A stretch of DNA of 64,000 nucleotides from NCBI GenBank assembly GCA_016235815.1, contig JACRIM010000045.1:1-64000 (forward strand), read 5' to 3'. Positions 1-64,000 of this stretch are shown one piece after another. Each line of letters starts with the position of its first letter. The stretch's first letter is position 1. Under the pieces are notes generated by a model. The model did no database searches and was not told the DNA's origin. It saw only the letters and a program-made list of their open reading frames with translations. A program made the position numbers and the translations under genes. Source of the DNA: Planctomycetota bacterium (GTDB taxonomy: Bacteria; Planctomycetota; Phycisphaerae; UBA1845; UTPLA1).

Positions 1-1
1 C

Positions 2-784
2 GGGCGGCCTTATCTGAGTTACTCGCAGGTCACCACGTACCAGAGTTGTCCGTTGAAGTGGTACTTCCAGTATGTCGCCCATCGGCCGCACGAACGGGTC
101 GGCAGCGGGCTGGTGTTCGGGAGTGCGATTCATGCGGCGGTCGAGTCTCACTACCGGGCCATGATGGCCGGTGAGGATCGGCCGGGTGTTGATCAGTTGA
201 TGGACGAGTTCATCGCTGCATGGGATCTGGAGGCCCGGGCGCCGATCGCATTCGGTAAGGCAGAGACGCCGGGATCGTTGCGTGACCTGGCGTGCAACAT
301 CCTGGCGGCGTTCTGCGACAGCGAGTGGTCGAATGACGAAGGCACCATCCTCGGCGTCGAGGAGGAGATCCGGGGCACGCGGTCGCGGGAGATCCCCGAC
401 CTTCTGGCCCGACTCGATCTGGTGCTGCTCCAGGATGATCGACTGGTCATCCGCGACTTCAAGACCAGCCGTTCGGCATGGACGAGCGAGAAGGCCGAGG
501 AGTCGGCGGCCCAGCTTCGGCTGTACGGCGACCTGGCGGGTGACCTGGCCGAGTCGATGGGCGTGCAGAAGATCGCGCTGGAGTTCGTGGTCGTGACGAA
601 GACGCGGACACCCAGGATCGAGCGGCATGCCATTGAACCAAAGGAGAACCAGGTCGATCGGCTCTACCGCACGATGGAATGTATCTGGCGGAGCATGCGG
701 GCCGGTCATGTCTATCCGGTTCCATCGGCCATGAACTGCGGGATGTGCCCCTTCCAGCGCGCCTGCCGGGCGTGGGAGGGATAG
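2..784 (+). CDS. PD-(D/E)XK nuclease, Cas4/AddB-like (5' partial)
   Basis: The reading frame is open to the first bases of the window, so the true start lies upstream; an internal TTG at 53 is not a convincing start because family-like sequence (LSYSQV, YQSCPLKW) precedes it. The protein shows the RecB-family nuclease core: GSAIHAAVE near the N-terminus, an acidic LDLV stretch, then RDFKT (the D-x-K catalytic pair) and QLRLYG. One cysteine near the N-terminus (QSCPL) plus a C-terminal CGMCPFQRAC give the four-cysteine layout that binds a 4Fe-4S cluster in Cas4 and AddB. Such nucleases process DNA ends. No cas genes are nearby, and the neighbours look like remnants of an integrative element, so a role in element recombination or replication is more likely than CRISPR adaptation. 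Confidence 0.8.
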   Translation, partial: GRPYLSYSQVTTYQSCPLKWYFQYVAHRPHERVGSGLVFGSAIHAAVESHYRAMMAGEDRPGVDQLMDEFIAAWDLEARAPIAFGKAETPGSLRDLACNILAAFCDSEWSNDEGTILGVEEEIRGTRSREIPDLLARLDLVLLQDDRLVIRDFKTSRSAWTSEKAEESAAQLRLYGDLAGDLAESMGVQKIALEFVVVTKTRTPRIERHAIEPKENQVDRLYRTMECIWRSMRAGHVYPVPSAMNCGMCPFQRACRAWEG

Positions 785-950
785 TTAAAGAAAAGTGGTC
801 ATGCACGCCGCCGGCCGGCGCCCGGACGTACGGGCCTCGGCCGGCGGCGTTGTTGTTTTTACGAAAGGAGAATGAAACCATGGATGAAAAGAACGCCGAC
901 GGTTCGTCGGCGAATCCGTTTGCGGGTGCGGCGATGATCTTCAGTTACCA
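725..950 (+). repeat. Direct repeat, copy 1 (nuclease 3' end to DUF6573-like 5' end)
   Basis: This block matches 6024-6240 closely. It covers the last codons of the nuclease gene, a GC-rich hairpin, a T-rich run, a GAAAGGAG ribosome-binding site and the first codons of a gene starting MDEKNADG. Copy 1 keeps the nuclease gene intact but is joined to foreign coding sequence after about 950. Confidence 0.85.
805..860 (+). terminator. GC-rich hairpin with T-run between nuclease and next gene
   Basis: Arms ACGCCGCCGGCCG (805-817) and CGGCCGGCGGCGT (838-850) pair perfectly, with a nested CGCCCG/CGGGC stem, followed by TGTTGTTTTT. This has the form of an intrinsic terminator for the nuclease gene. 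It lies directly upstream of the next ribosome-binding site, so attenuation is also possible. Confidence 0.6.
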
Positions 951-1299
951 GGCCGGTGGACTCGATTGCCGGTTTGGTCAGCCCGCCGCCGCCTACAAGG
1001 ATTTTCCGTTTCGCGTCTTGATGGTGTTCAAGAATGCAGAGCGTCGCAACAACACCGCCGAGCGGATTCTACAGAGTACGCCGCCAGTGTTGACCCAGGT
1101 TTGGCTTTCGACATTCGACGAGGTAATCAATAATCCGCTCGGTTCGATTTGGATTCGGCCGCTCGACTACCGCACCGTGACGGCCGGCACAGCGTTTGAT
1201 CCAGAGGCACGGCGACAGATCAAAATCTACCGCAGACAGCCGGAGCGTGAGAAAATGGTTGAGGAAAAGGTAGAGAAACACCGCTTGCTACAGCAATAG
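880..1299 (+). pseudogene. Chimeric ORF: DUF6573-like N-terminus joined to a replication-relaxation-like C-terminus
   Basis: Start ATG at 880 is preceded by GAAAGGAG. The first 22 or so residues (MDEKNADGSSANPFA through IFSY) match the start of the gene at 6170. The remaining 115 or so do not: FRVLMVFKNAERRNNTAERIL and LTQVWLSTFDEV recall the C-terminal end of plasmid replication-relaxation proteins, where a conserved FRVL block is followed by an ERR motif. The simplest reading is a recombination product between two element genes, leaving an in-frame fusion of 139 residues. Whether it is expressed or functional is unknown. The family assignment of the C-terminal part is tentative. Confidence 0.5.
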
Positions 1300-1338
1300 A
1301 ACCCCCATGTACCCCACTTTCCAGACTCTTGCCCCCGC

Positions 1339-1367
1339 TTCGTTTTGGATTCGCAGTGTGGTATAAT
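1339..1367 (+). promoter_or_regulatory. Candidate sigma-70-type promoter for the lipoprotein-like gene
   Basis: A perfect TATAAT (1362-1367) lies 17 bases after a weak TTCGTT (1339-1344). Transcription would start near 1374-1375, at or just before an in-frame ATG at 1375, with no ribosome-binding site between. This suggests a leaderless message. Confidence 0.4.
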
Positions 1368-1374
1368 GCGGGTC

Positions 1375-1920
1375 ATGTTCCGCAAACACGGATTTTCATC
1401 GCTTTCGACAGTCGCCTTCGTTGTGCTGGCAGTTATCGCAGTCGCCTGGGGCGGCTGTGCTTTGGTTTCATGTACGCCGCCACCAGGAGGCCAAATTACT
1501 CCAGATTCTGGTTCCCCCTTCACCGAACCGACCGGGAAATACTCAGTGGTGGTGCCTGTCGGCATGGAGAAGGAATTCGTCGATGCCATCCTGTTTATTA
1601 ATGCACCCACAACCGGCGCTAATTCTGGAGAGGAATCCAATATCCAAATTGCGGTTGACCCGAACCCCAACGGCCTTTCAATCCAGGATTACTATGACGG
1701 CAATCCCGGAATGGATTTGATGGGCCGGGACCCCGCCGGTCCTACACCACTCACGGTTCAAGGACAGGACGCGTTCAAGTTTGTTCCCGATCTTAGTTTC
1801 GACGGAGAAGTCCATGTGATTGTTCCCCGGGGGAATAATTTCATTCGCGTCGCTAGCTTTGGTTACGACCTACGACCCGACGGGGTATTCAATCAAATAC
1901 TCTCCAACTTGCAATTCTGA
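1375..1920 (+). CDS. Putative lipoprotein, unknown function
   Basis: The protein of 181 residues begins MFRKHGFSS, followed by a hydrophobic stretch and LVSC, a plausible lipobox with the modified cysteine at about residue 33, then a Pro/Gly-rich linker. I do not recognise the rest. It has the pattern of a small secreted beta-rich domain (KYSVVVPVG, GQDAFKFVPD, FIRVASFGYD), like lipoproteins that read a short fitness- or stress-related module. An upstream in-frame ATG at 1366 overlaps a TATAAT box, so I prefer 1375. The next gene starts 15 bases downstream, so the two are probably co-transcribed and exported together. Confidence 0.7.
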   Translation: MFRKHGFSSLSTVAFVVLAVIAVAWGGCALVSCTPPPGGQITPDSGSPFTEPTGKYSVVVPVGMEKEFVDAILFINAPTTGANSGEESNIQIAVDPNPNGLSIQDYYDGNPGMDLMGRDPAGPTPLTVQGQDAFKFVPDLSFDGEVHVIVPRGNNFIRVASFGYDLRPDGVFNQILSNLQF

Positions 1921-1935
1921 CGGAGGGCTACTTAT

Positions 1936-4900
1936 TTGATCGAGCGACAACTATCTCCGCACGCAGTGGCAGCGTTGTTCGCTTCCGTTTCCTTCTTAGT
2001 GGTGTTGCCATCACTCGCCAGCGAACCCGTCGCCAACTCATTTCGCTTTCCCGTGACCGGCGACATTGGAGACTGGGATGGGCCGCTGCGTGGATTTGGT
2101 GACTGGATTTGCGAAGAGACGTGCGGACTGTCGAAATGCGGATATCACCTGGCCAAAGATATCGCGAAGCCGGCGAACACAACACTCGTGTATCCAACGG
2201 CTCCTGGCACCGTCCGGATTGCCCAAAAAATCGTCGGCTACACTGTAGTCATCGAGCATTTGTTAGCGGATGGTAAGCGTGTTTGCAGCGTCTATTACCA
2301 TATGACGTATCCGACTGACCCGGCGTATGCTGTTCACGTCGGTCAGGCAGTCTATCCAGAAACCCCGCTTGGCAGCGTTTCGGGGAATCCAGAAGACTTT
2401 GGGGGCACCGAAAACTCGGTCCCGCATCTTCATTTTGGGATTCGGTTGGGGGCATATGAACCCGAATGCGATCCTCGAACGCACGTTCGCTACTACCCTG
2501 GATATACCAGTATTTTTCAAGCTCCACGCCCCGAAGATGGGCCTCGATGTAACAACGGAATTCGCGACACATGTAGTCGTGAGAACCAATATCACAACGC
2601 CATCTTGGCAGAGTGGAGCAATCCCAAGGAATTCATCCTCGCCCATCAGGCATCACCGTTGCCGACACTTACGCTCGCCGTCGCTCCGGCTCAGACGCTT
2701 GTGCCGGTCGATCCTGGAACGCAGATAACATTCACATGCACAGTGAAGGCCAACGGTACTCCGGTGGCCGGGGCGTCGATTCCGGTTGCCGATCCCGTGA
2801 CCGGCCAGAGCGTCAATCCCCTGACCACAGACGCAAACGGACAGAAATCGTATGTCGTAACCGCGCATCAAACCGGCAACGTCTGCTTCGGACCGGCAAC
2901 AAAGAGTGGTTACAACGCGAGTGGGGCGACGGCGGAGTGTCGGGAGATCATTGTCAACACGCCGAACCAATCGCCAGTGGCAAGTTCCCAAACTGTGACC
3001 GTCGCGTTCAACACTGCAACAGCAATTATGCTCACGGCCACCGACCCCGACAACGGCCCACAGCCTCTTACGTACTCAATCGTCTTGGGGCCAACACATG
3101 GAACATTGACAGGAAGTGGCGCGGGTCGCACATACACACCCACCACCGGCTACAGCGGGCCGGACAGCTTCACGTTCAAGGCAAATGACGGAGCGGCGGA
3201 CAGCAACGTCGCTACGGTTTCGATCACTGTGACTTCGCAGCCTAATCAACCGCCGGTAGCACAAGACCAATCCGTCAGCGTGGCATTTAACACCGCTAAG
3301 GCGATCACGCTCGTTGCCAGCGATGCCGACGGAAATACGCTCACGTATTCCATCGTCGCGCACCCTTCTCACGGCACGCTCGGCAGCGTGAGCGGCGCGA
3401 GCGTGACATATACGCCCACCACCGGCTACACCGGGCCGGACAGTTTTACCTTTCGAGCCTACGACGGCCGGGATTACAGTGCGATAGCTGTCGTGTCAAT
3501 TACTGTGAGTCAAGGCGCTCACGATTGGCAGATGGTTCAACCATCATCGCCGGATCGACGGAATACCGTCGATTTGGTCTATGACTCGGACAGAGAACGA
3601 AGTGTGGTTTTCGGCGGTTCAGTTGGATTCACTCCACTCGGCGATACTTGGGAATGGGACGGCACACAATGGCATATGGTTTTCACCAAAGATTCACCAT
3701 CTGCGCGCTACAAATATGGAATGACCTACGACAGTGATCGCCACCGTACCGTACTTTTCGGTGGATACGGCGGTGCCTACTTTGGTGACACTTGGGAGTT
3801 TGATGGCCAAAATTGGCAGCAACTGTCACCGACACACACTCCGTCGCCCCGTTCTGGTCACAAACTTACCTATGACTCGACGCGTCATCGAGTGGTATTG
3901 TTTGGCGGCGGACAATTTGGCAATGAGACATGGGAATGGGATGGAACTGACTGGATCAGTACTCAACCGATTACCAGTCCCTCGAACGGCTCGATCGCAT
4001 TAGCTTTTGATGTCGGACGGCAAGTCACGGTTCTGTACCTTGGAAATTTTGGAACCAACACGAATGAGACATGGGAATGGGATGGCACGCAGTGGATGCA
4101 GCGCAACATCGAGTCTTCCTATCGACACAATGGCGCAGCCTTGGCATACGACACCGTTCAGAATAAGGTTGTTCGATTCGGTGGAGGTGAAAGCCCAAGT
4201 ATCTTCGCTTGGAATGGATCAAACTGGACACAGAAGGAGAATAGCACTCTCGCTGTCCGCAGGGGTCATGGCCTGACCTTTGACAATGTACGAAACCGGC
4301 TTGTTATGTTCGGCGGCTATGTTGCCTCGGAACTAGGTGACACTTGGGAGTTTGATGGCAACCAATGGTTGGCCCGCAATGTCGGCTGTCCCCTCGCATC
4401 CGATCAGTCCACAAGTTATGCGATTACATATGATTCTAATCGGCATATATCGATTTTATTTGGGCATGACTATCTTGGAAGCACTTGGCAAAGTACCGGG
4501 GTCACTTGGGAGACCGACGGTGCCGATTGGCATCTACGTTCCGTAACCGGGCCGGCACCGCGCCATGGCCAGGGGATCGCGTACGATTCCGGTCGGCAGG
4601 TGACGGTAATGGCGGGTGGGTGGGTCGGCAGTACTGGCACCCGGGAAACTTGGGAATGGGATGGAAATACCTGGCTGATCCGCGCTTTCAATGGACCGAG
4701 CGCTGACACTTACATGGATTACGACTCCTTTAGGCAGAAAGTTGTCGCTACGGAGGCATTTTTTGGACTCTCGCTTTGGGAATGGGATGGCACACAGTGG
4801 TCTAGTAAAGGCGACGCGCCAGTGATTGTCTCAGGCTATGACCCTGTGCGTCATCGAATCTACGGGTTCCGTACCAACAACTCCCGATTAGAGATGTGGG

Positions 4901-5229
4901 GTTGGGATGGAGCTATTTGGGAATTGCAAACCTATCGCGACAACACAACCGCTCCTCGATATGTGGTATATGATACTACTCTGTCTAGGATTGTCCTCGT
5001 TTACGAGACTTTTAATCAGTGTAACACCGTGGGGTACACGGTCTTAGAATGGGACGGCCAGATTTGGACTAACCCCTTCACTTTCGCGAGCACGATTCCT
5101 ATATGCAATTCACCCGCAGTCTATGATTCGTTTCGGAACTGCATTTCCGTTTTTGCAAACACTTTGCCTAGCTGTTGCAATTCCGGAGGAGGCACCTCAC
5201 TGCATATTTGGAGCTACAGCCGGAACTAG
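1936..5229 (+). CDS. Secreted M23-type peptidase with Ig-like and Kelch domains
   Basis: The start is TTG at 1936, supported by GGAGGG nine bases upstream. A signal peptide spans roughly residues 1-29 (hydrophobic core then SLASE). An M23/LytM-like domain follows with the full zinc and catalytic set: H71-x3-D75, H122 and H164-L-H166. Such enzymes cut peptidoglycan cross-links or glycine-rich peptides. After an Ig-like linker come two cadherin-like tandem domains of about 95 residues (each ending in a GPDSFTF-type strand, residues about 340-520). The rest is about twelve Kelch-like repeats of the type DTWEWDGTQW, enough for two six-bladed propellers. No membrane anchor or dockerin is visible at the C-terminus. 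It probably acts at the cell envelope or outside the cell. Confidence 0.85.
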   Translation: MIERQLSPHAVAALFASVSFLVVLPSLASEPVANSFRFPVTGDIGDWDGPLRGFGDWICEETCGLSKCGYHLAKDIAKPANTTLVYPTAPGTVRIAQKIVGYTVVIEHLLADGKRVCSVYYHMTYPTDPAYAVHVGQAVYPETPLGSVSGNPEDFGGTENSVPHLHFGIRLGAYEPECDPRTHVRYYPGYTSIFQAPRPEDGPRCNNGIRDTCSRENQYHNAILAEWSNPKEFILAHQASPLPTLTLAVAPAQTLVPVDPGTQITFTCTVKANGTPVAGASIPVADPVTGQSVNPLTTDANGQKSYVVTAHQTGNVCFGPATKSGYNASGATAECREIIVNTPNQSPVASSQTVTVAFNTATAIMLTATDPDNGPQPLTYSIVLGPTHGTLTGSGAGRTYTPTTGYSGPDSFTFKANDGAADSNVATVSITVTSQPNQPPVAQDQSVSVAFNTAKAITLVASDADGNTLTYSIVAHPSHGTLGSVSGASVTYTPTTGYTGPDSFTFRAYDGRDYSAIAVVSITVSQGAHDWQMVQPSSPDRRNTVDLVYDSDRERSVVFGGSVGFTPLGDTWEWDGTQWHMVFTKDSPSARYKYGMTYDSDRHRTVLFGGYGGAYFGDTWEFDGQNWQQLSPTHTPSPRSGHKLTYDSTRHRVVLFGGGQFGNETWEWDGTDWISTQPITSPSNGSIALAFDVGRQVTVLYLGNFGTNTNETWEWDGTQWMQRNIESSYRHNGAALAYDTVQNKVVRFGGGESPSIFAWNGSNWTQKENSTLAVRRGHGLTFDNVRNRLVMFGGYVASELGDTWEFDGNQWLARNVGCPLASDQSTSYAITYDSNRHISILFGHDYLGSTWQSTGVTWETDGADWHLRSVTGPAPRHGQGIAYDSGRQVTVMAGGWVGSTGTRETWEWDGNTWLIRAFNGPSADTYMDYDSFRQKVVATEAFFGLSLWEWDGTQWSSKGDAPVIVSGYDPVRHRIYGFRTNNSRLEMWGWDGAIWELQTYRDNTTAPRYVVYDTTLSRIVLVYETFNQCNTVGYTVLEWDGQIWTNPFTFASTIPICNSPAVYDSFRNCISVFANTLPSCCNSGGGTSLHIWSYSRN

Positions 5230-5249
5230 ATCATCGGAATGAACGAACA

Positions 5250-5278
5250 CAAAAAAGCGACCCCTTGCGAGGTCGCTT
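5250..5278 (-). terminator. Intrinsic terminator, minus strand
   Basis: Arms AAGCGACC (5255-5262) and GGTCGCTT (5271-5278) form a stem. On the minus strand it is followed by a run of six Ts. It lies just after the primase remnant and between two convergent genes; on the plus strand it lacks a T-run. Confidence 0.65.
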
Positions 5279-5284
5279 CGCCCG

Positions 5285-5977
5285 TCAAACGGGCGGGCCG
5301 AGTAATTCGGCCAGTTCCCCCGGCTGGCAGTCAGTAGGCTGCCGGCCAGCGGAGAGTTTTGTCCACCGGACGAGCCGGTGCGGAGCGACGGCCGTCAGCA
5401 CGGACACCGCACAACGCTCGCCGGCATCGTCGCCGTCGGAGAATATCCAGACGCGGCCGGCCGGCGTGACCAGCTTGGTGATGAGGACGGCTTGTTCGGG
5501 GCTACAACTTGCCCCCATCAGGCCAACCACATTCTTATACCCCGCCTGCCACAGCCACCACACCGATGGGAAGCCTTCGACGACAATCAAATCGTTGACC
5601 GGCTCTTTGACCGCGTTGCCGTTGTAGAGGAAGAGCGACTTGCGAAACTCATAGAGGATGCCCCCGCGTTCCCGATTGCCCGGCAATTTGTATTTCGGCG
5701 TGTCGGCATTGACCGCGTTGTCATCCACCATCCGGCCGGCGTAGCCGATCAAATTGCCGTCATGGTCATGGAGCGGAATCGCCAAGCGGCCGGCCATCAG
5801 GCCCCGTTTGCAATACCTGGTATGACCGCATTTGGCTGGTGCCGCCGGATGCGGTGCCATCCGCTCCATCTGTGATCGGTTGCACATCGATCCAGAAACA
5901 CTCGCCCACGAGAAATTCCATGTCGAACTGGCGGGCCTGTCGTTGAAGGATGCCAGCAGCCTTATCGTTGAACTCAA
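5285..5977 (-). pseudogene. DNA primase remnant with TOPRIM domain
   Basis: From about residue 50 onward the frame resembles DnaG-type or phage/plasmid primases: YCKRGLMAGRLAIPLHD, then GYAGR, KYKLPG, and a TOPRIM core with VVEGFPSVWWL (catalytic Glu) and SDGDDAG (acidic pair). The N-terminal zinc-finger and most of the RNA-polymerase domain are missing. The first 50 or so residues of the open frame do not look like a primase, and another frame over 5850-6000 looks more protein-like. Together with the adjacent duplicated segment this indicates a deletion junction. It probably derives from a conjugative or integrative element. Confidence 0.65.
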
Positions 5978-6023
5978 GGCTGAGTCTGAGTCGCTCGGGA
6001 GGTCACGATGAACCTCACCATCC

Positions 6024-6240
6024 TCGGCCGTGAACCGTGGGACGTGTCCTTTCCAGTGAGCTGGGGAAGGATAGTTAAAGAAAAGTGGTGAATTACGCCG
6101 CCGGCCGGCGCCCGGGAGTACGGGCCTCGGCCGGCGGCGTCGTTGTTTTTACGAAAGGAGAATGAGACCATGGATGAAAAGAACGCCGACGGTTCGTCGG
6201 CGAATCCGTTTGCCGATGCGCCGGTGATCTTCAGTTACAC
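6024..6240 (+). repeat. Direct repeat, copy 2 (decayed nuclease 3' end to intact DUF6573-like 5' end)
   Basis: This block aligns with 725-950. The nuclease tail here is decayed (several substitutions and a short deletion before the shared GGATAGTTAAAG), while the hairpin, ribosome-binding site and following gene start are well kept. The nuclease gene upstream of this copy is lost, replaced by primase-derived sequence. Confidence 0.85.
6095..6150 (+). terminator. GC-rich hairpin with T-run, second copy
   Basis: The arms (6095-6107 and 6128-6140) are those of the hairpin at 805-850, and CGTTGTTTTT follows. The loop differs (GGAGTA in place of GACGTA), yet the inner stem is retained. The duplicated structure is therefore preserved although the gene before it is not. 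Confidence 0.55.
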
Positions 6241-6622
6241 CCGGGCGCAGGCGATCGAGGATGGCGTGCTGGTCGATCTGACCGCGTGGGCGAGGGAGAC
6301 GGGGTTCCGGATCCCAATGGCCTGCACGGCGGCGGTATGGCACGGGTACATCGTGCCGCCGAAAGGAACAGAGGGACTCGGCCAATCCGAACGAGGTCGG
6401 GGTCATGATTTGTTGTGGATGCTCTGGTTAGCTATCAGACAATCGGGACGGGCACACGCGAAGCTGGAACCGGATCGCTCGCACAGCGAAGACATCGTCC
6501 TGTTCGACGTGATCTTCCTACAGGCCCCGAACAAACCCGAGACCGTCCGGCTCAAGGCCCACTGTGGGCCCGGTGATCAGGGCGAGCCGGTGATCACGAT
6601 CATGCTGCCGGGGGAGGATTGA
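6170..6622 (+). CDS. DUF6573-like small protein of mobile elements
   Basis: The start ATG at 6170 follows GAAAGGAG. The 150-residue protein has IFSYTRAQAIEDGVLVDL near the N-terminus, a pattern I associate with DUF6573, a family of unknown function found in plasmids, phages and integrative elements. The middle (HDLLWMLWLAIRQSG) is hydrophobic but does not look like a membrane helix; it ends EPVITIMLPGED. No catalytic motif is apparent. A GC-rich hairpin lies 45 bases after the stop. This is the only complete copy in the window: its first codons recur at 880 and its last codons at 7405. Confidence 0.7.
   Translation: MDEKNADGSSANPFADAPVIFSYTRAQAIEDGVLVDLTAWARETGFRIPMACTAAVWHGYIVPPKGTEGLGQSERGRGHDLLWMLWLAIRQSGRAHAKLEPDRSHSEDIVLFDVIFLQAPNKPETVRLKAHCGPGDQGEPVITIMLPGED
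6576..6622 (+). repeat. Direct repeat shared with 7405-7451 (3' end of DUF6573-like gene)
   Basis: The last 47 bases of the DUF6573-like gene, including its stop, recur at 7405-7451 with one substitution. The second copy lies directly after an IS21-type end and has no upstream coding part. Confidence 0.8.
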
Positions 6623-6665
6623 GGAAGGGCGAAGCGGAATGCACGCCTCCGAGGAATTCGATCAC

Positions 6666-6714
6666 GGCAGGCCCGGGCCCCATTGGACGCCCGGGCCTGC
6701 CCGGACAATTGTTT
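6666..6714 (+). terminator. Hairpin with 13-bp perfect stem after the DUF6573-like gene
   Basis: Arms GGCAGGCCCGGGC (6666-6678) and GCCCGGGCCTGCC (6689-6701) enclose a ten-base loop, followed a few bases later by ATTGTTTT. It probably terminates transcription of the preceding gene, although the T-rich run is set back from the stem. Confidence 0.5.
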
Positions 6715-6760
6715 TGCTGTTCGACAATACACCACGAGTATCAACATCCGCTTATGAACG

Positions 6761-6949
6761 ATGGCCAAGAAGAACGACCTTGCCAGGTCACGGGCATCCG
6801 CCATAATTCGCAAATCGATTCTCCCGCTGTTTCGTAGCAAATACGTTGCGAATCGCATGGATCGCCGTGCAAAAGGTGAGCGTCACAGCGGAGCGGCGAC
6901 CAAGCTGAAGTTTGAGGCACCTGCCCCATCTAGGAGATTCCAATGGTAA
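6761..6949 (+). CDS. Doubtful small basic ORF
   Basis: A 62-codon frame whose stop overlaps the start of the next gene (ATGGTAA), which would allow translational coupling. The product is rich in Lys, Arg and Ala (begins MAKKNDLARS). There is no clear ribosome-binding site and I recognise no family. It might be an antitoxin-like partner of the next protein, or spurious. The rest of 6623-6942 holds only the hairpin described separately. Confidence 0.25.
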   Translation: MAKKNDLARSRASAIIRKSILPLFRSKYVANRMDRRAKGERHSGAATKLKFEAPAPSRRFQW

Positions 6950-7269
6950 TTACGCTTTGGCATCTGACCCCCACGAAGAACGTAGAAAGCATCCGAGAAA
7001 ACGGGTTTTGGGATGCGCCGATGAATGAGCTTCCCGAATTGAAAGGAGTGTATTTCGCTGACCGACCCTTTTGGGAAGGGATGACCGACGGAATTCCGGA
7101 CGAGTGGACCGGTATAGTGGTAGTATTTGAATTGCCTGATAAAGAGCTAGACAGCTATCAGATAAAGGGCGCCACCCGCCAATTGTACCGCGAGTGGCTT
7201 ATCCCGGCAGATGTCGTGAATCGATTCGAACGCTTTTACGTGGCCTCTGACGTTCCACCTGTCGGGTGA
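6943..7269 (+). CDS. Small protein, possibly ADP-ribosyltransferase/KptA-like
   Basis: The ATG at 6943 follows AGGAG by six bases, so a 108-residue protein is likely made. The N-terminus (LWHLTPTKNVESIRENGF) followed by GVYFADRP and later YREWLIPADVVN has the order seen in small ADP-ribosyltransferase-like or KptA-like folds: an H-x-T strand, a helix ending in GF, then a Gly-Val-Tyr-Phe strand. This is a resemblance in pattern only; no diagnostic catalytic Glu can be fixed by eye. If right, it could be a toxin acting on protein or nucleic acid. It lies just outside the IS21-type end. Confidence 0.55.
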   Translation: MVITLWHLTPTKNVESIRENGFWDAPMNELPELKGVYFADRPFWEGMTDGIPDEWTGIVVVFELPDKELDSYQIKGATRQLYREWLIPADVVNRFERFYVASDVPPVG

Positions 7270-7299
7270 TTACCGCGGCCTCCGCCGAGTAAGAGAGCT

Positions 7300-7404
7300 T
7301 TGGGACGAGCCGACAACTCCTCAAAGTGGCCGGTTTTCAAGTGATAATCACTGGCTGGTTTTGACTGATGAATGACAGTTGGACGGTTATGACTGATGGA
7401 TGTC
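7300..7404 (-). mobile_element. IS21-family end remnant, left copy
   Basis: Bases 7300-7377 are, on the minus strand, nearly identical (about 74 of 78) to 58097-58174, which sits upstream of an istA-like fragment. The end reads GACTGATGAATGACA, with the CA terminus expected for IS21-type elements; a related GACTGATGGATGTCA follows at 7391-7405. No transposase gene is attached: the element is cut at about 7300. Immediately beyond it is the stray 3' end of a DUF6573-like gene (7405-7451). The rest of 7452-7635 shows nothing I can name. Confidence 0.7.
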
Positions 7405-7451
7405 ATCAGGGCGAGCCGGCGATCACGATCATGCTGCCGGGGGAGGATTGA
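7405..7451 (+). repeat. Stray 3' end of a DUF6573-like gene
   Basis: These bases repeat 6576-6622, ending in the same GGGGGAGGATTGA. They have no start and follow directly on an IS21-type end, so they mark an insertion or recombination point within a former copy of the DUF6573-like gene. Confidence 0.75.
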
Positions 7452-7635
7452 TGTGCGTGATCTACGTGCATTCTTGCATCATGATCAATGAGTCAGCGAT
7501 CCCGGCCGCGTGTGGAGGCATGCGTGGCCGGGAATCTCCATCGATGGGGGCGGGATGCCCCCGGAAGCTGGAGCCTTTTTTTACCTATCAGAGGGTCTGG
7601 TTTTCGACACGGATTCGCGTAACTAGATCTCCCTA

Positions 7636-8448
7636 TCACCGTACCACGCGGCTCAGGTCGAGCGACACCACGCTTCCATCATCAACCAGAGATTGGAAGT
7701 GGCGGGTCAAGCGCCCTGCAATAAGCGGAGATCGCACGAGTAGGCCGACCTCGATATTCCTCAGTTGAGCAGCTTCGGTGAAGTTTGCCGACGAGACGAA
7801 CGACACCTGTTCGTCCACCACCACGCACTTTGCATGAAGGGCTGCTCGCTTGGCAGGGTCGATGTTCGATGATGGCGGATAGTAATACACTGTAGGCAAT
7901 GGACGACTCGGAGGCCACTGTGTGGTGACAAATCGCTCCGCAAAGCGACGGACGACTTCCGAGGTCATTGACGTGTCAGTGGCTGGACGCTGGACATCCA
8001 GGAACATGCGCACCAGAAGCGACGGGTGCTCATGCATCCGGTCTGCCAAGGCCGAGAATACCCGGTGGCCTTGGTAAACCGCGTAGCCGACGACGAGTAC
8101 GCTGTGCTGCGCGTTCGCGAACAACTCGCGGACGACGACGCCCGTATCTCGGTTCGTCACGCCACACCCCTCGGGGCCCGTTGTCACCAGGTCGATCGCA
8201 TCATCGACTGACGGGCAATTCTTCCTGTCCATGACGATCGCCGAGAGCATCAGCGCCATAGTCTCAACGTTAGCACCCGAACGATTCAGCGCTTCGAGGC
8301 CAGCGGCGACTGCCTCGGCATGTTGCGTTGTTACGGTGGTACGTAGGCTGATCTTTGTGAACGGAGAACGCAGTCGCCCCGATTGAAGAGCCTCGGCGAG
8401 TGCAACGAGTTCTGAGACGCTGAGTTGAGTCGTGAAGCTCATCATCAT
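7636..8448 (-). CDS. drmC: DISARM protein DrmC, phospholipase D-like
   Basis: This 270-residue protein carries one HKD motif near the C-terminus: H205-A-K207-x4-D212 followed by SSANFT and NIEVG, typical of the phospholipase D/Nuc family. Members act as dimers when they carry a single motif. It is the last gene of the DISARM operon, overlapping drmB by four bases (ATGA), which suggests translational coupling. Several ATG codons run in series at the start, so the first residue is uncertain by one or two. In studied DISARM systems DrmC is dispensable for protection in at least some cases; its exact job is not settled. Confidence 0.88.
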   Translation of the reverse strand: MMMSFTTQLSVSELVALAEALQSGRLRSPFTKISLRTTVTTQHAEAVAAGLEALNRSGANVETMALMLSAIVMDRKNCPSVDDAIDLVTTGPEGCGVTNRDTGVVVRELFANAQHSVLVVGYAVYQGHRVFSALADRMHEHPSLLVRMFLDVQRPATDTSMTSEVVRRFAERFVTTQWPPSRPLPTVYYYPPSSNIDPAKRAALHAKCVVVDEQVSFVSSANFTEAAQLRNIEVGLLVRSPLIAGRLTRHFQSLVDDGSVVSLDLSRVVR

Positions 8449-10268
8449 GAGACCGACGAAAAAAACTCGATGCCCCGGTTCTCAACCGTTGGAACCACAA
8501 GCGCCCGATCAAGGAATTCATTGTGCTGCTCGCAGGAAGTTTCGGCGATCAGGAGGCAGCCGTGGCATGCTGCACCGTGCAAGAAGCGACACTCATTTGT
8601 GTTCTCCGATTCGTGCTGAGCACAAACGGGATCGTTGGAGCACAGCACACCCAGTTTCAATGCTGCCTCAATGTGCTCGTGTACGCGCCGACCGACCTGA
8701 ATCAGGCCGCCAAGGGTACCCTCGGCATCGGAGCTACCCGTGTAGAGTAGCACACCGTAGCCCGTGTCGGGCAGGGCATAGATCCGTTCGCGGATCGAAC
8801 TGGCCGGATAACCACACTCCAAGGAAACGGAAGTGACCAAAAGGTGTGAAAAAGAATGAAGAAGGATGTATTGCAAGCCTGGGAACTGCCGCCGCGTTCC
8901 CTGGTGTTCGCGGCGCCAGCATTCGAAGCCTGCCTGGAGACGCCGTCCGCGGTCGATGACATCGGAACGTTGAAGCCAGGCCTCGATGGCATCGGACCGA
9001 AACTGCAGAAACACGCCCTCCCCTTTGTTCTCGACCGCGGGCAGCCACGAGATCTCGCGGGCCAACGAAGCTCGGCGGACGCCCATCTCCAGTTCCCCTG
9101 CCACGTCGGGGGCAGCAGCCTCGAAGCGAGTGAACCCGGCGAGAGCTACAACCTCCCTCAGACGGTGAACTAAGACGACCCGCTCGATTGCATTCATCCA
9201 CGGTCGGTCCCATTTCTCGCGAGGCAGTGCGCGAGCGAAGAATTTGCCGTCCGGCCTGTCTTCCCCGATCTCCTCGCGGGTGACCATCAGCGTCTCAAGC
9301 TCGGCCTGCTTGACGGTCTTGGTGATGCCTGCACCGCCACAGCGGCGGACCTGAATCTCTGCAAAAACTTCTTCGTCACTCAGCTCTTCCAAGGCGGCCT
9401 TCACTGGCGGTTTCCGCCGGCGTTCGTCCCGTAAGTCGTCAATTGTCTCAACGAATTCGAGAAAGTTTTGCCAGACTTGGTCGACAGCTTGAGCGACTAC
9501 TTCATCGCGGTCCGGCAAAGATATCACACTCATTTGCTGCGGGAAGTAGGTGTTGCTGGCTGTGCGAATCAGCAGACGGTTTGGTTCGCCGCAGGATTCT
9601 TTCGTGTAGGGGCCAAGCCACGGCCGCGAACCATCGCAGTTGCCCAGAGATCCGGTTTGCATTAACGCAGCTTCACTCATCGAACGCTGGGCCTTGCAGT
9701 CACACCGAATCCAAATCTCGGCCAGATCGCCGCTGGTCCCGCGTTCATCGATCCATAATTGCAGGCGACACTCCGTTTGCCCGCCATGAACGAACTGACG
9801 CCACTCTATGTCCCCGATATGTCCGCAACGACACGCCCGCACAAAGCGGATGGGGACAACCCGCCACTTATCCTTGACGTCATCAATGAACTGGCCTCGC
9901 ATTAAGGCTGTGCGGTGTACAAGCATGCGGGATCGGGTTTCTCCCTGTTGCTGCGACTTGTCGATCACGTCCTGCGTGATGAACCACTCGGGGAACTGCC
10001 AAGCCGTGATGCCCGTTTGCGGCGCCGTTGGGTCCTCCTGGTCGGGGGGCGGCGAGAGGAATTTCAAAAAGGGTACGTTCAGAAGCCGCTTCAACTTCTC
10101 GACCAAGCGCGGCTCGATGATCTCCTCTCCGCCCGGTGTCCAGTACTCAAGACCTGCTACCAATACCGAGTGTTTTGGCAAATCGAGCATGGCGCCAGGG
10201 CCGAACGTGGTCACAATCTGGCTCTGGCGTATCTGCCCATGTGGCCGCGCGCCGGGTTTTCGCTTCAT
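8445..10268 (-). CDS. drmB: DISARM protein DrmB (DUF1998)
   Basis: The 607-residue product begins with RPHGQIRQSQIVTTFGPGAM, characteristic of DrmB, and ends with a DUF1998 domain: LLHSFSHLL, GTLGGL, then four spaced cysteines including CSNDPVC and CHGC that would bind zinc. DrmB forms a complex with DrmA; in the characterised class 1 system the pair senses DNA ends and is held inactive by a loop in DrmA. The start overlaps the drmA stop by four bases and the stop overlaps drmC likewise, so drmA-drmB-drmC form one translationally coupled unit. Confidence 0.92.
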   Translation of the reverse strand: MKRKPGARPHGQIRQSQIVTTFGPGAMLDLPKHSVLVAGLEYWTPGGEEIIEPRLVEKLKRLLNVPFLKFLSPPPDQEDPTAPQTGITAWQFPEWFITQDVIDKSQQQGETRSRMLVHRTALMRGQFIDDVKDKWRVVPIRFVRACRCGHIGDIEWRQFVHGGQTECRLQLWIDERGTSGDLAEIWIRCDCKAQRSMSEAALMQTGSLGNCDGSRPWLGPYTKESCGEPNRLLIRTASNTYFPQQMSVISLPDRDEVVAQAVDQVWQNFLEFVETIDDLRDERRRKPPVKAALEELSDEEVFAEIQVRRCGGAGITKTVKQAELETLMVTREEIGEDRPDGKFFARALPREKWDRPWMNAIERVVLVHRLREVVALAGFTRFEAAAPDVAGELEMGVRRASLAREISWLPAVENKGEGVFLQFRSDAIEAWLQRSDVIDRGRRLQAGFECWRREHQGTRRQFPGLQYILLHSFSHLLVTSVSLECGYPASSIRERIYALPDTGYGVLLYTGSSDAEGTLGGLIQVGRRVHEHIEAALKLGVLCSNDPVCAQHESENTNECRFLHGAACHGCLLIAETSCEQHNEFLDRALVVPTVENRGIEFFSSVS

Positions 10269-13200
10269 TGCTCGTCCTCTTCGACATCAACGCCGTCCGT
10301 GGTTTTCAGCCAAAGGTTGACGCTGGGTTCGACATCCCGCATGGAGCGATTTGCCCGGAACTTCTTGTGACGTGGTGGCAGCCTCTTAAGCTCGGGATTG
10401 AGGAACTCATAGAGGAGGCGCTGAGCCGCCCCAGCTTCAATCTGATACTGTAGATCGACGCCATTTCGCTGGAGTTCCATTGCGATCTTGCTCCACTCAT
10501 CGAGAAGGTCAAGACTCCGCTCGCGAACACGCTGCCGCAGGGCTTCCTGCTCTTGATCAGATATATCGGCGTGGGCGCGAGCCCGTTCGCTAAGCACATC
10601 GACGACGAAGTCGAGCCTTGCCCGCTCGGTGAGAATCGCGGACGCACCCTTCGGCGGCGTCATGGGCAAGTGGCCGTGCCGAGCCAGTGCGGTGAGGGTG
10701 CCGGCTAGGCCGCGATCCAACGCACGAGGCGAAAATGGCGTCACGCTTGTCGCCTCGACGTTTCGGTAGAACGATTGGTGGTAAGCGGCAAATCGCTCGT
10801 AGTGCGACCGGTCCCGAGGCTTGTGGATGTTGAAGATGGTTACGACGAGCCCGGGGAGGTCCGGGTCGCGCCCGACACGACTCGTCGCCTGGATGTACTC
10901 GGCGCTTGTTTTCGGCTGACCGAATACCGCCATCAATCCCAATCTGGTAATGTCCAAGCCCACAGAAATCATGTTCGTCGCGATGGCAACGTCCACGCGG
11001 TCCTTTTCGCTGAACGCCTGGGTCAATCGACGCTTGGCGTCCGCTACCTTGTCGGTGCTCACGCGCGATGTCAGCTCCACCACTTCGTAGGCGATCTTTC
11101 GATTAGCGAATTGGCCTTCGGTCTCGCGCACACGGCGGCGATTGGCGTAACTCGACAACTTCGTCCGGATTTCATCCTCCACAATTCTGCGCGCGCCACC
11201 AAGCTCCCGCAGGCTGTTGAAGTACCCGAGCAACGTCATGTAAGGGTCGGCCGGGTTCGGTTCTCCCTTTTTGGCCAACGCGAGATACGCCTTCTGAGCG
11301 GCACCCAGCAGCACCAGATACGTGTATAGCATCACGACCTTGTGGCTGCGCCCTTGTGCAGCCACGCCGATATACAGGCGGGCGTTGCTTTTCGATGGTG
11401 GATGGACCTCGGCGAAGAACGAGTCACGTCGATCTGGCCCTGGGGGTGGGAAGATATCGACCATTCGCCGGTTAAACAGGGCTCGAATCTGGCTGTCAGC
11501 CCGCCTCACGGTCGCGGTCGAGGCCACGATTTTCGGTGCGATGCGATGACCGTCTCGCTCGTAGTTGCACAACTCATCCAACGCGGTTTCGTAAAGGCCG
11601 ACCATGGTCCCCAAGGGGCCAGAAATCAAATGAAGCTCATCTTGGATAACCAGGTCGGGTGGCAGCAACTTCCCCGAGGATAGTGGCTGCCCGCTCAGCG
11701 GATTGCATGGGCCATAGAAACCGTTCTTGTCGGCCCGCTGCACCCGGCCGAAAAACGCCCCGATTTCCCCTGTCCACGGCATTGCCGCGAACTTATCGAC
11801 GGTGGCAATCATGAAGCATGGCAATCGGCGATAGATGGGCTCATCGACCGCGAGGATAGGAAGTGGCTGGCCGCGACTGAAGTCGCATCGCCGGTTGACA
11901 CAATTCACTCGCAGGTCCGTGGGATAATCTGGTCCCGGAATCAACTCAAAAGACGCTGTCTTGAACTTCTGCCCACACCAGGGGCACTCCTCAATGGGAA
12001 TCGGTGAAGGCTTACGGTCGTCGTTTTTAAACGCGATGGTCTTCGCGCGGGCGGACTCAGTGTCGCCGTCGCCCTTCTGGCCCATGCGATTCGGCGTAGC
12101 GGCCTTGCCGACCCAAAGCCCGATCTCAAACGGCCAGTCTCCGAGCTTGTCTGCATTCTTCTGCCGCAGCAACTCCAGGGCACAAATGAGCGTGGCCGCC
12201 CGACTAAGCTGATCGAGGGTGAGCAAACGCAGCGTGTAACGCATCAGTACGCTCAACCCTGCGCCGGTGATCCCCGGATTCCGTAGGCGGCGAAGCGCCA
12301 GCGTGAACGCGGCCAAGCCCAGGTACGCTTCCGTCTTACCACCGCCGGTCGGGAAGAAGAGTAGGTCCACGACGTTTCGGTCGGCATACATGGGGTCGGC
12401 GATACCCTTGAGGTTCATCAGCAGAAACGCAAGCTGAAACGGTCGCCACTTTGGTTCGATGGTGGCCGGGTCCTTGCCCTGCATGACGCCGAAACGCTGC
12501 CTTGCGGCCATTGCCATTGCCTGGTTCGCGAACCGGAACGCTTCGAGAATCTGAGGCGCGTTAAGCAGTTCGATCCCGGCCTTGATCCGGTTGGCGGCTG
12601 TTTCGGCCCGGTTGAGCAGTTCCTCTGCTATCTCTGTGCGCTTTCGCGGCGACGCCGGCACCGTCGCCCGCTGCTTGCCGATCCATACACGATATTCGTT
12701 GACGAAGTTGCTGAGGGCGGCCTCCGCATCCTTGCTGCTCTGCAGCTTGCCCAGGGCATCCATTGACAGTTCCACGCCGGTGATGCTCGCTGGGGCGACG
12801 CGCTCCACCTCGGCATAGGGAACCCAGCAAGTCCTGACGCAGCGACAGCGGCCCGCGTCATCGGGGATTGCTTCTGTCGAGACGTTGTGCCCGACTGCGT
12901 ATTCGAAGGCGTCGCGGTACTGGAGGTCGGCCACCCGTTCGTCCCAATCGTCACTTTCCAGACTGCGGAGGTTTGGTCGGGCGACTAAGCCCTGCTCGCT
13001 CTGGACGGCAAGCTCTGCCTGGAAAGCGAAGGCCTCGTCGCGAGTCTCGTCCGGTGCCGGCATCCGACGGTTCACAAAGAACACCGACACCGACCGCGTG
13101 CCGGCAGGTAGCTGGCCCTCACCGCCGTCGGTTTGGACCGGGCGGATGGATAGCACCACGCGCAATCCGCCGCTGCGAGGAACGTCCTGCTCGACGGGCT

Positions 13201-13645
13201 TAATTGTGCGTTCGGGAAGCTCGAGAAGCATCGGTTCTTCGCGGGGTGTTCGACGCCACTCGGCCTGGCCGCCCGGACCATCGCCGCCTTTGGTCAGGTG
13301 ATAGTCTCCCCAGCGGACGGCGACCTTGATTTGCTGCGTTGTTTCCGAAACCAATACGCTGAGACCGATCGACGACGGCAGGTATCTTCGCCGTGCAGCG
13401 GCTGGTTCCGGCCCAGCCGCATCATCCGAACCGGCCGTGTCACCGATTTCATCCACTTCCTCATTAGCGGTTTCTTCACCACGTTGCGATTCGTCCGCGT
13501 CGAGTGGAACCAGGAAGCCAGTGAGATACCAACTCGATGGCCGCTGAGACAGAATTTCATCGGGTTGGCCGAGCGTGTCGCGAGGACCGATGAGGTCGAG
13601 CTGTAGGGCCTTAACAAGTTGTTGTCGGATTTCCGCAGAGGTCAC
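10265..13645 (-). CDS. drmA: DISARM helicase DrmA
   Basis: A 1,126-residue superfamily 2 helicase. Walker A is FPTGGGKTE (about 431-439), the DEAH-type box is QDELH (668-672), and the C-terminal helicase lobe has ATSRVGRD followed by FNIHKPRDRSHYERF and SVTPFSPRALDRG, the signature region of DrmA. A zinc ribbon-like insert lies between the motifs (C554-x2-C557 and C582-x4-C587). The N-terminal 400 residues are family-specific. DrmA is the DNA-loading motor of DISARM and partners with DrmB. The gene lies 79 bases after the small WPxWK protein gene and overlaps drmB. Confidence 0.92.
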   Translation of the reverse strand: MTSAEIRQQLVKALQLDLIGPRDTLGQPDEILSQRPSSWYLTGFLVPLDADESQRGEETANEEVDEIGDTAGSDDAAGPEPAAARRRYLPSSIGLSVLVSETTQQIKVAVRWGDYHLTKGGDGPGGQAEWRRTPREEPMLLELPERTIKPVEQDVPRSGGLRVVLSIRPVQTDGGEGQLPAGTRSVSVFFVNRRMPAPDETRDEAFAFQAELAVQSEQGLVARPNLRSLESDDWDERVADLQYRDAFEYAVGHNVSTEAIPDDAGRCRCVRTCWVPYAEVERVAPASITGVELSMDALGKLQSSKDAEAALSNFVNEYRVWIGKQRATVPASPRKRTEIAEELLNRAETAANRIKAGIELLNAPQILEAFRFANQAMAMAARQRFGVMQGKDPATIEPKWRPFQLAFLLMNLKGIADPMYADRNVVDLLFFPTGGGKTEAYLGLAAFTLALRRLRNPGITGAGLSVLMRYTLRLLTLDQLSRAATLICALELLRQKNADKLGDWPFEIGLWVGKAATPNRMGQKGDGDTESARAKTIAFKNDDRKPSPIPIEECPWCGQKFKTASFELIPGPDYPTDLRVNCVNRRCDFSRGQPLPILAVDEPIYRRLPCFMIATVDKFAAMPWTGEIGAFFGRVQRADKNGFYGPCNPLSGQPLSSGKLLPPDLVIQDELHLISGPLGTMVGLYETALDELCNYERDGHRIAPKIVASTATVRRADSQIRALFNRRMVDIFPPPGPDRRDSFFAEVHPPSKSNARLYIGVAAQGRSHKVVMLYTYLVLLGAAQKAYLALAKKGEPNPADPYMTLLGYFNSLRELGGARRIVEDEIRTKLSSYANRRRVRETEGQFANRKIAYEVVELTSRVSTDKVADAKRRLTQAFSEKDRVDVAIATNMISVGLDITRLGLMAVFGQPKTSAEYIQATSRVGRDPDLPGLVVTIFNIHKPRDRSHYERFAAYHQSFYRNVEATSVTPFSPRALDRGLAGTLTALARHGHLPMTPPKGASAILTERARLDFVVDVLSERARAHADISDQEQEALRQRVRERSLDLLDEWSKIAMELQRNGVDLQYQIEAGAAQRLLYEFLNPELKRLPPRHKKFRANRSMRDVEPSVNLWLKTTDGVDVEEDEQ

Positions 13646-13724
13646 TTAGACCACCTCCTGCGGTTAGTTTAACAAGCCGAAGCGTGTGCCGTTAGGTCAG
13701 CGCTGAATCGCCGATTTGATCCGG

Positions 13725-13940
13725 TCAGCGGTCAGTTGCCGGCGCTTTTACCGATTGGGCTGGTGGTGAAGTCGCTTGTCCACCTAGAATCTGCTGCTTC
13801 CAAACTGGCCATGTACTAACGACGGTGCTGGCGTATTCAAGGTGCTTGACAAAAGCATCACCTTGAACGACGAGAGTATCGTTCTTGGGGGCCTGTTGTA
13901 GTCGTTGCGTTTTCTCTTGCTTACTTGACATCCTTGTCAT
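13725..13940 (-). CDS. Small WPxWK protein coupled to dCTP deaminase
   Basis: A 71-residue protein, or 67 if the second Met (MSSKQ) is the start. Its start overlaps the deaminase stop (ATGA). The core reads VKHLEYASTVVSTWPVWKQQILGG, and the WPxWK motif followed by Leu recurs, as I recall, in small proteins beside phage-related and defence genes. The C-terminal tail is Pro/Ala-rich. No catalytic motif is visible. Tight coupling suggests a partner or regulator of the deaminase, perhaps holding it inactive. This role is inference. Confidence 0.7.
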   Translation of the reverse strand: MTRMSSKQEKTQRLQQAPKNDTLVVQGDAFVKHLEYASTVVSTWPVWKQQILGGQATSPPAQSVKAPATDR

Positions 13941-15436
13941 TTCCTATCACCCCCACGAGCCTTGTTGAACATGTCGCTTGCGATGATCTCAAGGTCTAGG
14001 TACGACGCGGGCAACATCTGAAGCCGAAGGATTCCCTGTTCTGGCTTCCAGTCCAGCTTCTTCCCCGAGGCGTCCTTCCGCTTAAGAGTATAACCGGAAC
14101 CCAAGCGGACAGAGAAGAGATCAAAAAACCTTCTTGGGCCGACCCCCATAAAAGGCTCAAAACAGACCTTCTCCATCGCCCCGGCAGGCAGATTTTGCGC
14201 GTCCTTCAGGCCAACATAGATCGAATCGGTATGGAACTCCGGTGCCATGGACTTCTGGTACGGTTCGATAAAGACCACGCGCGAGATTCCGGCTGCGATG
14301 ATGTGCTTCGCACAATTGTGACACGGAAAAGTCGTCGCATAGAGGGTGGCTCCCTTTGTCGAGATCCCGACGCGGACGCAGGACAAGATGGCGTCCATCT
14401 CAGCATGTACGACCCGTCCAAACTCTGTAAGATCGCTGATACGGCTTGCGTTTAATAGTTCGTCCAGCTTTCCTCGGTCCAAGCCGGCTTTGTGCGCCCC
14501 TTCAAGAATTTCATTGATAATCCTCTGCTTTTCGACCTTATTCGAGTCCTGGCCGCGCATGTAGTCTCGGCCGTCCTTCTGATCTTCGATGCGATGCGTC
14601 ACGTCATTGAACTGCGGCCAGTACCGTCCGCCTTTAGCTTTGGGACAGTCATTCGCGCCTGTCGCAACAACCTGATCACCCAAGGTCACGACGGCACCGA
14701 CCTGTCGTGAGAGATCAGCCGAACTCAGCGAAGCTGCGAAAGCCAAGAACATAGCGTACTCATCGAACGTCGGCGTGACATATGGGTCGCCAAAAAGCAA
14801 GTCGAGAATTCGCCAGAGACTCTGCTTGAGACGGTCATCGTGCCCCTCAATCCGCAAGAAAAAGTCTGAAAGATGAAAGGTGTCGATGAGCTTCTGGCCA
14901 TGTTCCAATTCCTCGTCTTCATCCCGCTGGATGAGGTGCTTGGCGTGCGCGGCTGAAATGCGCCTGTCCGTCGTGAGATATGCAAGACGACGTTCTGGAT
15001 CGGAATGAACTCCGATCAAATAAAACCCCTCAGGGTAAATCTCGCGGAGGCGTTCAACTTCTTCAGGATGCTTCAGTGCGCTGATAATGTAGGCCCGCTT
15101 AGGCTGCGGTTGAGGATCCTGCTTTTCTCTCGTACGCTTGGAGTTGATAAATGCCGCAGCCCCCAACGCAAGGATAGAATTATCGCCTGAGTTCTTTCTC
15201 GCTTCGTCTCCAGCGTCCATGAGGCTCATCAACCGTTCGTACTCGTCTCCATCGGGCCAGGTCTTGGACTTCACGATCAAAGGAATGACATCTTGAGTGA
15301 CCTTTACTTGGATGACCGTGTACCCAATTGTCTTGAGGCGAGCTTCGAGCTCCTCTCGCACTTTCCCAAGCTCGGTGCCGACGGCGCCGACCAGCCCGAT
15401 TATGAGTTCCGACTCTGTGTATGCTTTTTCAAGCAT
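13937..15436 (-). CDS. Anti-phage dCTP deaminase
   Basis: Residues 10-220 form a nucleotide-kinase-like P-loop-related domain (ELIIGLVGAVGTELGKV at the start). The C-terminal half is a zinc-dependent deoxycytidylate deaminase: V-H344-A-E346 supplies the zinc ligand and proton shuttle, and P371-C372-x2-C375 the other ligands. A long insert containing further polar residues lies between strand and HAE. This two-domain layout is that of defence dCTP deaminases, which convert dCTP (or dCMP) to the uracil form on infection and starve the phage of a DNA precursor. It sits between drmMI and drmA, 103 bases after drmMI, with a possible promoter of its own. Confidence 0.88.
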   Translation of the reverse strand: MLEKAYTESELIIGLVGAVGTELGKVREELEARLKTIGYTVIQVKVTQDVIPLIVKSKTWPDGDEYERLMSLMDAGDEARKNSGDNSILALGAAAFINSKRTREKQDPQPQPKRAYIISALKHPEEVERLREIYPEGFYLIGVHSDPERRLAYLTTDRRISAAHAKHLIQRDEDEELEHGQKLIDTFHLSDFFLRIEGHDDRLKQSLWRILDLLFGDPYVTPTFDEYAMFLAFAASLSSADLSRQVGAVVTLGDQVVATGANDCPKAKGGRYWPQFNDVTHRIEDQKDGRDYMRGQDSNKVEKQRIINEILEGAHKAGLDRGKLDELLNASRISDLTEFGRVVHAEMDAILSCVRVGISTKGATLYATTFPCHNCAKHIIAAGISRVVFIEPYQKSMAPEFHTDSIYVGLKDAQNLPAGAMEKVCFEPFMGVGPRRFFDLFSVRLGSGYTLKRKDASGKKLDWKPEQGILRLQMLPASYLDLEIIASDMFNKARGGDRK

Positions 15437-15453
15437 TAAGTATTCTCAATCTG

Positions 15454-15482
15454 ATTCTATGACAGTGCTGAATTCCGAATAA
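15454..15482 (-). promoter_or_regulatory. Candidate internal promoter for the dCTP deaminase gene
   Basis: On the minus strand TAGAAT (five of six consensus bases) lies 17 bases after a weak TTATTC. A start near 15447 would leave a leader of roughly ten bases. The 103-base gap is the widest inside the operon, which fits a separately controlled cassette. The -35 match is poor. Confidence 0.3.
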
Positions 15483-15539
15483 CCTGGAGCATCATATTAG
15501 TGGCCATACCGACGCGCCCAACTAGAGGATATTACATGG

Positions 15540-18500
15540 CTAAGGGCCATCTGCGAATAGACTGCCATCTGGTTCGGCCGAGTCCTCATCGGTCTTGGAC
15601 GAGGTCTTTTTTATTCGGGGCCCCTTCTTCGCCTTCGCCGTTCCCGTGAGACCTGCGAGGCGTTCCTCCTCGGCGCGCTGGGCGTTTAGGGCGAGGAGGC
15701 GGGCGAGGACTTCGTCGCGGATTTCGTCGGGCCAGCGGTAGCGCCAGGGCTTCTTGCGGGTGCGGGCCTTGCGGCCTGGGGCGGCGGAGGCGAGCGAGAA
15801 GCCCTCGTCGTCCTCGTCTTCGTCGTCCTCATAGTCGAGCAGAAACTGGCAGTCGGTCGGGATGTCGGTCCAGCCGTAGGCGTCGAGGACGGCCCGGTCC
15901 ATCGCCGCGTGTAGCTCGCGGAGCCGGGCGATGTCCGGCGAAGTCACGTTCGGGTCGTGGAAGCGGTTATACGTCTTGGTCAGGCCCTCGTTCTTTCGGA
16001 CCATCAGAGCTGCGCGGAACTCGTAATACGCCGTTCCCGGTGTCTCCAGTCCCGGATCGGTCTTGAAGCCTTCGGGGAAGGGGAAAGTCTCGAAGCAGTC
16101 CGTTGGGTTGTACCTGAGTCGAGACTCTAGAGTTGAAGCAAAACGGCGGGCCCACCATTCATGGGCTTGGGATTGAAGCGCAGCGAACCCCCCGAACGAT
16201 TGGATCGCGAATATGTTCACCGCATTGGTGAACACCGCACTTGGAGGATAGAAGCGATAAGCGAGGTGCTTGGCGACGACCGGCCCCACGAGAAGGCGAG
16301 GAAAACCAGCCGTCGCTTGCATGTATGCCTCTCCGGTGCGACGGAACTGCCACCAGTGCGTCCGTTCAGATCCTGTTTTCTTCTCCCGCATTGGGCGGAC
16401 GCGCTGTTCGACGATAGCGAGGCAGAATGGAGCCGCGCGCGCCTCGTCCACGTCGACCCCTGTGAAGTTGATGATGCGTCTCGGGACAGTGTCATCCGAG
16501 ATCGATACGAAGTCCTCCGCGTTTAGAAGCGGCTGAACATATCTCAACTCTCGGCGGTACTGCGTCTCAATCGCAGCCACTTCCGCGGGCGTTAGCACGA
16601 AGCCGTCCCCTCCAAAGTCCACGCCCTTGAATGCGATGGATCGATTAGCAGCGAGAAGTTGTGGCTGCAGAGTGCGGGGATCGCCTTCATCGGTGAGCGG
16701 TCGCAAATCCGAGCTGATCGCCACTACCTTCACCCCGTCAAGCTCGCAGGGAATCGTGACTCTACCCTTAGCGAGGTGAATCACGGCTACGCGAACTCCG
16801 GCATCGCCTGGCCACTCGGAGTCGCGGGTGGCGGCAAAGACGAACCCGCCGTTATCGCATAGGAAATCGAGACCGGCCGCCCTGGTATCGGTCTCGGCGA
16901 TCGAGTTGGTGGCGATGAGTCCAAATGTGCCTAGATCGCGAAGCGCCGCCAACGCCCGTCGCAAGAAATACACAACTAGGTCGGCGTTACCTGTGCTCTC
17001 TATGTTTGTGTCGAGCAACCAATCCCGATAGCCCTCGCCGTAGGCCGTAGAGATTCGATTGCCCCAGAAGAATGGTGGATTGCCCACGATCGCATCGAAT
17101 CCCGGGTTCTCACGCCCGAAGACCTCCGGGAACTCGATTTCCCAATGAAACGGCACGATCGGGCGTTCGCCGCTGCGCAGCGCGTCCGCCTGCGTCGTTG
17201 GACGTTGATGCATGTCCCCGCTCTGCAAATAAACCGTGAGTCGGTCGAGATATTCTTCTCGCTTTGACTTGCGCTCCCTGTCATTCTTGCCCGCGAAGAA
17301 CGCGGCAGTGCATAGATCGCCGAAGAACCGCACGGCATCCAGCGCTTCATCGGCAACGGCGAGCCTCTGGGCCTTGTCCTCAGGTCGGAGCGAATCCCCT
17401 GCGTCGAGAATCTCCTTGCGTGCCTGTGTAGCACGTTTGATCCGCTCCTCGATGTGCTCCTGTCCGAGACGCTTTTCCTTCGTGCGGTCCCAGTGAAAGT
17501 CAGCGATCTGCTGGCGCGTCAAGCCGACCAGCGAATCTCCTGCCCGCAGGGCGTGGTCGAGAAACGTGAACGGGTGGTCCTTGGCCAGCGTCGCCAGCCA
17601 GAGCGACAACTTGGCCAGATCGACGGCCATCGGGTTCTTGTCCACGCCATAGAGGCAGCGTTGTGCGATGACGCGGCGAGCGTGGAGCACCTCGTCCTCG
17701 TCCGGCGGAATCTTCGGCACGCGGTTGTGCATGTGCCAGGCCTTGACCAGCTCGTCGCCGAGCTGGCGGCAAGCTTCGACCATGAATGCGCCGGAGCCGC
17801 ACGCCATATCGCATATCTTCAGGTCGAGGAGCTGCTCGGGCGTGGGCTTGTTGCCGAGGCGCTTGAGGATCGGCTCCAGCGTCTTGCGGACGATCGGCTC
17901 GGTGAGCGAGCGCGGCGTGTAGTGCGAGCCACTGCGGCGGCGCTCATCGGACGGCTGGAGCACCATCGCGCCCTTCGGCACGACACTTGGCGTGACGTGG
18001 CGGGCAATTCTCTTGTCGAGCGCGGCGAGCAAGGCGTCGATGGTCATGGCGTCCTTCAACCCGTCGCCGGACTTACCGTCGAATTTCTGGTCGGTCTGCT
18101 CCTTAAGCCACTTGCCGCGGTCGGCGGGTTTCACGTCAAGCAGCGTTTCTAGGTTGATCGTCGCCGGCGCGCCGTGGCGCTTGACCGGCTTGATACCGAT
18201 GGAGCGTCCACCCGCAATTTCGAGGCGGAAGCCCATGATGGCTTCGTAGACGCTGCCGATTTGCTCCACATCCAGCGTGCGGTAACTCAGCCGCTCGCCG
18301 TCGAGGATGAGCAAGTTCTGGAGCGCGCGGAAGATGACGCCGTCGGAGACGCGCGGGACGTCGGGCAGGAGCGGCTTGCCGGGCTCGTGGACCGGTCGCG
18401 GGGCGGATTTCAAGCGGCCTTCGAGGAATGGATAGCGGTCGGGGTCGAAGAGATAACCCTTGCGGCCGGGGATGTGGAAGCCGTCGGCCTTGGCGCCGTC

Positions 18501-19550
18501 GTAAATGATGCGGAAGAGGACCAGAAGCTGCGCCCACGCGCCGTAGCGCTGATCCATTGTGTCGGGGAAGCGGCCAGCGTCGGCCCGCAAACGGTTGAAC
18601 AGGCCGGTGACCGAGTAGTGGTTCGTGTAGAGCGGGTCGTTTGAGAGCAGGTTGCGGTCTTCGGCGAAAAGCACGAAGACAAGCCGCATGAGGACGGTGA
18701 GCAGACCCTTGTAGACCTCGTTGGGGTCGTCCTTCAGCGCCTCGCGGAGCAGGTCGCCCTTGCGGGAGTCGTCGGCAGCCTGGAAGCCGCGAAGCAATTC
18801 GAAGAGCGCCGCGAGAACCTGTTCCGCAAGCTGCGTCGAAACGAGATTCTGATACTTGCGGCTGTCGGACAGGATCGCCGGAAGACGCTGCTTGTCCGGA
18901 AGCGTGAAGAGCCGCTCGGCGCAGAGCAGCATGTGCAGCGCGGCGAAGATTGGTCGGCCGGCGACACTGGCCATGTCGGCCACGCGGAACGTGACATGGC
19001 CGCTGGTTTCGCCGCGCGGGGCGTAGACGAGGCGAATGTGCGTGCCGTTGACGAGCAGGCCAACGGGAACCTGCGTTTCGCGGAGAAGGCGCTCGAAGCG
19101 GGCCTCGGGGCTGGCCTGCCAGCGGCGGTCGTCGGATTCGTCGGCCTTGTCCAAGTCGGCGCCGGAGCGAAGCTCTTGAATGAGCATGAGCCACGTGCCG
19201 TTGCCGCCCTTGTCGAACTCGCGGACGGCGTAGGTGGGTTTCAGCGTTTCGCCGTACTCGGGGAGGGCGACTTCGAGCGAGTCGGGGACGGGTCCGCCGT
19301 CGGGCGTGCCGAGCAGGTCGGCGGCTTCCCAGCCGAGCACGGTGCGTGTGAACGTGGGAAAGTCGGTGATACGGCGATCTGCGCGTTCGTCCTCCGGCAT
19401 GCAGGCAAGGAAGCGCTGATGGTCTGGGATGATGTTCTTGTTGACGTACGCCTGCGCCTGCGTGAGCGCGGGGATGGATACGACGAGGCCGACCGGCTGG
19501 ACGAAGCCGAGCCATTCAAGGTGGGCGAGGATTTCCGGGTCCTGTGCCAT
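15540..19550 (-). CDS. drmMI: DISARM adenine-N6 methyltransferase DrmMI (Eco57I-like)
   Basis: This 1,336-residue protein has a class I methyltransferase core: motif I CDMACGSGAFMVE (about 580-592), a GVDKNPMAVDLAKLSLWL segment after it, and motif IV GNPPFFWGNR (823-832), the NPPF form typical of N6-adenine methylases. The region before it (about 1-540) and the C-terminal target-recognition part resemble Eco57I-type enzymes. DrmMI marks host DNA so that DISARM spares it and is diagnostic of class 1 systems. The C-terminus is Lys-rich and low in complexity. Its start lies four bases past the stop of the PD-(D/E)XK-like gene, implying co-translation. Confidence 0.9.
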   Translation of the reverse strand: MAQDPEILAHLEWLGFVQPVGLVVSIPALTQAQAYVNKNIIPDHQRFLACMPEDERADRRITDFPTFTRTVLGWEAADLLGTPDGGPVPDSLEVALPEYGETLKPTYAVREFDKGGNGTWLMLIQELRSGADLDKADESDDRRWQASPEARFERLLRETQVPVGLLVNGTHIRLVYAPRGETSGHVTFRVADMASVAGRPIFAALHMLLCAERLFTLPDKQRLPAILSDSRKYQNLVSTQLAEQVLAALFELLRGFQAADDSRKGDLLREALKDDPNEVYKGLLTVLMRLVFVLFAEDRNLLSNDPLYTNHYSVTGLFNRLRADAGRFPDTMDQRYGAWAQLLVLFRIIYDGAKADGFHIPGRKGYLFDPDRYPFLEGRLKSAPRPVHEPGKPLLPDVPRVSDGVIFRALQNLLILDGERLSYRTLDVEQIGSVYEAIMGFRLEIAGGRSIGIKPVKRHGAPATINLETLLDVKPADRGKWLKEQTDQKFDGKSGDGLKDAMTIDALLAALDKRIARHVTPSVVPKGAMVLQPSDERRRSGSHYTPRSLTEPIVRKTLEPILKRLGNKPTPEQLLDLKICDMACGSGAFMVEACRQLGDELVKAWHMHNRVPKIPPDEDEVLHARRVIAQRCLYGVDKNPMAVDLAKLSLWLATLAKDHPFTFLDHALRAGDSLVGLTRQQIADFHWDRTKEKRLGQEHIEERIKRATQARKEILDAGDSLRPEDKAQRLAVADEALDAVRFFGDLCTAAFFAGKNDRERKSKREEYLDRLTVYLQSGDMHQRPTTQADALRSGERPIVPFHWEIEFPEVFGRENPGFDAIVGNPPFFWGNRISTAYGEGYRDWLLDTNIESTGNADLVVYFLRRALAALRDLGTFGLIATNSIAETDTRAAGLDFLCDNGGFVFAATRDSEWPGDAGVRVAVIHLAKGRVTIPCELDGVKVVAISSDLRPLTDEGDPRTLQPQLLAANRSIAFKGVDFGGDGFVLTPAEVAAIETQYRRELRYVQPLLNAEDFVSISDDTVPRRIINFTGVDVDEARAAPFCLAIVEQRVRPMREKKTGSERTHWWQFRRTGEAYMQATAGFPRLLVGPVVAKHLAYRFYPPSAVFTNAVNIFAIQSFGGFAALQSQAHEWWARRFASTLESRLRYNPTDCFETFPFPEGFKTDPGLETPGTAYYEFRAALMVRKNEGLTKTYNRFHDPNVTSPDIARLRELHAAMDRAVLDAYGWTDIPTDCQFLLDYEDDEDEDDEGFSLASAAPGRKARTRKKPWRYRWPDEIRDEVLARLLALNAQRAEEERLAGLTGTAKAKKGPRIKKTSSKTDEDSAEPDGSLFADGP

Positions 19551-19554
19551 TCGT

Positions 19555-20343
19555 CTAGCAACTCAGATTGACCGTTACTTTGCCAATGTAGGCTGGTATT
19601 CCGGCAGGTACGAATTCGCCACCGGGAACATTAATGGGGCCAAGTAATTGGCCCGGTCGCACGTCAGTTGTCTCGAATCCTGTGAACGACCGGATGAACG
19701 CCTCAAAATCGCGGTGGTTTTGTTGACGAATTTCTTGGTTGGAGTTCGCTCGCACAAACTCACATACCATGAACACCGACTGAACAGCCTCCCGCCGTTT
19801 GGCCTCGATGATCGTGCCTGCGAAGGCGTGAAGGAGTTGATACCGGAGTGAGGCGATCTCTGCCGTTGACCTCCCGAATATCGCACGTGCGAGCAACTCA
19901 ATACGGGCGGGAATATTCGAACCGGGTCGAGCTCCTCCGTCTTTATCATTCAGATAGGACGCGATGACCGGGCCGAACTCTTCTTCCGCTTTGGCTTCGA
20001 CACCCACAACGGTCTTGCGACCCTCGGCTTGCCCGACCAATATCTGATCGTGGTTGCGGTGCATGCCGCCAAACTTGTCAATTGGGGTTGCGACCTCGCA
20101 AATGCCTTCATCGATTTGCAGACCTCGGGTTGCGGCTTCACTCCTAAACAACTCCGCAAATGCCTCAGGCAGCGCTGGAGGTGTACCGCAGCGAAACCAC
20201 AGTTTGGCCAGCTCTTTTGCGCTGTAGCCATCCTTCCAGTGCATTGGCTGTTGCGGAGGGGCCAAGCTGAGCCAACTATCCTGGCCACCTTCAACTGAGT
20301 GGATGGGGTTTCCGTTGCTGTTTCGGAGTACCACAAGCGACAT
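19555..20343 (-). CDS. Putative PD-(D/E)XK-fold protein inside DISARM
   Basis: This 262-residue protein sits between drmD and drmMI. I recognise the HWKDGYSAKELAKLWF segment from uncharacterised proteins in defence loci but cannot name the family with certainty. Residues NHD99 and GVE116-A-K118, separated by a polar strand, match the D...ExK core of PD-(D/E)XK nucleases, with E78 or E83 upstream as a possible further ligand. The C-terminal half has no clear motif. If this is a nuclease, it would supply the cleavage that other DISARM components lack a clear candidate for. The spacing to both neighbours is short (40 and 4 bases). Confidence 0.75.
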   Translation of the reverse strand: MSLVVLRNSNGNPIHSVEGGQDSWLSLAPPQQPMHWKDGYSAKELAKLWFRCGTPPALPEAFAELFRSEAATRGLQIDEGICEVATPIDKFGGMHRNHDQILVGQAEGRKTVVGVEAKAEEEFGPVIASYLNDKDGGARPGSNIPARIELLARAIFGRSTAEIASLRYQLLHAFAGTIIEAKRREAVQSVFMVCEFVRANSNQEIRQQNHRDFEAFIRSFTGFETTDVRPGQLLGPINVPGGEFVPAGIPAYIGKVTVNLSC

Positions 20344-20383
20344 TACATGGTCCTTTCCTCGTCAAATGAAACAGGCTCTGCGA

Positions 20384-23300
20384 TCAGCCCGTTACCGGCC
20401 AGAGGTACACAAGGCCGACTGGCTCGATGCGGGTCGCTTTGACCTGATATAGCTCGCGTATGCGGTCTGGCTCGGTTTTCAACTCCGTCTCAATCGAGAG
20501 CAGGCGTTTCGTCCAGTACTTTCGGTTCGTTTCAAGTTGACGGAGTTCCGATTCGTCGTCGCCGAACTCGAATTTGAGCTGGGTAGCGTCGTAGCCATCG
20601 TATTTCGAGGCCGTTACGGCGATGTGTTTCTTCTGATTCTCCAGGATCTCGCGCATGGCCTTGGCCTCGGCATCGGCCCGTTCACCCAGTTTGCGTTCGG
20701 CGTCCTTCGCGTATTCACGAGCACGGGTATCAAGGTGCGGGAGAAGGTCTTCAATGTCACGAGGCGCGCCGGCTTGAAGTTGACTTTGGATGGTCGCGTT
20801 GACGGCACGGTTCGCTTTCGGGACGAGCGACGTGTCGAGAAGCTCTAGCGTCTTCGTTTCGGCGTCGCGGCCGTATGGCGCGAGCGAAACCTTGCGCACC
20901 TTCGGGTCTGTCCACCGTGCGGTGATAGGGACGATTTCTTCGTGGAGGCGAGCAGCATTGGGACCGTAGAGACACAGTCGGCCAAGTAGAACTACACGTG
21001 GAATTGCGTCAGTGGCGTGCGCAAGGCAAGCGCGCGATAAATCATGATGCACAAAGCCCTGCGCAGTAAATCGTCTGAGCAGGCGCTGCACGACGCGCTG
21101 CTCGAGGTGCAAGTGCACGGTTTCGTCATCGATGACGCCACGATCTTCGAAGACGACCGGGCGAATTGGCGATTCACGCCGCCACTCCCAAAACTTCTGG
21201 TCGCGATTGCGCGGCGTACGGAGTGTGTCCATCGTTTCCGACCAGGTTGGGTCGGCACCTTGACGCTGGTCGAGCGTCGGGAAGTGGTAGCGCGTCGGTC
21301 CTTCCGGGGTCTTGGTCGATTGCAGCGGCTCCGTGCCCATGAGTTCGAGAGCGCACGAGATCGCAGAGCGGAATTGGTCTTCCGACAGGCCGATGTGTTT
21401 TTCGGAGTCGGCTAGGCGCGTACGGAGGCGGTCGATCTGGGCGCGGAGTGCATCCTGTCGCTCACGGGCCGCCTCGAGTTCGTCTTCGACGGTTTTGCGG
21501 CGTTCTTTCTCAAGATCTGCCTCGTCGATTTCGCGTTCCATTTCGGCAATGCGGTCACGGCGAATGCCCTGTTTCAGTGTTGCCGTAAGCCGTGCGTCGA
21601 TGACCTGCGACAGGCTGCCGAGTTCACGCTTGATCAACTCGGTCTTGCGGACGAGCACCTGAAGGATACGGTCTTCGGGACGCTGCTTATAGAAGAAGTA
21701 ATGGCAGAACACTTTGTCGGACGGCTGGAGCTTGCGGTCGATGCGGCCGTTTCGCTGCTCCATGCGGCTGGGGTTCCATGGCACATCGAAGTGAAACAGA
21801 TTCCAGCAGTGTGCCTGGAGATTGAGGCCTTCGCGGGCCGCGTCGGTGGCGATGAGAATTCGCAGCGGGTGCTTGGCCGGATTCGCGTTGAATGCTTGCT
21901 TGATGTCCTCGCGCGTCGGAACACCGCCCGATTGGTCGGAGCGGTGTGCAGGCGTCGAACCGCAATACACGGCGATGCGCTCGGCGGCTCGGTCGGTGCC
22001 TTCGATCGCTGCGGAAATCTGCTGGTGCAAATATCGCTTGGTGTCTTCGTACTCGGTAAAGATGAGGATGCGAATGTTGTTCCACTTCGCGTCGCTCGGC
22101 GTACCGCTGTGCGTGGCGGGCAATCCCGGACACATCTTCTCGCGAATCCAAGCTATTAACCTGGTAACTCGGGCATCGGGACGGCCACGGGCCGATTCGG
22201 CGAGATTGGTCATCTCGTCGAGCAGCTTTTGTTCTTGCGCGAAGAGGTCGGACGCGGCCTTACCAGTAAGCGGGCCGGCCGTCGCGGCGGAAATTGCCTC
22301 GATCTGAGCGTCTTCTTCGGCTTGAAGCTCGGCTTCGGGGAGCGCCGCACGGTCGTCATCCGACCCTAGTGTGTCGGTGACGAGATCGAAGATGCCAGCG
22401 GGAGCGCGTTCCGGCTCGGTGCCCATCTTGCTTGCATCCCATTGGCGAAGGACGGTCTTTCGGTGAACGCGCAGAGTGCGTGCGAAGGCCTCGATTGAGG
22501 AAAGCAGGCGCTGTTGCAGGCCCGTGATGAGCAAACCGGCCGAAGCTTGTTTGCGCTTCGTTTCGGATTTCAGGCGCTCTTCGCGCAAACGGCGGTATTC
22601 GTCGAGTAAGGCGAAGAGTTTCAGATCGGGCGCATCAGAAGTGAGCTTGTCGATGTCAATTTGCACCACTTCTCGCTTCGGAAAGCCGCCTTGCACTTCT
22701 CGGATGTCGTCTTTGATTCGCCTAACCATCACGTCGTCGAGTACCTTCTTCGTGACGGGCACGCCGCGGCAGAACCGCTGCGGGTCGAGTATCTCCAGCA
22801 GTGCCGAGAAGCTGTTCGAGTGGCCGTTGTGCGGCGTCGCCGAGAGGAAGAGGCGATGCTCAAAGCGCGGGGCGATGTCGCGTACCGCGCGAGTGATCTT
22901 CGAATCGATGGCGTATTTCTGGCCGCTGGACGGTGCCGCGTGGTGGGCTTCATCCAAAATGAGCAAGGTACCGGGGCGAAAATCAAGCAACCAATCGCGC
23001 AATGGGCCAGCGTAGGCCTCGTCGATGAGCAGCCGCTGTGAAATCAGGAGCCGCGAGTGAGTTCCCCACGGATTCACGGCGAATCCGCGTTCCCGGCGGA
23101 CACGTGTGACGTAGTCTTTATCGAGAATCTCGAACGTGAGGCCGAAACGCGCTTCAAGCTCATCCTGCCACTGAATCAGCATCGAGGGCGGGCAGGAAAC
23201 GATGATCTCCTTGGCCTTCTTTCGGAGCAGCAGCTCGCGGGCGATGAGGCCGGCCTCGATGGTCTTGCCGAGCCCCACATCGTCAGCTATGAACAGATTG

Positions 23301-23692
23301 CAGCGCGGCAGGACCAGCGCTTTGCGAAGTGGCTCCAGCTGATACGCGTCAAGGTGGATGCCGGCTCGGAATGGAGACTGAAATAGTCGTGCGTCCGTTG
23401 ATGTGACGCAATTCCAACGAAGGGTATGGAGATACGCGGCAAAGAGCCTGGGCTCGTCAAAGCCTCGGGCGGCGACGGATTCCCACGCCTCTCCAGAGAG
23501 AATCTCCGCGTCGAGTTCGTGATTCCAGAGGACTTGCAGTTGCTGTCCCTGCGCATCGTCATCGACACACGCGAGTCCGACTACTGCATCTGTCCCCGAA
23601 GCTCGCAGGTCCAAGTTCTCCACAAGGTATGTCCGCTGACGGACGCGGACAATTTGACCTTGCGTGGGGATATGGTGCGAGAGTCCTGCCAC
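20384..23692 (-). CDS. drmD: DISARM SNF2-type helicase DrmD
   Basis: I set the start at GTG 23692: GGAG lies seven bases upstream and the protein then begins VAGLSHHIPTQGQIV, as family members do. The frame stays open 54 codons further, but that part does not look coding. The 1,102-residue protein has Walker A DDVGLGKTIEAGL (near 137-149), a DEAH box (LILDEAHHAAP), SATPHNGH, and motif VI RMEQRNGRIDRK. A long coiled-coil-prone segment follows (RDRIAEMEREIDEADLEKERR). DrmD marks class 1 DISARM together with DrmMI. As the first gene, it defines the operon's 5' end. Confidence 0.9.
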   Translation of the reverse strand: MAGLSHHIPTQGQIVRVRQRTYLVENLDLRASGTDAVVGLACVDDDAQGQQLQVLWNHELDAEILSGEAWESVAARGFDEPRLFAAYLHTLRWNCVTSTDARLFQSPFRAGIHLDAYQLEPLRKALVLPRCNLFIADDVGLGKTIEAGLIARELLLRKKAKEIIVSCPPSMLIQWQDELEARFGLTFEILDKDYVTRVRRERGFAVNPWGTHSRLLISQRLLIDEAYAGPLRDWLLDFRPGTLLILDEAHHAAPSSGQKYAIDSKITRAVRDIAPRFEHRLFLSATPHNGHSNSFSALLEILDPQRFCRGVPVTKKVLDDVMVRRIKDDIREVQGGFPKREVVQIDIDKLTSDAPDLKLFALLDEYRRLREERLKSETKRKQASAGLLITGLQQRLLSSIEAFARTLRVHRKTVLRQWDASKMGTEPERAPAGIFDLVTDTLGSDDDRAALPEAELQAEEDAQIEAISAATAGPLTGKAASDLFAQEQKLLDEMTNLAESARGRPDARVTRLIAWIREKMCPGLPATHSGTPSDAKWNNIRILIFTEYEDTKRYLHQQISAAIEGTDRAAERIAVYCGSTPAHRSDQSGGVPTREDIKQAFNANPAKHPLRILIATDAAREGLNLQAHCWNLFHFDVPWNPSRMEQRNGRIDRKLQPSDKVFCHYFFYKQRPEDRILQVLVRKTELIKRELGSLSQVIDARLTATLKQGIRRDRIAEMEREIDEADLEKERRKTVEDELEAARERQDALRAQIDRLRTRLADSEKHIGLSEDQFRSAISCALELMGTEPLQSTKTPEGPTRYHFPTLDQRQGADPTWSETMDTLRTPRNRDQKFWEWRRESPIRPVVFEDRGVIDDETVHLHLEQRVVQRLLRRFTAQGFVHHDLSRACLAHATDAIPRVVLLGRLCLYGPNAARLHEEIVPITARWTDPKVRKVSLAPYGRDAETKTLELLDTSLVPKANRAVNATIQSQLQAGAPRDIEDLLPHLDTRAREYAKDAERKLGERADAEAKAMREILENQKKHIAVTASKYDGYDATQLKFEFGDDESELRQLETNRKYWTKRLLSIETELKTEPDRIRELYQVKATRIEPVGLVYLWPVTG

Positions 23693-24140
23693 TAAACCAC
23701 TCCGATACGGTGCGGTACTGAGAATCCAATTTGGCGGGCAGTGAAAGTCGTTGGGCGATTTTTTTGGCGTAGGCCCGCTCGATTGAAAAAATCCGTCAAA
23801 TTTCAGGCAACTGCTTCGTCTGCATATTCTCACCGCGAACAGTGTCAGCCTCAAGGCTTACTATTCCCAATGCAAACTGGGCTTCCAAGAGGCAGGCCGC
23901 GGCCCCATTACCATTCTTAACCTGATCCGAGATTGCTGTAAGTTCACGGAGCTGGCATTAAAACAATACTCAATCCTATCGCGGCGAAAGCATCACCTCG
24001 CGCCAGATTACTTGATCACGACCAACATGTTTAAACAGGATTCTGATCCTCGCACTGTTCGTCCGCTTCGAAATTCGCGACATAACGCTCCGCTCTTATT
24101 ACACTCGCGGTCGAACCGGCCCATCGTGAATTAGCACGAC
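23693..24140. other. Intergenic stretch upstream of the DISARM operon
   Basis: This stretch should hold the DISARM promoter on the minus strand. A TTGAGG with GAGAAT 17 bases on is present around 23825-23860, but both boxes are imperfect. I see no convincing gene, repeat or terminator here. Confidence 0.35.
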
Positions 24141-27100
24141 CTATGGAAGCACCATCTGCAGGAATAACTGAATATCCTGTCCATCCGCGCAACCGTCGGC
24201 AGTCATGTCAGCGGCCAATATCGGTAATGGTGCGTCCGGTGTACGTAACAATGCTTTTACAAATCCTTCCAAATCAGACAGTTCCCGTGCACCGCTTCCA
24301 TCCATATCCCCCAGTATGCCCGGGCCAATCTTGACGACGTGATTTGCCGATGGGACGGACAGGTGCATGAAGCCATCCGGGTCGAAGGCGATCCCATGTA
24401 CTGGGAGATCGGTGAGGAATTCGCTGGTGGCTCCAGTCGTAATGTCGACCTCCATGACCCGATTCGTCGGTGCGCCGCATGCCACGAAGAGATTGCCATG
24501 GAAGATGCCTGGCGGGGCGATAGCCTGACTGATGGCCCCGGCTAGGCCCGTTGCAAAGTTCGCGTCCAGCACTGTCCCATCGCCGGCGATTTTTCGCATG
24601 ATGCCGTCGTTGGCGCCGGTGACATATGAGATGTTTGATTCATCGATGCAAAGCGCGCGGAGCGACTGCCCCGCGGCCGTGTAGAAGGCAGTCAGAATAC
24701 CGCCGCTCAGACGAGAAACGGAATCGCCGTCAACGGAGCCGAGCAGTAGGTCGCCATTGCCTAGCAGGACCATTTGTCCAATATGTCCGAGCGACCCATC
24801 GACGAACTGTTCGCAGATAGTTCCGCTGTCTGGCTTCACAAAGTAAACATAACTGCCGCCGATCGTATCCCGGCCGCCGACAATGATTAGATTGGGCGTG
24901 CTGCACGCGCTTGGCCATACATTGTGCGTGTCTATCAGAACCGATTCCGGGCGAGACATTGAGGCGCCGAACTGTTGCTGAGTGCAATTAGTCAGAATTC
25001 GCCACACCTTTCCGAATCCAGCCACATCAGTTCGCCCCGCATAGAGTTTGAACGGAAGGCTGCCGGCACAATTGTCGTCCCGCGTGCCCCCTTCGTGGGC
25101 GAAGCCCAGGATCGCCGGGCCAGTCACGATGGATGGCGGGCAGAGTATTGAACATGAATACCGCGGATCAAGCCCGCAGCCGCAAGACGTCGGTGTGATT
25201 GCGTTTGGATCGTTGGGGCAACCATCGATGCAATCGGCAGTCCCATCGTTGTCGGTATCAACGTCAGGATTACCGCATCCGCATTGACCCGGTGCGATCT
25301 TATTCGGATCGTTTGGGCATCCGTCGTCGCAGTTGGCCGTGCCGTCACCATCGTCGTCTGTGTCTGGGAGGCCGCACCCGCATTGGCCAGGTGCGATCTT
25401 GTTGGGATCCATGGGGCAGCCATCCTCGCAGTCAGGCGTGCCGTCATTGTCCGTATCGGTGTCGGGAATTCCGCAACCACAAACCCCGGGCGCAGTTTTC
25501 AGCGGGTCAAGTGGGCAGTCATCCTGGCAATCGGGCGTGCTATCACTATCTGTATCCGTATCCGCCACACCGCAGCCACATAGGCCCGGTACGGTCTTAT
25601 TGGGATCGCTGGGGCAACCATCCGTGCAATCCGGCGTCCCATCCATGTCCGTGTCGCCTTCAGGAAGTCCACAGCCGCAGAATCCTGGCATGGTTTTATT
25701 GGGGTCCGACGGGCAACCATCGCAGGCATCGCCGGCGGAATCGCCATCGGCATTGCTTTGCGTAGGATTGGCTATCAAAGGGCAGTTGTCCGTGGCATCC
25801 GGGATTCCATCACCGTCTGAATCTCGCGGGCCAATCGTGAAAACGGCATCGTTGCTGACGACGAGGCCGCAGCCATCTAACTTCACTATGCAGTCGTATC
25901 GCCCCGCACTATTGGCCGCGATCGGATTGATCGTAAGAGTTGGAGTCGTCGCGCCGGAAACACTGCCGCCATCAAAGAGGTCAACGTCATCCTTTCGCCA
26001 TCGGTAGCTCAATGTGCCGGCACCGCTCGCGGCGACACCGAAGCCAACTGTTTCGCCGAGTGGGGCAGCCTGGCTGACGGGTTGTTGCGTAATCGTTGGT
26101 GCGGCCCCAGATGGACCCCAGCGCGCCCAATGATAGTAGTTCGGTAGGTATGCCCCGAGAATCAACTCGCCGTTAAATGACCCAATCGAGTGGACTCGAT
26201 GACCGGTGTCAGCTGTTGGGATGCTCCCAAAGGGAAAAGTCCAATTGGAGCCATCGTAGTTAGAGATAATCGGGACTTGATTCTGCAATCCACAAGCGAT
26301 TAATGATCCGTTGTATGTGCCGAGTGCGGTAAATGTAGAAACGCTAAAGGTGTTGTTTAATGAGGTCCAGCTCGCACCATCCCATGCCCCGATATGATTG
26401 GCCGAGATCCCGCCCGCCTGAGTAAACGTGCCCCCCATAATCAACTTTCCATTATGCACTGTCAGTGAATCAACAGTACTACTTGTGCCAACTGCTGACC
26501 CGACTGCATGCCAAGCAGTACCATTCCACCGAGCGATGTTGTTGGCGACAACCCCACCGGCGAATAGGAACTCTCCTCCAACATATAGTTGATTATTAAA
26601 GACAGCAAGAGCATATGCATTTGAGTCCAATCCAGTTCCGACGGCTTGCCAGGTTGTTCCGTTCCAACGAGCAACTCGGTTTGCCGAAAGGACGCCCGAA
26701 GAAGTAAAGCTACCGGCAGCGTAGAGGGCACCGTTGTAAACAGCGAGGGCATAAACGCTCCCATTCAGACCGTTACCCAATGCCTGCCATGAGGAGCCAT
26801 TCCATTTGGCGATGTTATTTGCGGAGCTACCTCCGGCCGACTGAAACGAACCTGCGACAACTAGGTCTCCGTTGAATATGGCTAATGCATTGACCGCTCC
26901 GTTAAGACCCGTGCCGAGCCGTTCCCAACGCCAACCGTCCCAACGGCCAAAACCATTGGTTCTGGCGCCGCCTGAAGTCGTAAAGTCGCCACCCGCAATC
27001 AGCTCGCCGTTGAATATTGAGAGGGCTCGTACCCTCGAATTGAATCTGCCCCCAAATGCCTGCCAGTACGTGCCATCCCACCTCGCTATGTTTGAAACCG

Positions 27101-28229
27101 TGTATCCGTCAGTGTCGGAAAACAACCCTCCCGCAATCAACTGCGCTTCATAGACGCATAATGAGTAGACTTGCCCATTGGTTCCGGAATTTCCGACGGG
27201 TTGCCAAGTCGTCCCATTCCATCGAGCAACACGAGTCGCGCTCGACCCTCCTGCAAATGTAAAGCTACCGCCCGCGATTAGGCCACCGTCGAAAATCGTC
27301 AAACAATTTACGGTGCCATTCATACCTGTTCCGAGTGTTCTCCAATCCTTGCCGTCCCATCGGGCTATGTAATTGACGCCCCCTCCGCTGAAATCTCCTC
27401 CAACGATGAGTTCGCCGTTAAAAACGGCAAGTGAAAGTACGGCATTGAGTTTGCCTCCGGTTAGATCACTCCAAGTTGTGCCATTCCATCTCGCCACTCT
27501 GTTAGCGAGTACGCCTCCAGCAATGGAAAAATTACCGCCAGCAATCAGTTCCCCGTTATATGTTGCCAGCGCATATACACTGCTGTCCATACCCGAACCA
27601 AGCGCCTGCCAATTAACTCCGTTCCACTTGGCGATACGATTGGCCGGAGTTCCGCTCGCAGATGTAAAAGCACCACCTGCGACCAATTCGCCGTTACAGC
27701 TTGTCAAACACGAGACTGCACCATTTACGCCTTGACCGATTGGCTCCCACGATGTTCCATTCCATTTCGCAAGATAATTAACAGTCTGGCTGCCGGAATG
27801 AGAAAAGCTGCCTCCAGCGATTAGCATTCCATCATGTACGAATAAGGCCGTAACTGCGCTATTAAAGCCTGATCCCATTGGTGACCATTTCGACCCATCC
27901 CATGCGGCGATATTGTTTACCGAGATGCCTCCAGCCGATCCAAAGCCGCCTGCAACCACAAGCAAGGGCACTTGTGGTCCTCCGCCGTCCGGATCCCAGG
28001 AAGTTGTTGCAAAAACATAACCCGAGACGCCTGGAACCGGACCGACCGGCCGCCAGTTGTATGTACAGGACCCCTGTCCGCGGGCATTAGCAACGACGCT
28101 GAGCAAGACCACGAACACAGCGACAATTAGACGGGGTCCACGGCGCGCAATTCCGTGGGCGATAGAATTCTCGATGGAATTGAAAACGCAGCAGACGACC
28201 CATGAACTGGTCATAACGAGATGTTGCAC
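24141..28229 (-). CDS. Secreted propeller protein with thrombospondin-3-like repeats and dockerin-like end
   Basis: The start is placed at GTG 28229, seven bases after GGGAGG; an upstream in-frame ATG (28253) would put the ribosome-binding site inside the gene. A signal peptide lies at about residues 30-52 (RLIVAVFVVLLSVVANARG), preceded by an unusually long N-terminal extension. About fourteen repeats of the pattern ARWNGTTW...NGELIAGGxF fill residues 60-690, likely beta-propellers. Then come an Ig-like domain, six or so repeats of DTDNDGTPDCEDGCP type (calcium-binding thrombospondin-3-like, with paired cysteines), a 300-residue module shared with two other proteins here, and a dockerin-like pair of loops (GDMDGSG... 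and ADMTADGCADGQD). Function is unknown; surface display or complex assembly is likely. Confidence 0.85.
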   Translation of the reverse strand: MQHLVMTSSWVVCCVFNSIENSIAHGIARRGPRLIVAVFVVLLSVVANARGQGSCTYNWRPVGPVPGVSGYVFATTSWDPDGGGPQVPLLVVAGGFGSAGGISVNNIAAWDGSKWSPMGSGFNSAVTALFVHDGMLIAGGSFSHSGSQTVNYLAKWNGTSWEPIGQGVNGAVSCLTSCNGELVAGGAFTSASGTPANRIAKWNGVNWQALGSGMDSSVYALATYNGELIAGGNFSIAGGVLANRVARWNGTTWSDLTGGKLNAVLSLAVFNGELIVGGDFSGGGVNYIARWDGKDWRTLGTGMNGTVNCLTIFDGGLIAGGSFTFAGGSSATRVARWNGTTWQPVGNSGTNGQVYSLCVYEAQLIAGGLFSDTDGYTVSNIARWDGTYWQAFGGRFNSRVRALSIFNGELIAGGDFTTSGGARTNGFGRWDGWRWERLGTGLNGAVNALAIFNGDLVVAGSFQSAGGSSANNIAKWNGSSWQALGNGLNGSVYALAVYNGALYAAGSFTSSGVLSANRVARWNGTTWQAVGTGLDSNAYALAVFNNQLYVGGEFLFAGGVVANNIARWNGTAWHAVGSAVGTSSTVDSLTVHNGKLIMGGTFTQAGGISANHIGAWDGASWTSLNNTFSVSTFTALGTYNGSLIACGLQNQVPIISNYDGSNWTFPFGSIPTADTGHRVHSIGSFNGELILGAYLPNYYHWARWGPSGAAPTITQQPVSQAAPLGETVGFGVAASGAGTLSYRWRKDDVDLFDGGSVSGATTPTLTINPIAANSAGRYDCIVKLDGCGLVVSNDAVFTIGPRDSDGDGIPDATDNCPLIANPTQSNADGDSAGDACDGCPSDPNKTMPGFCGCGLPEGDTDMDGTPDCTDGCPSDPNKTVPGLCGCGVADTDTDSDSTPDCQDDCPLDPLKTAPGVCGCGIPDTDTDNDGTPDCEDGCPMDPNKIAPGQCGCGLPDTDDDGDGTANCDDGCPNDPNKIAPGQCGCGNPDVDTDNDGTADCIDGCPNDPNAITPTSCGCGLDPRYSCSILCPPSIVTGPAILGFAHEGGTRDDNCAGSLPFKLYAGRTDVAGFGKVWRILTNCTQQQFGASMSRPESVLIDTHNVWPSACSTPNLIIVGGRDTIGGSYVYFVKPDSGTICEQFVDGSLGHIGQMVLLGNGDLLLGSVDGDSVSRLSGGILTAFYTAAGQSLRALCIDESNISYVTGANDGIMRKIAGDGTVLDANFATGLAGAISQAIAPPGIFHGNLFVACGAPTNRVMEVDITTGATSEFLTDLPVHGIAFDPDGFMHLSVPSANHVVKIGPGILGDMDGSGARELSDLEGFVKALLRTPDAPLPILAADMTADGCADGQDIQLFLQMVLP

Positions 28230-28732
28230 GACAATGCCTCCCTCCACATCCAATGAACGACCTGGCCGGAGGCGGTTGATGCCTCAGGCTCGAATGTGGT
28301 TCCCCAACCTAAGCGAAAATCGTATCAGACCGGCGCATCAGATTCAAGAAACGAGCTGAACAAAATACCGCGAATCGTGGGCCAGACTCTTTGCATTGGG
28401 TGCGTCGCCCTAAAGGTGTGATTCAGGATTCAATTTGATCGCCGGGAGGCCCGGTTGGGCCTCATGAGGTATCGGCACCATTCCGGCGCCGACGATATGT
28501 TTGAATGGGCCTGTTCGCTTATTTCCACCATATTCCGACAGGTCCGACCTGATCTGTCGGGGGTGTCGAATAGGCTCTCAGACGTGACAGTCATATGACA
28601 GCTTGATTAGATTTTACTCTCATCTACATCAAGGTTGCAGAATCTTTCGGGTTCCTTCAAGATGAACGACCGATCGAATCAGGGCCGAACTCGAATCATC
28701 CCACGGCCCTGAGTGTTGTTGCGTGGAGCCCT
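28230..28732. other. Intergenic stretch between divergent genes, with a palindrome
   Basis: It must carry promoters for the secreted protein (minus) and the HKD-helicase operon (plus). A perfect ten-base palindrome GTCATATGAC is at 28590-28599, flanked by TGACA/GC context, about 135 bases before the operon start. GGAG lies six bases before ATG 28733. I see no other gene. Confidence 0.4.
28590..28599. promoter_or_regulatory. Possible operator palindrome upstream of the HKD-helicase operon
   Basis: GTCATATGAC is a perfect palindrome, with TGACAG also appearing twice around it (28585-28600). It could bind a dimeric regulator. Ten bases is short enough to arise by chance. Confidence 0.25.
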
Positions 28733-30016
28733 ATGTTTCTGACCCTTGAAGATCCCCGTGCGAAGATTCAAGGCTCCCGCGACCCGCTAGGTGTTCAGCC
28801 GCTTTGGTCTGCATTCGGGCGTCATGTCGTCACGAACCTGACCACACAATCCACATCGATCCGCGGCTTCACAACTCTATTGCTTGGACGTTATTTTGGA
28901 CATCGCCTGATCGAAGAGCGAAAGGCGGGGGAGGAGGATGCGTTGGCCATCTTCCTTCGCACCGAGCAGGCCTGCGCCTATGCGAGATTCATCTGCCTGG
29001 CTGAACCGGGAGAAATCCGAGGGATCGAGCGTGTGTCGGTCGCCTCAAAAAACAGCGAGGGGACAATTAAGATTGGCAACGACTTTGAATCATGGATCAT
29101 GTCAGATCAGAAGACGTACGGCCTCTGGGGTTTGTACTCCGTTCCTGCCCGGGTTTCCGGCCTGATTCCAGACGGCACTCTGGGAGTCGCGCCGCGTGCC
29201 ATGGAACTAATCGAGGAACACTACCTTCCGATTCTGAAGGAAATTCTCCCACGATTGTTAAACTTGCTCCTCCATGGCGGAACACTCAGCGCCAGGAAGA
29301 ACGATTCCATCCTAAAAGTGTTGTCGAAAATTCTCGGCCCTTTGAATGCGGCTGAGCATGCGTTCTACGCCAGCGCTCTCCGAGATTCCAATGCGTGCCT
29401 CGACCAGACCGCGGCTGCCCGACAAAAACTCCTAGCATCGCTCCTTCAGGCAAATGAGATGCTCGACACCGACCTAGGCCGGGAAGAGATCCTGGCAATC
29501 GCTAAACACGTCCATCACCATGATCCTGAACTCGGGAGGTACCTTCGTCGCATTGTGGCGATGGAGGCGTTCCTTGCACCAGCCGAATCCTTCTTCGAGT
29601 ACCTTCAGTACCAGCACAATCAGTCCATCTCGAAGATCGCCGGAAAAGTGGCGAAGAATTGGGGGCGACCACCCCACATGTCAATCGACGACTTCAAGGA
29701 ACTGCTGGCCGAGATCGAATCCGTTGTCGGCCCGGATTTGGCCAGCTTGATGTCAAAGACCTATCGTACCCTCGATGAGTCAAGATTTAAAAGCGCAATC
29801 CATGATCTGCTTGATTGGAATCGCCTCGTGATGCACAAGCGCCGCGCTGCACCCTGGATACTTCACACTGACGGGCGACTTGAGGTTCGCTATCGCGGTG
29901 CTGAACAGTCGATGACGGGCTCGGAGGGATGGGGCGATCTATGGCGAAACAGCTATTTCCTGCCTTCGCTGCAAACCGTCGCGAGACAGCTAAGTAATGG
30001 GGCGACGTTCGCATGA
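28733..30016 (+). CDS. Unknown protein, first gene of HKD-helicase operon
   Basis: A 427-residue soluble protein with a GGAG site before the ATG. The N-terminus (DPLGVQPLWSAFGRHV, then TTSIRGFTTLLLGRY and a FLRTEQACAYAR segment) feels like a conserved family found with helicase genes in defence islands, but I cannot name it. Its arrangement of a short N-terminal sheet, then a helical body, resembles proteins of the DUF6361 type in style only. No nuclease or nucleotide-binding motif is visible. Its last codons overlap the next gene (ATGA), so it is made together with the HKD protein. Confidence 0.8.
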   Translation: MFLTLEDPRAKIQGSRDPLGVQPLWSAFGRHVVTNLTTQSTSIRGFTTLLLGRYFGHRLIEERKAGEEDALAIFLRTEQACAYARFICLAEPGEIRGIERVSVASKNSEGTIKIGNDFESWIMSDQKTYGLWGLYSVPARVSGLIPDGTLGVAPRAMELIEEHYLPILKEILPRLLNLLLHGGTLSARKNDSILKVLSKILGPLNAAEHAFYASALRDSNACLDQTAAARQKLLASLLQANEMLDTDLGREEILAIAKHVHHHDPELGRYLRRIVAMEAFLAPAESFFEYLQYQHNQSISKIAGKVAKNWGRPPHMSIDDFKELLAEIESVVGPDLASLMSKTYRTLDESRFKSAIHDLLDWNRLVMHKRRAAPWILHTDGRLEVRYRGAEQSMTGSEGWGDLWRNSYFLPSLQTVARQLSNGATFA

Positions 30017-32070
30017 GCGAGTCGATTCCACAATCTGCTCTGTCGGAAGCGTTGCAGCGTCATATCAAAGGACGCCGCGTCCGCGTGGCGGTCTTCACGA
30101 CGTTCACATTCGACCCCGCGTTTTTTGAACTTCATGTCCTGCCGTGTCTCTTCGACCGACCCTTCAGCCAGGTCGAAAAGGTGCGCCGCATTCAACTTGA
30201 AGATGCCCTGCGAACTCTTGAGGAAGCTGCTGTCTACTATGACCGAACAGCCCTCGCTCAGGATGCGCAGCCCGCCCAACTCGATTTCCGGAGGATCGAC
30301 GTGCGGCGAAAGACCGGAGTGTTTCACCCCAAGCTGGCGCTGCTCCTGTTGGATCAACCTGCCGAACCCGGAGTAGCGCCGCGACAGGTACTCCTGGCGG
30401 CCGTTATGTCAGCAAACCTGACCCGCGCGGGCTGGTGGGAAAACGTCGAAGTCTGTCATATCGAGGAGATTCCAGATCGCGATGAAGGGGCTGAAAAGTG
30501 CCCTTATCGCGCCGACTTACTTGCGCTTCTGCGGCAGGTTCGCGCCGCCGGCGACGAGAATGAGAATCATGCCGGTTTAGATCGTATCCATGAGTTCCTT
30601 ATTCGTCGGGCCACGCGCGACGCGCCCGTTCAGCATTCCGCACGAGGCCGATACTACACCCGGCTGTTCATGGGACAGTCGGACCTGCCGTCCTGGCTGG
30701 AGGAGCTGGGACTGGCCAAACATGAATGGAACCTTGAGATCATCTCACCTTTTTTTGATTCTGGTGAGCCAAGGGCGTTGCGGCACCTGATCGAGGTGAT
30801 GAAGCCGACCCAGGTCCGACTATTCCTGCCTGAAGATATTGATGGAACTGCCCAGGTCGACCGACGATTCTATGAGCGAGTCGTGGCAGACCAAATCGCC
30901 AAGTGGTCCAGCCTGCCGGACACAATTCTTCGTCCCAGCGGGCGCAAAGCCACTCTGGGGGCTGCCGCCCGCAGAGTCCATGCCAAGGTCTATCGATTCT
31001 GGAACAAGTCGGGGCAGGAGATCGTCCTTTGCGGTTCGGTGAACCTGACAACGGCCGCGCACAGTCGCATGGGTGCAGGGAATCTCGAAGCCGCTTTTTT
31101 AGTGCAGCAGGACGAATCAACAAAGAAACTCGATTGGTGGCTGCGCCCCCTCGACGGTGAGCCGAAGGACTTCGCCGAATCCCAACCTTGCGAGGATGAG
31201 GCGGCGAGCGGCGTTCCAATTGACTTGTCGCTCCAATATGACTGGACCCATGGCGTCCTGTCCTACCGTTTGACCGAGGCACCTCGCGGGGCATTGACGA
31301 TTGCAGCGGTCGATGGAGATGTCCTGTTCACAATCCAGGGTCCTCAATGTTGGAACTGGATTCAATGCACGTCGCGCGACGCCGAATCGATTCGTGAACT
31401 GCTACCCTCGACCAGCTTTGTGGAGATCCGCCACAGCCGGGGCACATGGCGAATTCTCATTCGTGAGGAAGGCATGATCAATCGCCCCTCCCTCTTGAGG
31501 GACCTCACTCCCGAAGAGATCCTCCTCTATTGGTCCTTGCTGACCCCCGAACAGCGAGAGAGTTTCATCGGTGAGAAACTCCAAGATGCGGCCCTATTGG
31601 AAGGGTTGAAAATCACCCGACGGAAGATTCAACTCCGCGGAGAGACGCTCTTCGATCGCTTTGCAGGGATCTTTCACGCCTTCGGGAGGCTTGAGGCGCA
31701 TGTTTGCCGCTGCCTGAAGGACGGAGAATCGAAAGAGGCGGAGGCGAGAATGTTCGGTGCGAAGTATGACTCGCTCCCGGTACTTCTGGAGAAGGTTCGA
31801 ACCCCCGGGCAGCCTGATCCTGTGATCGCCTATCTCACGTGCCTGTGCGCATTACAGACACGCAAACAGCTTTCAAAGGAGTTCCCGGATTTCTGGCGGG
31901 CGAATTCAACAGAGGCATGCCGACTGGATGAGGCGTTGAAGTGTCTTCCTTCACTCCGCCAAGCCCTTCCATTGGATATCGGTACGGATCGCGACACGTT
32001 CATGGTGTGGTATGAACAGGCGTTCATGACTCGCGCTCATGCAATCGAGGGCGGCCATGAAGCCCATTAG
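30013..32070 (+). CDS. Phospholipase D/HKD-like nuclease of the helicase operon
   Basis: A 685-residue protein with two HKD-like halves. The first has H105-x-K107 with SANLT (133-137), the second H323-x-K325 with GSVNLT (341-346) and a following NLEAAFLV strand. The Asp of the classic motif is not in its usual place in either half, so the site may be altered, but the His-Lys and Ser/Asn elements are kept. Family members cut DNA or phospholipid phosphodiesters. The C-terminal 300 residues have no motif I recognise. It overlaps the gene before by four bases and the helicase gene after by fourteen. Confidence 0.82.
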   Translation: MSESIPQSALSEALQRHIKGRRVRVAVFTTFTFDPAFFELHVLPCLFDRPFSQVEKVRRIQLEDALRTLEEAAVYYDRTALAQDAQPAQLDFRRIDVRRKTGVFHPKLALLLLDQPAEPGVAPRQVLLAAVMSANLTRAGWWENVEVCHIEEIPDRDEGAEKCPYRADLLALLRQVRAAGDENENHAGLDRIHEFLIRRATRDAPVQHSARGRYYTRLFMGQSDLPSWLEELGLAKHEWNLEIISPFFDSGEPRALRHLIEVMKPTQVRLFLPEDIDGTAQVDRRFYERVVADQIAKWSSLPDTILRPSGRKATLGAAARRVHAKVYRFWNKSGQEIVLCGSVNLTTAAHSRMGAGNLEAAFLVQQDESTKKLDWWLRPLDGEPKDFAESQPCEDEAASGVPIDLSLQYDWTHGVLSYRLTEAPRGALTIAAVDGDVLFTIQGPQCWNWIQCTSRDAESIRELLPSTSFVEIRHSRGTWRILIREEGMINRPSLLRDLTPEEILLYWSLLTPEQRESFIGEKLQDAALLEGLKITRRKIQLRGETLFDRFAGIFHAFGRLEAHVCRCLKDGESKEAEARMFGAKYDSLPVLLEKVRTPGQPDPVIAYLTCLCALQTRKQLSKEFPDFWRANSTEACRLDEALKCLPSLRQALPLDIGTDRDTFMVWYEQAFMTRAHAIEGGHEAH

Positions 32071-35000
32071 CATTGATAGCGCCCGCCAGTTGATTGATTT
32101 TTCGGGCTCGCTTGCCCGAGGGTCGAGCCTGCTCGCCGATCAGCAGCTGCAGGGCACTGTGGCCGCGTACAACATGCTGGCCCGCAATCGCATCGCCTAT
32201 CTGGCGGACGAAGTTGGCATGGGTAAGACATACGTGGCCTTGGGGATCATGGGGTTGCTTCGGCACGTCCAGCCCTCAGCCCGCATTCTCGTCCTCGCAC
32301 CGCGGGGGAATATTCAGGCAAAGTGGCTTAAGGAGCTGAATAATTTTGTGCGGGGCAATTGGAGATGTGATGACAATTGCGTGAAGTCGATCCAGGGAGC
32401 TCCCGCCCGGAAGGCGATCGCAGTCGAAAATCTGATTCATCTGGCCGACGCACTTGCGGTGTGCGACACGCACGATCTCTTTCTGCGAATGACGAGTTTC
32501 AGTCTTGCCACCAAGAAGGCCAGGGATCGAAAACGACATGCCGATCGCATTGTTGAGAAACTGCCTGCGATCGATGCCAGGTTTCTAAACGCAAATAATC
32601 CTGAAGAATTTCAGGATCGCTTTGGAGCCGCACTCAACCACGCCATTCCCAAGATCGACCTATTGATCGTGGATGAGGCCCACAACCTCCGACACGGGAT
32701 CGGCAAGCATTCCAGCACGCGGAATCGTATTCTGTCGAGAGCCTTCGGGGGTGCTCCCGAACCGCTCGCCAAGTGTCCGTGGTACCGACCCAGGGTGCGC
32801 CGCATCTTGTTGTTGTCTGCGACTCCCTTTGAATACGACTACACCGACATCGTTCGCCAACTTGAGGTATTTGGTCTTGCCGACGGAAAGGTTGTCGACG
32901 CCCACGGAGACGATCCTCGGCCGATCCGGCTGCTTCAAGAGCCAGGTGTCTCCGAACAAATCAAACGTGAGACGCTCGGCCGTATGCTGATTCGACGAGT
33001 TTTCAAGATCACGGTGGGCAATCAGGAACTCACGAAAAATTTATACCGTCGCGAGTGGCGAAACGGCGGTTACGAACAGCATGACCACCCCCTGAACTTG
33101 GACGACACGCGACAACGCCTCATCGTCGCCCTCATGCAGAAGAAAGTTACGGAGTTGCTTGGGGATCAACGATTTAACAACAACTACCAAATCGGGATGC
33201 TCTCTTGCTTCGAAAGCTTTACTGAGACGTTGGCCCACCGAGAAGCCACCCAATCACCAAGCGAGGCCGAAGAGGAAGCGGCGTCCGACGAAGAGCGCGT
33301 ATTCGACGGCGATCAAGAGGCGACCGCTGACGAAAAACTCGGCCTCGATTCCAACATCATTTCGAGAATTAGCCGTTCTTATCGCCAGACATTTAACGTT
33401 CCTCTTCCGCATCCCAAGCTCGACGCAACGGCCGACGACCTTATGGCCGCCATCGACACCGGAGAGAAAGCCTTGGTCTTCGTCCGTCGGGTGGCCACGG
33501 TGGGTGAGCTCAAAGAGAAACTGGACCTCATCTTTAATCAACGGCTTCGAGAGAAGATGAAAGGAGCCCTTTCGAATGAGTTGTCCTCAGAAGTGGATCG
33601 CATCTTCAGGCAATATGAGAAGGAACGAGGCCACGCTCGTCCACATCCGTCGAGTGCTTCATCTGCACGGGATGATTTAAATGTCAAAGGCGTGGGTCTG
33701 GACGATGACAGGGGAGGAACAGACACATTCTTCTCATGGTTCTTCCGTGGAGAAGGCCCCTCAGGAATATTGTCCGGTGCTGCCTTCCAAAAGAACCGCC
33801 TTTCCTCCGACAGTTCTGTTTATTCGACGTTCTTCGAGGAGGATTATGTCAGTTGGCTTTTGGGGCGTCCCGAGGACGTTCTAAGCAAGCTTGCGAAAGT
33901 CACGAATCTATCTCAAACCGATCTTGATGACCGGCTTCGATCGCGAGCCTTCGCCCTATTCCGAGCGAGGACCAAGCGCAAGGAAGGTTATCCTCGTTAT
34001 TACGTCTTCGAGGCATATCAAATTGCGGCCCTGGAACTACTCTCCCCATTGCAAGGCGCTGTTGGGCAACAGGCAAAGACGATTCTTGATCTTCGATTTG
34101 AGGATTCAAGCTCCGAGGCCCAACCTCCGCCGGCAGGGTTCCCCGGACCGGAGGGCAATATCGGATTGGATTCGTTTGTGACCGAATTGGTCAAGCGGCC
34201 TGACCTGTGTCGGGCGATCTGGCCGGACGAAAACATCGAACCGTTTGCCGAACGGTTTCGCCGGCGTGAGCAGCGACGCGAGCTCCTGAGCGCCATGTGT
34301 CGTCTGGGGGTCAGCTTCATCGATTTGTATCTCGTGGCCATCAACCAATTCGGCTCGTTTGAACTGGCCGAACGCGGGGCCCGCTCGGCAACGGAGCGTC
34401 CCGAATTGGATCTGGCAAGGGGATTCATCGAACTACTGCAACGACAACAAACTCAGAAAGGGCTTCATGCATATCGAGAGCTCTCCGAAGCGGCCAAGGC
34501 ATTCGACACCCTGATCGCGGTGAATTTCCACAAGGTTCAATCCAAATCACTCAACGAAGTCGCCGAGATCTTTGGCCGGGCGCTCCAGCACCAAGTTCCA
34601 ATCGCCGGAATGAATGGGCAGGTGAATCGGCGCATTGTCGGCCAATTCCGCATGCCGGGCTTCCCGTTGGTATTGGTCACCACCGATGTGCTTCAGGAGG
34701 GGGAAGACCTGCACACGTTCTGCCGCAAGGTGATTCACTACGGTATCACCTGGACGCCGTCGGCATTGGAGCAGCGCACAGGTCGGGTGGATCGAATCGG
34801 GAGCCTTCTGCATCGTCAGATGGAGGGTCTTGATTCTCTGCCGGTGTCCGAAGACTTCATCCAAGTCCACTACCCTCACCTGCAGGACACGGTCGAAGTC
34901 CTCCAGATTCGCCGGGTCCTCCAACGGCTCAACACGTTTCTTCGGCTCATCCACCAAACACAACCACAACCCGACCCGGGCGACAGTAAGATTGATGTCG

Positions 35001-35656
35001 GTCGCGAAATGCTCAATCCAACTGGAGACTTCCAACAGCTGAAAGAGCCACTCAAATCGGGCTTCCCCATTCAACCCAAATGGCTTCAGGGCGAGCCTTT
35101 GACGATCCGCCGCCACCTCGATGCTAAAGGACTGCTGTCGCATTTCGCAGCTTGTTGGAACCAGTTCTGCCAGCGGATCCAAGTTCGGGAGGGATCTCAA
35201 AGCAATCCACGAATCCGCACAGGTACTTTGACGATGGTGGGCGGAGACGTTTTGAGGACGGGAACACCGGCGGATGCCCAATCAATTCGAACTCAACAGA
35301 TTCGATTGCAGCTTCGCTCCCAGGCCCATGGCGACGCAACCCTTCTTCATTGCGTAAGCTCGGTCGGGTTGCTCAATCTCGATCGGGATGAGAACCTTGA
35401 TGAATTGTTCAAGCTGCACAAGAAACTCGATCAGCCCAAGATCTGCATCCGATACATCAGCCGTCGGGCTTTATACGAAGTGAACATCGAGGGAGACATC
35501 CTCTTTCATCCCGACACGACCGATTTCTCCGAAGTGGAACACCTCGTCCTGCGTACCGCTAAGGCAGCCGATTACATCGAAGAGACGATGCTGGGATGCG
35601 ACGCCGAGGCATTTACTCACGATGGAGAGGAGGCCGAACATGACGCGAGCGATTGA
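32057..35656 (+). CDS. SNF2/HepA-type helicase of the HKD operon
   Basis: I start it at ATG 32057, overlapping the previous stop, rather than a farther upstream codon inside the HKD gene. The 1,199-residue protein has Walker A ADEVGMGKTY (50-59), VDEAH (about 205-209), LLLSATPFE, and motif VI EQRTGRVDRIG (around 905-915), preceded by VTTDVLQEGEDLH, typical of SNF2-family translocases. Between the lobes is a large insert with charged, low-complexity stretches (SEAEEEAASDEE). It probably moves along double-stranded DNA and licenses the HKD partner. It differs from DrmD in the insert and in its partners. Confidence 0.88.
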   Translation: MKPISIDSARQLIDFSGSLARGSSLLADQQLQGTVAAYNMLARNRIAYLADEVGMGKTYVALGIMGLLRHVQPSARILVLAPRGNIQAKWLKELNNFVRGNWRCDDNCVKSIQGAPARKAIAVENLIHLADALAVCDTHDLFLRMTSFSLATKKARDRKRHADRIVEKLPAIDARFLNANNPEEFQDRFGAALNHAIPKIDLLIVDEAHNLRHGIGKHSSTRNRILSRAFGGAPEPLAKCPWYRPRVRRILLLSATPFEYDYTDIVRQLEVFGLADGKVVDAHGDDPRPIRLLQEPGVSEQIKRETLGRMLIRRVFKITVGNQELTKNLYRREWRNGGYEQHDHPLNLDDTRQRLIVALMQKKVTELLGDQRFNNNYQIGMLSCFESFTETLAHREATQSPSEAEEEAASDEERVFDGDQEATADEKLGLDSNIISRISRSYRQTFNVPLPHPKLDATADDLMAAIDTGEKALVFVRRVATVGELKEKLDLIFNQRLREKMKGALSNELSSEVDRIFRQYEKERGHARPHPSSASSARDDLNVKGVGLDDDRGGTDTFFSWFFRGEGPSGILSGAAFQKNRLSSDSSVYSTFFEEDYVSWLLGRPEDVLSKLAKVTNLSQTDLDDRLRSRAFALFRARTKRKEGYPRYYVFEAYQIAALELLSPLQGAVGQQAKTILDLRFEDSSSEAQPPPAGFPGPEGNIGLDSFVTELVKRPDLCRAIWPDENIEPFAERFRRREQRRELLSAMCRLGVSFIDLYLVAINQFGSFELAERGARSATERPELDLARGFIELLQRQQTQKGLHAYRELSEAAKAFDTLIAVNFHKVQSKSLNEVAEIFGRALQHQVPIAGMNGQVNRRIVGQFRMPGFPLVLVTTDVLQEGEDLHTFCRKVIHYGITWTPSALEQRTGRVDRIGSLLHRQMEGLDSLPVSEDFIQVHYPHLQDTVEVLQIRRVLQRLNTFLRLIHQTQPQPDPGDSKIDVGREMLNPTGDFQQLKEPLKSGFPIQPKWLQGEPLTIRRHLDAKGLLSHFAACWNQFCQRIQVREGSQSNPRIRTGTLTMVGGDVLRTGTPADAQSIRTQQIRLQLRSQAHGDATLLHCVSSVGLLNLDRDENLDELFKLHKKLDQPKICIRYISRRALYEVNIEGDILFHPDTTDFSEVEHLVLRTAKAADYIEETMLGCDAEAFTHDGEEAEHDASD

Positions 35657-36041
35657 ACTTGCCAAACGAATCGCATCGGGCCGACCCGACGAATGGACTG
35701 TTCGGGCAAACCATATCTCAGTTTGTTTTCCATCGTTGGATCGCAAACAAAGTGTTTACATTACCGCCAGCGAGAACGAAATTGTGCTGACATCGACTGT
35801 CCAGAAGGCTGGCGACATAAAGTCAGCAGCCAATCGTCGAAGACTAGCAAGAATGGCCTGGCGGCGCAACGCCGATCACGATCTCATCACTTTTGCGTTC
35901 GACGCGGTGAATAATCTCGTCGGGCTTGTTCGCCATCCACGCAGCACACTCGACCCAGCGGAGCTTGAGTTGTACGTTGACACCTTGGCTCGGGAATGCG
36001 ATCGATTTGAACATGTATTGATGGGCGAGGACTCACAATAA
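35640..36041 (+). CDS. YbjN/secretion-chaperone-fold-like small protein
   Basis: The ATG at 35640 follows GAGGAGG by six bases; the gene overlaps the helicase stop by 17 bases. The product of 133 residues has the strand-helix pattern of YbjN and type III secretion chaperone-like folds: VRANHISVCFPS, QSVYITASENEIVLTS, then FAFDAVNNLVGLVRHP and a C-terminal helix ELYVDTLARECDRFEHVL. Such proteins usually bind a partner and stabilise it. Here that would be the helicase or the HKD protein. The fold call is by pattern only. Confidence 0.75.
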   Translation: MTRAIELAKRIASGRPDEWTVRANHISVCFPSLDRKQSVYITASENEIVLTSTVQKAGDIKSAANRRRLARMAWRRNADHDLITFAFDAVNNLVGLVRHPRSTLDPAELELYVDTLARECDRFEHVLMGEDSQ

Positions 36042-36124
36042 CGTGTAGCGCGTGATCAATATCTAAAGCGAATGACGTGAATTGGCGACTCCTTCCACGA
36101 GTCTCACTCTTCCCGCCTCGGCCC

Positions 36125-36712
36125 CTACATCATTTCCTGCATCGCCTTGTAATCCTTCACCGCGGCGTCAACCCGCTTCAGATCAAAGGCCTCGGGGTCG
36201 AACGTGCCGCCGATCCATTCGAGGAACGCCTCGTGTTCTTCGTGTTTTGGGTTTCGGATGGCCTTGAGAAACTCCGGATAGCCCCATACCCCCCCTACAT
36301 CCTCAGGCGGGCAGGCCCGGGCACCGGCGATGCAACGCGGGTATTTGACGCCGGCTTCGGGGAGAAGAATCTTCTCGACCACCAAATCGTGCTCCCAGTT
36401 GTCGCCGAAGTCGTAGGTGTAATCAAATCGAATCCGCTCCCGCGGAACCAATTCATCGAGGCGGAATTTTTGTTCGTTTTCCAAGTCCAAATCGAAATCA
36501 TCATGACGTATGCCGTAACTGACTTGGTCGATGAGGAAGCAGTGCAGGTGAGAATTCGTCCAGCCCATAGCCGCCTGGATCATGAGATTCAACTGGTCCA
36601 GACGGCAATTGCCCGGGACTTCGATGCGACGCCAGATCGGGGGCTTGAGGTCACACAGGGTGATCTTGAGCCGGTAAATCGGTGACTTGCTTTGACTGCC
36701 TCGCTTGGCCAT
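36125..36712 (-). CDS. pRiA4b ORF-3-like protein
   Basis: The 195-residue product shows the hallmarks of the plasmid pRiA4b ORF-3 family (also called the IS1096 TnpR-like family): YRLKITLCDLKPPIWRRIEV, LDQLNLMIQAAMGW, HLHCF, the Tyr-Asp-Phe-Gly-Asp-x-Trp block in DYTYDFGDNWEHDL, then CIAGARACPPEDVGG. The family is common on plasmids, transposons and in genomes; its biochemical role is not established. GGAGGAG precedes the ATG, so translation is likely strong. It points the opposite way to the operon just before it. Confidence 0.88.
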   Translation of the reverse strand: MAKRGSQSKSPIYRLKITLCDLKPPIWRRIEVPGNCRLDQLNLMIQAAMGWTNSHLHCFLIDQVSYGIRHDDFDLDLENEQKFRLDELVPRERIRFDYTYDFGDNWEHDLVVEKILLPEAGVKYPRCIAGARACPPEDVGGVWGYPEFLKAIRNPKHEEHEAFLEWIGGTFDPEAFDLKRVDAAVKDYKAMQEMM

Positions 36713-36840
36713 AGCCGCTCCTCCGTTCCCAAAGTGAGCCGATGCCGCGTTGCCACGGCAGGCGCATCAGCCTATCCCCATTGGCGGCCGCGACAAGATG
36801 CATCAGACCGGGTTGTGAATTGTCCGGTCGACGATGAGTC

Positions 36841-37566
36841 TCACGCTTCCCTCGGCGGAAACATCACCTCGCCCCAGTCCTGCCCGATCCCCGACTCGAT
36901 CATGATCTCCAGGAACGCCGGAAGCAGATCGACCATCAGCGTCGCCGAGTGCTGAAGCGTTCGCCGGTTCAGCTTGCCGCCCTTGGTGCTGGCCCCGTGA
37001 ACGACCTGATTGCGCATCACGTAGAGCCGTTCAAAGAGCATCCGCAGGATGGGCTCACGATTGGACCGCGGAAACAGGAGGATCGCCGATTTTGCATCCG
37101 CCTTGACCTTTCGAATCGCCGGTGCCGGCTCGCCGTCCCAGAACGGGATGCTTAGGTATTGGTTCTCGATCAGGTTAAGGACCGCCGGCTGTCGCTTGCC
37201 GAGGATCCTGCCGATGTGGCCGTGGGAGTCGATCCGCCAGACCTGGGCCAGAAAGGTCTCCAGCGCCTCGCGTTCGCGATACGGTTTGGAATCGGGCGCC
37301 TTTCGGCCATACAGCGCGTTCAGCCCGATCCAGCTGTAGATGAAGCGGCCCTCCAGGTCATCGGCCTCCAGTCCCTCGGCGCGCTCCAGCCACGAAAGGC
37401 CACGCCAGACGCGGATGGCGAACGACTGATTCGCCTCCCGCTGGTCCTTGGGGATGCGTCTGAACTGGTCGCGAAGGTCCGCGGCGGTGGGCATGCCAGG
37501 ATAGATTACCTCAGAGGTCGGACCCTCGCGCGGTCCCGTGGGTTTCCATAGGAATGGCGCTGACAT
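36841..37566 (-). CDS. HEPN-domain protein (Apea-like)
   Basis: This protein of 241 residues has the catalytic R-x4-H motif of HEPN ribonucleases: R185-N186-QVV-H190 within ERLYVMRNQVVHG. An upstream helix, FIYSWIGLNALYG (75-87), matches the first half of the four-helix HEPN bundle, close to the Apea-like subfamily. HEPN proteins often cut RNA as toxins or in defence. The start ATG at 37566 has no strong ribosome-binding site. The ADP-ribosylglycohydrolase gene lies 66 bases upstream on the same strand, so the two may share a transcript. Confidence 0.85.
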   Translation of the reverse strand: MSAPFLWKPTGPREGPTSEVIYPGMPTAADLRDQFRRIPKDQREANQSFAIRVWRGLSWLERAEGLEADDLEGRFIYSWIGLNALYGRKAPDSKPYREREALETFLAQVWRIDSHGHIGRILGKRQPAVLNLIENQYLSIPFWDGEPAPAIRKVKADAKSAILLFPRSNREPILRMLFERLYVMRNQVVHGASTKGGKLNRRTLQHSATLMVDLLPAFLEIMIESGIGQDWGEVMFPPREA

Positions 37567-37632
37567 GCTATTATTCGTAAACGCGCTCTTGGGCCAATAG
37601 GGCGAATCTCACGCGGCCCTGGCATGAGCGCA

Positions 37633-38577
37633 TCAGCCCTTGGCGAAGGCATGGAGGTCACCGGCGATCTCGATCAACGTCTCACGCTGTTCTACATCCT
37701 GCCGCCATGTCTCGGGAATGGCCGCAACGCCGTTGAAGGCGCCGCTGATGGCGCCGGCGATGCAGCCGACGGAGTCGGAGTCGCCATCCATGTTCACCGC
37801 GGTGATAACGGTCTGTCGATAATCGCTCGGGGATTGCATGAAGGCGTACAGCGCGCACGCGGTGGCTTCATCAGCGGTCCATGCGCCGCCGAGCACGCCG
37901 TAGGCTGCCTTGGAATCGCGATGCAGAACCATCGGAACCTGCAGGACCTTGTCAGCGAACTCGCCGCTGATCGGGCGCGTTCGCTCAACCAGCCGGCGGA
38001 GCATGTCGTCGGGGGGCATGCCATCCAGTGCCCAACTTACAAGCAGCGCTGTGGCGACACCGCCCGCCGTGGCGGCGGGATGACCATGCGTCAGTTCGCT
38101 GGTCTGCGCGGCCATGCGCGTGATCTTGTCCTCGTCACCGTGCCAGGCCAGTCCGATCGGCGCGGTGCGCATGGCGGTGCCGCAGCCTTTGGAGTCGTTG
38201 TTCCCCGGTGCCCGCCAATTCGGGTCTTTTGCCAACGCGCGACAACCGGCCATGCAGGTCATTCCGGGGGCGCGGTCGTTTTCAGCCGACTGAGACCACA
38301 ACACAAACTGCCGTGCAGATTCGGCGACGAATTCCGCCTCCGATTGGGTGCCATGAGACAGGATCGCACGGGCCAGGGCGAGCGACATCTGGGTGTCGTC
38401 GGTAAACGTGCCACGGGGGTGGCGTTGCGACGGGTGCAGATCGGTGATGCCGTCTGCGCCGAACTGGGCGCGGATCGCGCTGAGCCGAAGGAACTCAACC
38501 GGCCAGCCCAGGGCATCACCGATGGCCAGGCCCAGCACGCAGCCCAGGTAACGGTCCTGTGATGGGATCGTTGTCAT
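37633..38577 (-). CDS. ADP-ribosylglycohydrolase family protein
   Basis: The 314-residue protein holds the metal-binding residues of the DraG/ARH family: GTFTDDTQMSLAL (TDDT motif), CGTAMRTAPIGL, and NMDGDSDSVGCIAGAISG (the C-terminal D-x-D-x2-G-x3-GA motif), with the N-terminal GLAIGDALG. These enzymes use two Mg2+ ions to remove ADP-ribose from proteins, nucleic acids or small molecules. In a defence setting the partner could be an ADP-ribosylating toxin. The nearest candidate in the window, at 6943, is far away, so no pairing can be claimed. Length is normal for the family. Confidence 0.9.
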   Translation of the reverse strand: MTTIPSQDRYLGCVLGLAIGDALGWPVEFLRLSAIRAQFGADGITDLHPSQRHPRGTFTDDTQMSLALARAILSHGTQSEAEFVAESARQFVLWSQSAENDRAPGMTCMAGCRALAKDPNWRAPGNNDSKGCGTAMRTAPIGLAWHGDEDKITRMAAQTSELTHGHPAATAGGVATALLVSWALDGMPPDDMLRRLVERTRPISGEFADKVLQVPMVLHRDSKAAYGVLGGAWTADEATACALYAFMQSPSDYRQTVITAVNMDGDSDSVGCIAGAISGAFNGVAAIPETWRQDVEQRETLIEIAGDLHAFAKG

Positions 38578-38617
38578 GGTGAGTTGGAGTTCCCTGGGGC
38601 CTTGATTGTGCCCGCTC

Positions 38618-38848
38618 TCATTTCATTCCCCGTGCCACGGCCCAGCCCGCACAAGCAGCCAGGATCATCCACCCGATCAGGCTCAGCAGCGCAATGCAGC
38701 ATCCACCGCCGGTGATCATCCGGCCGAGTTTGCGTTCACGGCCGGCCTGCGTCAGCGGGATACCGATCTTCCGCGACAACCGGGCCTTTGCCGCGGACAG
38801 TCCGACCGCCCGCTTCCACGAGAACGAAAATCCGAACTTGCGGCCCAT
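38618..38848 (-). CDS. Small membrane protein
   Basis: ATG at 38848 follows GGAGGAG by four bases, giving a 76-residue protein rather than the longer open frame. The N-terminal half is basic (MGRKFGFSFSWKRAVGLSA), with an AKARLSRKIGIPLT segment that recalls DUF4236-type small proteins; the C-terminal half is one membrane helix (CCIALLSLIGWMILAACAGWAVA). Function unknown. Confidence 0.6.
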   Translation of the reverse strand: MGRKFGFSFSWKRAVGLSAAKARLSRKIGIPLTQAGRERKLGRMITGGGCCIALLSLIGWMILAACAGWAVARGMK

Positions 38849-38889
38849 GGTCTCCTCCCGGTGTGCCAACACGGCGGCCCGACCCACCA

Positions 38890-39900
38890 TCAATGAGCAT
38901 ACCGCTGACGTCGGTTGATAACCGCAATGACAGTGGCGACCAACATCCCACAAGCCGGCTCGGGAATTGGGGTGATCTGCAAGATGCGGTCCTCGGTCTG
39001 GATTGAGAGATAAAGAGATCCATCAGGACCAAACGCAAGGTCCGCGGGATACCCCGTGAACCCCGTGCCCATGACCGTCGAATTCCCAACCGTATCAAAC
39101 CGATAAAGCGAACCGTTCCCGATCGCATAGAGATCGTGGCCCCACGAACCGCCCGGACCGAATGCCATTGGAACGCCTGCCTGTGTCCCCTGCGTGTTCG
39201 TACCATTGAACAGGCCAGATGCGAACGACCCGTTCGCCAGTGTTCCATCCGGATTCCAAACACGAATCCCACCATCCAGGTCGCCGGTATAGATTCTGTC
39301 GAACTGGTCGACGGCGATATTGAAGGGAATCGCGGTATCACTGAACAATCGCGTTGGATCACCACCCGTGCTGACGTACACCTCCCCGATCCTGGGATCC
39401 GTAAACAGCAGCCGACCGGCTGAATCAAAGATCAGATCGTTGGGGTTCGTCCAAGAGGGGGCATAGCTCGGCCCGAAAATCGGGATGACGTTTTGATTCG
39501 GCAAGACCGCTGCAAGTCGTCCGCCTTCTCCACCCAGCCCATCAGGCTCACCTCCGCCGACCAAGACGGAACCAGGGGTCCCCGAAATCGCGCCAGTGGT
39601 GTCCACGAGAATCGCATCGGGATCCCGAAATCCGCTGATTCCGAAGGGCGTGAAGGAACCGCCTCCCGGTGCTATTCGAAACGGAAAGCTGGGATTGGGG
39701 AGAGCCTCGGTGTTTTGCCTCCCCACATATAACACGCCCGCAGAGTCGAAAGAGAGCATCATTGGATCAGGGATGCCGGTGACGTACTCCTGTACCGTGC
39801 AGCCCGCCACGATCGGGGAGGCAATTGCACGGTCGACCATCACCGTGAGGCAGGCTGTCAGGCCGCCGACGATCAAACCTGTTCCAGTTCCGCGTTTCAT
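38890..39900 (-). CDS. Secreted NHL-type propeller protein with PEP-CTERM-like anchor
   Basis: A 336-residue protein with a signal peptide (to about IASPIVAG), then repeats of the pattern DLIFDSAGRLLFTDP, FDRIYTGDLDGGIRV and DLAFGPDGSLYLS, typical of NHL/SMP-30-like beta-propellers. The C-terminus reads PIPEPACGMLVATVIAVINRRQR: a PEP motif, one hydrophobic helix and a basic end, the layout of PEP-CTERM sorting signals read by exosortases. GGAGGAGAG precedes the ATG. It resembles in pattern the propeller module of the three dockerin-ended proteins nearby but differs in how it is anchored. Its ligand is unknown. Confidence 0.82.
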   Translation of the reverse strand: MKRGTGTGLIVGGLTACLTVMVDRAIASPIVAGCTVQEYVTGIPDPMMLSFDSAGVLYVGRQNTEALPNPSFPFRIAPGGGSFTPFGISGFRDPDAILVDTTGAISGTPGSVLVGGGEPDGLGGEGGRLAAVLPNQNVIPIFGPSYAPSWTNPNDLIFDSAGRLLFTDPRIGEVYVSTGGDPTRLFSDTAIPFNIAVDQFDRIYTGDLDGGIRVWNPDGTLANGSFASGLFNGTNTQGTQAGVPMAFGPGGSWGHDLYAIGNGSLYRFDTVGNSTVMGTGFTGYPADLAFGPDGSLYLSIQTEDRILQITPIPEPACGMLVATVIAVINRRQRYAH

Positions 39901-39977
39901 TTCCTCTCTCCTCCAGAATTTGGGGATATCGCGTCAGCATATCCTTATCGTCCGCTTGGCGGAGTCAGTGGCACCAT

Positions 39978-42932
39978 TCACATCCCCATCGCCGCATTCA
40001 CAAACAACTGCACATCCCGCCCATCGGCGCAGCCATCGCCGTTCATGTCCGCCGTCGCGATCGGCAACGGGGCATCGGGCAGTTGCAGGAGCGCGGCGGC
40101 AAAGCCGGCGGTGTCGTCGATGGTCACGGCCCCGCTTCCATTCATGTCGCCTGGCAGTGAGGCACCGATCTTCAGCACCTTGTTCTCCGACGGGATGCTG
40201 ATGTGCATGTACCCCTCGGGGTCGAAGGCGATTCCCTTCGGGGCTCGGCAGGAGAGATACACACTGCTCGCGCCGGTGGTCATGTCCACCTCCATCACGC
40301 GATCGCCACACGCGACGAACATGTTCCCGTGGAAGATTCCCTGCGGTGCGATCGCCTGGCTGATGGCCCCGGTCAGTCCCGTGGCGAAGACCGGATCGAT
40401 CACCATTCCATCCGGTCCGACCTTGCTCATCACGCCATCGACCGCGGTGGTGACGTACACGTTGTCGGCTCCATCGATCGTGACGGCCCGTGGTGACATT
40501 CCCGGCGCCGAGTAGAACGCCTCGACCGCACCCATGTCGATCACGTTCAGGCTGTCGCCGTCGACGCTGCCCACGAACAGCCGGCCCATCGAATCGATGG
40601 CCATCTGTCCGACATGGTCAAACGTCGGATCGGGGAACTGCTCGCAGATCGCGCCGTTGGCCGGGTTGATGAAGTAGATGGTATTGCAGGCGCCAACGAT
40701 CAGGAGATTCGGCAGACTGCAGACGCCCTGCCACCGGCCATGGACATCGACGAGCACCGATTCGGGCGTGCACAGCGTGGGGCCGAACGACTGGACGATG
40801 CAGCCCGGCCGCACGCGAGTGAGTTTGCCCGAGGCCACGACCTCCTGCCCGGCGAACAGGCGGAACGACCGCTGCCCGAAACAGGAGCCGGCAATCGGCC
40901 CATCGTCGGCAAACCCGATGATGCTGGCGTTGGGGATGGCCGTGGGCGGACAGAGCGTGCCGAGGGCGTAATAGGTGGCGGGAACGTCGGAGTTGATGGT
41001 CAACGTAGCGGCATTGCTGATTGCCTGACCACAACTGGTGGTGACGATCACATCGTAGCTGCCGGCGTCGCCTATGGTCGTCGTTGGGATCACCAGGGGG
41101 TTATTCGTCGCTCCATCGATTGGCGCTCCGTTCTTCCGCCATTGGTAGGCGTATGTCCCTGGACCGGTCACGTTAACTGAAAAGCTCGCCTGTACGCCAG
41201 CGCAAACGGACAAACTCTGCGGCGATGAATTGATCGCTGGCGCAAGCCCGGTCTGGCAGGCGTCGAGTATCGAGTCGCCATTGCAGTCCGTGGCTCCTCC
41301 GGCGATTTCGCAGGAATCGAGGACGCTGTTGGAATTGCAATCAGCTGCGCCAGACGCGATATCGCAGGAGTCCGGGATGCTGTTGGCGTTGCAGTCGTTT
41401 GCAGGGTCGGGCGCGAAGATCGGTGCACCGGATGTAACCCACGAGGGGCTGTTTACCAGCGTTCCGTTCGCGACTGCCGATCCCGCCGCCGAATTGACCG
41501 CGGTCAGCCCGGAGCCTTCGTCGAAGCGATAATAGGCAACCAAGCCGCTTTCGCTTCCCTGAAGGCGGCGGTTCATCCAAGTTTGAATCTCAGACTGAGC
41601 GCGAGGGAGGTTCCAAATGCGAAATTCATCGATCATTCCAGCAAATGAGGCGAAATATTGATCCTCACGTAAACTTCCGATGGAAAAATCATGGGGCGAT
41701 GACACAAACGGAGTCATTCCGCTCTTGGATGCTTCAAGTACTCCGTTGCGATAGATCCGCATGTAATTGCCGGACTGGCTGGCCACCATCGCAAAGTGAT
41801 GCCATGCGCCGAAAATGGAAACCGCCGGCGTGTATGATAGGATCCCATTCGTTTGAGTGTTTCCGAACTCCCACCAGACCCTGCCGTCAGTATACGGAGC
41901 GAACGCAGAAATCCGATAGACCGACGGGTCACGATGCAAACCGCAGGTCGGATGTTCCCCCCCCGGGGTGGCGTATTGCCAAAACTCGATTGTGATCTCG
42001 GTGGTTGGGGCAATGTTTCCGAAGCCAGGCACAATCACATGGTCATCCACGCCGTCGAATTGGATGGCCGAGGCTGCTGCAGGAGAAAGCACTTCGCAGT
42101 CATCCGGGACCAAATTGGCGTTGCAGTCTTGGCTGGTTCCCGAGGCGATGTCACACGCATCTGAGACGCCGTTGGCGTTGCAGTCGGGGCCCGATGCAGG
42201 CAATTGAATCGGCGCGGTAGACGCCACGCGAGCCGGATCATCCGAAGCGGCGCCGGACGTGTTTCCAAGTGTCCCGTTGTTGGCGGACGGCGAGGAATCG
42301 ATGACGGACTGATTTCCCAGAGACTCATCGAATCGCCAATACCCGACGAGGCCCTGAGTGTTCGGATCAACCTGTCGATCATAGTACGCTTCGATGTCAC
42401 AGGGTGAACGAGCGATGTTCCATACTCGTATCTCGTCGATCAGGCCGTTCCAAAAATCGCCTCCACTATTATCTAACTGTCCAATACTAAGTGCTGCGTT
42501 GGTACCGGTGGCAGCAGCATTCCCCGCAATAGTCTCTACGAATGAACCATCCACGTAAAAGTGGGTGTCGTAGTCGCTGTCAAATACGACTGCGATATGC
42601 CTCCACACTCCGGAGGTTAAATATTGCCCCGTTGTGTCGAAGTCCTGAATACAGTAGGTGGTAAATCGCACCTTTCCGTCGATTTGACCGAACCCAAACC
42701 CGTTACACATCAGCGGAGTGTGCTTGGATACGACCCTCTTCGAGCCATTGATTCCGCCGGGGCGAACCCAAGCTTCTATTGTCAGATTACTTGTCAGGTT
42801 CAGGCTGGCCCCTCCGGGAACATTCACGGAATCATTCACGCCATCGAACTGCAGGGCGTTCCCCGCCACCTGCCCCAGGCACGGAATGCTCGAAACGAAA
42901 ATGACGATGGATGAAATGGCAACGCGACGCAT
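39978..42932 (-). CDS. Secreted LamG protein with Asp-Cys-Asn repeats and dockerin-like end
   Basis: Start ATG 42932 follows AGGAGG by five bases; the longer open frame is not needed. The 984-residue protein has a signal peptide (ends near PCLGQ), a LamG/concanavalin-like domain (about 25-215), a block of DCNANGVSDACDIASG repeats, a second LamG domain (about 285-500), a further repeat block, an Ig-like domain, then the shared 330-residue propeller module (CPPTAIPNASIIGFADDG onward) and a dockerin-like tail with GDMNGSGAVTIDD and ADMNGDGCADGRD calcium loops. LamG domains bind sugars or matrix. The dockerin-like end might dock to a cohesin or simply anchor the protein. Confidence 0.87.
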   Translation of the reverse strand: MRRVAISSIVIFVSSIPCLGQVAGNALQFDGVNDSVNVPGGASLNLTSNLTIEAWVRPGGINGSKRVVSKHTPLMCNGFGFGQIDGKVRFTTYCIQDFDTTGQYLTSGVWRHIAVVFDSDYDTHFYVDGSFVETIAGNAAATGTNAALSIGQLDNSGGDFWNGLIDEIRVWNIARSPCDIEAYYDRQVDPNTQGLVGYWRFDESLGNQSVIDSSPSANNGTLGNTSGAASDDPARVASTAPIQLPASGPDCNANGVSDACDIASGTSQDCNANLVPDDCEVLSPAAASAIQFDGVDDHVIVPGFGNIAPTTEITIEFWQYATPGGEHPTCGLHRDPSVYRISAFAPYTDGRVWWEFGNTQTNGILSYTPAVSIFGAWHHFAMVASQSGNYMRIYRNGVLEASKSGMTPFVSSPHDFSIGSLREDQYFASFAGMIDEFRIWNLPRAQSEIQTWMNRRLQGSESGLVAYYRFDEGSGLTAVNSAAGSAVANGTLVNSPSWVTSGAPIFAPDPANDCNANSIPDSCDIASGAADCNSNSVLDSCEIAGGATDCNGDSILDACQTGLAPAINSSPQSLSVCAGVQASFSVNVTGPGTYAYQWRKNGAPIDGATNNPLVIPTTTIGDAGSYDVIVTTSCGQAISNAATLTINSDVPATYYALGTLCPPTAIPNASIIGFADDGPIAGSCFGQRSFRLFAGQEVVASGKLTRVRPGCIVQSFGPTLCTPESVLVDVHGRWQGVCSLPNLLIVGACNTIYFINPANGAICEQFPDPTFDHVGQMAIDSMGRLFVGSVDGDSLNVIDMGAVEAFYSAPGMSPRAVTIDGADNVYVTTAVDGVMSKVGPDGMVIDPVFATGLTGAISQAIAPQGIFHGNMFVACGDRVMEVDMTTGASSVYLSCRAPKGIAFDPEGYMHISIPSENKVLKIGASLPGDMNGSGAVTIDDTAGFAAALLQLPDAPLPIATADMNGDGCADGRDVQLFVNAAMGM

Positions 42933-43275
42933 GAGAACCTCCTGAACCACCTCAGGGGCCGCGGCGTTGCTGAACTGAATCGAGACGGCGCTTGCGAAGG
43001 CGTTGGCCCCTGTCTCTGCCCACCATCATAATCGGATGGGCTGCTCCGACAACAGGGCCGGTGTCCTCGATCTTCCGTCAGGCAAAACCCGTGCCAGATT
43101 AATGCACAAGCGACCCAAGCAGCCCGCCCGGATCACAGGTAGTTACCACGCAAATCGTTACGATTGATACAAGGCCCCCAATTCAACGGCGGCCCACCGC
43201 TTCGGGTATGGAATGAAAACAGGCCGACCCGGCGACCATCGCCGCCGGACCGGCCCGCTTTGAAACACGTTCGTG
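42933..43275. other. Intergenic stretch between two surface-protein genes
   Basis: It must hold the promoter of the LamG gene and carries the terminator of the giant Kelch gene (43212-43258). No further gene or repeat is evident. Confidence 0.4.
43212..43258 (-). terminator. Intrinsic terminator of the giant Kelch gene
   Basis: On the minus strand, shortly after the stop codon, GGCCGGTCCGGCG pairs with CGCCGGGTCGGCC around a loop of about eight bases, followed by TGTTTTC. There is one mismatch in the stem. Position and form fit a strong terminator. Confidence 0.6.
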
Positions 43276-46200
43276 CTATGGCAACACCGTATTGACGAAC
43301 AGCTGGATATCCAGACCGCTCAAACATCCGTCGCTGTTCATGTCGGCCGTTATCGTGGGCAGCGGCGCATTTGGCTGCAACATCAGGGCGGCCGCGAACC
43401 CCGCCACATCGGCCAGCGTCACCGCGCCGTCGCCATTCATATCGCCGGGCAAAGACGAACCGATTTTCATCATGCGGTTCTGCGATGGCGCCGAGATATT
43501 CATGAATCCATCAGGATCGAACGCGATGCCCGCCGCCTCCTGACAGGGCAGGAACAGGCTGCTTTCACCGGTTGCAAGGTTCACCTCCATCACCCGATCA
43601 CCACACGCCACGTACATGTTCCCATGGAAGATTCCCTGTGGAGCAATCGCCTGGCTGGCGGCACCGGTGAGACCCGTCGCAAACGCGGCGTTGAGCACTG
43701 TGCCATCGGGGGCCAGCTTTCGCATGACGCCATCGGCCGCGCAAGTGATGTAAATATCGTCCACGGCATCCACGGACACCGCCCTTGGTGAAAGCCCCGG
43801 AGCGGTGTAGATCGGTTGGACCACACCCTTTTCGACCACGTTCAGGCTTTCGCCGTCGACGCTACCCACGAACAGGCGGCCCATCGAGTCGAGGGCCATC
43901 TGTCCGATGTGGTTGAATGTCGGATCGAGGAACTTCTCACACACGGTCCCGCTGCTGGGGTTAATGAAGAACACCGTGTTGCAGCCACCCACGATGAGGA
44001 GATTGGGCGTGGTGCAGAGGCTCTGCCACCGCGCCTCTCGATCCACCAGGACCGACTCCGGTGCACAGAGTGTCGGGCCGAATTGCTGACTCACGCAGGT
44101 CTGCCGGACCCGCCAGATTTTCCCGTTGGCCTCATTGAAGACGCCCGCGAAGATGCGGCTGGATTTCTGGCCCCAACAGGAGTTCGGCACCGGACCATCA
44201 TCGGTGATCCCGAACAGGTAGGGCGATGTGATGGTCGCGGATGGACAGTATGTTGCGAGCCCGTAATGCGCGGCGGGAATCGGATTAGTCACGGTCAAGT
44301 AGCCCGGCAGGCTCGTGACCGATCCGCACGGACTCGTAACGACGCAGTCGTAGCGGCCGGCATCGGACGCTGCGACAGGATTGATGGTCACCGAGGCGCC
44401 CGTTTCGTTTGCGATCGGGACACCGTTCTTACGCCACTGATAACTCAGCGATGGCCCGGCAGCTGTCACGCTAAACGTCGCACTGCCGCCCGCGCAAAGC
44501 TCCAGACTGCCAGGATGACCGGAGATGGTCAGGAGATCCGTGGACGTGAGTTCCCATGTTTCGCCGTCGTAGGGCGGCATGGAGTTGAGTTGACCGCCGA
44601 ACATGACCAACCTGCTGCGCCCGGAGTCATAGGCCATCGCATGGAGCAGGCGTGGCGATGGGCCGCTGCTGGATCGCAGGGTCCATACGCCGTCATCCCA
44701 TTCCCACGTTTGGGCGTTATAGACGCCGGTGTAATTTCCAAACATCACCTCCACGCCGCGGCTTGCATCGTAGACCATTGCCCCGGCATATCCGGCAGCA
44801 GGCCCGCTGGTCGACCGCAGCGTCCATGCCGCGCCGTTCCACTCCCAGGTTTCTCTGCTTGAGCCGTTCCCGTTCGCCTGCTCGCCCCCGAAGAGTACGG
44901 TGACGCCCCGGCCAACATCGTAAGCCACGACTGGTGAGTACCTCGCCGAAGGTTCAGCGCCGGGCGCGTTAGGACGAAGCGTCCACGTCGTGCCGTTCCA
45001 TTCCCATGTTTCTCCATAGTAGACGATGCCGCTGCCACCATAGATGGCACCGCCGAACAAAACGGTCATATCGCGGGCGCTGTCGTATGCCATCCCCTGT
45101 AAGAATCGAGGCGATGGGCCGCTTGTGGCTCGAAGCGACCAGGCGCTGCCGTTCCATTCCCACGTATCAGCGAAGTAACTGGCGCCGTTCCAGCCGCCAA
45201 ACAGGACACAGACTCCCCGTGCGCCGTCATACACCATCGTGTGGCGGGATCGTGGGGCAGGCCCGGTCGTGGACCGCAGAATCCAGTTGTTGCCGTCCCA
45301 TTCCCATGTTTCCCCGTTGGCGGGGCCAGCAGTGCCTTCGCCGCCGAACAGGACCGTCACTCCACGGGCGCTGTCGTACGCCACGGCATGCCACTCGCGC
45401 GGCGAAGGCCCGGTGCTGGATCGCTGTGTCCAACTGGTGACCGGCGCCTCGCACGCATCGAGGATCCCATTGGTGTTGCAGTCCGGGCTGGTGCCGTTAG
45501 CAAGATCGCAGGAGTCCGGGACGCCGTTGTTGTCGCAGTCATTACCTGCCAATTCACAGGAGTCCGGAATGCTGTTTTGATTGCAGTCTTGGCTGAAGCC
45601 GCTGGCGATATCGCATGAATCCGGTGTGCCGTTACCGTTACAGTCTTGACTTGAGGTAGCCGGAGCGTATCCCCACGTTTCCCTGCTCAGTGCCGTATCG
45701 AAGCCACCGTTTAACAGCACGGTGCCACGTGCGGCGTCAAACGTCATCGCGTGGTCAAATCTCGCCGATGGCCCGGCGGCAGTAATCGATCGCCATGTAG
45801 TCCCATTCCAGGTCCACGTATCCCCATACTTCGTGGGATTGTCGATGCCGCCAAAGAGGACGACAACGCCGTGAGTGGTATCGAAGACAAGGGTATGTTC
45901 GGATCGCTTACCGGGGCCGGTGGTGGATCGCAGCGTCCATGTGCTACCGTCCCATGTCCAAGAATCGCCTTTGTTGGCCCCGTCATAACCGCCAAACAGG
46001 ACCACCTGGCCATGCACACTGTCATAGGCCATGGCGTGGTCGGATCGCGGCGACGGACCGTTCGTTGATCGAAGCGTCCATGATGTGCCATCCCATTCCC
46101 AGGTCTCTCCATTGAGTTGGTTGCCCAACCCGCCGAAAAGAACGGTGACGCCACGCACTGCGTCGTAGGCCATGGCATGCCCCGCGCGGGGGCTTGGCCC

Positions 46201-49200
46201 ACTGCTGGATCGAAGTGCCCAGGATGTCCCATCCCACTCCCAGGTCTGGCCATTAAAGTTGCCGTCGTAGCCTCCGAAGAGAATGGTGACGTGCCGATTG
46301 CTGTCGTAGGCCATCGCATGGTCGGTACGTGGTGACGGACCGGTAGTGGACCGGAGTTGCCAGGTCGTACTGTCCCATTCCCACGTATCACCCCGGCGCT
46401 CACTGTCCATTCCGCCAAAGAGGACGCCTCGATCGCGGAACGAGTCGAAGGCCATCGCATGATCCCGTCGCGCCGATGGTCCGTTTTCGGCGAGCAGTGT
46501 CCAGTTGCCGGTGGGCACCACCTCACAATCATCGGGGACGCTGTTGGCGTTGCAATCCTGGCTGGCGCCGGATGCGATGTCGCAGGAGTCGGGAATGCCG
46601 TTCTGGTTGCAATCCTGACTGGCGGTTGCAGGTGAATACACCCACGTCTCAGAGATCCCTCCGCCGAACAAGACGGTTTCGGCCCGTGCAGAATCGTATG
46701 AGAGAGACGCCATCCGATTAGGACTCGGGGGATTTGAGGTACGCATGATCCAAGCCGCGCCATCCCATTCCCATGTGCCCATGTCGAATGGGCCGCCACC
46801 AGCACTAACTCCCCCATACAGGACCGTGACGTGGCGTGCTGAATCGTATGCCAATCTGGGTAGGTAACGCGGGCTTGGGCCGGTGGACGATCTAAGAGTC
46901 CACGCAATCCCGTTCCATTCCCATGTTTCGCCGTTGAAATTCCCATCCCATCCACCGAAGAGAACGCAGACTCCTCGCGCAGCATCGAAAGCCATATCGG
47001 TAGTGGTTACAGCTGGGGCAGGAGCCCCGCTTGACCGCAACGTCCATATATTGCCGTCCCATTCCCAAGTCTTCATGCCTTCGCTGACGGGAAGCGAGCC
47101 TCCTATCATCACCGTGACACCTCGGGCCGAATCGTAAGCCAAACCGTATTCACGGCGAGCGGGAGGACCGCTTGTCGTGCGAAGCGCCCATGATGTTCCA
47201 TCCCATTCCCAAGTATCGCCAAGTGGACTTTCTCCGAGCGCGCCGCCAAACAGCACAGTGACGCCTCGTGCTGAGTCATATGCCAGTTTGTGGTCGCCGC
47301 GAACGCTGGGACCAGTGGTGGCACGGAGCGACCAGTCGGTCCCATTCCATTCCCATGTATCATTCAAGTAGGTATGCGAGTTGTCTTCGCCACCAAACAG
47401 AACAATCACGTCTCGACCGGAATCATATGCCGTCGCATGCCGGGCGCGCGGACTAGGCCCGGCTGTGGACACGAGCGTCCACGGCATGCCGGGATTTGCA
47501 ATATCGCATTCATCCGGTACGCCATTGTTGTTGCAGTCTTGGCCTGCGAGTTCGCACGTATCAGGCACACCATTAGCGTTGCAGTCCGCTGCACCAGCGA
47601 CGATTTCGCATTCGTCAAGCAGGCCATCCTCATCGCAGTCTTGGCTGGTGCCGTCTGCAATATCACATGCGTCGAGAATGCCGTTTTCGTTGCAATCGTT
47701 GGCTTTCAGTTCACAGGAATCGAGTATGCCATTGCTATTGCAATCCTGGCCCGCCAATTCACACGAGTCGGGCACACCGTTTCCGTTGCAATCGTTTCCC
47801 GCCAGTTCGCAGGAATCAGGAACTCCATTGCTGTTGCAATCCTGGCTGGACCCTGACGCGATGTCGCACGCATCGAGAACATTGTTACCATTGCAATCTT
47901 GCCCCCCTTGTTCGCACTCATCCGGCACGCCGTCGGCATTGCAGTCAGGGCTTGTCGCCGCATCGGCAAACTCCCACGTCTCGTTGTTGTAATAAGTCGG
48001 CGTGCCGGTCTGGCCGCCAAAGAGCACCATCATGCCGCGGCCGGCGTCGTAGTCCATTGCATGGTACAAGCGCGGAGATGGTCCGCCGCTGGAGCGAAGC
48101 AACCACCTGTTGCCGTTCCATTCCCACGTCTCACGGTTGTAAACGCCGGTGTACCCGCCCGAGAGCATCGTCAGGCCGCGGCCCTGGTTGTACGCCATCG
48201 CCACGCCGTAACGCGGCGAAGGGCCGGTGCTTGAACGGAGCGTCCAAGATCCCCCGTTCCATTCCCATGTCTGGCCGCTGAAGCTGCCGTTGGGAGCTTC
48301 GGCACCGCCGAAGAGAACGGTGGTCCCTCGCCCCAGGTCATAGGACATGCCGTGCCCATAACGCGACGATGGTCCGGTGCTGGACCTCAATGTCCAGCTC
48401 GTGCCATTCCACTCCCACGTCTCGCCGTTGTAGGTGCCGGAGTCATACCCGCCGAACAGGACGCTTACCTGGCGAATGGAGTCGTAGGCCATCCCATGCA
48501 AAAACCGCGGAGAGGGCCCCGTGTTGGAGCGCTGTGCCCAGTTGAGGCCATCCCACTCCCATGTATCTCCAAAGATGTTTGTGCCGTCCCAGCCGCCGAA
48601 CAGGACGACGACCGCCCGCGAAGCGTCGTACACCATGGCATGACGCGAGCGCGCCGCCGGACCGGCCACGAGGCGCTGGGTCCAAGCGCTACCGTTCCAC
48701 TGCCACGTCTCGCCGTTGACGGGGCCTGTCGCACCTTCGCCGCCGAAGAGGATGGACAGGCCGCGGCTGCTGTCGTATGCCATCGCGTGCCACTCGCGCT
48801 GCGAGGGCGCAGTGGCCGTAGAGCGCAACTTCCACGACGCAATGTCGCACTCATCCGGCACGCCGTTGGTGTTGCAGTCCGACGACCCGGAACACACCGT
48901 GATGTCTGCGGTGGATCGCAGCAGCAGTTCATAGCGTCCGTCACGCGGCTCGGTGGTATCAAATTGGCCGAACATTCCTCGAAGGTTCACCGGGCCGCAG
49001 GGTATGCTGGTCCCTACCAGATTCAATGCGTTGGTCGAAATTCTGACAATGACTGTTGTTGCCCCGCCATCGGCAGAAACCGTGTAATCGCGAACCCCAG
49101 CGAAGAGTCCAGTCTCCAGGAATTTCACGCAGGACAAAACGACCAGGCGCCCCTCATGAAATTCAGCGGTCGGGCTGCTGTCTTGGAAATCCGCGGTTGT

Positions 49201-51402
49201 AACAGCATCCGGCATGGGGATCCCGACGAATCCGTGGTCAGCGACACGTGTGAGAGGATTGACCAATTGAAACCGACCCTGAAACTGGCTCGTCGTTCCG
49301 AGAAGATCAATGGAATTCCCCTCGCCAATGCCGGCAAGTACCGCGTCGATCTCGGCATTGGCCCCAAAGACGGCAAGCCCGCCCGTGGCATCCTGGAGAT
49401 AAAACGACTTCTGAGTCGCGGAATTGACGAGATCTGTCGTAGAGGAGACCACGACATTGCAGATCTTTACCGGCAGCCCCAATGCCATGGACCTGACCGT
49501 GGCGATGTCAGCGCACGCACATGCCCCTCCCTCGTTCACCGTAAGGGTCGCAGCCGTGCTGGTTACAAATCCGCATGAATCCGTGACTACTACGTAATAG
49601 CTGCCTGCGCTACCTTGCGTGACCGGGTTGATCGTAAAGCTACTGCCAGTTGCCCCGGAAATGTCCATCCCACCGTATCGCCATTGATATGAAATAGATC
49701 CAACACCTGTAGCCGTCACTTCGAAGGTAACAGGCTGTCCCACGCATGCGGTCTGGTCAGCCGGTTGCTGAGAGATCGTCGGCCCGAGGATTGTTTCGCA
49801 GCTATCAGGAATTGCGTTGGCGTTGCAATCCTGGCTGGTGCCGCTGGCAATGTCGCAGGAATCAGGGATGCCGTTGGTGTTGCAATCGGCCGCGCCATCG
49901 GCGATATCACACGAATCGGGAATGTCGTTGAGATTACAGTCCTGGCTAAACCCGCTGGCAATATCGCACGAATCCATAATGCCGTTGCCATTGCAGTCCA
50001 CCAGAAAAGGAACGGTGGAGGATCCCCGCGTCGGATCATTGGGGGCAACATTTTGGTCCGCGCCAAGCGTGCCGTTGTTCGCAGTCACGGACCCATCCGT
50101 CACGACCTGACCGGACGCCTCATCAAATCGCCAATAACCGATTAGGCCTGCTTCGTTGCCGACCAGCGAGTGGTTCATGTTAGCGTTGATTTGGGAAGCA
50201 CTGCGGCTCGTATTCCAAATGCGAACCTCATCGATCTGTCCGTTCCAGGGGTGGTTGCCGTTCGATGTTCTGTAGCCGAAATTGAGGTTCGTAAGATTTC
50301 CGGAGCTGGCGGCCGCCGGTCCGGAACCCACTTCTTGCCCATTTCGGTACAGTCGCATTGTTCCGGCTGTCCGAACCCATGCCAGGTGGTACCACTGACC
50401 AAGATTCCACGAAAGTGATGGAGAAAAGATCGCCGCCCCTCCACCATGAAACGCCATCCGGGCGAATTGGCCGCCGTTATCAAGGGCTCCCTGGCAGTTG
50501 TCGACATTGAGATTGCAAAACAGCACGCGATGATCACCGGCAAGCGCTGCTGGATTCGCCCACATTTCGACCGAAAAATCACCCGTGCCGAAGGAATAGG
50601 TTGATCGGCCGGGAATATTCACAAACTGCCCAGCGCCGTTGAAACTCAGGGCACGGCCTTGCCCGCCCTCGCACTCGTCGGGTATCCCGTTGTTGTCGCA
50701 GTCCTGGCTTGTGCCACTGGAAATATCGCACGAGTCAGGAATGCCATTTCCATTGCAGTCAGCGGCGCCGATCGATATGTCACACGAATCGATAACGCCA
50801 TTGTTATTGCAGTCATTTCCAGCGAGTTCGCACTCGTCCGGCACACCGTTGTTGTTGCAGTCCTGGCTGGTGCCCGCGACGATGTCCCTGATGTCAAGGA
50901 CGCCATTGCTGTTGCAATCCTGAGTTGCAATAACAGTTACGGCGTCCAGATCAAATCCCGGACAACATGCCACGCTGAAATGCTGCGTGTCCACGACCCT
51001 GACGTAGCGGGCGCCTGAAACGCCCTTGCCGGCAATGTCTATCAATTGCGAGGCTGAGTTGTTGATGACCGTGCCGACCAGAGTCCAGCTAACGCGGTCA
51101 AAGCTTAGGTAGACGTTTGCATGCTCATCGGGAGGTCCGCCGAAGAAATGGTTCTCCTCCCATACGCCAAGGTCCGCTCCTGGTCGATCGATGACCGGTT
51201 GGCCCAATTCGAGCTCAATAGACCCAAAGTAGCCGAGGGAATAGGCGGCCCCATTGGGCGCTCCAAGGGCCCATGTCTGGTTGCAATTCTGACACCCTGC
51301 CTGCGGGTTATTGACGGCAAGAACGCTGGTCGCATACCACTGGGCGTTGGCGGAAGTCGTCCACAGAACCAATGACGCCGCGATAATGCCAATCCTGTTC
51401 AT
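43276..51402 (-). CDS. Giant secreted protein with four six-repeat Kelch blocks
   Basis: ATG at 51402 follows AAAGGGAAA. The product has about 2,708 residues. In order: a signal peptide (ends SANAQ); an N-terminal domain of about 140 residues shared with the 799-residue protein; Asp-Cys-Asn repeats; a LamG domain; more repeats; an Ig-like domain; an OB-like domain (ADIATVRSMALGLPVKICN); then Kelch blocks at about 48.84-47.96, 47.49-46.64, 46.51-45.66 and 45.43-44.55 kb, each with six TWEWDG repeats and separated by Asp-Cys-Asn repeats; another Ig-like domain; and the shared propeller plus dockerin-like tail. Six Kelch repeats make one propeller, so four propellers are expected. Blocks one and four are very alike. 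It is probably a surface adhesin or scaffold. Confidence 0.9.
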   Translation of the reverse strand: MNRIGIIAASLVLWTTSANAQWYATSVLAVNNPQAGCQNCNQTWALGAPNGAAYSLGYFGSIELELGQPVIDRPGADLGVWEENHFFGGPPDEHANVYLSFDRVSWTLVGTVINNSASQLIDIAGKGVSGARYVRVVDTQHFSVACCPGFDLDAVTVIATQDCNSNGVLDIRDIVAGTSQDCNNNGVPDECELAGNDCNNNGVIDSCDISIGAADCNGNGIPDSCDISSGTSQDCDNNGIPDECEGGQGRALSFNGAGQFVNIPGRSTYSFGTGDFSVEMWANPAALAGDHRVLFCNLNVDNCQGALDNGGQFARMAFHGGGAAIFSPSLSWNLGQWYHLAWVRTAGTMRLYRNGQEVGSGPAAASSGNLTNLNFGYRTSNGNHPWNGQIDEVRIWNTSRSASQINANMNHSLVGNEAGLIGYWRFDEASGQVVTDGSVTANNGTLGADQNVAPNDPTRGSSTVPFLVDCNGNGIMDSCDIASGFSQDCNLNDIPDSCDIADGAADCNTNGIPDSCDIASGTSQDCNANAIPDSCETILGPTISQQPADQTACVGQPVTFEVTATGVGSISYQWRYGGMDISGATGSSFTINPVTQGSAGSYYVVVTDSCGFVTSTAATLTVNEGGACACADIATVRSMALGLPVKICNVVVSSTTDLVNSATQKSFYLQDATGGLAVFGANAEIDAVLAGIGEGNSIDLLGTTSQFQGRFQLVNPLTRVADHGFVGIPMPDAVTTADFQDSSPTAEFHEGRLVVLSCVKFLETGLFAGVRDYTVSADGGATTVIVRISTNALNLVGTSIPCGPVNLRGMFGQFDTTEPRDGRYELLLRSTADITVCSGSSDCNTNGVPDECDIASWKLRSTATAPSQREWHAMAYDSSRGLSILFGGEGATGPVNGETWQWNGSAWTQRLVAGPAARSRHAMVYDASRAVVVLFGGWDGTNIFGDTWEWDGLNWAQRSNTGPSPRFLHGMAYDSIRQVSVLFGGYDSGTYNGETWEWNGTSWTLRSSTGPSSRYGHGMSYDLGRGTTVLFGGAEAPNGSFSGQTWEWNGGSWTLRSSTGPSPRYGVAMAYNQGRGLTMLSGGYTGVYNRETWEWNGNRWLLRSSGGPSPRLYHAMDYDAGRGMMVLFGGQTGTPTYYNNETWEFADAATSPDCNADGVPDECEQGGQDCNGNNVLDACDIASGSSQDCNSNGVPDSCELAGNDCNGNGVPDSCELAGQDCNSNGILDSCELKANDCNENGILDACDIADGTSQDCDEDGLLDECEIVAGAADCNANGVPDTCELAGQDCNNNGVPDECDIANPGMPWTLVSTAGPSPRARHATAYDSGRDVIVLFGGEDNSHTYLNDTWEWNGTDWSLRATTGPSVRGDHKLAYDSARGVTVLFGGALGESPLGDTWEWDGTSWALRTTSGPPARREYGLAYDSARGVTVMIGGSLPVSEGMKTWEWDGNIWTLRSSGAPAPAVTTTDMAFDAARGVCVLFGGWDGNFNGETWEWNGIAWTLRSSTGPSPRYLPRLAYDSARHVTVLYGGVSAGGGPFDMGTWEWDGAAWIMRTSNPPSPNRMASLSYDSARAETVLFGGGISETWVYSPATASQDCNQNGIPDSCDIASGASQDCNANSVPDDCEVVPTGNWTLLAENGPSARRDHAMAFDSFRDRGVLFGGMDSERRGDTWEWDSTTWQLRSTTGPSPRTDHAMAYDSNRHVTILFGGYDGNFNGQTWEWDGTSWALRSSSGPSPRAGHAMAYDAVRGVTVLFGGLGNQLNGETWEWDGTSWTLRSTNGPSPRSDHAMAYDSVHGQVVLFGGYDGANKGDSWTWDGSTWTLRSTTGPGKRSEHTLVFDTTHGVVVLFGGIDNPTKYGDTWTWNGTTWRSITAAGPSARFDHAMTFDAARGTVLLNGGFDTALSRETWGYAPATSSQDCNGNGTPDSCDIASGFSQDCNQNSIPDSCELAGNDCDNNGVPDSCDLANGTSPDCNTNGILDACEAPVTSWTQRSSTGPSPREWHAVAYDSARGVTVLFGGEGTAGPANGETWEWDGNNWILRSTTGPAPRSRHTMVYDGARGVCVLFGGWNGASYFADTWEWNGSAWSLRATSGPSPRFLQGMAYDSARDMTVLFGGAIYGGSGIVYYGETWEWNGTTWTLRPNAPGAEPSARYSPVVAYDVGRGVTVLFGGEQANGNGSSRETWEWNGAAWTLRSTSGPAAGYAGAMVYDASRGVEVMFGNYTGVYNAQTWEWDDGVWTLRSSSGPSPRLLHAMAYDSGRSRLVMFGGQLNSMPPYDGETWELTSTDLLTISGHPGSLELCAGGSATFSVTAAGPSLSYQWRKNGVPIANETGASVTINPVAASDAGRYDCVVTSPCGSVTSLPGYLTVTNPIPAAHYGLATYCPSATITSPYLFGITDDGPVPNSCWGQKSSRIFAGVFNEANGKIWRVRQTCVSQQFGPTLCAPESVLVDREARWQSLCTTPNLLIVGGCNTVFFINPSSGTVCEKFLDPTFNHIGQMALDSMGRLFVGSVDGESLNVVEKGVVQPIYTAPGLSPRAVSVDAVDDIYITCAADGVMRKLAPDGTVLNAAFATGLTGAASQAIAPQGIFHGNMYVACGDRVMEVNLATGESSLFLPCQEAAGIAFDPDGFMNISAPSQNRMMKIGSSLPGDMNGDGAVTLADVAGFAAALMLQPNAPLPTITADMNSDGCLSGLDIQLFVNTVLP

Positions 51403-51788
51403 GATTTCCCTTTCCATTCCTGCCCCACCTGTTCTCGAAATGCGCCCACAAAGCGCCCTTTCAGATCAATGCAATCATCTGGGCGGACCGCCCTCTGAGT
51501 CGCCCGCCAACTCACTGTTGGGCATGGGCGCGCAGGTTCTTACACAAGAAATCCTGAAAATCGTCGATATGCCGCGTGATTGGCCCAAGTCCAATGGAAC
51601 CTCCCTGATTGCCTGCAACACCGCCCTTGGCGATGCGCAGAACGCTCCCGCGATCGATCGAGGTTCCCGCCCGATGCGGCCACTATAACGGACAGAGTCT
51701 TCTGAATTCAACCAAATGCTGAGTCATTCCGAAGTTTTCTTCCGCTTCAGGCCAGCCGAATGGCACGCCGTCGGACGGGCAGGATCAC
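51403..51788. other. Intergenic stretch upstream of the giant Kelch gene
   Basis: This should hold the promoter of the giant gene on the minus strand. I find no convincing promoter boxes, repeat, gene or terminator. Confidence 0.3.
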
Positions 51789-54188
51789 TCACGGTTCGCA
51801 CGAATCCAGGATGCCGTTCCCGTTCCGGTCCAGGTCCTTCTGGCATTCATCGGGCACGCCGTCGCGATTGCAGTCTTTGCTCGACCCACCGGTCACGTCG
51901 CACGCGTCCAGATTTCCGTTCGCGTTGCAGTCGTTGTTGCCGGGCGTGCGATGCACGATCTGCAGTTGCACGCCGACGAAGTCGCCCGCGCCGCTGGCCT
52001 TCGCGACCTCCAGCCGAATCTCATCCCCACTCTTGACGCGAATGCCCCGCAGCGCCGCCGGACCGCCCGAGCCCTTCGCCAGATCGAACGGCCGAAAGCG
52101 CGACCACGGATCGCCGCTGTAGAGCATTCCCGAGGTGAGTTGCTTGTCGTTCAGGTACAGCGCGACGGTATTGCGCCGACCGATGTCACGGCCCATCCAT
52201 GCAGCGCTGCGGATATCGACGATTCCGTCGGCCGGGCAGGCCCAGGCTACATTGGCCACGCCGTTGCCGATGCCGTTGCGATCATCGGCTGAGTGACAGG
52301 CCACGTCCCCGGCATCGACTTCGGTGTCGCTGATGTGTTTTTCGAGCTTGCGGCTGCGATGCCAGACGGGGAGTCGGTCCTGGCCAGTCTCTGACCGGGA
52401 CCATGCAGGCTGCGGGCCGGTGAACGTGGCCGGGTCGAAGTTGTCGACGTGAGGCAGTGGGTTCCTGCCCTCGCGATAGCTCCACGGGCCGTTGGGGTTG
52501 ACCGTGTCGCTCCAGTCGGCGGCGAGGTCGTACAACTTGATCGTTTGTGCTCCTTCGCAGTCATCGGGAACGGCGTTGTTGTTGCAATCGCGACTGGCGC
52601 CCGACGCAATGTCGCAGGAGTCCAGCAGGCCGTTGGCGTTGCAATCTCGATTCGCGAGTTCGCACGCATCGGGTACGCCGTCCCCGTCGCAGTCGGTTTC
52701 GGTCCCATCGGCGATCTCGCAGGAATCGAGGATTGCGTTGCGATTGCAATCGTGCCCTTCGAGTTCGCATTCATCGGGGATGGTGTTGCCATTGCAGTCA
52801 TTGCTGTAGGCGGGTGGGTGCAACACGGCGACACCGCACGGGTTGCCCGCGTTGCGAATCGCGATCTCTCTCTTCGACCCATCGAGGTTGGCACGTTCGA
52901 TGGACCCGCCGTTCGGCCAGTAAAGCTTTCCTGCGGCGGAATCGAGCGTGAGCACCGAGGTACCGACACCTGTGAAAAGGTCCCGCAGTCCGCCGCCATC
53001 CAGATTCGCACGCTGAATGCGATCGGCGACGGCGATGTAGAGGAACCCGGCGTTGAAATCGGCGGCCATCCCGTACGGCTTGTCGAGCCCGGTCAGGATG
53101 TCCTCGATGTTCGAACCATCCAGATTGGCCCGCTGGACCTTGCCGCGGTTACCGTCGGACCAGTACAGCTTCCCGCGCGGAATATCGAGCGCGATGGACG
53201 CCGGATGGGTGAGTCCCGTGGCGACCACATCGACCGGGTTCGCTCCATCCATGTTCACGCGACGGATCTTACTGTCGACGAATCCCGGATCATGCGAGTC
53301 GGTCCAATAGACCTTGCTGTTGACCGGATCAACCGCGACATAGGCGCTGCCATTTCGGGCCGAGGCGATGGTCTGGGCATCCGAACCATCGAGATTCGCA
53401 CGCCGAATCGAGAGACTACCGGGGTCTGCCCAGTAGATCTTCTTATGAACGAGATCGATGGCCGCGCCGCGGGGATGGCTGAGCCCGCGAAGGATCGTCT
53501 GCGGCGACCCACCGACCGCGGCACGCTTCAGGGCGAATTCCTCATTGGTCACATCGGTCCAGTAGATGATCGGCGGCGGCGCGACCAGGTCGCACTCATC
53601 GGGGATGCCGTTGGCGTTGCAATCACGGCTCGCGCTGCCCGCGACATCCTGAAAGTCCGGCGTCCCATTCGCGTTGCAGTCCTGCGAGGCGATGATCGTG
53701 ATAGCATCGAGATCGAACCCGGGGGCCGCTGGATCAGCGGCGCGTCCGGTGTCGACGATGCGGACATACCGTGCGCCGGACAGACCCTTTCCCGCGATGT
53801 CGATTAGCTGAGATGCGGCGCTGCGATCGACGCCGCCCACGGACTTCCAGTCCACACCGTTGAAGCTGATGAACACATCCGCCGTCTCATCGGGTGCATT
53901 GCCGCTGACAAAGCAGTCGCCCTCCCAGATGGCGAGGTCCGGGCCGAGTCCATCCAGGATCGGCACACCGAGCTGCAGATCGATCGAACCGCCGACGCCG
54001 AGCGAACAGGTCAATGAGTCGGGCGCGCCAAGGGCATTCTTCGTATCGCAGTTCGCGCACGGCAGATTCGGGTTCTTCACGCCGAGCACGTGGAGGCCTG
54101 ACGGCTGTGCATGCGCCGTTAACGCCGCAAACAAGAGCGTAGCACCAGCCCACGCCAGACTTCGTTTGCTGCACATTCGCCTATGCAT
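51789..54188 (-). CDS. Secreted YWTD-propeller protein with Asp-Cys-Asn repeats
   Basis: A 799-residue protein; the ATG at 54188 or the one four codons on could be used (AGGCGA precedes the latter). After the signal peptide (ends AHAQP) comes the domain shared with the giant protein (ANCDTKNALGAPDS, then GPDLAIWE, GLSGARYVRIVDT). Residues about 205-450 are LDL-receptor class B repeats of the form KIYWADPGSLSIRRANLDGS, forming a six-bladed propeller. Asp-Cys-Asn repeats follow, then a C-terminal beta domain ending VGVQLQIVHR and a last repeat block. The gene is 32 bases after the kinase gene, so it may be the last gene of the sigma-kinase operon and its output. Confidence 0.87.
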   Translation of the reverse strand: MHRRMCSKRSLAWAGATLLFAALTAHAQPSGLHVLGVKNPNLPCANCDTKNALGAPDSLTCSLGVGGSIDLQLGVPILDGLGPDLAIWEGDCFVSGNAPDETADVFISFNGVDWKSVGGVDRSAASQLIDIAGKGLSGARYVRIVDTGRAADPAAPGFDLDAITIIASQDCNANGTPDFQDVAGSASRDCNANGIPDECDLVAPPPIIYWTDVTNEEFALKRAAVGGSPQTILRGLSHPRGAAIDLVHKKIYWADPGSLSIRRANLDGSDAQTIASARNGSAYVAVDPVNSKVYWTDSHDPGFVDSKIRRVNMDGANPVDVVATGLTHPASIALDIPRGKLYWSDGNRGKVQRANLDGSNIEDILTGLDKPYGMAADFNAGFLYIAVADRIQRANLDGGGLRDLFTGVGTSVLTLDSAAGKLYWPNGGSIERANLDGSKREIAIRNAGNPCGVAVLHPPAYSNDCNGNTIPDECELEGHDCNRNAILDSCEIADGTETDCDGDGVPDACELANRDCNANGLLDSCDIASGASRDCNNNAVPDDCEGAQTIKLYDLAADWSDTVNPNGPWSYREGRNPLPHVDNFDPATFTGPQPAWSRSETGQDRLPVWHRSRKLEKHISDTEVDAGDVACHSADDRNGIGNGVANVAWACPADGIVDIRSAAWMGRDIGRRNTVALYLNDKQLTSGMLYSGDPWSRFRPFDLAKGSGGPAALRGIRVKSGDEIRLEVAKASGAGDFVGVQLQIVHRTPGNNDCNANGNLDACDVTGGSSKDCNRDGVPDECQKDLDRNGNGILDSCEP

Positions 54189-54220
54189 GTTCCGCTTTAT
54201 TGTCTAACTTGCCGTTCATC

Positions 54221-55747
54221 TCACGGCGCCCCGCTCGGCTTGAACTCAATATCCTTGAATGAACCGGCATCGTCGCCCCACACATGCACGCACAATTGAC
54301 CCATGCCCGCCTCGCCGGCGATCTCTTGGAGCGTCGTTCCATTGACGCGGAAGATCACCCTCGTCGGGCCATACTCGATCTCCATCACCACGGCTTCACC
54401 CGGTTTGGGAACCGGTCCCGGGAAGCTCAGCCAGTTGCCGGAATCCGATGATGGAAAGAGCGACTTGTCCCCGCGCATCCACGTGTACTTGTCGCCCATC
54501 AACATGAAGAGTGGTCCGAAGGGTTGCACGTAACCAATACCGATCCGCGCGCCCTCATGGCCGGGAATGACCGTGGCCCTGAACGTGCCCGGCCCGAAAC
54601 TCTGATCGCTCGTCAGTTTTTTGAACTCGGCGGTGCGCTCGCAGGTCAGCCGTCCCTGTCGCACGGCCCAGTTGCCGTGGAACGGGCGCTCCTTGTGCCA
54701 ACCGGACAGGTCTTGTCCGTTGAAGAGGCGCGTGAACACACTTGGCGCTATCTGTGCCGGGTTATCTGACGTGCCGGGGCGCCGGGGAGGGGTCGTATAC
54801 CATGTATACGTGGCGACCATCGTCACCATGAACATCGTCGCAGCTGCAAATGCCACCAACCTCTGCTTTCGAGGGCCACTCACGTGCCCGCTTGCAATCC
54901 GGGCCTCGGCAGCATTCAGCGCCGCCGTGAATTCCTCCACGTTCTGAAAACGCTTTGCCGGTTGCGGGTGACAGGCGCGGTTCACGACATCGTTCAACTC
55001 CGACGCCGCCCACTTCTGCGGCGATGTCAGTATCTCCTTGGGAATCGTCGGGAAGGATCGCGGCGGCAGGCCGGTGAACATGCAATACAACGTCTTGCCC
55101 AGTGCGTAGGAATCCGCCGAACGATCCATGGCCCCATTGGGCGGCATGAAGTCGGGCGTGCCCACCGTGGTCATGAGCGTGGCCTCGGGCGCAAGCAACC
55201 CGATGTCGGCCAGCTTCCAGATGCCGCCGATCCGCAGGATGTTGGATGGCTTGATGTCGCGATGGATCACGCCATGCTCGTGAAGGAATGCCACGGCGGC
55301 GAGGATCTGCCGAATGATGGCAATCGATTCGTCAATCGGGATCGCGCCGCGCCGCGCCAAATCATCTGCAAGAGTGTGAGGGCAGTAACCGGCAGGATCG
55401 TGTCCGACATGGCGTGATGCATCCGCCGGCGCATTGAGGTCATCCGCCAGGTCCATGACGTAATAGAGATGCGGGCCGCTGTTCCCGACGTGGTGGATGC
55501 GAATGACGTTGGGATGCTCGGGGAGATTCGTCCGCAGGATGCCGACCGCGCGTTCCTCGCGGTTCGTCCTCGAGATCAGGGCCAGCCGGCCGCGGTCGAT
55601 CGTCTTCACGGCCACATGCTTGCCGACGGCATCCTGGGCCAGCCACACATCGCCATAGGCCCCCGCGCCGATCCGCCGCAGCATGGCATAGTCGGCAATG
55701 CGATCCCGAAGCTCGGGAGGCGGCTGGTTGTCGGCCTCATGGTCCAT
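54221..55747 (-). CDS. Membrane Ser/Thr protein kinase with DUF1080 domain
   Basis: A 508-residue protein. The kinase domain (about 20-275) has GAGAYGDVW (glycine loop), AVK48, H162-R-D164-IKPSN169 and GTPDFMPP; the Mg-binding DFG is DIG (181-183), with the Asp kept. One membrane helix spans about 298-316 (LVAFAAATMFMVTMVATYTWY). Outside is a DUF1080 (3-keto-disaccharide hydrolase-like, concanavalin fold) domain from about 338, beginning FTRLFNGQDLSGW. The outer domain probably senses a sugar or wall fragment and the inner kinase signals. The gene follows a small protein and an ECF sigma factor on one strand, a frequent planctomycete arrangement. Confidence 0.9.
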   Translation of the reverse strand: MDHEADNQPPPELRDRIADYAMLRRIGAGAYGDVWLAQDAVGKHVAVKTIDRGRLALISRTNREERAVGILRTNLPEHPNVIRIHHVGNSGPHLYYVMDLADDLNAPADASRHVGHDPAGYCPHTLADDLARRGAIPIDESIAIIRQILAAVAFLHEHGVIHRDIKPSNILRIGGIWKLADIGLLAPEATLMTTVGTPDFMPPNGAMDRSADSYALGKTLYCMFTGLPPRSFPTIPKEILTSPQKWAASELNDVVNRACHPQPAKRFQNVEEFTAALNAAEARIASGHVSGPRKQRLVAFAAATMFMVTMVATYTWYTTPPRRPGTSDNPAQIAPSVFTRLFNGQDLSGWHKERPFHGNWAVRQGRLTCERTAEFKKLTSDQSFGPGTFRATVIPGHEGARIGIGYVQPFGPLFMLMGDKYTWMRGDKSLFPSSDSGNWLSFPGPVPKPGEAVVMEIEYGPTRVIFRVNGTTLQEIAGEAGMGQLCVHVWGDDAGSFKDIEFKPSGAP

Positions 55748-55765
55748 GCAGCTCAGTCGACCATG

Positions 55766-56026
55766 CTACCGCCCATGGCCGGAGAATTCCGAACTGATCT
55801 GATCGACGCTGCGTTTACGGATCTCTTCCTCCTGCTCCGGGGGCATGCGGATGGCGAAGGAATCACGCACCGCCGCTTCTACCTTCTGGGCCTCCCGCAG
55901 CTTCGCCAGCCGCGCCTGCAGGTCGGGGCTTTCCGGCAGGACGGCCTCCAGCCGCTTCAGCCGGCCCGGCGACAAGGTTCGGGCCAGGTACTGCTCCAGT
56001 TCAAAATCACTGAACACATTGTTCAC
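55766..56026 (-). CDS. Small protein between ECF sigma factor and kinase, possible anti-sigma factor
   Basis: The 86-residue product overlaps the sigma-factor stop by four bases and lies 18 bases before the kinase gene. It is mostly helical (LEQYLARTLSPGRLKRLEAVLPESPDLQARLAKLREAQ) and resembles the small anti-sigma-like proteins that accompany this sigma class. It has no zinc-binding His-Cys-Cys motif and no membrane helix. The role is inferred from position. Confidence 0.7.
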   Translation of the reverse strand: MNNVFSDFELEQYLARTLSPGRLKRLEAVLPESPDLQARLAKLREAQKVEAAVRDSFAIRMPPEQEEEIRKRSVDQISSEFSGHGR

Positions 56027-56628
56027 GGCTGATCATCCTCTTTCGTTTCCTTCTCGACCCAGTACTTGAGTCGCTCGATGATCCGGTACTTGGCCACATA
56101 GACGGAGCTTACCGAGAGCTTCAGGAACTCGGCGGCACTCGCGGGTGTCCACCCCTCCAGCGCCGTCAACTGAAACGCCTGAAACGTCTTGGGCTCGACC
56201 TCCTTGGCCACCCGTGCCAGGCTGACCTGCATCAGATTCCGGCGCCAGTTGATCTCCCACATCTCTTCGGCATCGGGTCCGGCCGGATCATGCAATTGCT
56301 GGTGTCCGTTGCCGTCGTCGCCCTGATGAAGGCTGATGGCCGGACGCGCTCGGCGACGCTCGAGCAGGCTGATCACCTTCCGCTGCGTGACCGTTCGCAG
56401 ATATCCGCGAAACGTACCTTTGCTGCGGTCGTACTCAAACTGAGGCATCGCCTTGAACACATCGGTCACCACTTCCTGCAGGACATCCTGGGCATCGTCG
56501 GACTTCAGTCCGCAGGCCCGGGCGAAGTGGTAGATCAGCCGCCAATACTGGTCGAAGAACTGCTGCCAGCTGCGCTGATCCCCGGCATCACGCAATCGAA
56601 TCAGCAGTGATGGCGGGGTATCAGGCAT
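56023..56628 (-). CDS. ECF-type RNA polymerase sigma factor
   Basis: A 201-residue sigma-70-family protein. Region 2 is present (WQQFFDQYWRLIYHFARACGL, then DAQDVLQEVVTDVFKAM and FRGYLRTVTQRKVISLLE) and region 4 ends in a helix-turn-helix (EGWTPASAAEFLKLSVSSVYVAKYRIIERL). GAGGAGAAGG precedes the ATG. With the small protein and the kinase it forms an apparent operon reaching the 799-residue surface protein. Such kinase-coupled ECF factors are known in Planctomycetota; the kinase may control the sigma factor by phosphorylation. Confidence 0.92.
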   Translation of the reverse strand: MPDTPPSLLIRLRDAGDQRSWQQFFDQYWRLIYHFARACGLKSDDAQDVLQEVVTDVFKAMPQFEYDRSKGTFRGYLRTVTQRKVISLLERRRARPAISLHQGDDGNGHQQLHDPAGPDAEEMWEINWRRNLMQVSLARVAKEVEPKTFQAFQLTALEGWTPASAAEFLKLSVSSVYVAKYRIIERLKYWVEKETKEDDQP

Positions 56629-57358
56629 CCGTCCTTCTCCTCACCGGCCCGGGAGTGGGGTTCCACTCTACCATTGGCCGGCGACAGGGACTTCTTACAC
56701 GAAAAAAACAAAAAGCGGTCCCCCGCTCCCGGGTCGGAGCTCGATTGTAAAGAAGGCGATCCGCCGGTTGGCCCACGATCCGGGATTCGGTTTGTTTCAT
56801 CGGCTGCCTGCCAAGTCTCAGAACGAGCTCGGCATGAATAGGAAAGGCACCGGCGTCGCTGGGACTCCGATGCCTTGGTGTCATGGCCCCCCGCTCTCGG
56901 GCCGGAGAGGAAGTAGCACTGTAGAAAGCGCTACTTGGGGGACCGAATGAATCGTAGCTGCGCATGGTGCGCATTTCAATCGCCTGAGCAGGTGGTCTCG
57001 GCTGCGGCGTTGCCAACGGCCGGACGTTTTGGAACCCGAAGGACCAGCGTCCGTGCTGGCAAGCCGGCTCGTTGCGGCGTACCGGCAGGGTATCCCACAG
57101 CTGACGAGTGTACGACTGAACCTTGCGACCCAACGCCAAACTTTGAACCGGGTTACAAATTTCAGGGCGGTGCTCCACCAGGCCGACGTATCAACTTGGC
57201 GGTCCATTCCAGGGTGTTCATCCGTGACCGCACGCGCCCCAACCGCGGTCATTCACAAAGCCCATCCACCCCCGCATCTCCTACCTCATTAAGCAGTGCG
57301 TCGGTACCGAGGGTCAACGCAATCCGCTTCAGCCGCTATTTACATTTGCCCGACCCCA
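56629..57358. other. 730-base stretch without a clear gene
   Basis: Open frames here have no coding character I trust. It holds the terminator-like hairpin at 56702-56727, a short motif (CCCCGCTC, CGGG, CGGAG) occurring twice (near 56721 and 56888), and a hairpin AAGTAGC/GCTACTT at about 56910-56936. An RNA gene on the minus strand is possible but unsupported. Confidence 0.35.
56702..56727 (-). terminator. Intrinsic terminator upstream of the sigma-factor operon
   Basis: On the minus strand AGCGG-GGGA-CCGCT is followed by TTTTTGTTTTTTT. It would stop transcription arriving from the ribbon-helix-helix gene, or from an unrecognised RNA, about 75 bases before the sigma-factor start. Confidence 0.6.
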
Positions 57359-57829
57359 TCAAGCCGGCACATTTTCATCTTCGAACTGCCGGAACCCTTT
57401 GTAGAAACTTTGGCGCCGGCGCTTAGGGACCAGCTTCATGCATTTGGGCATGTGTTCATCGAACCATTCAAGCACTTCCTCTTCCTTTTCTAGCTGCGAC
57501 AACTCATTAACCAGATCGTGCCACTCATGTTGGTCGGTATCATGAGGACAAAGATCAAGGAGATGTCGCGTCAACTCATATGCCGCGACAGCGTAACATC
57601 CGGCTCCGCCGGTGGACGCCGTCATGCAACACGCCCGAAAAAACGACGGAACCCCGCCAAACACCGCTTGTACACTTTGCATAGATTTTTTTTCCGTTAT
57701 TGAAAGCTCCTGATCAATCGCCTTCACCACGAAGGCTGTAACACTGATGCCAAGCCTCGCGGACCGCTCCGCCAGTTTTTTCTTTCGCTCAGCGTCGATG
57801 CGCATAATCAAGGTTTCGTTTTTTGCCAT
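57359..57829 (-). CDS. Ribbon-helix-helix protein with unknown C-terminal domain
   Basis: The ATG at 57829 follows a G-run and lies just after a strong promoter; the longer open frame would run through that promoter. The 156-residue protein begins with a ribbon-helix-helix fold (ETLIMRIDAERKKKLAERSARLGISVTAFVVKAI), a dimeric DNA-binding domain typical of antitoxins and plasmid repressors. The rest (about 50-156) is cysteine-containing and helical (FRACCMTASTGGAGCYAVAAYELT, HEWHDLVNELSQLEKEEEVLEW) and unfamiliar. No toxin gene is adjacent. A palindrome overlaps its promoter, so it probably represses itself. Confidence 0.75.
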   Translation of the reverse strand: MAKNETLIMRIDAERKKKLAERSARLGISVTAFVVKAIDQELSITEKKSMQSVQAVFGGVPSFFRACCMTASTGGAGCYAVAAYELTRHLLDLCPHDTDQHEWHDLVNELSQLEKEEEVLEWFDEHMPKCMKLVPKRRRQSFYKGFRQFEDENVPA

Positions 57830-57837
57830 TCCCCCCA

Positions 57838-57866
57838 AGTATAGGGGCGCAATTAGCCAGTGTAAA
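57838..57866 (-). promoter_or_regulatory. Sigma-70-type promoter of the ribbon-helix-helix gene
   Basis: On the minus strand TTTACA (57861-57866) and TATACT (57838-57843) are spaced by 17 bases, each near consensus. Transcription would begin close to the G-run that also serves as ribosome-binding site before ATG 57829. Confidence 0.7.
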
Positions 57867-57874
57867 TACACTGG
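57857..57874. promoter_or_regulatory. Palindromic operator overlapping the -35 box
   Basis: CCAGTGTA-AA-TACACTGG is a perfect eight-base inverted repeat with a two-base spacer. It covers the -35 box of the promoter above, the place where a ribbon-helix-helix repressor would block RNA polymerase. Confidence 0.65.
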
Positions 57875-58096
57875 TTCAATAAACGTTCGGCGCTTGACCT
57901 GCGAGCCACCCATGAGTCGCGGGCTTATCCCAGAGCATCGCCGCCGTTCAGTCCGCCGACCGGCGAAGAAACGTCTCGATTGCCTCGACAGCCCAAAGCT
58001 CCAGGGCGCCAAGTCCATCTCTGCCAGGGTGGAATCGTCGGCGAGCACCGAGCCTGTGCGGTCCACTTGATCCGGCTTCAAACACCTTTTGACCGG

Positions 58097-58506
58097 TGTC
58101 ATTCATCAGTCAAAACCAGCCAGTGATTATCACTTGAAAACCGGCCGCTTTGAGGAGTTGTCGGTTCGTCTTGAAGTTCTCCCAGCCAGGGTCTGGCTGG
58201 AGGAGAACGTCGATGGCGAACCAACTCAAGATGGCCGAACAGCACGCAATCATCAGGCTGGCCGAGCACGGCTGGTCGTATCGGCGGATCGCCCGGGAGA
58301 TGGGCGTCCACCGCGAGACCGTCGCCCGGTATGTGGCGTTGGCGCAGGGGGACGCACGCGCTGGGCCGGCCCCGCCGGACGGGATGGCCGATCCATTCGT
58401 TTCGATGGCCGGGGTTGATCGGGTTGTCGCCGGCGATGATTCGTCAAAACCGGCCATTTCGATTACCGGCTCCGATGGGTTCAGCGAGGTCCAGGGCAGC
58501 GGATAG
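58097..58506 (+). mobile_element. IS21-family end remnant, right copy
   Basis: It begins TGTCATTCATCAGTC, the TG terminus of an IS21-type end, and is near-identical over 78 bases to the inverted copy at 7300-7377. It continues into the istA ribosome-binding site (GGAGGAGAACG) and the first part of istA before ending at about 58506. No istB or second end is seen, so the element is broken. The rest of the gap from 57830 holds only the promoter and operator described separately. Confidence 0.75.
58213..58506 (+). pseudogene. istA: IS21 transposase IstA fragment (N-terminal helix-turn-helix)
   Basis: Ninety-seven codons remain of a protein normally 400-500 residues long. The N-terminus (MAEQHAIIRLAEHGWSYRRIAREMGVHRETVARYV) is the IstA-type helix-turn-helix that binds IS21 ends. 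The DDE catalytic domain is missing. The C-terminal 40 codons are unlike IstA and run over the end of the facing GTPase gene. Confidence 0.75.
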
Positions 58507-60352
58507 TTTTGCCCGAGAATTGAAGCAGCTTATTTAGTTTGGCCTGACAGGCTTGAAGTTCCTCACGCACCTTGTCCGTCTGATCCAGCATGGGCCTCAG
58601 TATCTCATTTTGAAGCAGGTCGAAGACGTCTGTTTCAAAGGGGCCGCGCCATTCTTCAGCCGAATTCTTATCCTCGATCTGTTTGCAAACATCCCGCACG
58701 GCCCGGACGTACACTATCGCTAGGATCCCCAAATAAATAGCTACTACTGCACCAAGCCCCTTAAGAAAGGCACCCGCCCCGAGGGCGGACACGATCGCTG
58801 CTGTCGCTCGCAGGGCGTCGGTGAGATTGCGTGTGGCGGCCAGCTCCAGTACTCCGGCCAGTATCGGTTGCACCAGAAGAAACCAAAATAGTACGAACCA
58901 AATAGCACCGCGTGACAACCGCCCCGCAGGTTTCGGCGGGGCCGAGAGGAAAGCAATTATCTCATCTTCAAGCTTGGCAGGCTTCTCAACCAACTCCGCG
59001 GCGATCCTCTTCATCAACGGCGTTGGATCGTGGACGGAAATCTCGTCTACTAAAGGCTTCGGACCTTCGGGTAGCCTTGGCTTGATTGCCGAGGTCATTG
59101 CCTTGGCGCGATCATACAGGTCCAGCCCCTGAACTCGGTGCAGATCGGATCCCGTGAACATCGCAGCCGCCGATGTTGGAATCATCCTGCGGGAGATGAA
59201 TCTAAAAATACTGGACAATGGCCAGTACACGGCCCCGAGTTCCGGCCATTTCACGATGCTTTGAGACATCAGGTCGTGGGCCAACTCTGTCGGCGGTCGT
59301 ATCGTCCGCGCGAGCCGCCGACCAATCGTGTTGAAATAATTCTCGTCAAAGTTGGCAGCGAATTCTGTCTTCAGTAGTTTGTGGATACCATCACAGTGTC
59401 TGATGTTCTTCTCTACCTCGAAGTAATCCAACAGCCTCTGGGCATTGGCCTGCACCTGAGCATTTCGGTGATCAGCCTTTATGCGTTGAACATCCGCTCC
59501 CGAAAGCGGTTTCCGGAGCTCCTGGCGGAGGTTTTCTAATTCCTTTGCAGCAAGCTCCGCCAAGGCTGACACCTGCACCTGCTCGGGGCCCGTCATAGGC
59601 GGATCGTCGCCCCACTGGTCCTTAATGAATTTGATGAACGACGTGGGTGTTCCGTACCCGGCTGAGACCATGTAGGTCTGTCCCTCCTGGACGTCTACAC
59701 CAACTACCCCGATGACGTCCCCGGTGAACCACTGCTTCTGCTTTTTCCAGAATGCCTCAGCATCCATCCCATCAAGCCCATCCTTCAGCAGTAGATCAAA
59801 CTTGGCCATAACGCAGTATTTGTTGGAATGGCCGTGGACTACCCGCCGTGTCAGTTCAGCGACGGCTTGGTCATCAGCCTTTTTCGGATCAAACATCCAG
59901 ATAACGCGTTCCATCCGATGAATGGCCGTCCTGGCTATTTCCAAGTGAGACGGAAAGCTACTGTCGATGTCGGGCAGATCCACAAGAACCAGACCCCTGA
60001 TCGCATCCTCGGCATGTTCGAATGGCTGGTAGGGAATGGCTGGGTTGGTTTCGTGATCGTTGAAGCGCAGATCGAATTCTCGCCGGTCATCTTTGTGGAC
60101 ATACGCGACGGGCCCCGAGGTTCCCTCGCCGACCAATTCGTGGTCCTTTGATATTTTCGCTCCAGCCAAGGCGTTGATGAGTGTGGACTTTCCGACGTCT
60201 TTGCAGCCTAAGATACCGCAGACAATGAGCCTATCCTGTTCACCGATACCGGCACAAGAGGCCAGGTCATTGGGTGGCTTACCAAGCAGTCGGCTGAGCC
60301 GACGATTCAGATCGTCTAGTTGTTCTCGTGGATCGTCGGTGGTTGTTATCAT
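58481..60352 (-). CDS. Dynamin-like GTPase, downstream member of pair
   Basis: A 623-residue P-loop GTPase: G1 is GCKDVGKST (49-57), G3 is VDLPD (124-128), and a helical stalk follows. Two membrane segments lie toward the C-terminus (AIWFVLFWFLLVQPILAGVLELA and the FLKGLGAVVAIYLGILAIVYV region). This matches bacterial dynamin-like proteins, which bind and remodel membranes as heteromers encoded side by side. Its start overlaps the partner's stop by four bases. It ends against the broken istA. Bacterial dynamins protect membranes under phage and antibiotic attack; that role here is inference. Confidence 0.82.
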   Translation of the reverse strand: MITTTDDPREQLDDLNRRLSRLLGKPPNDLASCAGIGEQDRLIVCGILGCKDVGKSTLINALAGAKISKDHELVGEGTSGPVAYVHKDDRREFDLRFNDHETNPAIPYQPFEHAEDAIRGLVLVDLPDIDSSFPSHLEIARTAIHRMERVIWMFDPKKADDQAVAELTRRVVHGHSNKYCVMAKFDLLLKDGLDGMDAEAFWKKQKQWFTGDVIGVVGVDVQEGQTYMVSAGYGTPTSFIKFIKDQWGDDPPMTGPEQVQVSALAELAAKELENLRQELRKPLSGADVQRIKADHRNAQVQANAQRLLDYFEVEKNIRHCDGIHKLLKTEFAANFDENYFNTIGRRLARTIRPPTELAHDLMSQSIVKWPELGAVYWPLSSIFRFISRRMIPTSAAAMFTGSDLHRVQGLDLYDRAKAMTSAIKPRLPEGPKPLVDEISVHDPTPLMKRIAAELVEKPAKLEDEIIAFLSAPPKPAGRLSRGAIWFVLFWFLLVQPILAGVLELAATRNLTDALRATAAIVSALGAGAFLKGLGAVVAIYLGILAIVYVRAVRDVCKQIEDKNSAEEWRGPFETDVFDLLQNEILRPMLDQTDKVREELQACQAKLNKLLQFSGKTIRCPGPR

Positions 60353-62112
60353 GGCGACACCCCCGCTGAATTGCTGGAGGAGTCCACGGGGAGCTGGGCA
60401 GCATCAGTTTCGGCGATGGCCTTCAACGCGATACACAATTCTGATTCCGGCTTCAGGACGAATGATTCGAGTCGGTCCAGGAGTCGCTGCATTGATTCGT
60501 CGATCTGTTTGTTAAGTTCCCGGCGGAATTTCTTAACGGCCTCTGTAAGTCGGACCTGGGCCGCGCTTTTGCTGAGTTCCCTGATATTGCTTATGCATTG
60601 TTCGAGCCGAATAGCAGCCGCGCTTCCGAAGAGCCCGAAGATTATCGCAGCGGGCACTGAAACGCCGCCGGTTGTTATCGCCAGTGCCGCGCAGATTGCT
60701 GTAAATCCGCCGGCTTGGATCCCTTCAGTCTTGGTGACTTTGACCAGAACAGAAAGGATCTCTTTGTGGGCATCTTTAAATGCCGTAACCACCTCACTCC
60801 AATCAGCGACCAGGAGTCTGGCATCCTCCGTCGCAGACATGGTGTTTGTCACCGCATCCAATTTCAAGTCCTTCGGTGACCCTATCTCTTTGTAAAATAG
60901 GCTGTCCCGCACGATTATCAGCATATCGTTGATTGCAAGGTCGCGCTTATGTTCAAAGGTTTTCTGTCCTTCGGCTTGGCGATCATAGGTTTCGGGTTGG
61001 CAATCGACGGTCGAACGCATGTCCAGAAACGGGATTTTGGGCATCTTTTTCTGGAACCAGTCCCACGCCCGCCTAGCGTCCAGCGCAACGCTGTCAACCT
61101 TTTGCCAAAATGGACTGATAAGCTTTCGCTCCTCTGGGCTTAATAGAATGCTTAACACATATTGTTCGTCGGGCACCGCGCGGGCAGCAACCTTCTTGAG
61201 TTCGTTTTCGAGTTTATGGAATAGGCGGAGTCGATTCTCGTTCTGATTGAGGACGTGATTTGCTGCCTCAGAGATCTGTCTCTGTAGCCGCCTGAGTCGA
61301 TTACCCCCCGATGATTCCAGAGGCGGGGCCAACCATGTACGTGTCTTGTCAAGGACTCCTGGGGGAAACCTCAGAAATCCCCTGCCGGCACGGTACTCGA
61401 TCAATTCATAATCGGCCTTGAATAGTTTCGCCTGGTCGGCGAGCTTCCGGATATCCTCCTCCAGCAGATCTCGGCCATCTTCGTTGCAGTTGAACAAAAC
61501 CAGCCGATCAGAGCCAAAGCGGTCCAAACACTTCAGCAATTTCACAAACGTCTTCTGGTCATACCATCGTTGGGAGTCCACCACGATCAGAACGCGATCG
61601 AACCAAGGCATAAGGCGCATGGCGGTGTCACCCTCATCGAGCGATCGCTGGGTGCTGAAGTCTGGGGTGTCCACGAGCATCAGCCGGTCGGCACCTCGAA
61701 ATTCCACGAATACCGCCGCGATCTGTTCGGAGTGTCCTTCCACAGGGGCGTCTACCTGGTCGTAATTGGGACGGGATGTTGGAAAGAGCACCCGGTCATG
61801 GTCGAACCAAGTGCGAACCTGCGCCTCCAACCCATATGAGGCAGCCAGGACTGGACCCCTCGTGGTCCGGGCCTTCATGGTCACATGGCTAACGTGGTTG
61901 CCCCCGATGAGGTTGTTGAAGATCGTACTCTTGCCGCTGCTGGATCCTCCGACGATTCCAACCAGCTGAACATCCGCGTGCTCCCGTTGACGAAAAATCA
62001 GAAAACGCAGGGCCCCGGCCATCTGGGTTTCAGTCGGAGTCCAAGAACTGAACCCAAACCGACTCGCAAGGGCGTTGCCTTGTTCCGAAAGGATTTTCAG
62101 GTGCCGGTCCAC
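60349..62112 (-). CDS. Dynamin-like GTPase, upstream member of pair
   Basis: A 587-residue protein with G1 GGSSSGKST (55-63), G3 VDTPDFS (147-153), and a strand then Asn-Cys-Asn (LVLFNCNED) near the G4 position. A long helical middle is followed by a hydrophobic hairpin (FTAICAALAITTGGVSVPAAIIFGLFGSAAAI) and a basic coiled tail. It is of the same type as its partner but too different to be a recent copy. Overlap with the next gene by four bases suggests the two are made in fixed ratio. GTPase pairs of this sort form mixed oligomers on membranes. Confidence 0.82.
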   Translation of the reverse strand: MDRHLKILSEQGNALASRFGFSSWTPTETQMAGALRFLIFRQREHADVQLVGIVGGSSSGKSTIFNNLIGGNHVSHVTMKARTTRGPVLAASYGLEAQVRTWFDHDRVLFPTSRPNYDQVDAPVEGHSEQIAAVFVEFRGADRLMLVDTPDFSTQRSLDEGDTAMRLMPWFDRVLIVVDSQRWYDQKTFVKLLKCLDRFGSDRLVLFNCNEDGRDLLEEDIRKLADQAKLFKADYELIEYRAGRGFLRFPPGVLDKTRTWLAPPLESSGGNRLRRLQRQISEAANHVLNQNENRLRLFHKLENELKKVAARAVPDEQYVLSILLSPEERKLISPFWQKVDSVALDARRAWDWFQKKMPKIPFLDMRSTVDCQPETYDRQAEGQKTFEHKRDLAINDMLIIVRDSLFYKEIGSPKDLKLDAVTNTMSATEDARLLVADWSEVVTAFKDAHKEILSVLVKVTKTEGIQAGGFTAICAALAITTGGVSVPAAIIFGLFGSAAAIRLEQCISNIRELSKSAAQVRLTEAVKKFRRELNKQIDESMQRLLDRLESFVLKPESELCIALKAIAETDAAQLPVDSSSNSAGVSP

Positions 62113-62295
62113 AGAGCCCCTTATGACGAATAGCTGAAGTTAATACGATAATCTTGGGGAAGTCAAGAAGTGGAACATCGGGGGCCGAGCGAACGAGCGA
62201 AGAGGGGCCGCGGTGGACGGGAAGTCAGGCCGATGTCTTCGCGCCCCGAGGCAAACATCCGGCAGGGCGGGCGCGGTGGAGTGCATCAGCCCACT

Positions 62296-63663
62296 TCAAC
62301 GGTTCGGATTCTTCGAAAGCTCCTCAAGGAACCTCTCAAGAGATTTGTAAGCATCAAACACTGCGTCCGCGATTCCCGAGCCCTTGTTCTCTCGAACTGT
62401 ATCGGTCAGGATCGCGCGACTCTTTTTGATCGCGTCGCGCATTCCCGCAAGATGGACACGCAGATCCGTCACAAACTTCGTCAAGCTGTCTGTCGTGACC
62501 ACGTCAATACTCCCTTCGGCGCTATCCCAGGTGAACCCACCCATCGAAAGTCCCTGGCGAATGTCTTCCAAGAGTCGGAAGATCATCAGATCTTGGCGGT
62601 CAAGCAACGGCGTCGCCGGATCCTGAAAAGAATCCCCAAGACCAACTTCAGTTTCGGCGTCTGCAACTGAGACAAGCATTCTCGAGAATACGTCCCTGGC
62701 CCCTTCTTGATTCAGAGCGTCACGGGCTTTCTTAGCAGCCTGTCTCAGATCGGCATACTGCATCCAGGTGGAGAATAGCCACCTGCGCAGGCGTCTAATT
62801 TCTTCGGCAGATCGCAAGGGACGATCCCCGACAAACCCGCGGAAGGCAACAGCGCCTTCGATGCTTGGCGAAACGCAATACCGATCAGAACCGTTGCTTG
62901 CCGCGACCTTGTTGAGCATCGCAAGAATCTCACCGTCTTCCAGTCCAGTTTTCAAGCTCAGGCCATCAGCCTCTCGTCGGCGGTCCCAGTTGCCAGCTCT
63001 TTTCAGCGAACGTATGACCTCTTCGGGAGTGCATTGCCACTCGCTCGCCAATTCCCGCACTCTCGCTTCATTGGTCAGAAGCAAGGGTTGCTTCTGGGTC
63101 TTCCCGCTTTCCGTTCGGCTAACCCGACGCCCGGAAAACAGCCAAAGCATTCCAACGCAGGCCAGGGCAAGGGTTGCGATGAGTAACCACTTCGTTGGAG
63201 ATCGAATTGGCGGCCCTGATTTTGTGGAGCTACTAGCGACAGTCAATTCCGAAAGCGGTAAGTCGCCAAACAGTTCGCTGGCGACCCAATCTCTTAGCTC
63301 CTCGCAAACGATCACCGTTGACCGGTTGCCAGAGGACCAGTTCATCGACTCGATCAGGCTGTCCAGCGATGGCAGAAGCTTGGTCAATTCTGATTTGACT
63401 TGTTCAATTTGTTCTGGCTGAAGTGCACCAACATCGACACCACCCAAAATCATCCGTTCGGCGCCTTCACGAACAGCGCCATTAGGCAGCCGCTGTGTGA
63501 CCTGGCGGGAAACAGATATATAGCTTCTCCCAACCGCATTTTGACTTGCGGCAGCCGCAGCAAGAGCGACTTCCGATTCGACAGTGTCATTCCGGGAAAT
63601 CAGAAAGCGATGGCCAGCTTCGCCGCCGCGAGGCGTTTCGACAATCAGACGAAGCCCAGTCAT
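62296..63663 (-). CDS. Membrane protein upstream of the GTPase pair, unknown family
   Basis: I place the start at ATG 63663, which overlaps the previous stop (ATGA). The 455-residue product begins with a beta-rich segment (TGLRLIVETPRGGEAGHRFLISRND), has a single membrane helix near the middle of the first half (LLIATLALACVGMLWLFSG), and a helical C-terminal half (LRRWLFSTWMQYADLRQAAKKARDAL). I recognise no family. Co-directional placement 183 bases before the GTPase pair suggests a shared function; the gap may hold a separate promoter. Confidence 0.7.
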   Translation of the reverse strand: MTGLRLIVETPRGGEAGHRFLISRNDTVESEVALAAAAASQNAVGRSYISVSRQVTQRLPNGAVREGAERMILGGVDVGALQPEQIEQVKSELTKLLPSLDSLIESMNWSSGNRSTVIVCEELRDWVASELFGDLPLSELTVASSSTKSGPPIRSPTKWLLIATLALACVGMLWLFSGRRVSRTESGKTQKQPLLLTNEARVRELASEWQCTPEEVIRSLKRAGNWDRRREADGLSLKTGLEDGEILAMLNKVAASNGSDRYCVSPSIEGAVAFRGFVGDRPLRSAEEIRRLRRWLFSTWMQYADLRQAAKKARDALNQEGARDVFSRMLVSVADAETEVGLGDSFQDPATPLLDRQDLMIFRLLEDIRQGLSMGGFTWDSAEGSIDVVTTDSLTKFVTDLRVHLAGMRDAIKKSRAILTDTVRENKGSGIADAVFDAYKSLERFLEELSKNPNR

Positions 63664-64000
63664 GGCGACTCCTTTGTCCACTCGGGCAATTCGAGTGTGT
63701 CTTCAATCAGTGGAAGTCGAACAGTTAGCGTCCCCTCTTGTCGCGGCACACCGGTCGATCGCAACGAAACGTGCGTGACACCCTTTGAATGCGTGCTCAT
63801 CTGCAAATCGCCGACGAAGCGTGTTGACGTTTCCAACAGAGCGGCATCGTCAGCTTCTACCATGACCTGGACGGGCGCTGGCAAGAATCGCCCGGTGATT
63901 CCAAGGTGCGCCATCACAATTACCAGCGGGCGTGAACTTGAAATGACGTCAACTGACTTGACCTTGAAGCCGATCTCGCGCCCGTTCACTGTAAACTTAA
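63660..64000 (-). CDS. Unknown protein, C-terminal part (cut by window edge)
   Basis: The frame is open to the window end, where it reads KFTVNGREIGFKVKSV; the GTG at 63989 is not a likely start. The visible part of 113 codons is beta-rich (VIVMAHLGITG, THVSLRSTGV, GTLTVRLPL) with no motif I recognise. Its stop overlaps the next gene's start by four bases, so it belongs to the same operon as the membrane protein and probably the GTPase pair. Confidence 0.65.
   Translation of the reverse strand, partial: KFTVNGREIGFKVKSVDVISSSRPLVIVMAHLGITGRFLPAPVQVMVEADDAALLETSTRFVGDLQMSTHSKGVTHVSLRSTGVPRQEGTLTVRLPLIEDTLELPEWTKESP

Follow-up and report, generated by a model that had tools for sequence, protein, structure and literature searches.

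Four overlapping open reading frames (ORFs), all on the forward strand, form one operon spanning 28733-36041 in a 64,000-nucleotide stretch of planctomycetal DNA (contig JACRIM010000045.1; the whole stretch analyzed, here called the window). Does this operon encode a defence system and, if so, one that had not been described, as a sequence-only reading had proposed? The four genes are as follows:

28733-30016, forward strand: gene A, ORF of 427 amino acids, PDC-M27A-like, all-helical
30013-32070, forward strand: gene B, ORF of 685 amino acids, predicted double PLD-type nuclease with ZacB, PDC-M27B and PLDc_2 matches
32039-35656, forward strand: gene C, ORF of 1205 amino acids, predicted SNF2-type helicase/translocase with PDC-M27C and Helicase_C matches
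35622-36041, forward strand: gene D, ORF of 139 amino acids, predicted secretion-chaperone/YbjN fold, matched by the D profile

The overlaps amount to 4 bases between A and B, 32 between B and C, and 35 between C and D. Gene C encodes 1205 amino acids counted from its first ATG; the length of 1199 amino acids fits an ATG six codons later. Loci were retrieved via gene A alone, and A-B-C occurred in the same order and on the same strand in 22 of 24 loci spanning several phyla; the operon is therefore more than a chance arrangement. Among these 24 loci, gene A is divided into two ORFs in L054, the contig end falls inside A in L047, and none of the operon genes was detected in L048. Alignment A6 (21 rows) was built without L047, L048, L053, and L054, and alignment A8 (22 rows) without L047, L048, and L053. 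Gene D was present in all seven loci nearest to the window, fused to C in one of them (L035), and in none of the 15 others. Operons with D include those of Corallococcus sicarius (L041) and Betaproteobacterium GR16-43 (L038). Both the one-strand operon and the co-occurrence of its genes were thus confirmed. The families assigned by the earlier reading also gave real signals in Pfam, namely PLDc_2 for B (1.5e-6), Helicase_C for C (7.6e-11), and, below the Pfam cut-off, YbjN for D (0.012).

The operon had been taken for an undescribed system, a claim which did not hold. PADLOC-DB 2.0.0 contains a candidate system, PDC-M27, with counterparts of A, B, and C arranged in this order, and its models match A (E 1.7e-19, the best stretch being confined to residues 223-418), B (E 1.3e-15 over residues 11-491), and C (E 5.2e-78). 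However, the window proteins reach 68, 55, and 261 bits as compared to 605, 805, and 1304 bits for the typical set L028; furthermore, the window has gene D and an additional domain in C, both of which are missing from L028 and L029. Since its scores are far below those of these two typical PDC-M27 sets, the window set is, as judged by sequence, a diverged branch comprising remote members of PDC-M27.

The Azaca system (ZacABC) shares the A-B-C gene order, a PLD-type B, and a helicase C. Its ZacB is matched by B (E 2.6e-19 over residues 7-379, better than PDC-M27B), and its ZacC, less distinctively, by C (1.8e-21, little better than the match to DrmD, with an alignment covering mostly motifs V-VI). 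Comparison of the B family with ZacB by hhalign gave a probability of 98.0 (E 2.6e-13). ZacA is a DUF6361 protein, whereas gene A showed no match to ZacA or DUF6361 (PF19888) at E <= 1 in Pfam and PADLOC; profile comparison by hhalign (E 8e-4, probability 24.6) is suggestive at most. A counterpart of the C tail or of D was not seen in ZacC. The Azaca rows comprised five of six ZacA proteins (L072 is broken up) and five of six each for ZacB and, in the tree, ZacC (L075 omitted). The founding paper on Azaca is reportedly that of Millman and others, 2022. Passages on Azaca count it among the antiphage systems and give its mechanism as unknown. A literature search found nothing on PDC-M27, on ZacB with phage and helicase, or on DUF6361 with phage. 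A third, more distant A-B-C-like set was identified in L033 (Fuscovulum); its A has no PADLOC match and its B matches ZacB at 7.2e-9. A supposed B-C pair on a Mycobacterium riyadhense plasmid (L032) was rejected; the upstream protein has no PADLOC match.

A set of DISARM genes lies in the same window, so that the postulated defence island was borne out:

7636-23854, strand opposite to the operon: DISARM genes drmD, drmMI, drmA, drmB, and drmC

DrmD and DrmC are distant matches to C (1.1e-17, nearly as good as ZacC) and to B (0.0036), but the operon lacks drmA, drmB, and a methyltransferase, and the adjoining DISARM is separate; the best PADLOC matches of A-D were not DrmA or DrmB, and no methyltransferase match was obtained. 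Hachiman (HamAB) shares the plan of nuclease plus helicase, with a nuclease fold that we assume to be unrelated; however, HamA (DUF1837) was not found in A-D at E <= 1, and the window set has more genes.

Gene B carries the motif HxK...SxN...NxE twice, and 13 motif columns are invariant in all 22 aligned rows:

30322-30450, forward strand: first motif of B, residues 104-146, with H105, K107, S133, N135, N144, and E146 (invariant in 22/22 rows)
30979-31089, forward strand: second motif of B, residues 323-359, with H323, K325, G341, S342, N344, N357, and E359 (invariant in 22/22 rows)

In the plasmid sets L028, L029, and L033, which were aligned separately (A2), 11 of the 13 columns stay invariant, and S133 and E146 vary. 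B had been described as a double HKD nuclease-like protein with shifted Asp residues. The two motifs were confirmed, but the HKD Asp is not shifted but missing, as HxK(x)4D occurs in none of the 22 aligned B proteins. The only PDB match of the B profile at E <= 0.01 was the nuclease BfiI (2C1L), with which the second motif of B aligns at BfiI H105/K107 (E 1.2e-7) and at the GxN and NxE positions of BfiI. Each chain of the BfiI homodimer carries a single motif, and BfiI also has a DNA-recognition domain, whereas both motifs of B lie within a single polypeptide. According to a passage in PMC10388346, BfiI cuts without Mg2+ and its K107A variant is inactive. B is a predicted nuclease of the BfiI type, in which the two half-sites of a single chain probably combine into one active site that works without metal.

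Such a nuclease might act by abortive infection, a tentative explanation that we nevertheless take seriously: once triggered, B would cut all cellular DNA like HamA of Hachiman, having been restrained beforehand by D or A. Pfam identified no recognition domain in B, A and D are candidate restraints, and the Hachiman nuclease-helicase pair is described in PMC12278908 as degrading phage and host DNA. However, the sequence fits selective cutting of invading DNA equally well, and the missing HamA match also argues against this explanation.

The helicase core of gene C contains the following features:

32201-32230, forward strand: motif I (Walker A), residues 55-64, from the alignment of 25 C proteins
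32672-32683, forward strand: DEAH box (motif II), residues 212-215, from the same alignment
33221-33358, forward strand: acid-rich insert, residues ~395-440, from sequence and alignment
34769-34795, forward strand: motif VI, residues 911-919, from alignments

The helicase motifs are retained across the 25 aligned C proteins, with DEAQ replacing DEAH in four. The charged insert ascribed to this SNF2-type protein is present; it sits between motifs III and V, where two aligned relatives have shorter acidic stretches. C is predicted to be an ATP-driven DNA translocase or helicase. When C was searched as a single protein, 45 of 101 relatives gave matches; all but the window's own hit covered shared helicase stretches only (best 2.2e-10) and were therefore rejected as orthologues; a match extending beyond the shared helicase motifs was found in one of the 101.

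Gene A encodes a helical protein, for which AlphaFold2 gave a model with a mean pLDDT of 88.0 and a pTM of 0.87. Foldseek found no match of this model at E <= 0.001 in the PDB (best 0.57) or in BFVD, the best Z obtained by VIA-align was 4.6, and the best E against PDB sequences was 0.11. A tblastn search of plasmids with gene A gave zero matches, though plasmid-borne A relatives exist at 18-25 percent identity. We propose that A is an adaptor or regulator. As a separate observation, its N-terminus is conserved and poorly ordered.

The window set differs from the typical PDC-M27 sets by gene D together with an extension of C:

35069-35653, forward strand: C-terminal extension of C, residues 1011-1205, predicted secretion-chaperone/YbjN fold from the L035 homologue

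This extension comprises 175-198 amino acids in seven of eight D-bearing rows, and in the eighth, L035, it corresponds to the fusion to D. The C tail is only 4-18 amino acids long in 16 of 17 D-lacking rows; the exception, L046, has a 275-amino acid tail without D, which shows no match to the C extension and a weak match to the last helix of D (E 0.0036, probability 9.1). The D profile matches within the C frame in three separate records (L035, L070, L082). The D-bearing C proteins form one clade (support 100/99) in a tree built with the extension columns kept in; the tree of A proteins, serving as an independent check, agrees (81/93). Joins at the long branches of the C tree (L033, DrmD, L040) are unsure. 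Across the sequences compared, D is strictly coupled with the C extension.

Among the libraries scanned, D had no PADLOC match and only the sub-threshold YbjN match in Pfam; its homologue in L036 matches YbjN at 2.7e-4 with 21.6 bits (cut-off 22). Comparison of the C extension with D by hhalign gave a probability of 69.9 (E 4.1e-5), a sequence likeness that is suggestive at most. In the model of the L035 fusion, the D half matched 8q8o_A (Z 11.4, rmsd 3.0, 121 aligned residues) and the extension half 1s28_A (Z 10.6, rmsd 3.3, 120 aligned), and both halves resemble secretion chaperones and YbjN proteins; Foldseek gave no match of this model at E <= 0.001 (best 2.8e-3). Thus, D and the C extension are both predicted to adopt the type III secretion chaperone/YbjN fold, in line with the YbjN/secretion-chaperone-like character suggested earlier for the fourth protein. 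D may pair with the extension, at which the pTM of 0.75 for the fused chain only hints.

This fold also occurs in the TY-chaperones of predicted antiviral operons (PMC9503650), and section 3.8 of that paper proposes such relatives in conflict systems to be peptide-binding. However, those operons are centred on ADP-ribosylglycohydrolases; the main text of PMC9503650 makes no mention of phospholipase D, SNF2, SWI2, or HKD. Alternatively, D may merely stabilize the C tail and play no role in sensing or gating. We consider this somewhat unlikely: the joint absence of D and tail and the fusions in three records suit a stabilizer, but the fold is used for binding peptides of partner proteins, as also proposed for the conflict-system chaperones.

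Homology, genomic context, and patchy spread make anti-phage or anti-plasmid defence the most likely function. Type I HsdM was encoded in the flanks of four of 22 loci versus 0.10 expected, all four in the D-lacking branch, in a test picked after viewing the flank scan of D-lacking loci; the expected enrichment near known defence genes was thus found for type I restriction-modification. The scans covered 46 chosen ORFs from seven D-bearing loci and 67 from 14 other loci. Ten flanking proteins of D-bearing loci were tested singly, giving two PADLOC matches at 1e-20.

An SNF2 helicase with a nuclease would also suit a housekeeping DNA repair unit. The Deinococcus YbjN-like protein DR_1245, whose structure matches the C tail (4h5b_B, Z 10.2, rmsd 4.3, 137 aligned), partners the repair protein DdrB according to a title cited in PMC9503650. 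Yet the gene A profile was found in only five of 382 genomes of the phylum, a C match longer than the helicase motifs in just one of 101 relatives is equally at odds with housekeeping, and so are the scatter over several phyla and the DISARM and restriction-modification neighbours; we regard a repair function as highly improbable. As a DNA-interference system, the operon could be directed not against phage but against plasmids or other DNA transferred by conjugation. The operon has no methyltransferase, so self would not be marked by modification, and relatives located on plasmids could serve plasmid-plasmid competition. Nevertheless, a plasmid target appears distinctly unlikely, since B and C are related to Azaca, listed as antiphage in the passages on it, and chromosomal and defence-island settings were seen.

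On balance, we somewhat favour the view that the operon is mobile, serves defence, and belongs with Azaca and PDC-M27 as a four-gene subtype. C would find invading DNA and move along it, driven by ATP; B, a nuclease of the BfiI sort, would cut the DNA; and A, as a helical adaptor, would couple B to C. D and the C-terminal domain of C would form a two-domain secretion-chaperone-like module, which may tether or gate the nuclease by binding a peptide from an invader protein or from A or B. A more specific version, which we consider rather unlikely, is that the D/C-tail heterodimer is a sensor which captures an unfolded or exposed peptide from an invader protein, or the N-terminus of A, and thereby switches the BfiI-type nuclease on the moving translocase. 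If true, this immune machine of helicase and nuclease would be triggered by a pair of peptide-binding chaperones.

The analysis joins the catalogued candidate PDC-M27 and Azaca in a broader A-B-C architecture with a predicted BfiI-type nuclease. New here is the subtype in which a D protein of predicted secretion-chaperone fold occurs strictly together with a corresponding domain of the translocase, and this coupling provides a testable proposal for how nuclease-translocase systems may be restrained or triggered.

An ADP-ribosylglycohydrolase is encoded near the operon at 37633-38577, which brought the systems of PMC9503650 centred on such enzymes into consideration. It was not counted as a part of the operon, a homologue being located beside one of 30 loci (L028-L057), namely L055.

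The window operon is real and conserved: as the sequence-only reading had described, its four genes are overlapping ORFs on one strand, and relatives share A, B and C, some of them also D. The source genome comprises 60 contigs (4.58 Mb). The operon and its neighbors are arranged as follows.

7636-23854, - strand: DISARM genes drmD, drmMI, drmA, drmB and drmC, upstream of the operon beyond the secreted repeat protein
13937-15436: cytidine/dCMP-deaminase-type protein between DISARM genes (PF00383, 4e-17; PADLOC 'dCTPase', 5.5e-164)
19555-20343: DUF6946 protein between DISARM genes
24141-28253, strand opposite to the operon: secreted repeat protein, upstream of the operon
28733-36041, + strand: operon A-B-C-D, four overlapping ORFs (A, 427 aa; B, 685 aa; C, 1205 aa; D, 139 aa)
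37633-38577, - strand: ADP-ribosylglycohydrolase near the operon (PF03747, 3.1e-75), found next to relatives in 1 of 30 loci

Further along the - strand, a serine/threonine kinase that also has a 3-keto-disaccharide hydrolase-like domain (54221-55747) matches PADLOC PD-T4-6 (4.1e-36), probably due to its kinase domain. Two adjacent large genes (58481-62112, - strand) encode 623 and 587 aa, the first with weak GTPase/dynamin matches (4e-6, 1.4e-4).

A comparison with PADLOC-DB revealed that three operon genes are already catalogued as PDC-M27-like and Azaca-like. The helical protein A matched PDC-M27A (1.7e-19, 68 bits), the predicted PLD-type nuclease B matched ZacB (2.6e-19) and PDC-M27B (1.3e-15, 55 bits), and the SNF2-type protein C matched PDC-M27C (5.2e-78, 261 bits) and ZacC (1.8e-21); the YbjN/chaperone-like protein D had no PADLOC-DB match. 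Typical PDC-M27 sets on plasmids of Rhodoferax (L028; 605, 805, 1304 bits) and Vibrio (L029; 571, 729, 1227 bits) score far higher than the window's 68, 55 and 261 bits; the window set is therefore a diverged relative of PDC-M27. According to PMC10855318, PDC entries are candidates obtained by 'guilt-by-embedding' without experimental validation, and Azaca is counted among the validated systems. A literature search found no mention of PDC-M27. The operon probably serves in defense; its description as an undescribed system does not hold for these three genes, but it does for the new part, D together with the C-terminal tail of C (residues 1011-1205).

Three aligned A proteins served as the query for a scan of genome contigs, which recovered 24 loci. 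With phmmer and profiles, 22 of these were found to hold A, B and C in this order; the L047 contig, 3.2 kb long, ends within A, and none of the three was found at L048. In Zoogloea oleivorans (L054, 8911-11287), A is present as two ORFs flanking a 268-aa ORF. D was present in all seven loci nearest the window (L034-L039, L041), which are assigned by record title or tree label to Acidobacteriota (2), Planctomycetota (1), Proteobacteria (3) and Myxococcota (1), and in none of the remaining 15 A-B-C loci at E ≤ 0.01. The spread of the operon is patchy. Among 382 genomes of the phylum, the A profile matched five, the four other than the window's weakly (1.3e-9 to 7.8e-4) and each with a B match alongside. 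The D profile gave two further strong cases, one inside the frame of C (G163, locus L070) and one adjoining a C fragment, with an internal stop (G314); weaker matches occurred in 28 of the 382 genomes. One of these weaker matches is a D-like (YbjN-type) stretch within a serine/threonine protein kinase (L062, 454-1884). A human fecal sequence labelled 'UNVERIFIED: Bacteriophage sp.' (MT835507.1, L082) harbors A and B together with a C frame that includes a D match, either as phage cargo or as mislabelled bacterial DNA.

Presence of D coincided with the tail of C. In an alignment of 25 C proteins (8 D-bearing, 17 D-lacking), 175-198 aa followed window residue 1010 in seven D-bearing rows and 364 aa in the eighth, L035, where C and D are fused in one frame; only 4-18 aa followed in 16 D-lacking rows. 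The exception was Chitinophaga L046 (275 aa; gene at 12169-15720), whose differing tail ends in a stretch weakly resembling the last helix of D. D-bearing proteins formed a single clade in the C tree (33 rows, support 100/99) and one side of a branch in the A tree, with weaker support (81/93). Profile comparison suggested a similarity between the tail and D (probability 69.9, E 4.1e-5). The tail-plus-D frame that occurs naturally in L035 was modelled (mean pLDDT 79.9, pTM 0.75); helices and strands followed one another in the same way in both halves. The D half matched 8q8o_A (Z 11.4, rmsd 3.0, 121 aligned), the tail half 1s28_A (Z 10.6, rmsd 3.3, 120 aligned) and E. coli YbjN 6vu7_A (Z 9.3, rmsd 3.2, 130 aligned); apart from secretion chaperones, YbjN proteins and uncharacterized entries, the best row reached Z 5.3. 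The E-values from Foldseek were weak, 2.8e-3 at best. As modelled, both halves thus resemble type III secretion chaperones and YbjN proteins. Some chaperones of this class are heterodimers, for instance SycN-YscB, as given in the title of entry 1xkp. D may pair with the tail of C.

B had been read as an HKD protein with a shifted aspartate. H105, K107, S133, N135, N144 and E146 of the first motif and H323, K325, G341, S342, N344, N357 and E359 of the second are invariant in all 22 rows. The HKD aspartate is absent, HxK(x)4D occurring in none of the 22 proteins. BfiI (2C1L, 1.2e-7) was the sole match of the B profile to PDB sequences at E ≤ 0.01, the HAK of the second motif aligning with BfiI H105-K107; the site is therefore BfiI-type. 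According to PMC10388346, BfiI does not require Mg2+ and its K107A variant is inactive.

C retains motifs I, II, III, V and VI in the 25-row alignment, motif II being DEAH (DEAQ in L042-L045). The model of A is all-helical and confident (pLDDT 88.0, pTM 0.87). Residues 1-14 fall below pLDDT 50, yet T4 and D7 are conserved, as if this N-terminus might fold upon a partner. The parts suit a scheme in which translocase C would bring nuclease B to DNA, A would couple the two, and the D/tail pair would serve as a clamp or sensor. The operon contains no methyltransferase; self would therefore have to escape attack through the structure of the target or through a trigger, unless it is not spared at all (abortive). 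PMC12278908 describes the Hachiman helicase as able to restrain and then release a nuclease, and section 3.8 of PMC9503650 proposes secretion-chaperone/YbjN domains for other conflict systems.

The flanks of 14 D-lacking loci (67 ORFs) were scanned, and four loci showed type I MTase matches; phmmer identified HsdM-like genes beside L043, L046, L050 and L051. Because the 22 genomes (about 124 Mb) held 40 N6_Mtase matches at E ≤ 1e-50, 0.10 would be expected across flanks totalling 251 kb, against four observed (Poisson P 4.4e-6), in a test picked after the scan had shown these matches and using rounded genome sizes. None of these four loci bears D. The 46 flanking ORFs scanned at D-bearing loci had matches to 80 families, each by at most one ORF. 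Of ten flanking proteins tested singly, two gave matches, a type I REase at L037 (5.3e-136) and a DpdE-like helicase at L038 (1.2e-172); the remaining eight gave nothing at 1e-20.

Azaca was represented by one Pseudomonas genome out of 298, with ZacA, ZacB and ZacC confirmed in the order of the window genes. Profile comparison shows a clear relationship between B and ZacB (probability 98.0, E 2.6e-13). ZacA belongs to DUF6361 (2.5e-33); A scored a probability of 0.8 against a single ZacA and 24.6 against five (E 8e-4, 254 columns), suggesting at most a remote kinship. C and ZacC align chiefly over motifs V-VI; no counterpart of the tail was seen in ZacC. A UvrD helicase gene lies directly upstream of the Azaca-type sets L074 and L075, there accompanied by a PD-(D/E)XK nuclease gene, and of the Fuscovulum set L033; at L031, such a helicase/nuclease pair adjoins a C remnant.
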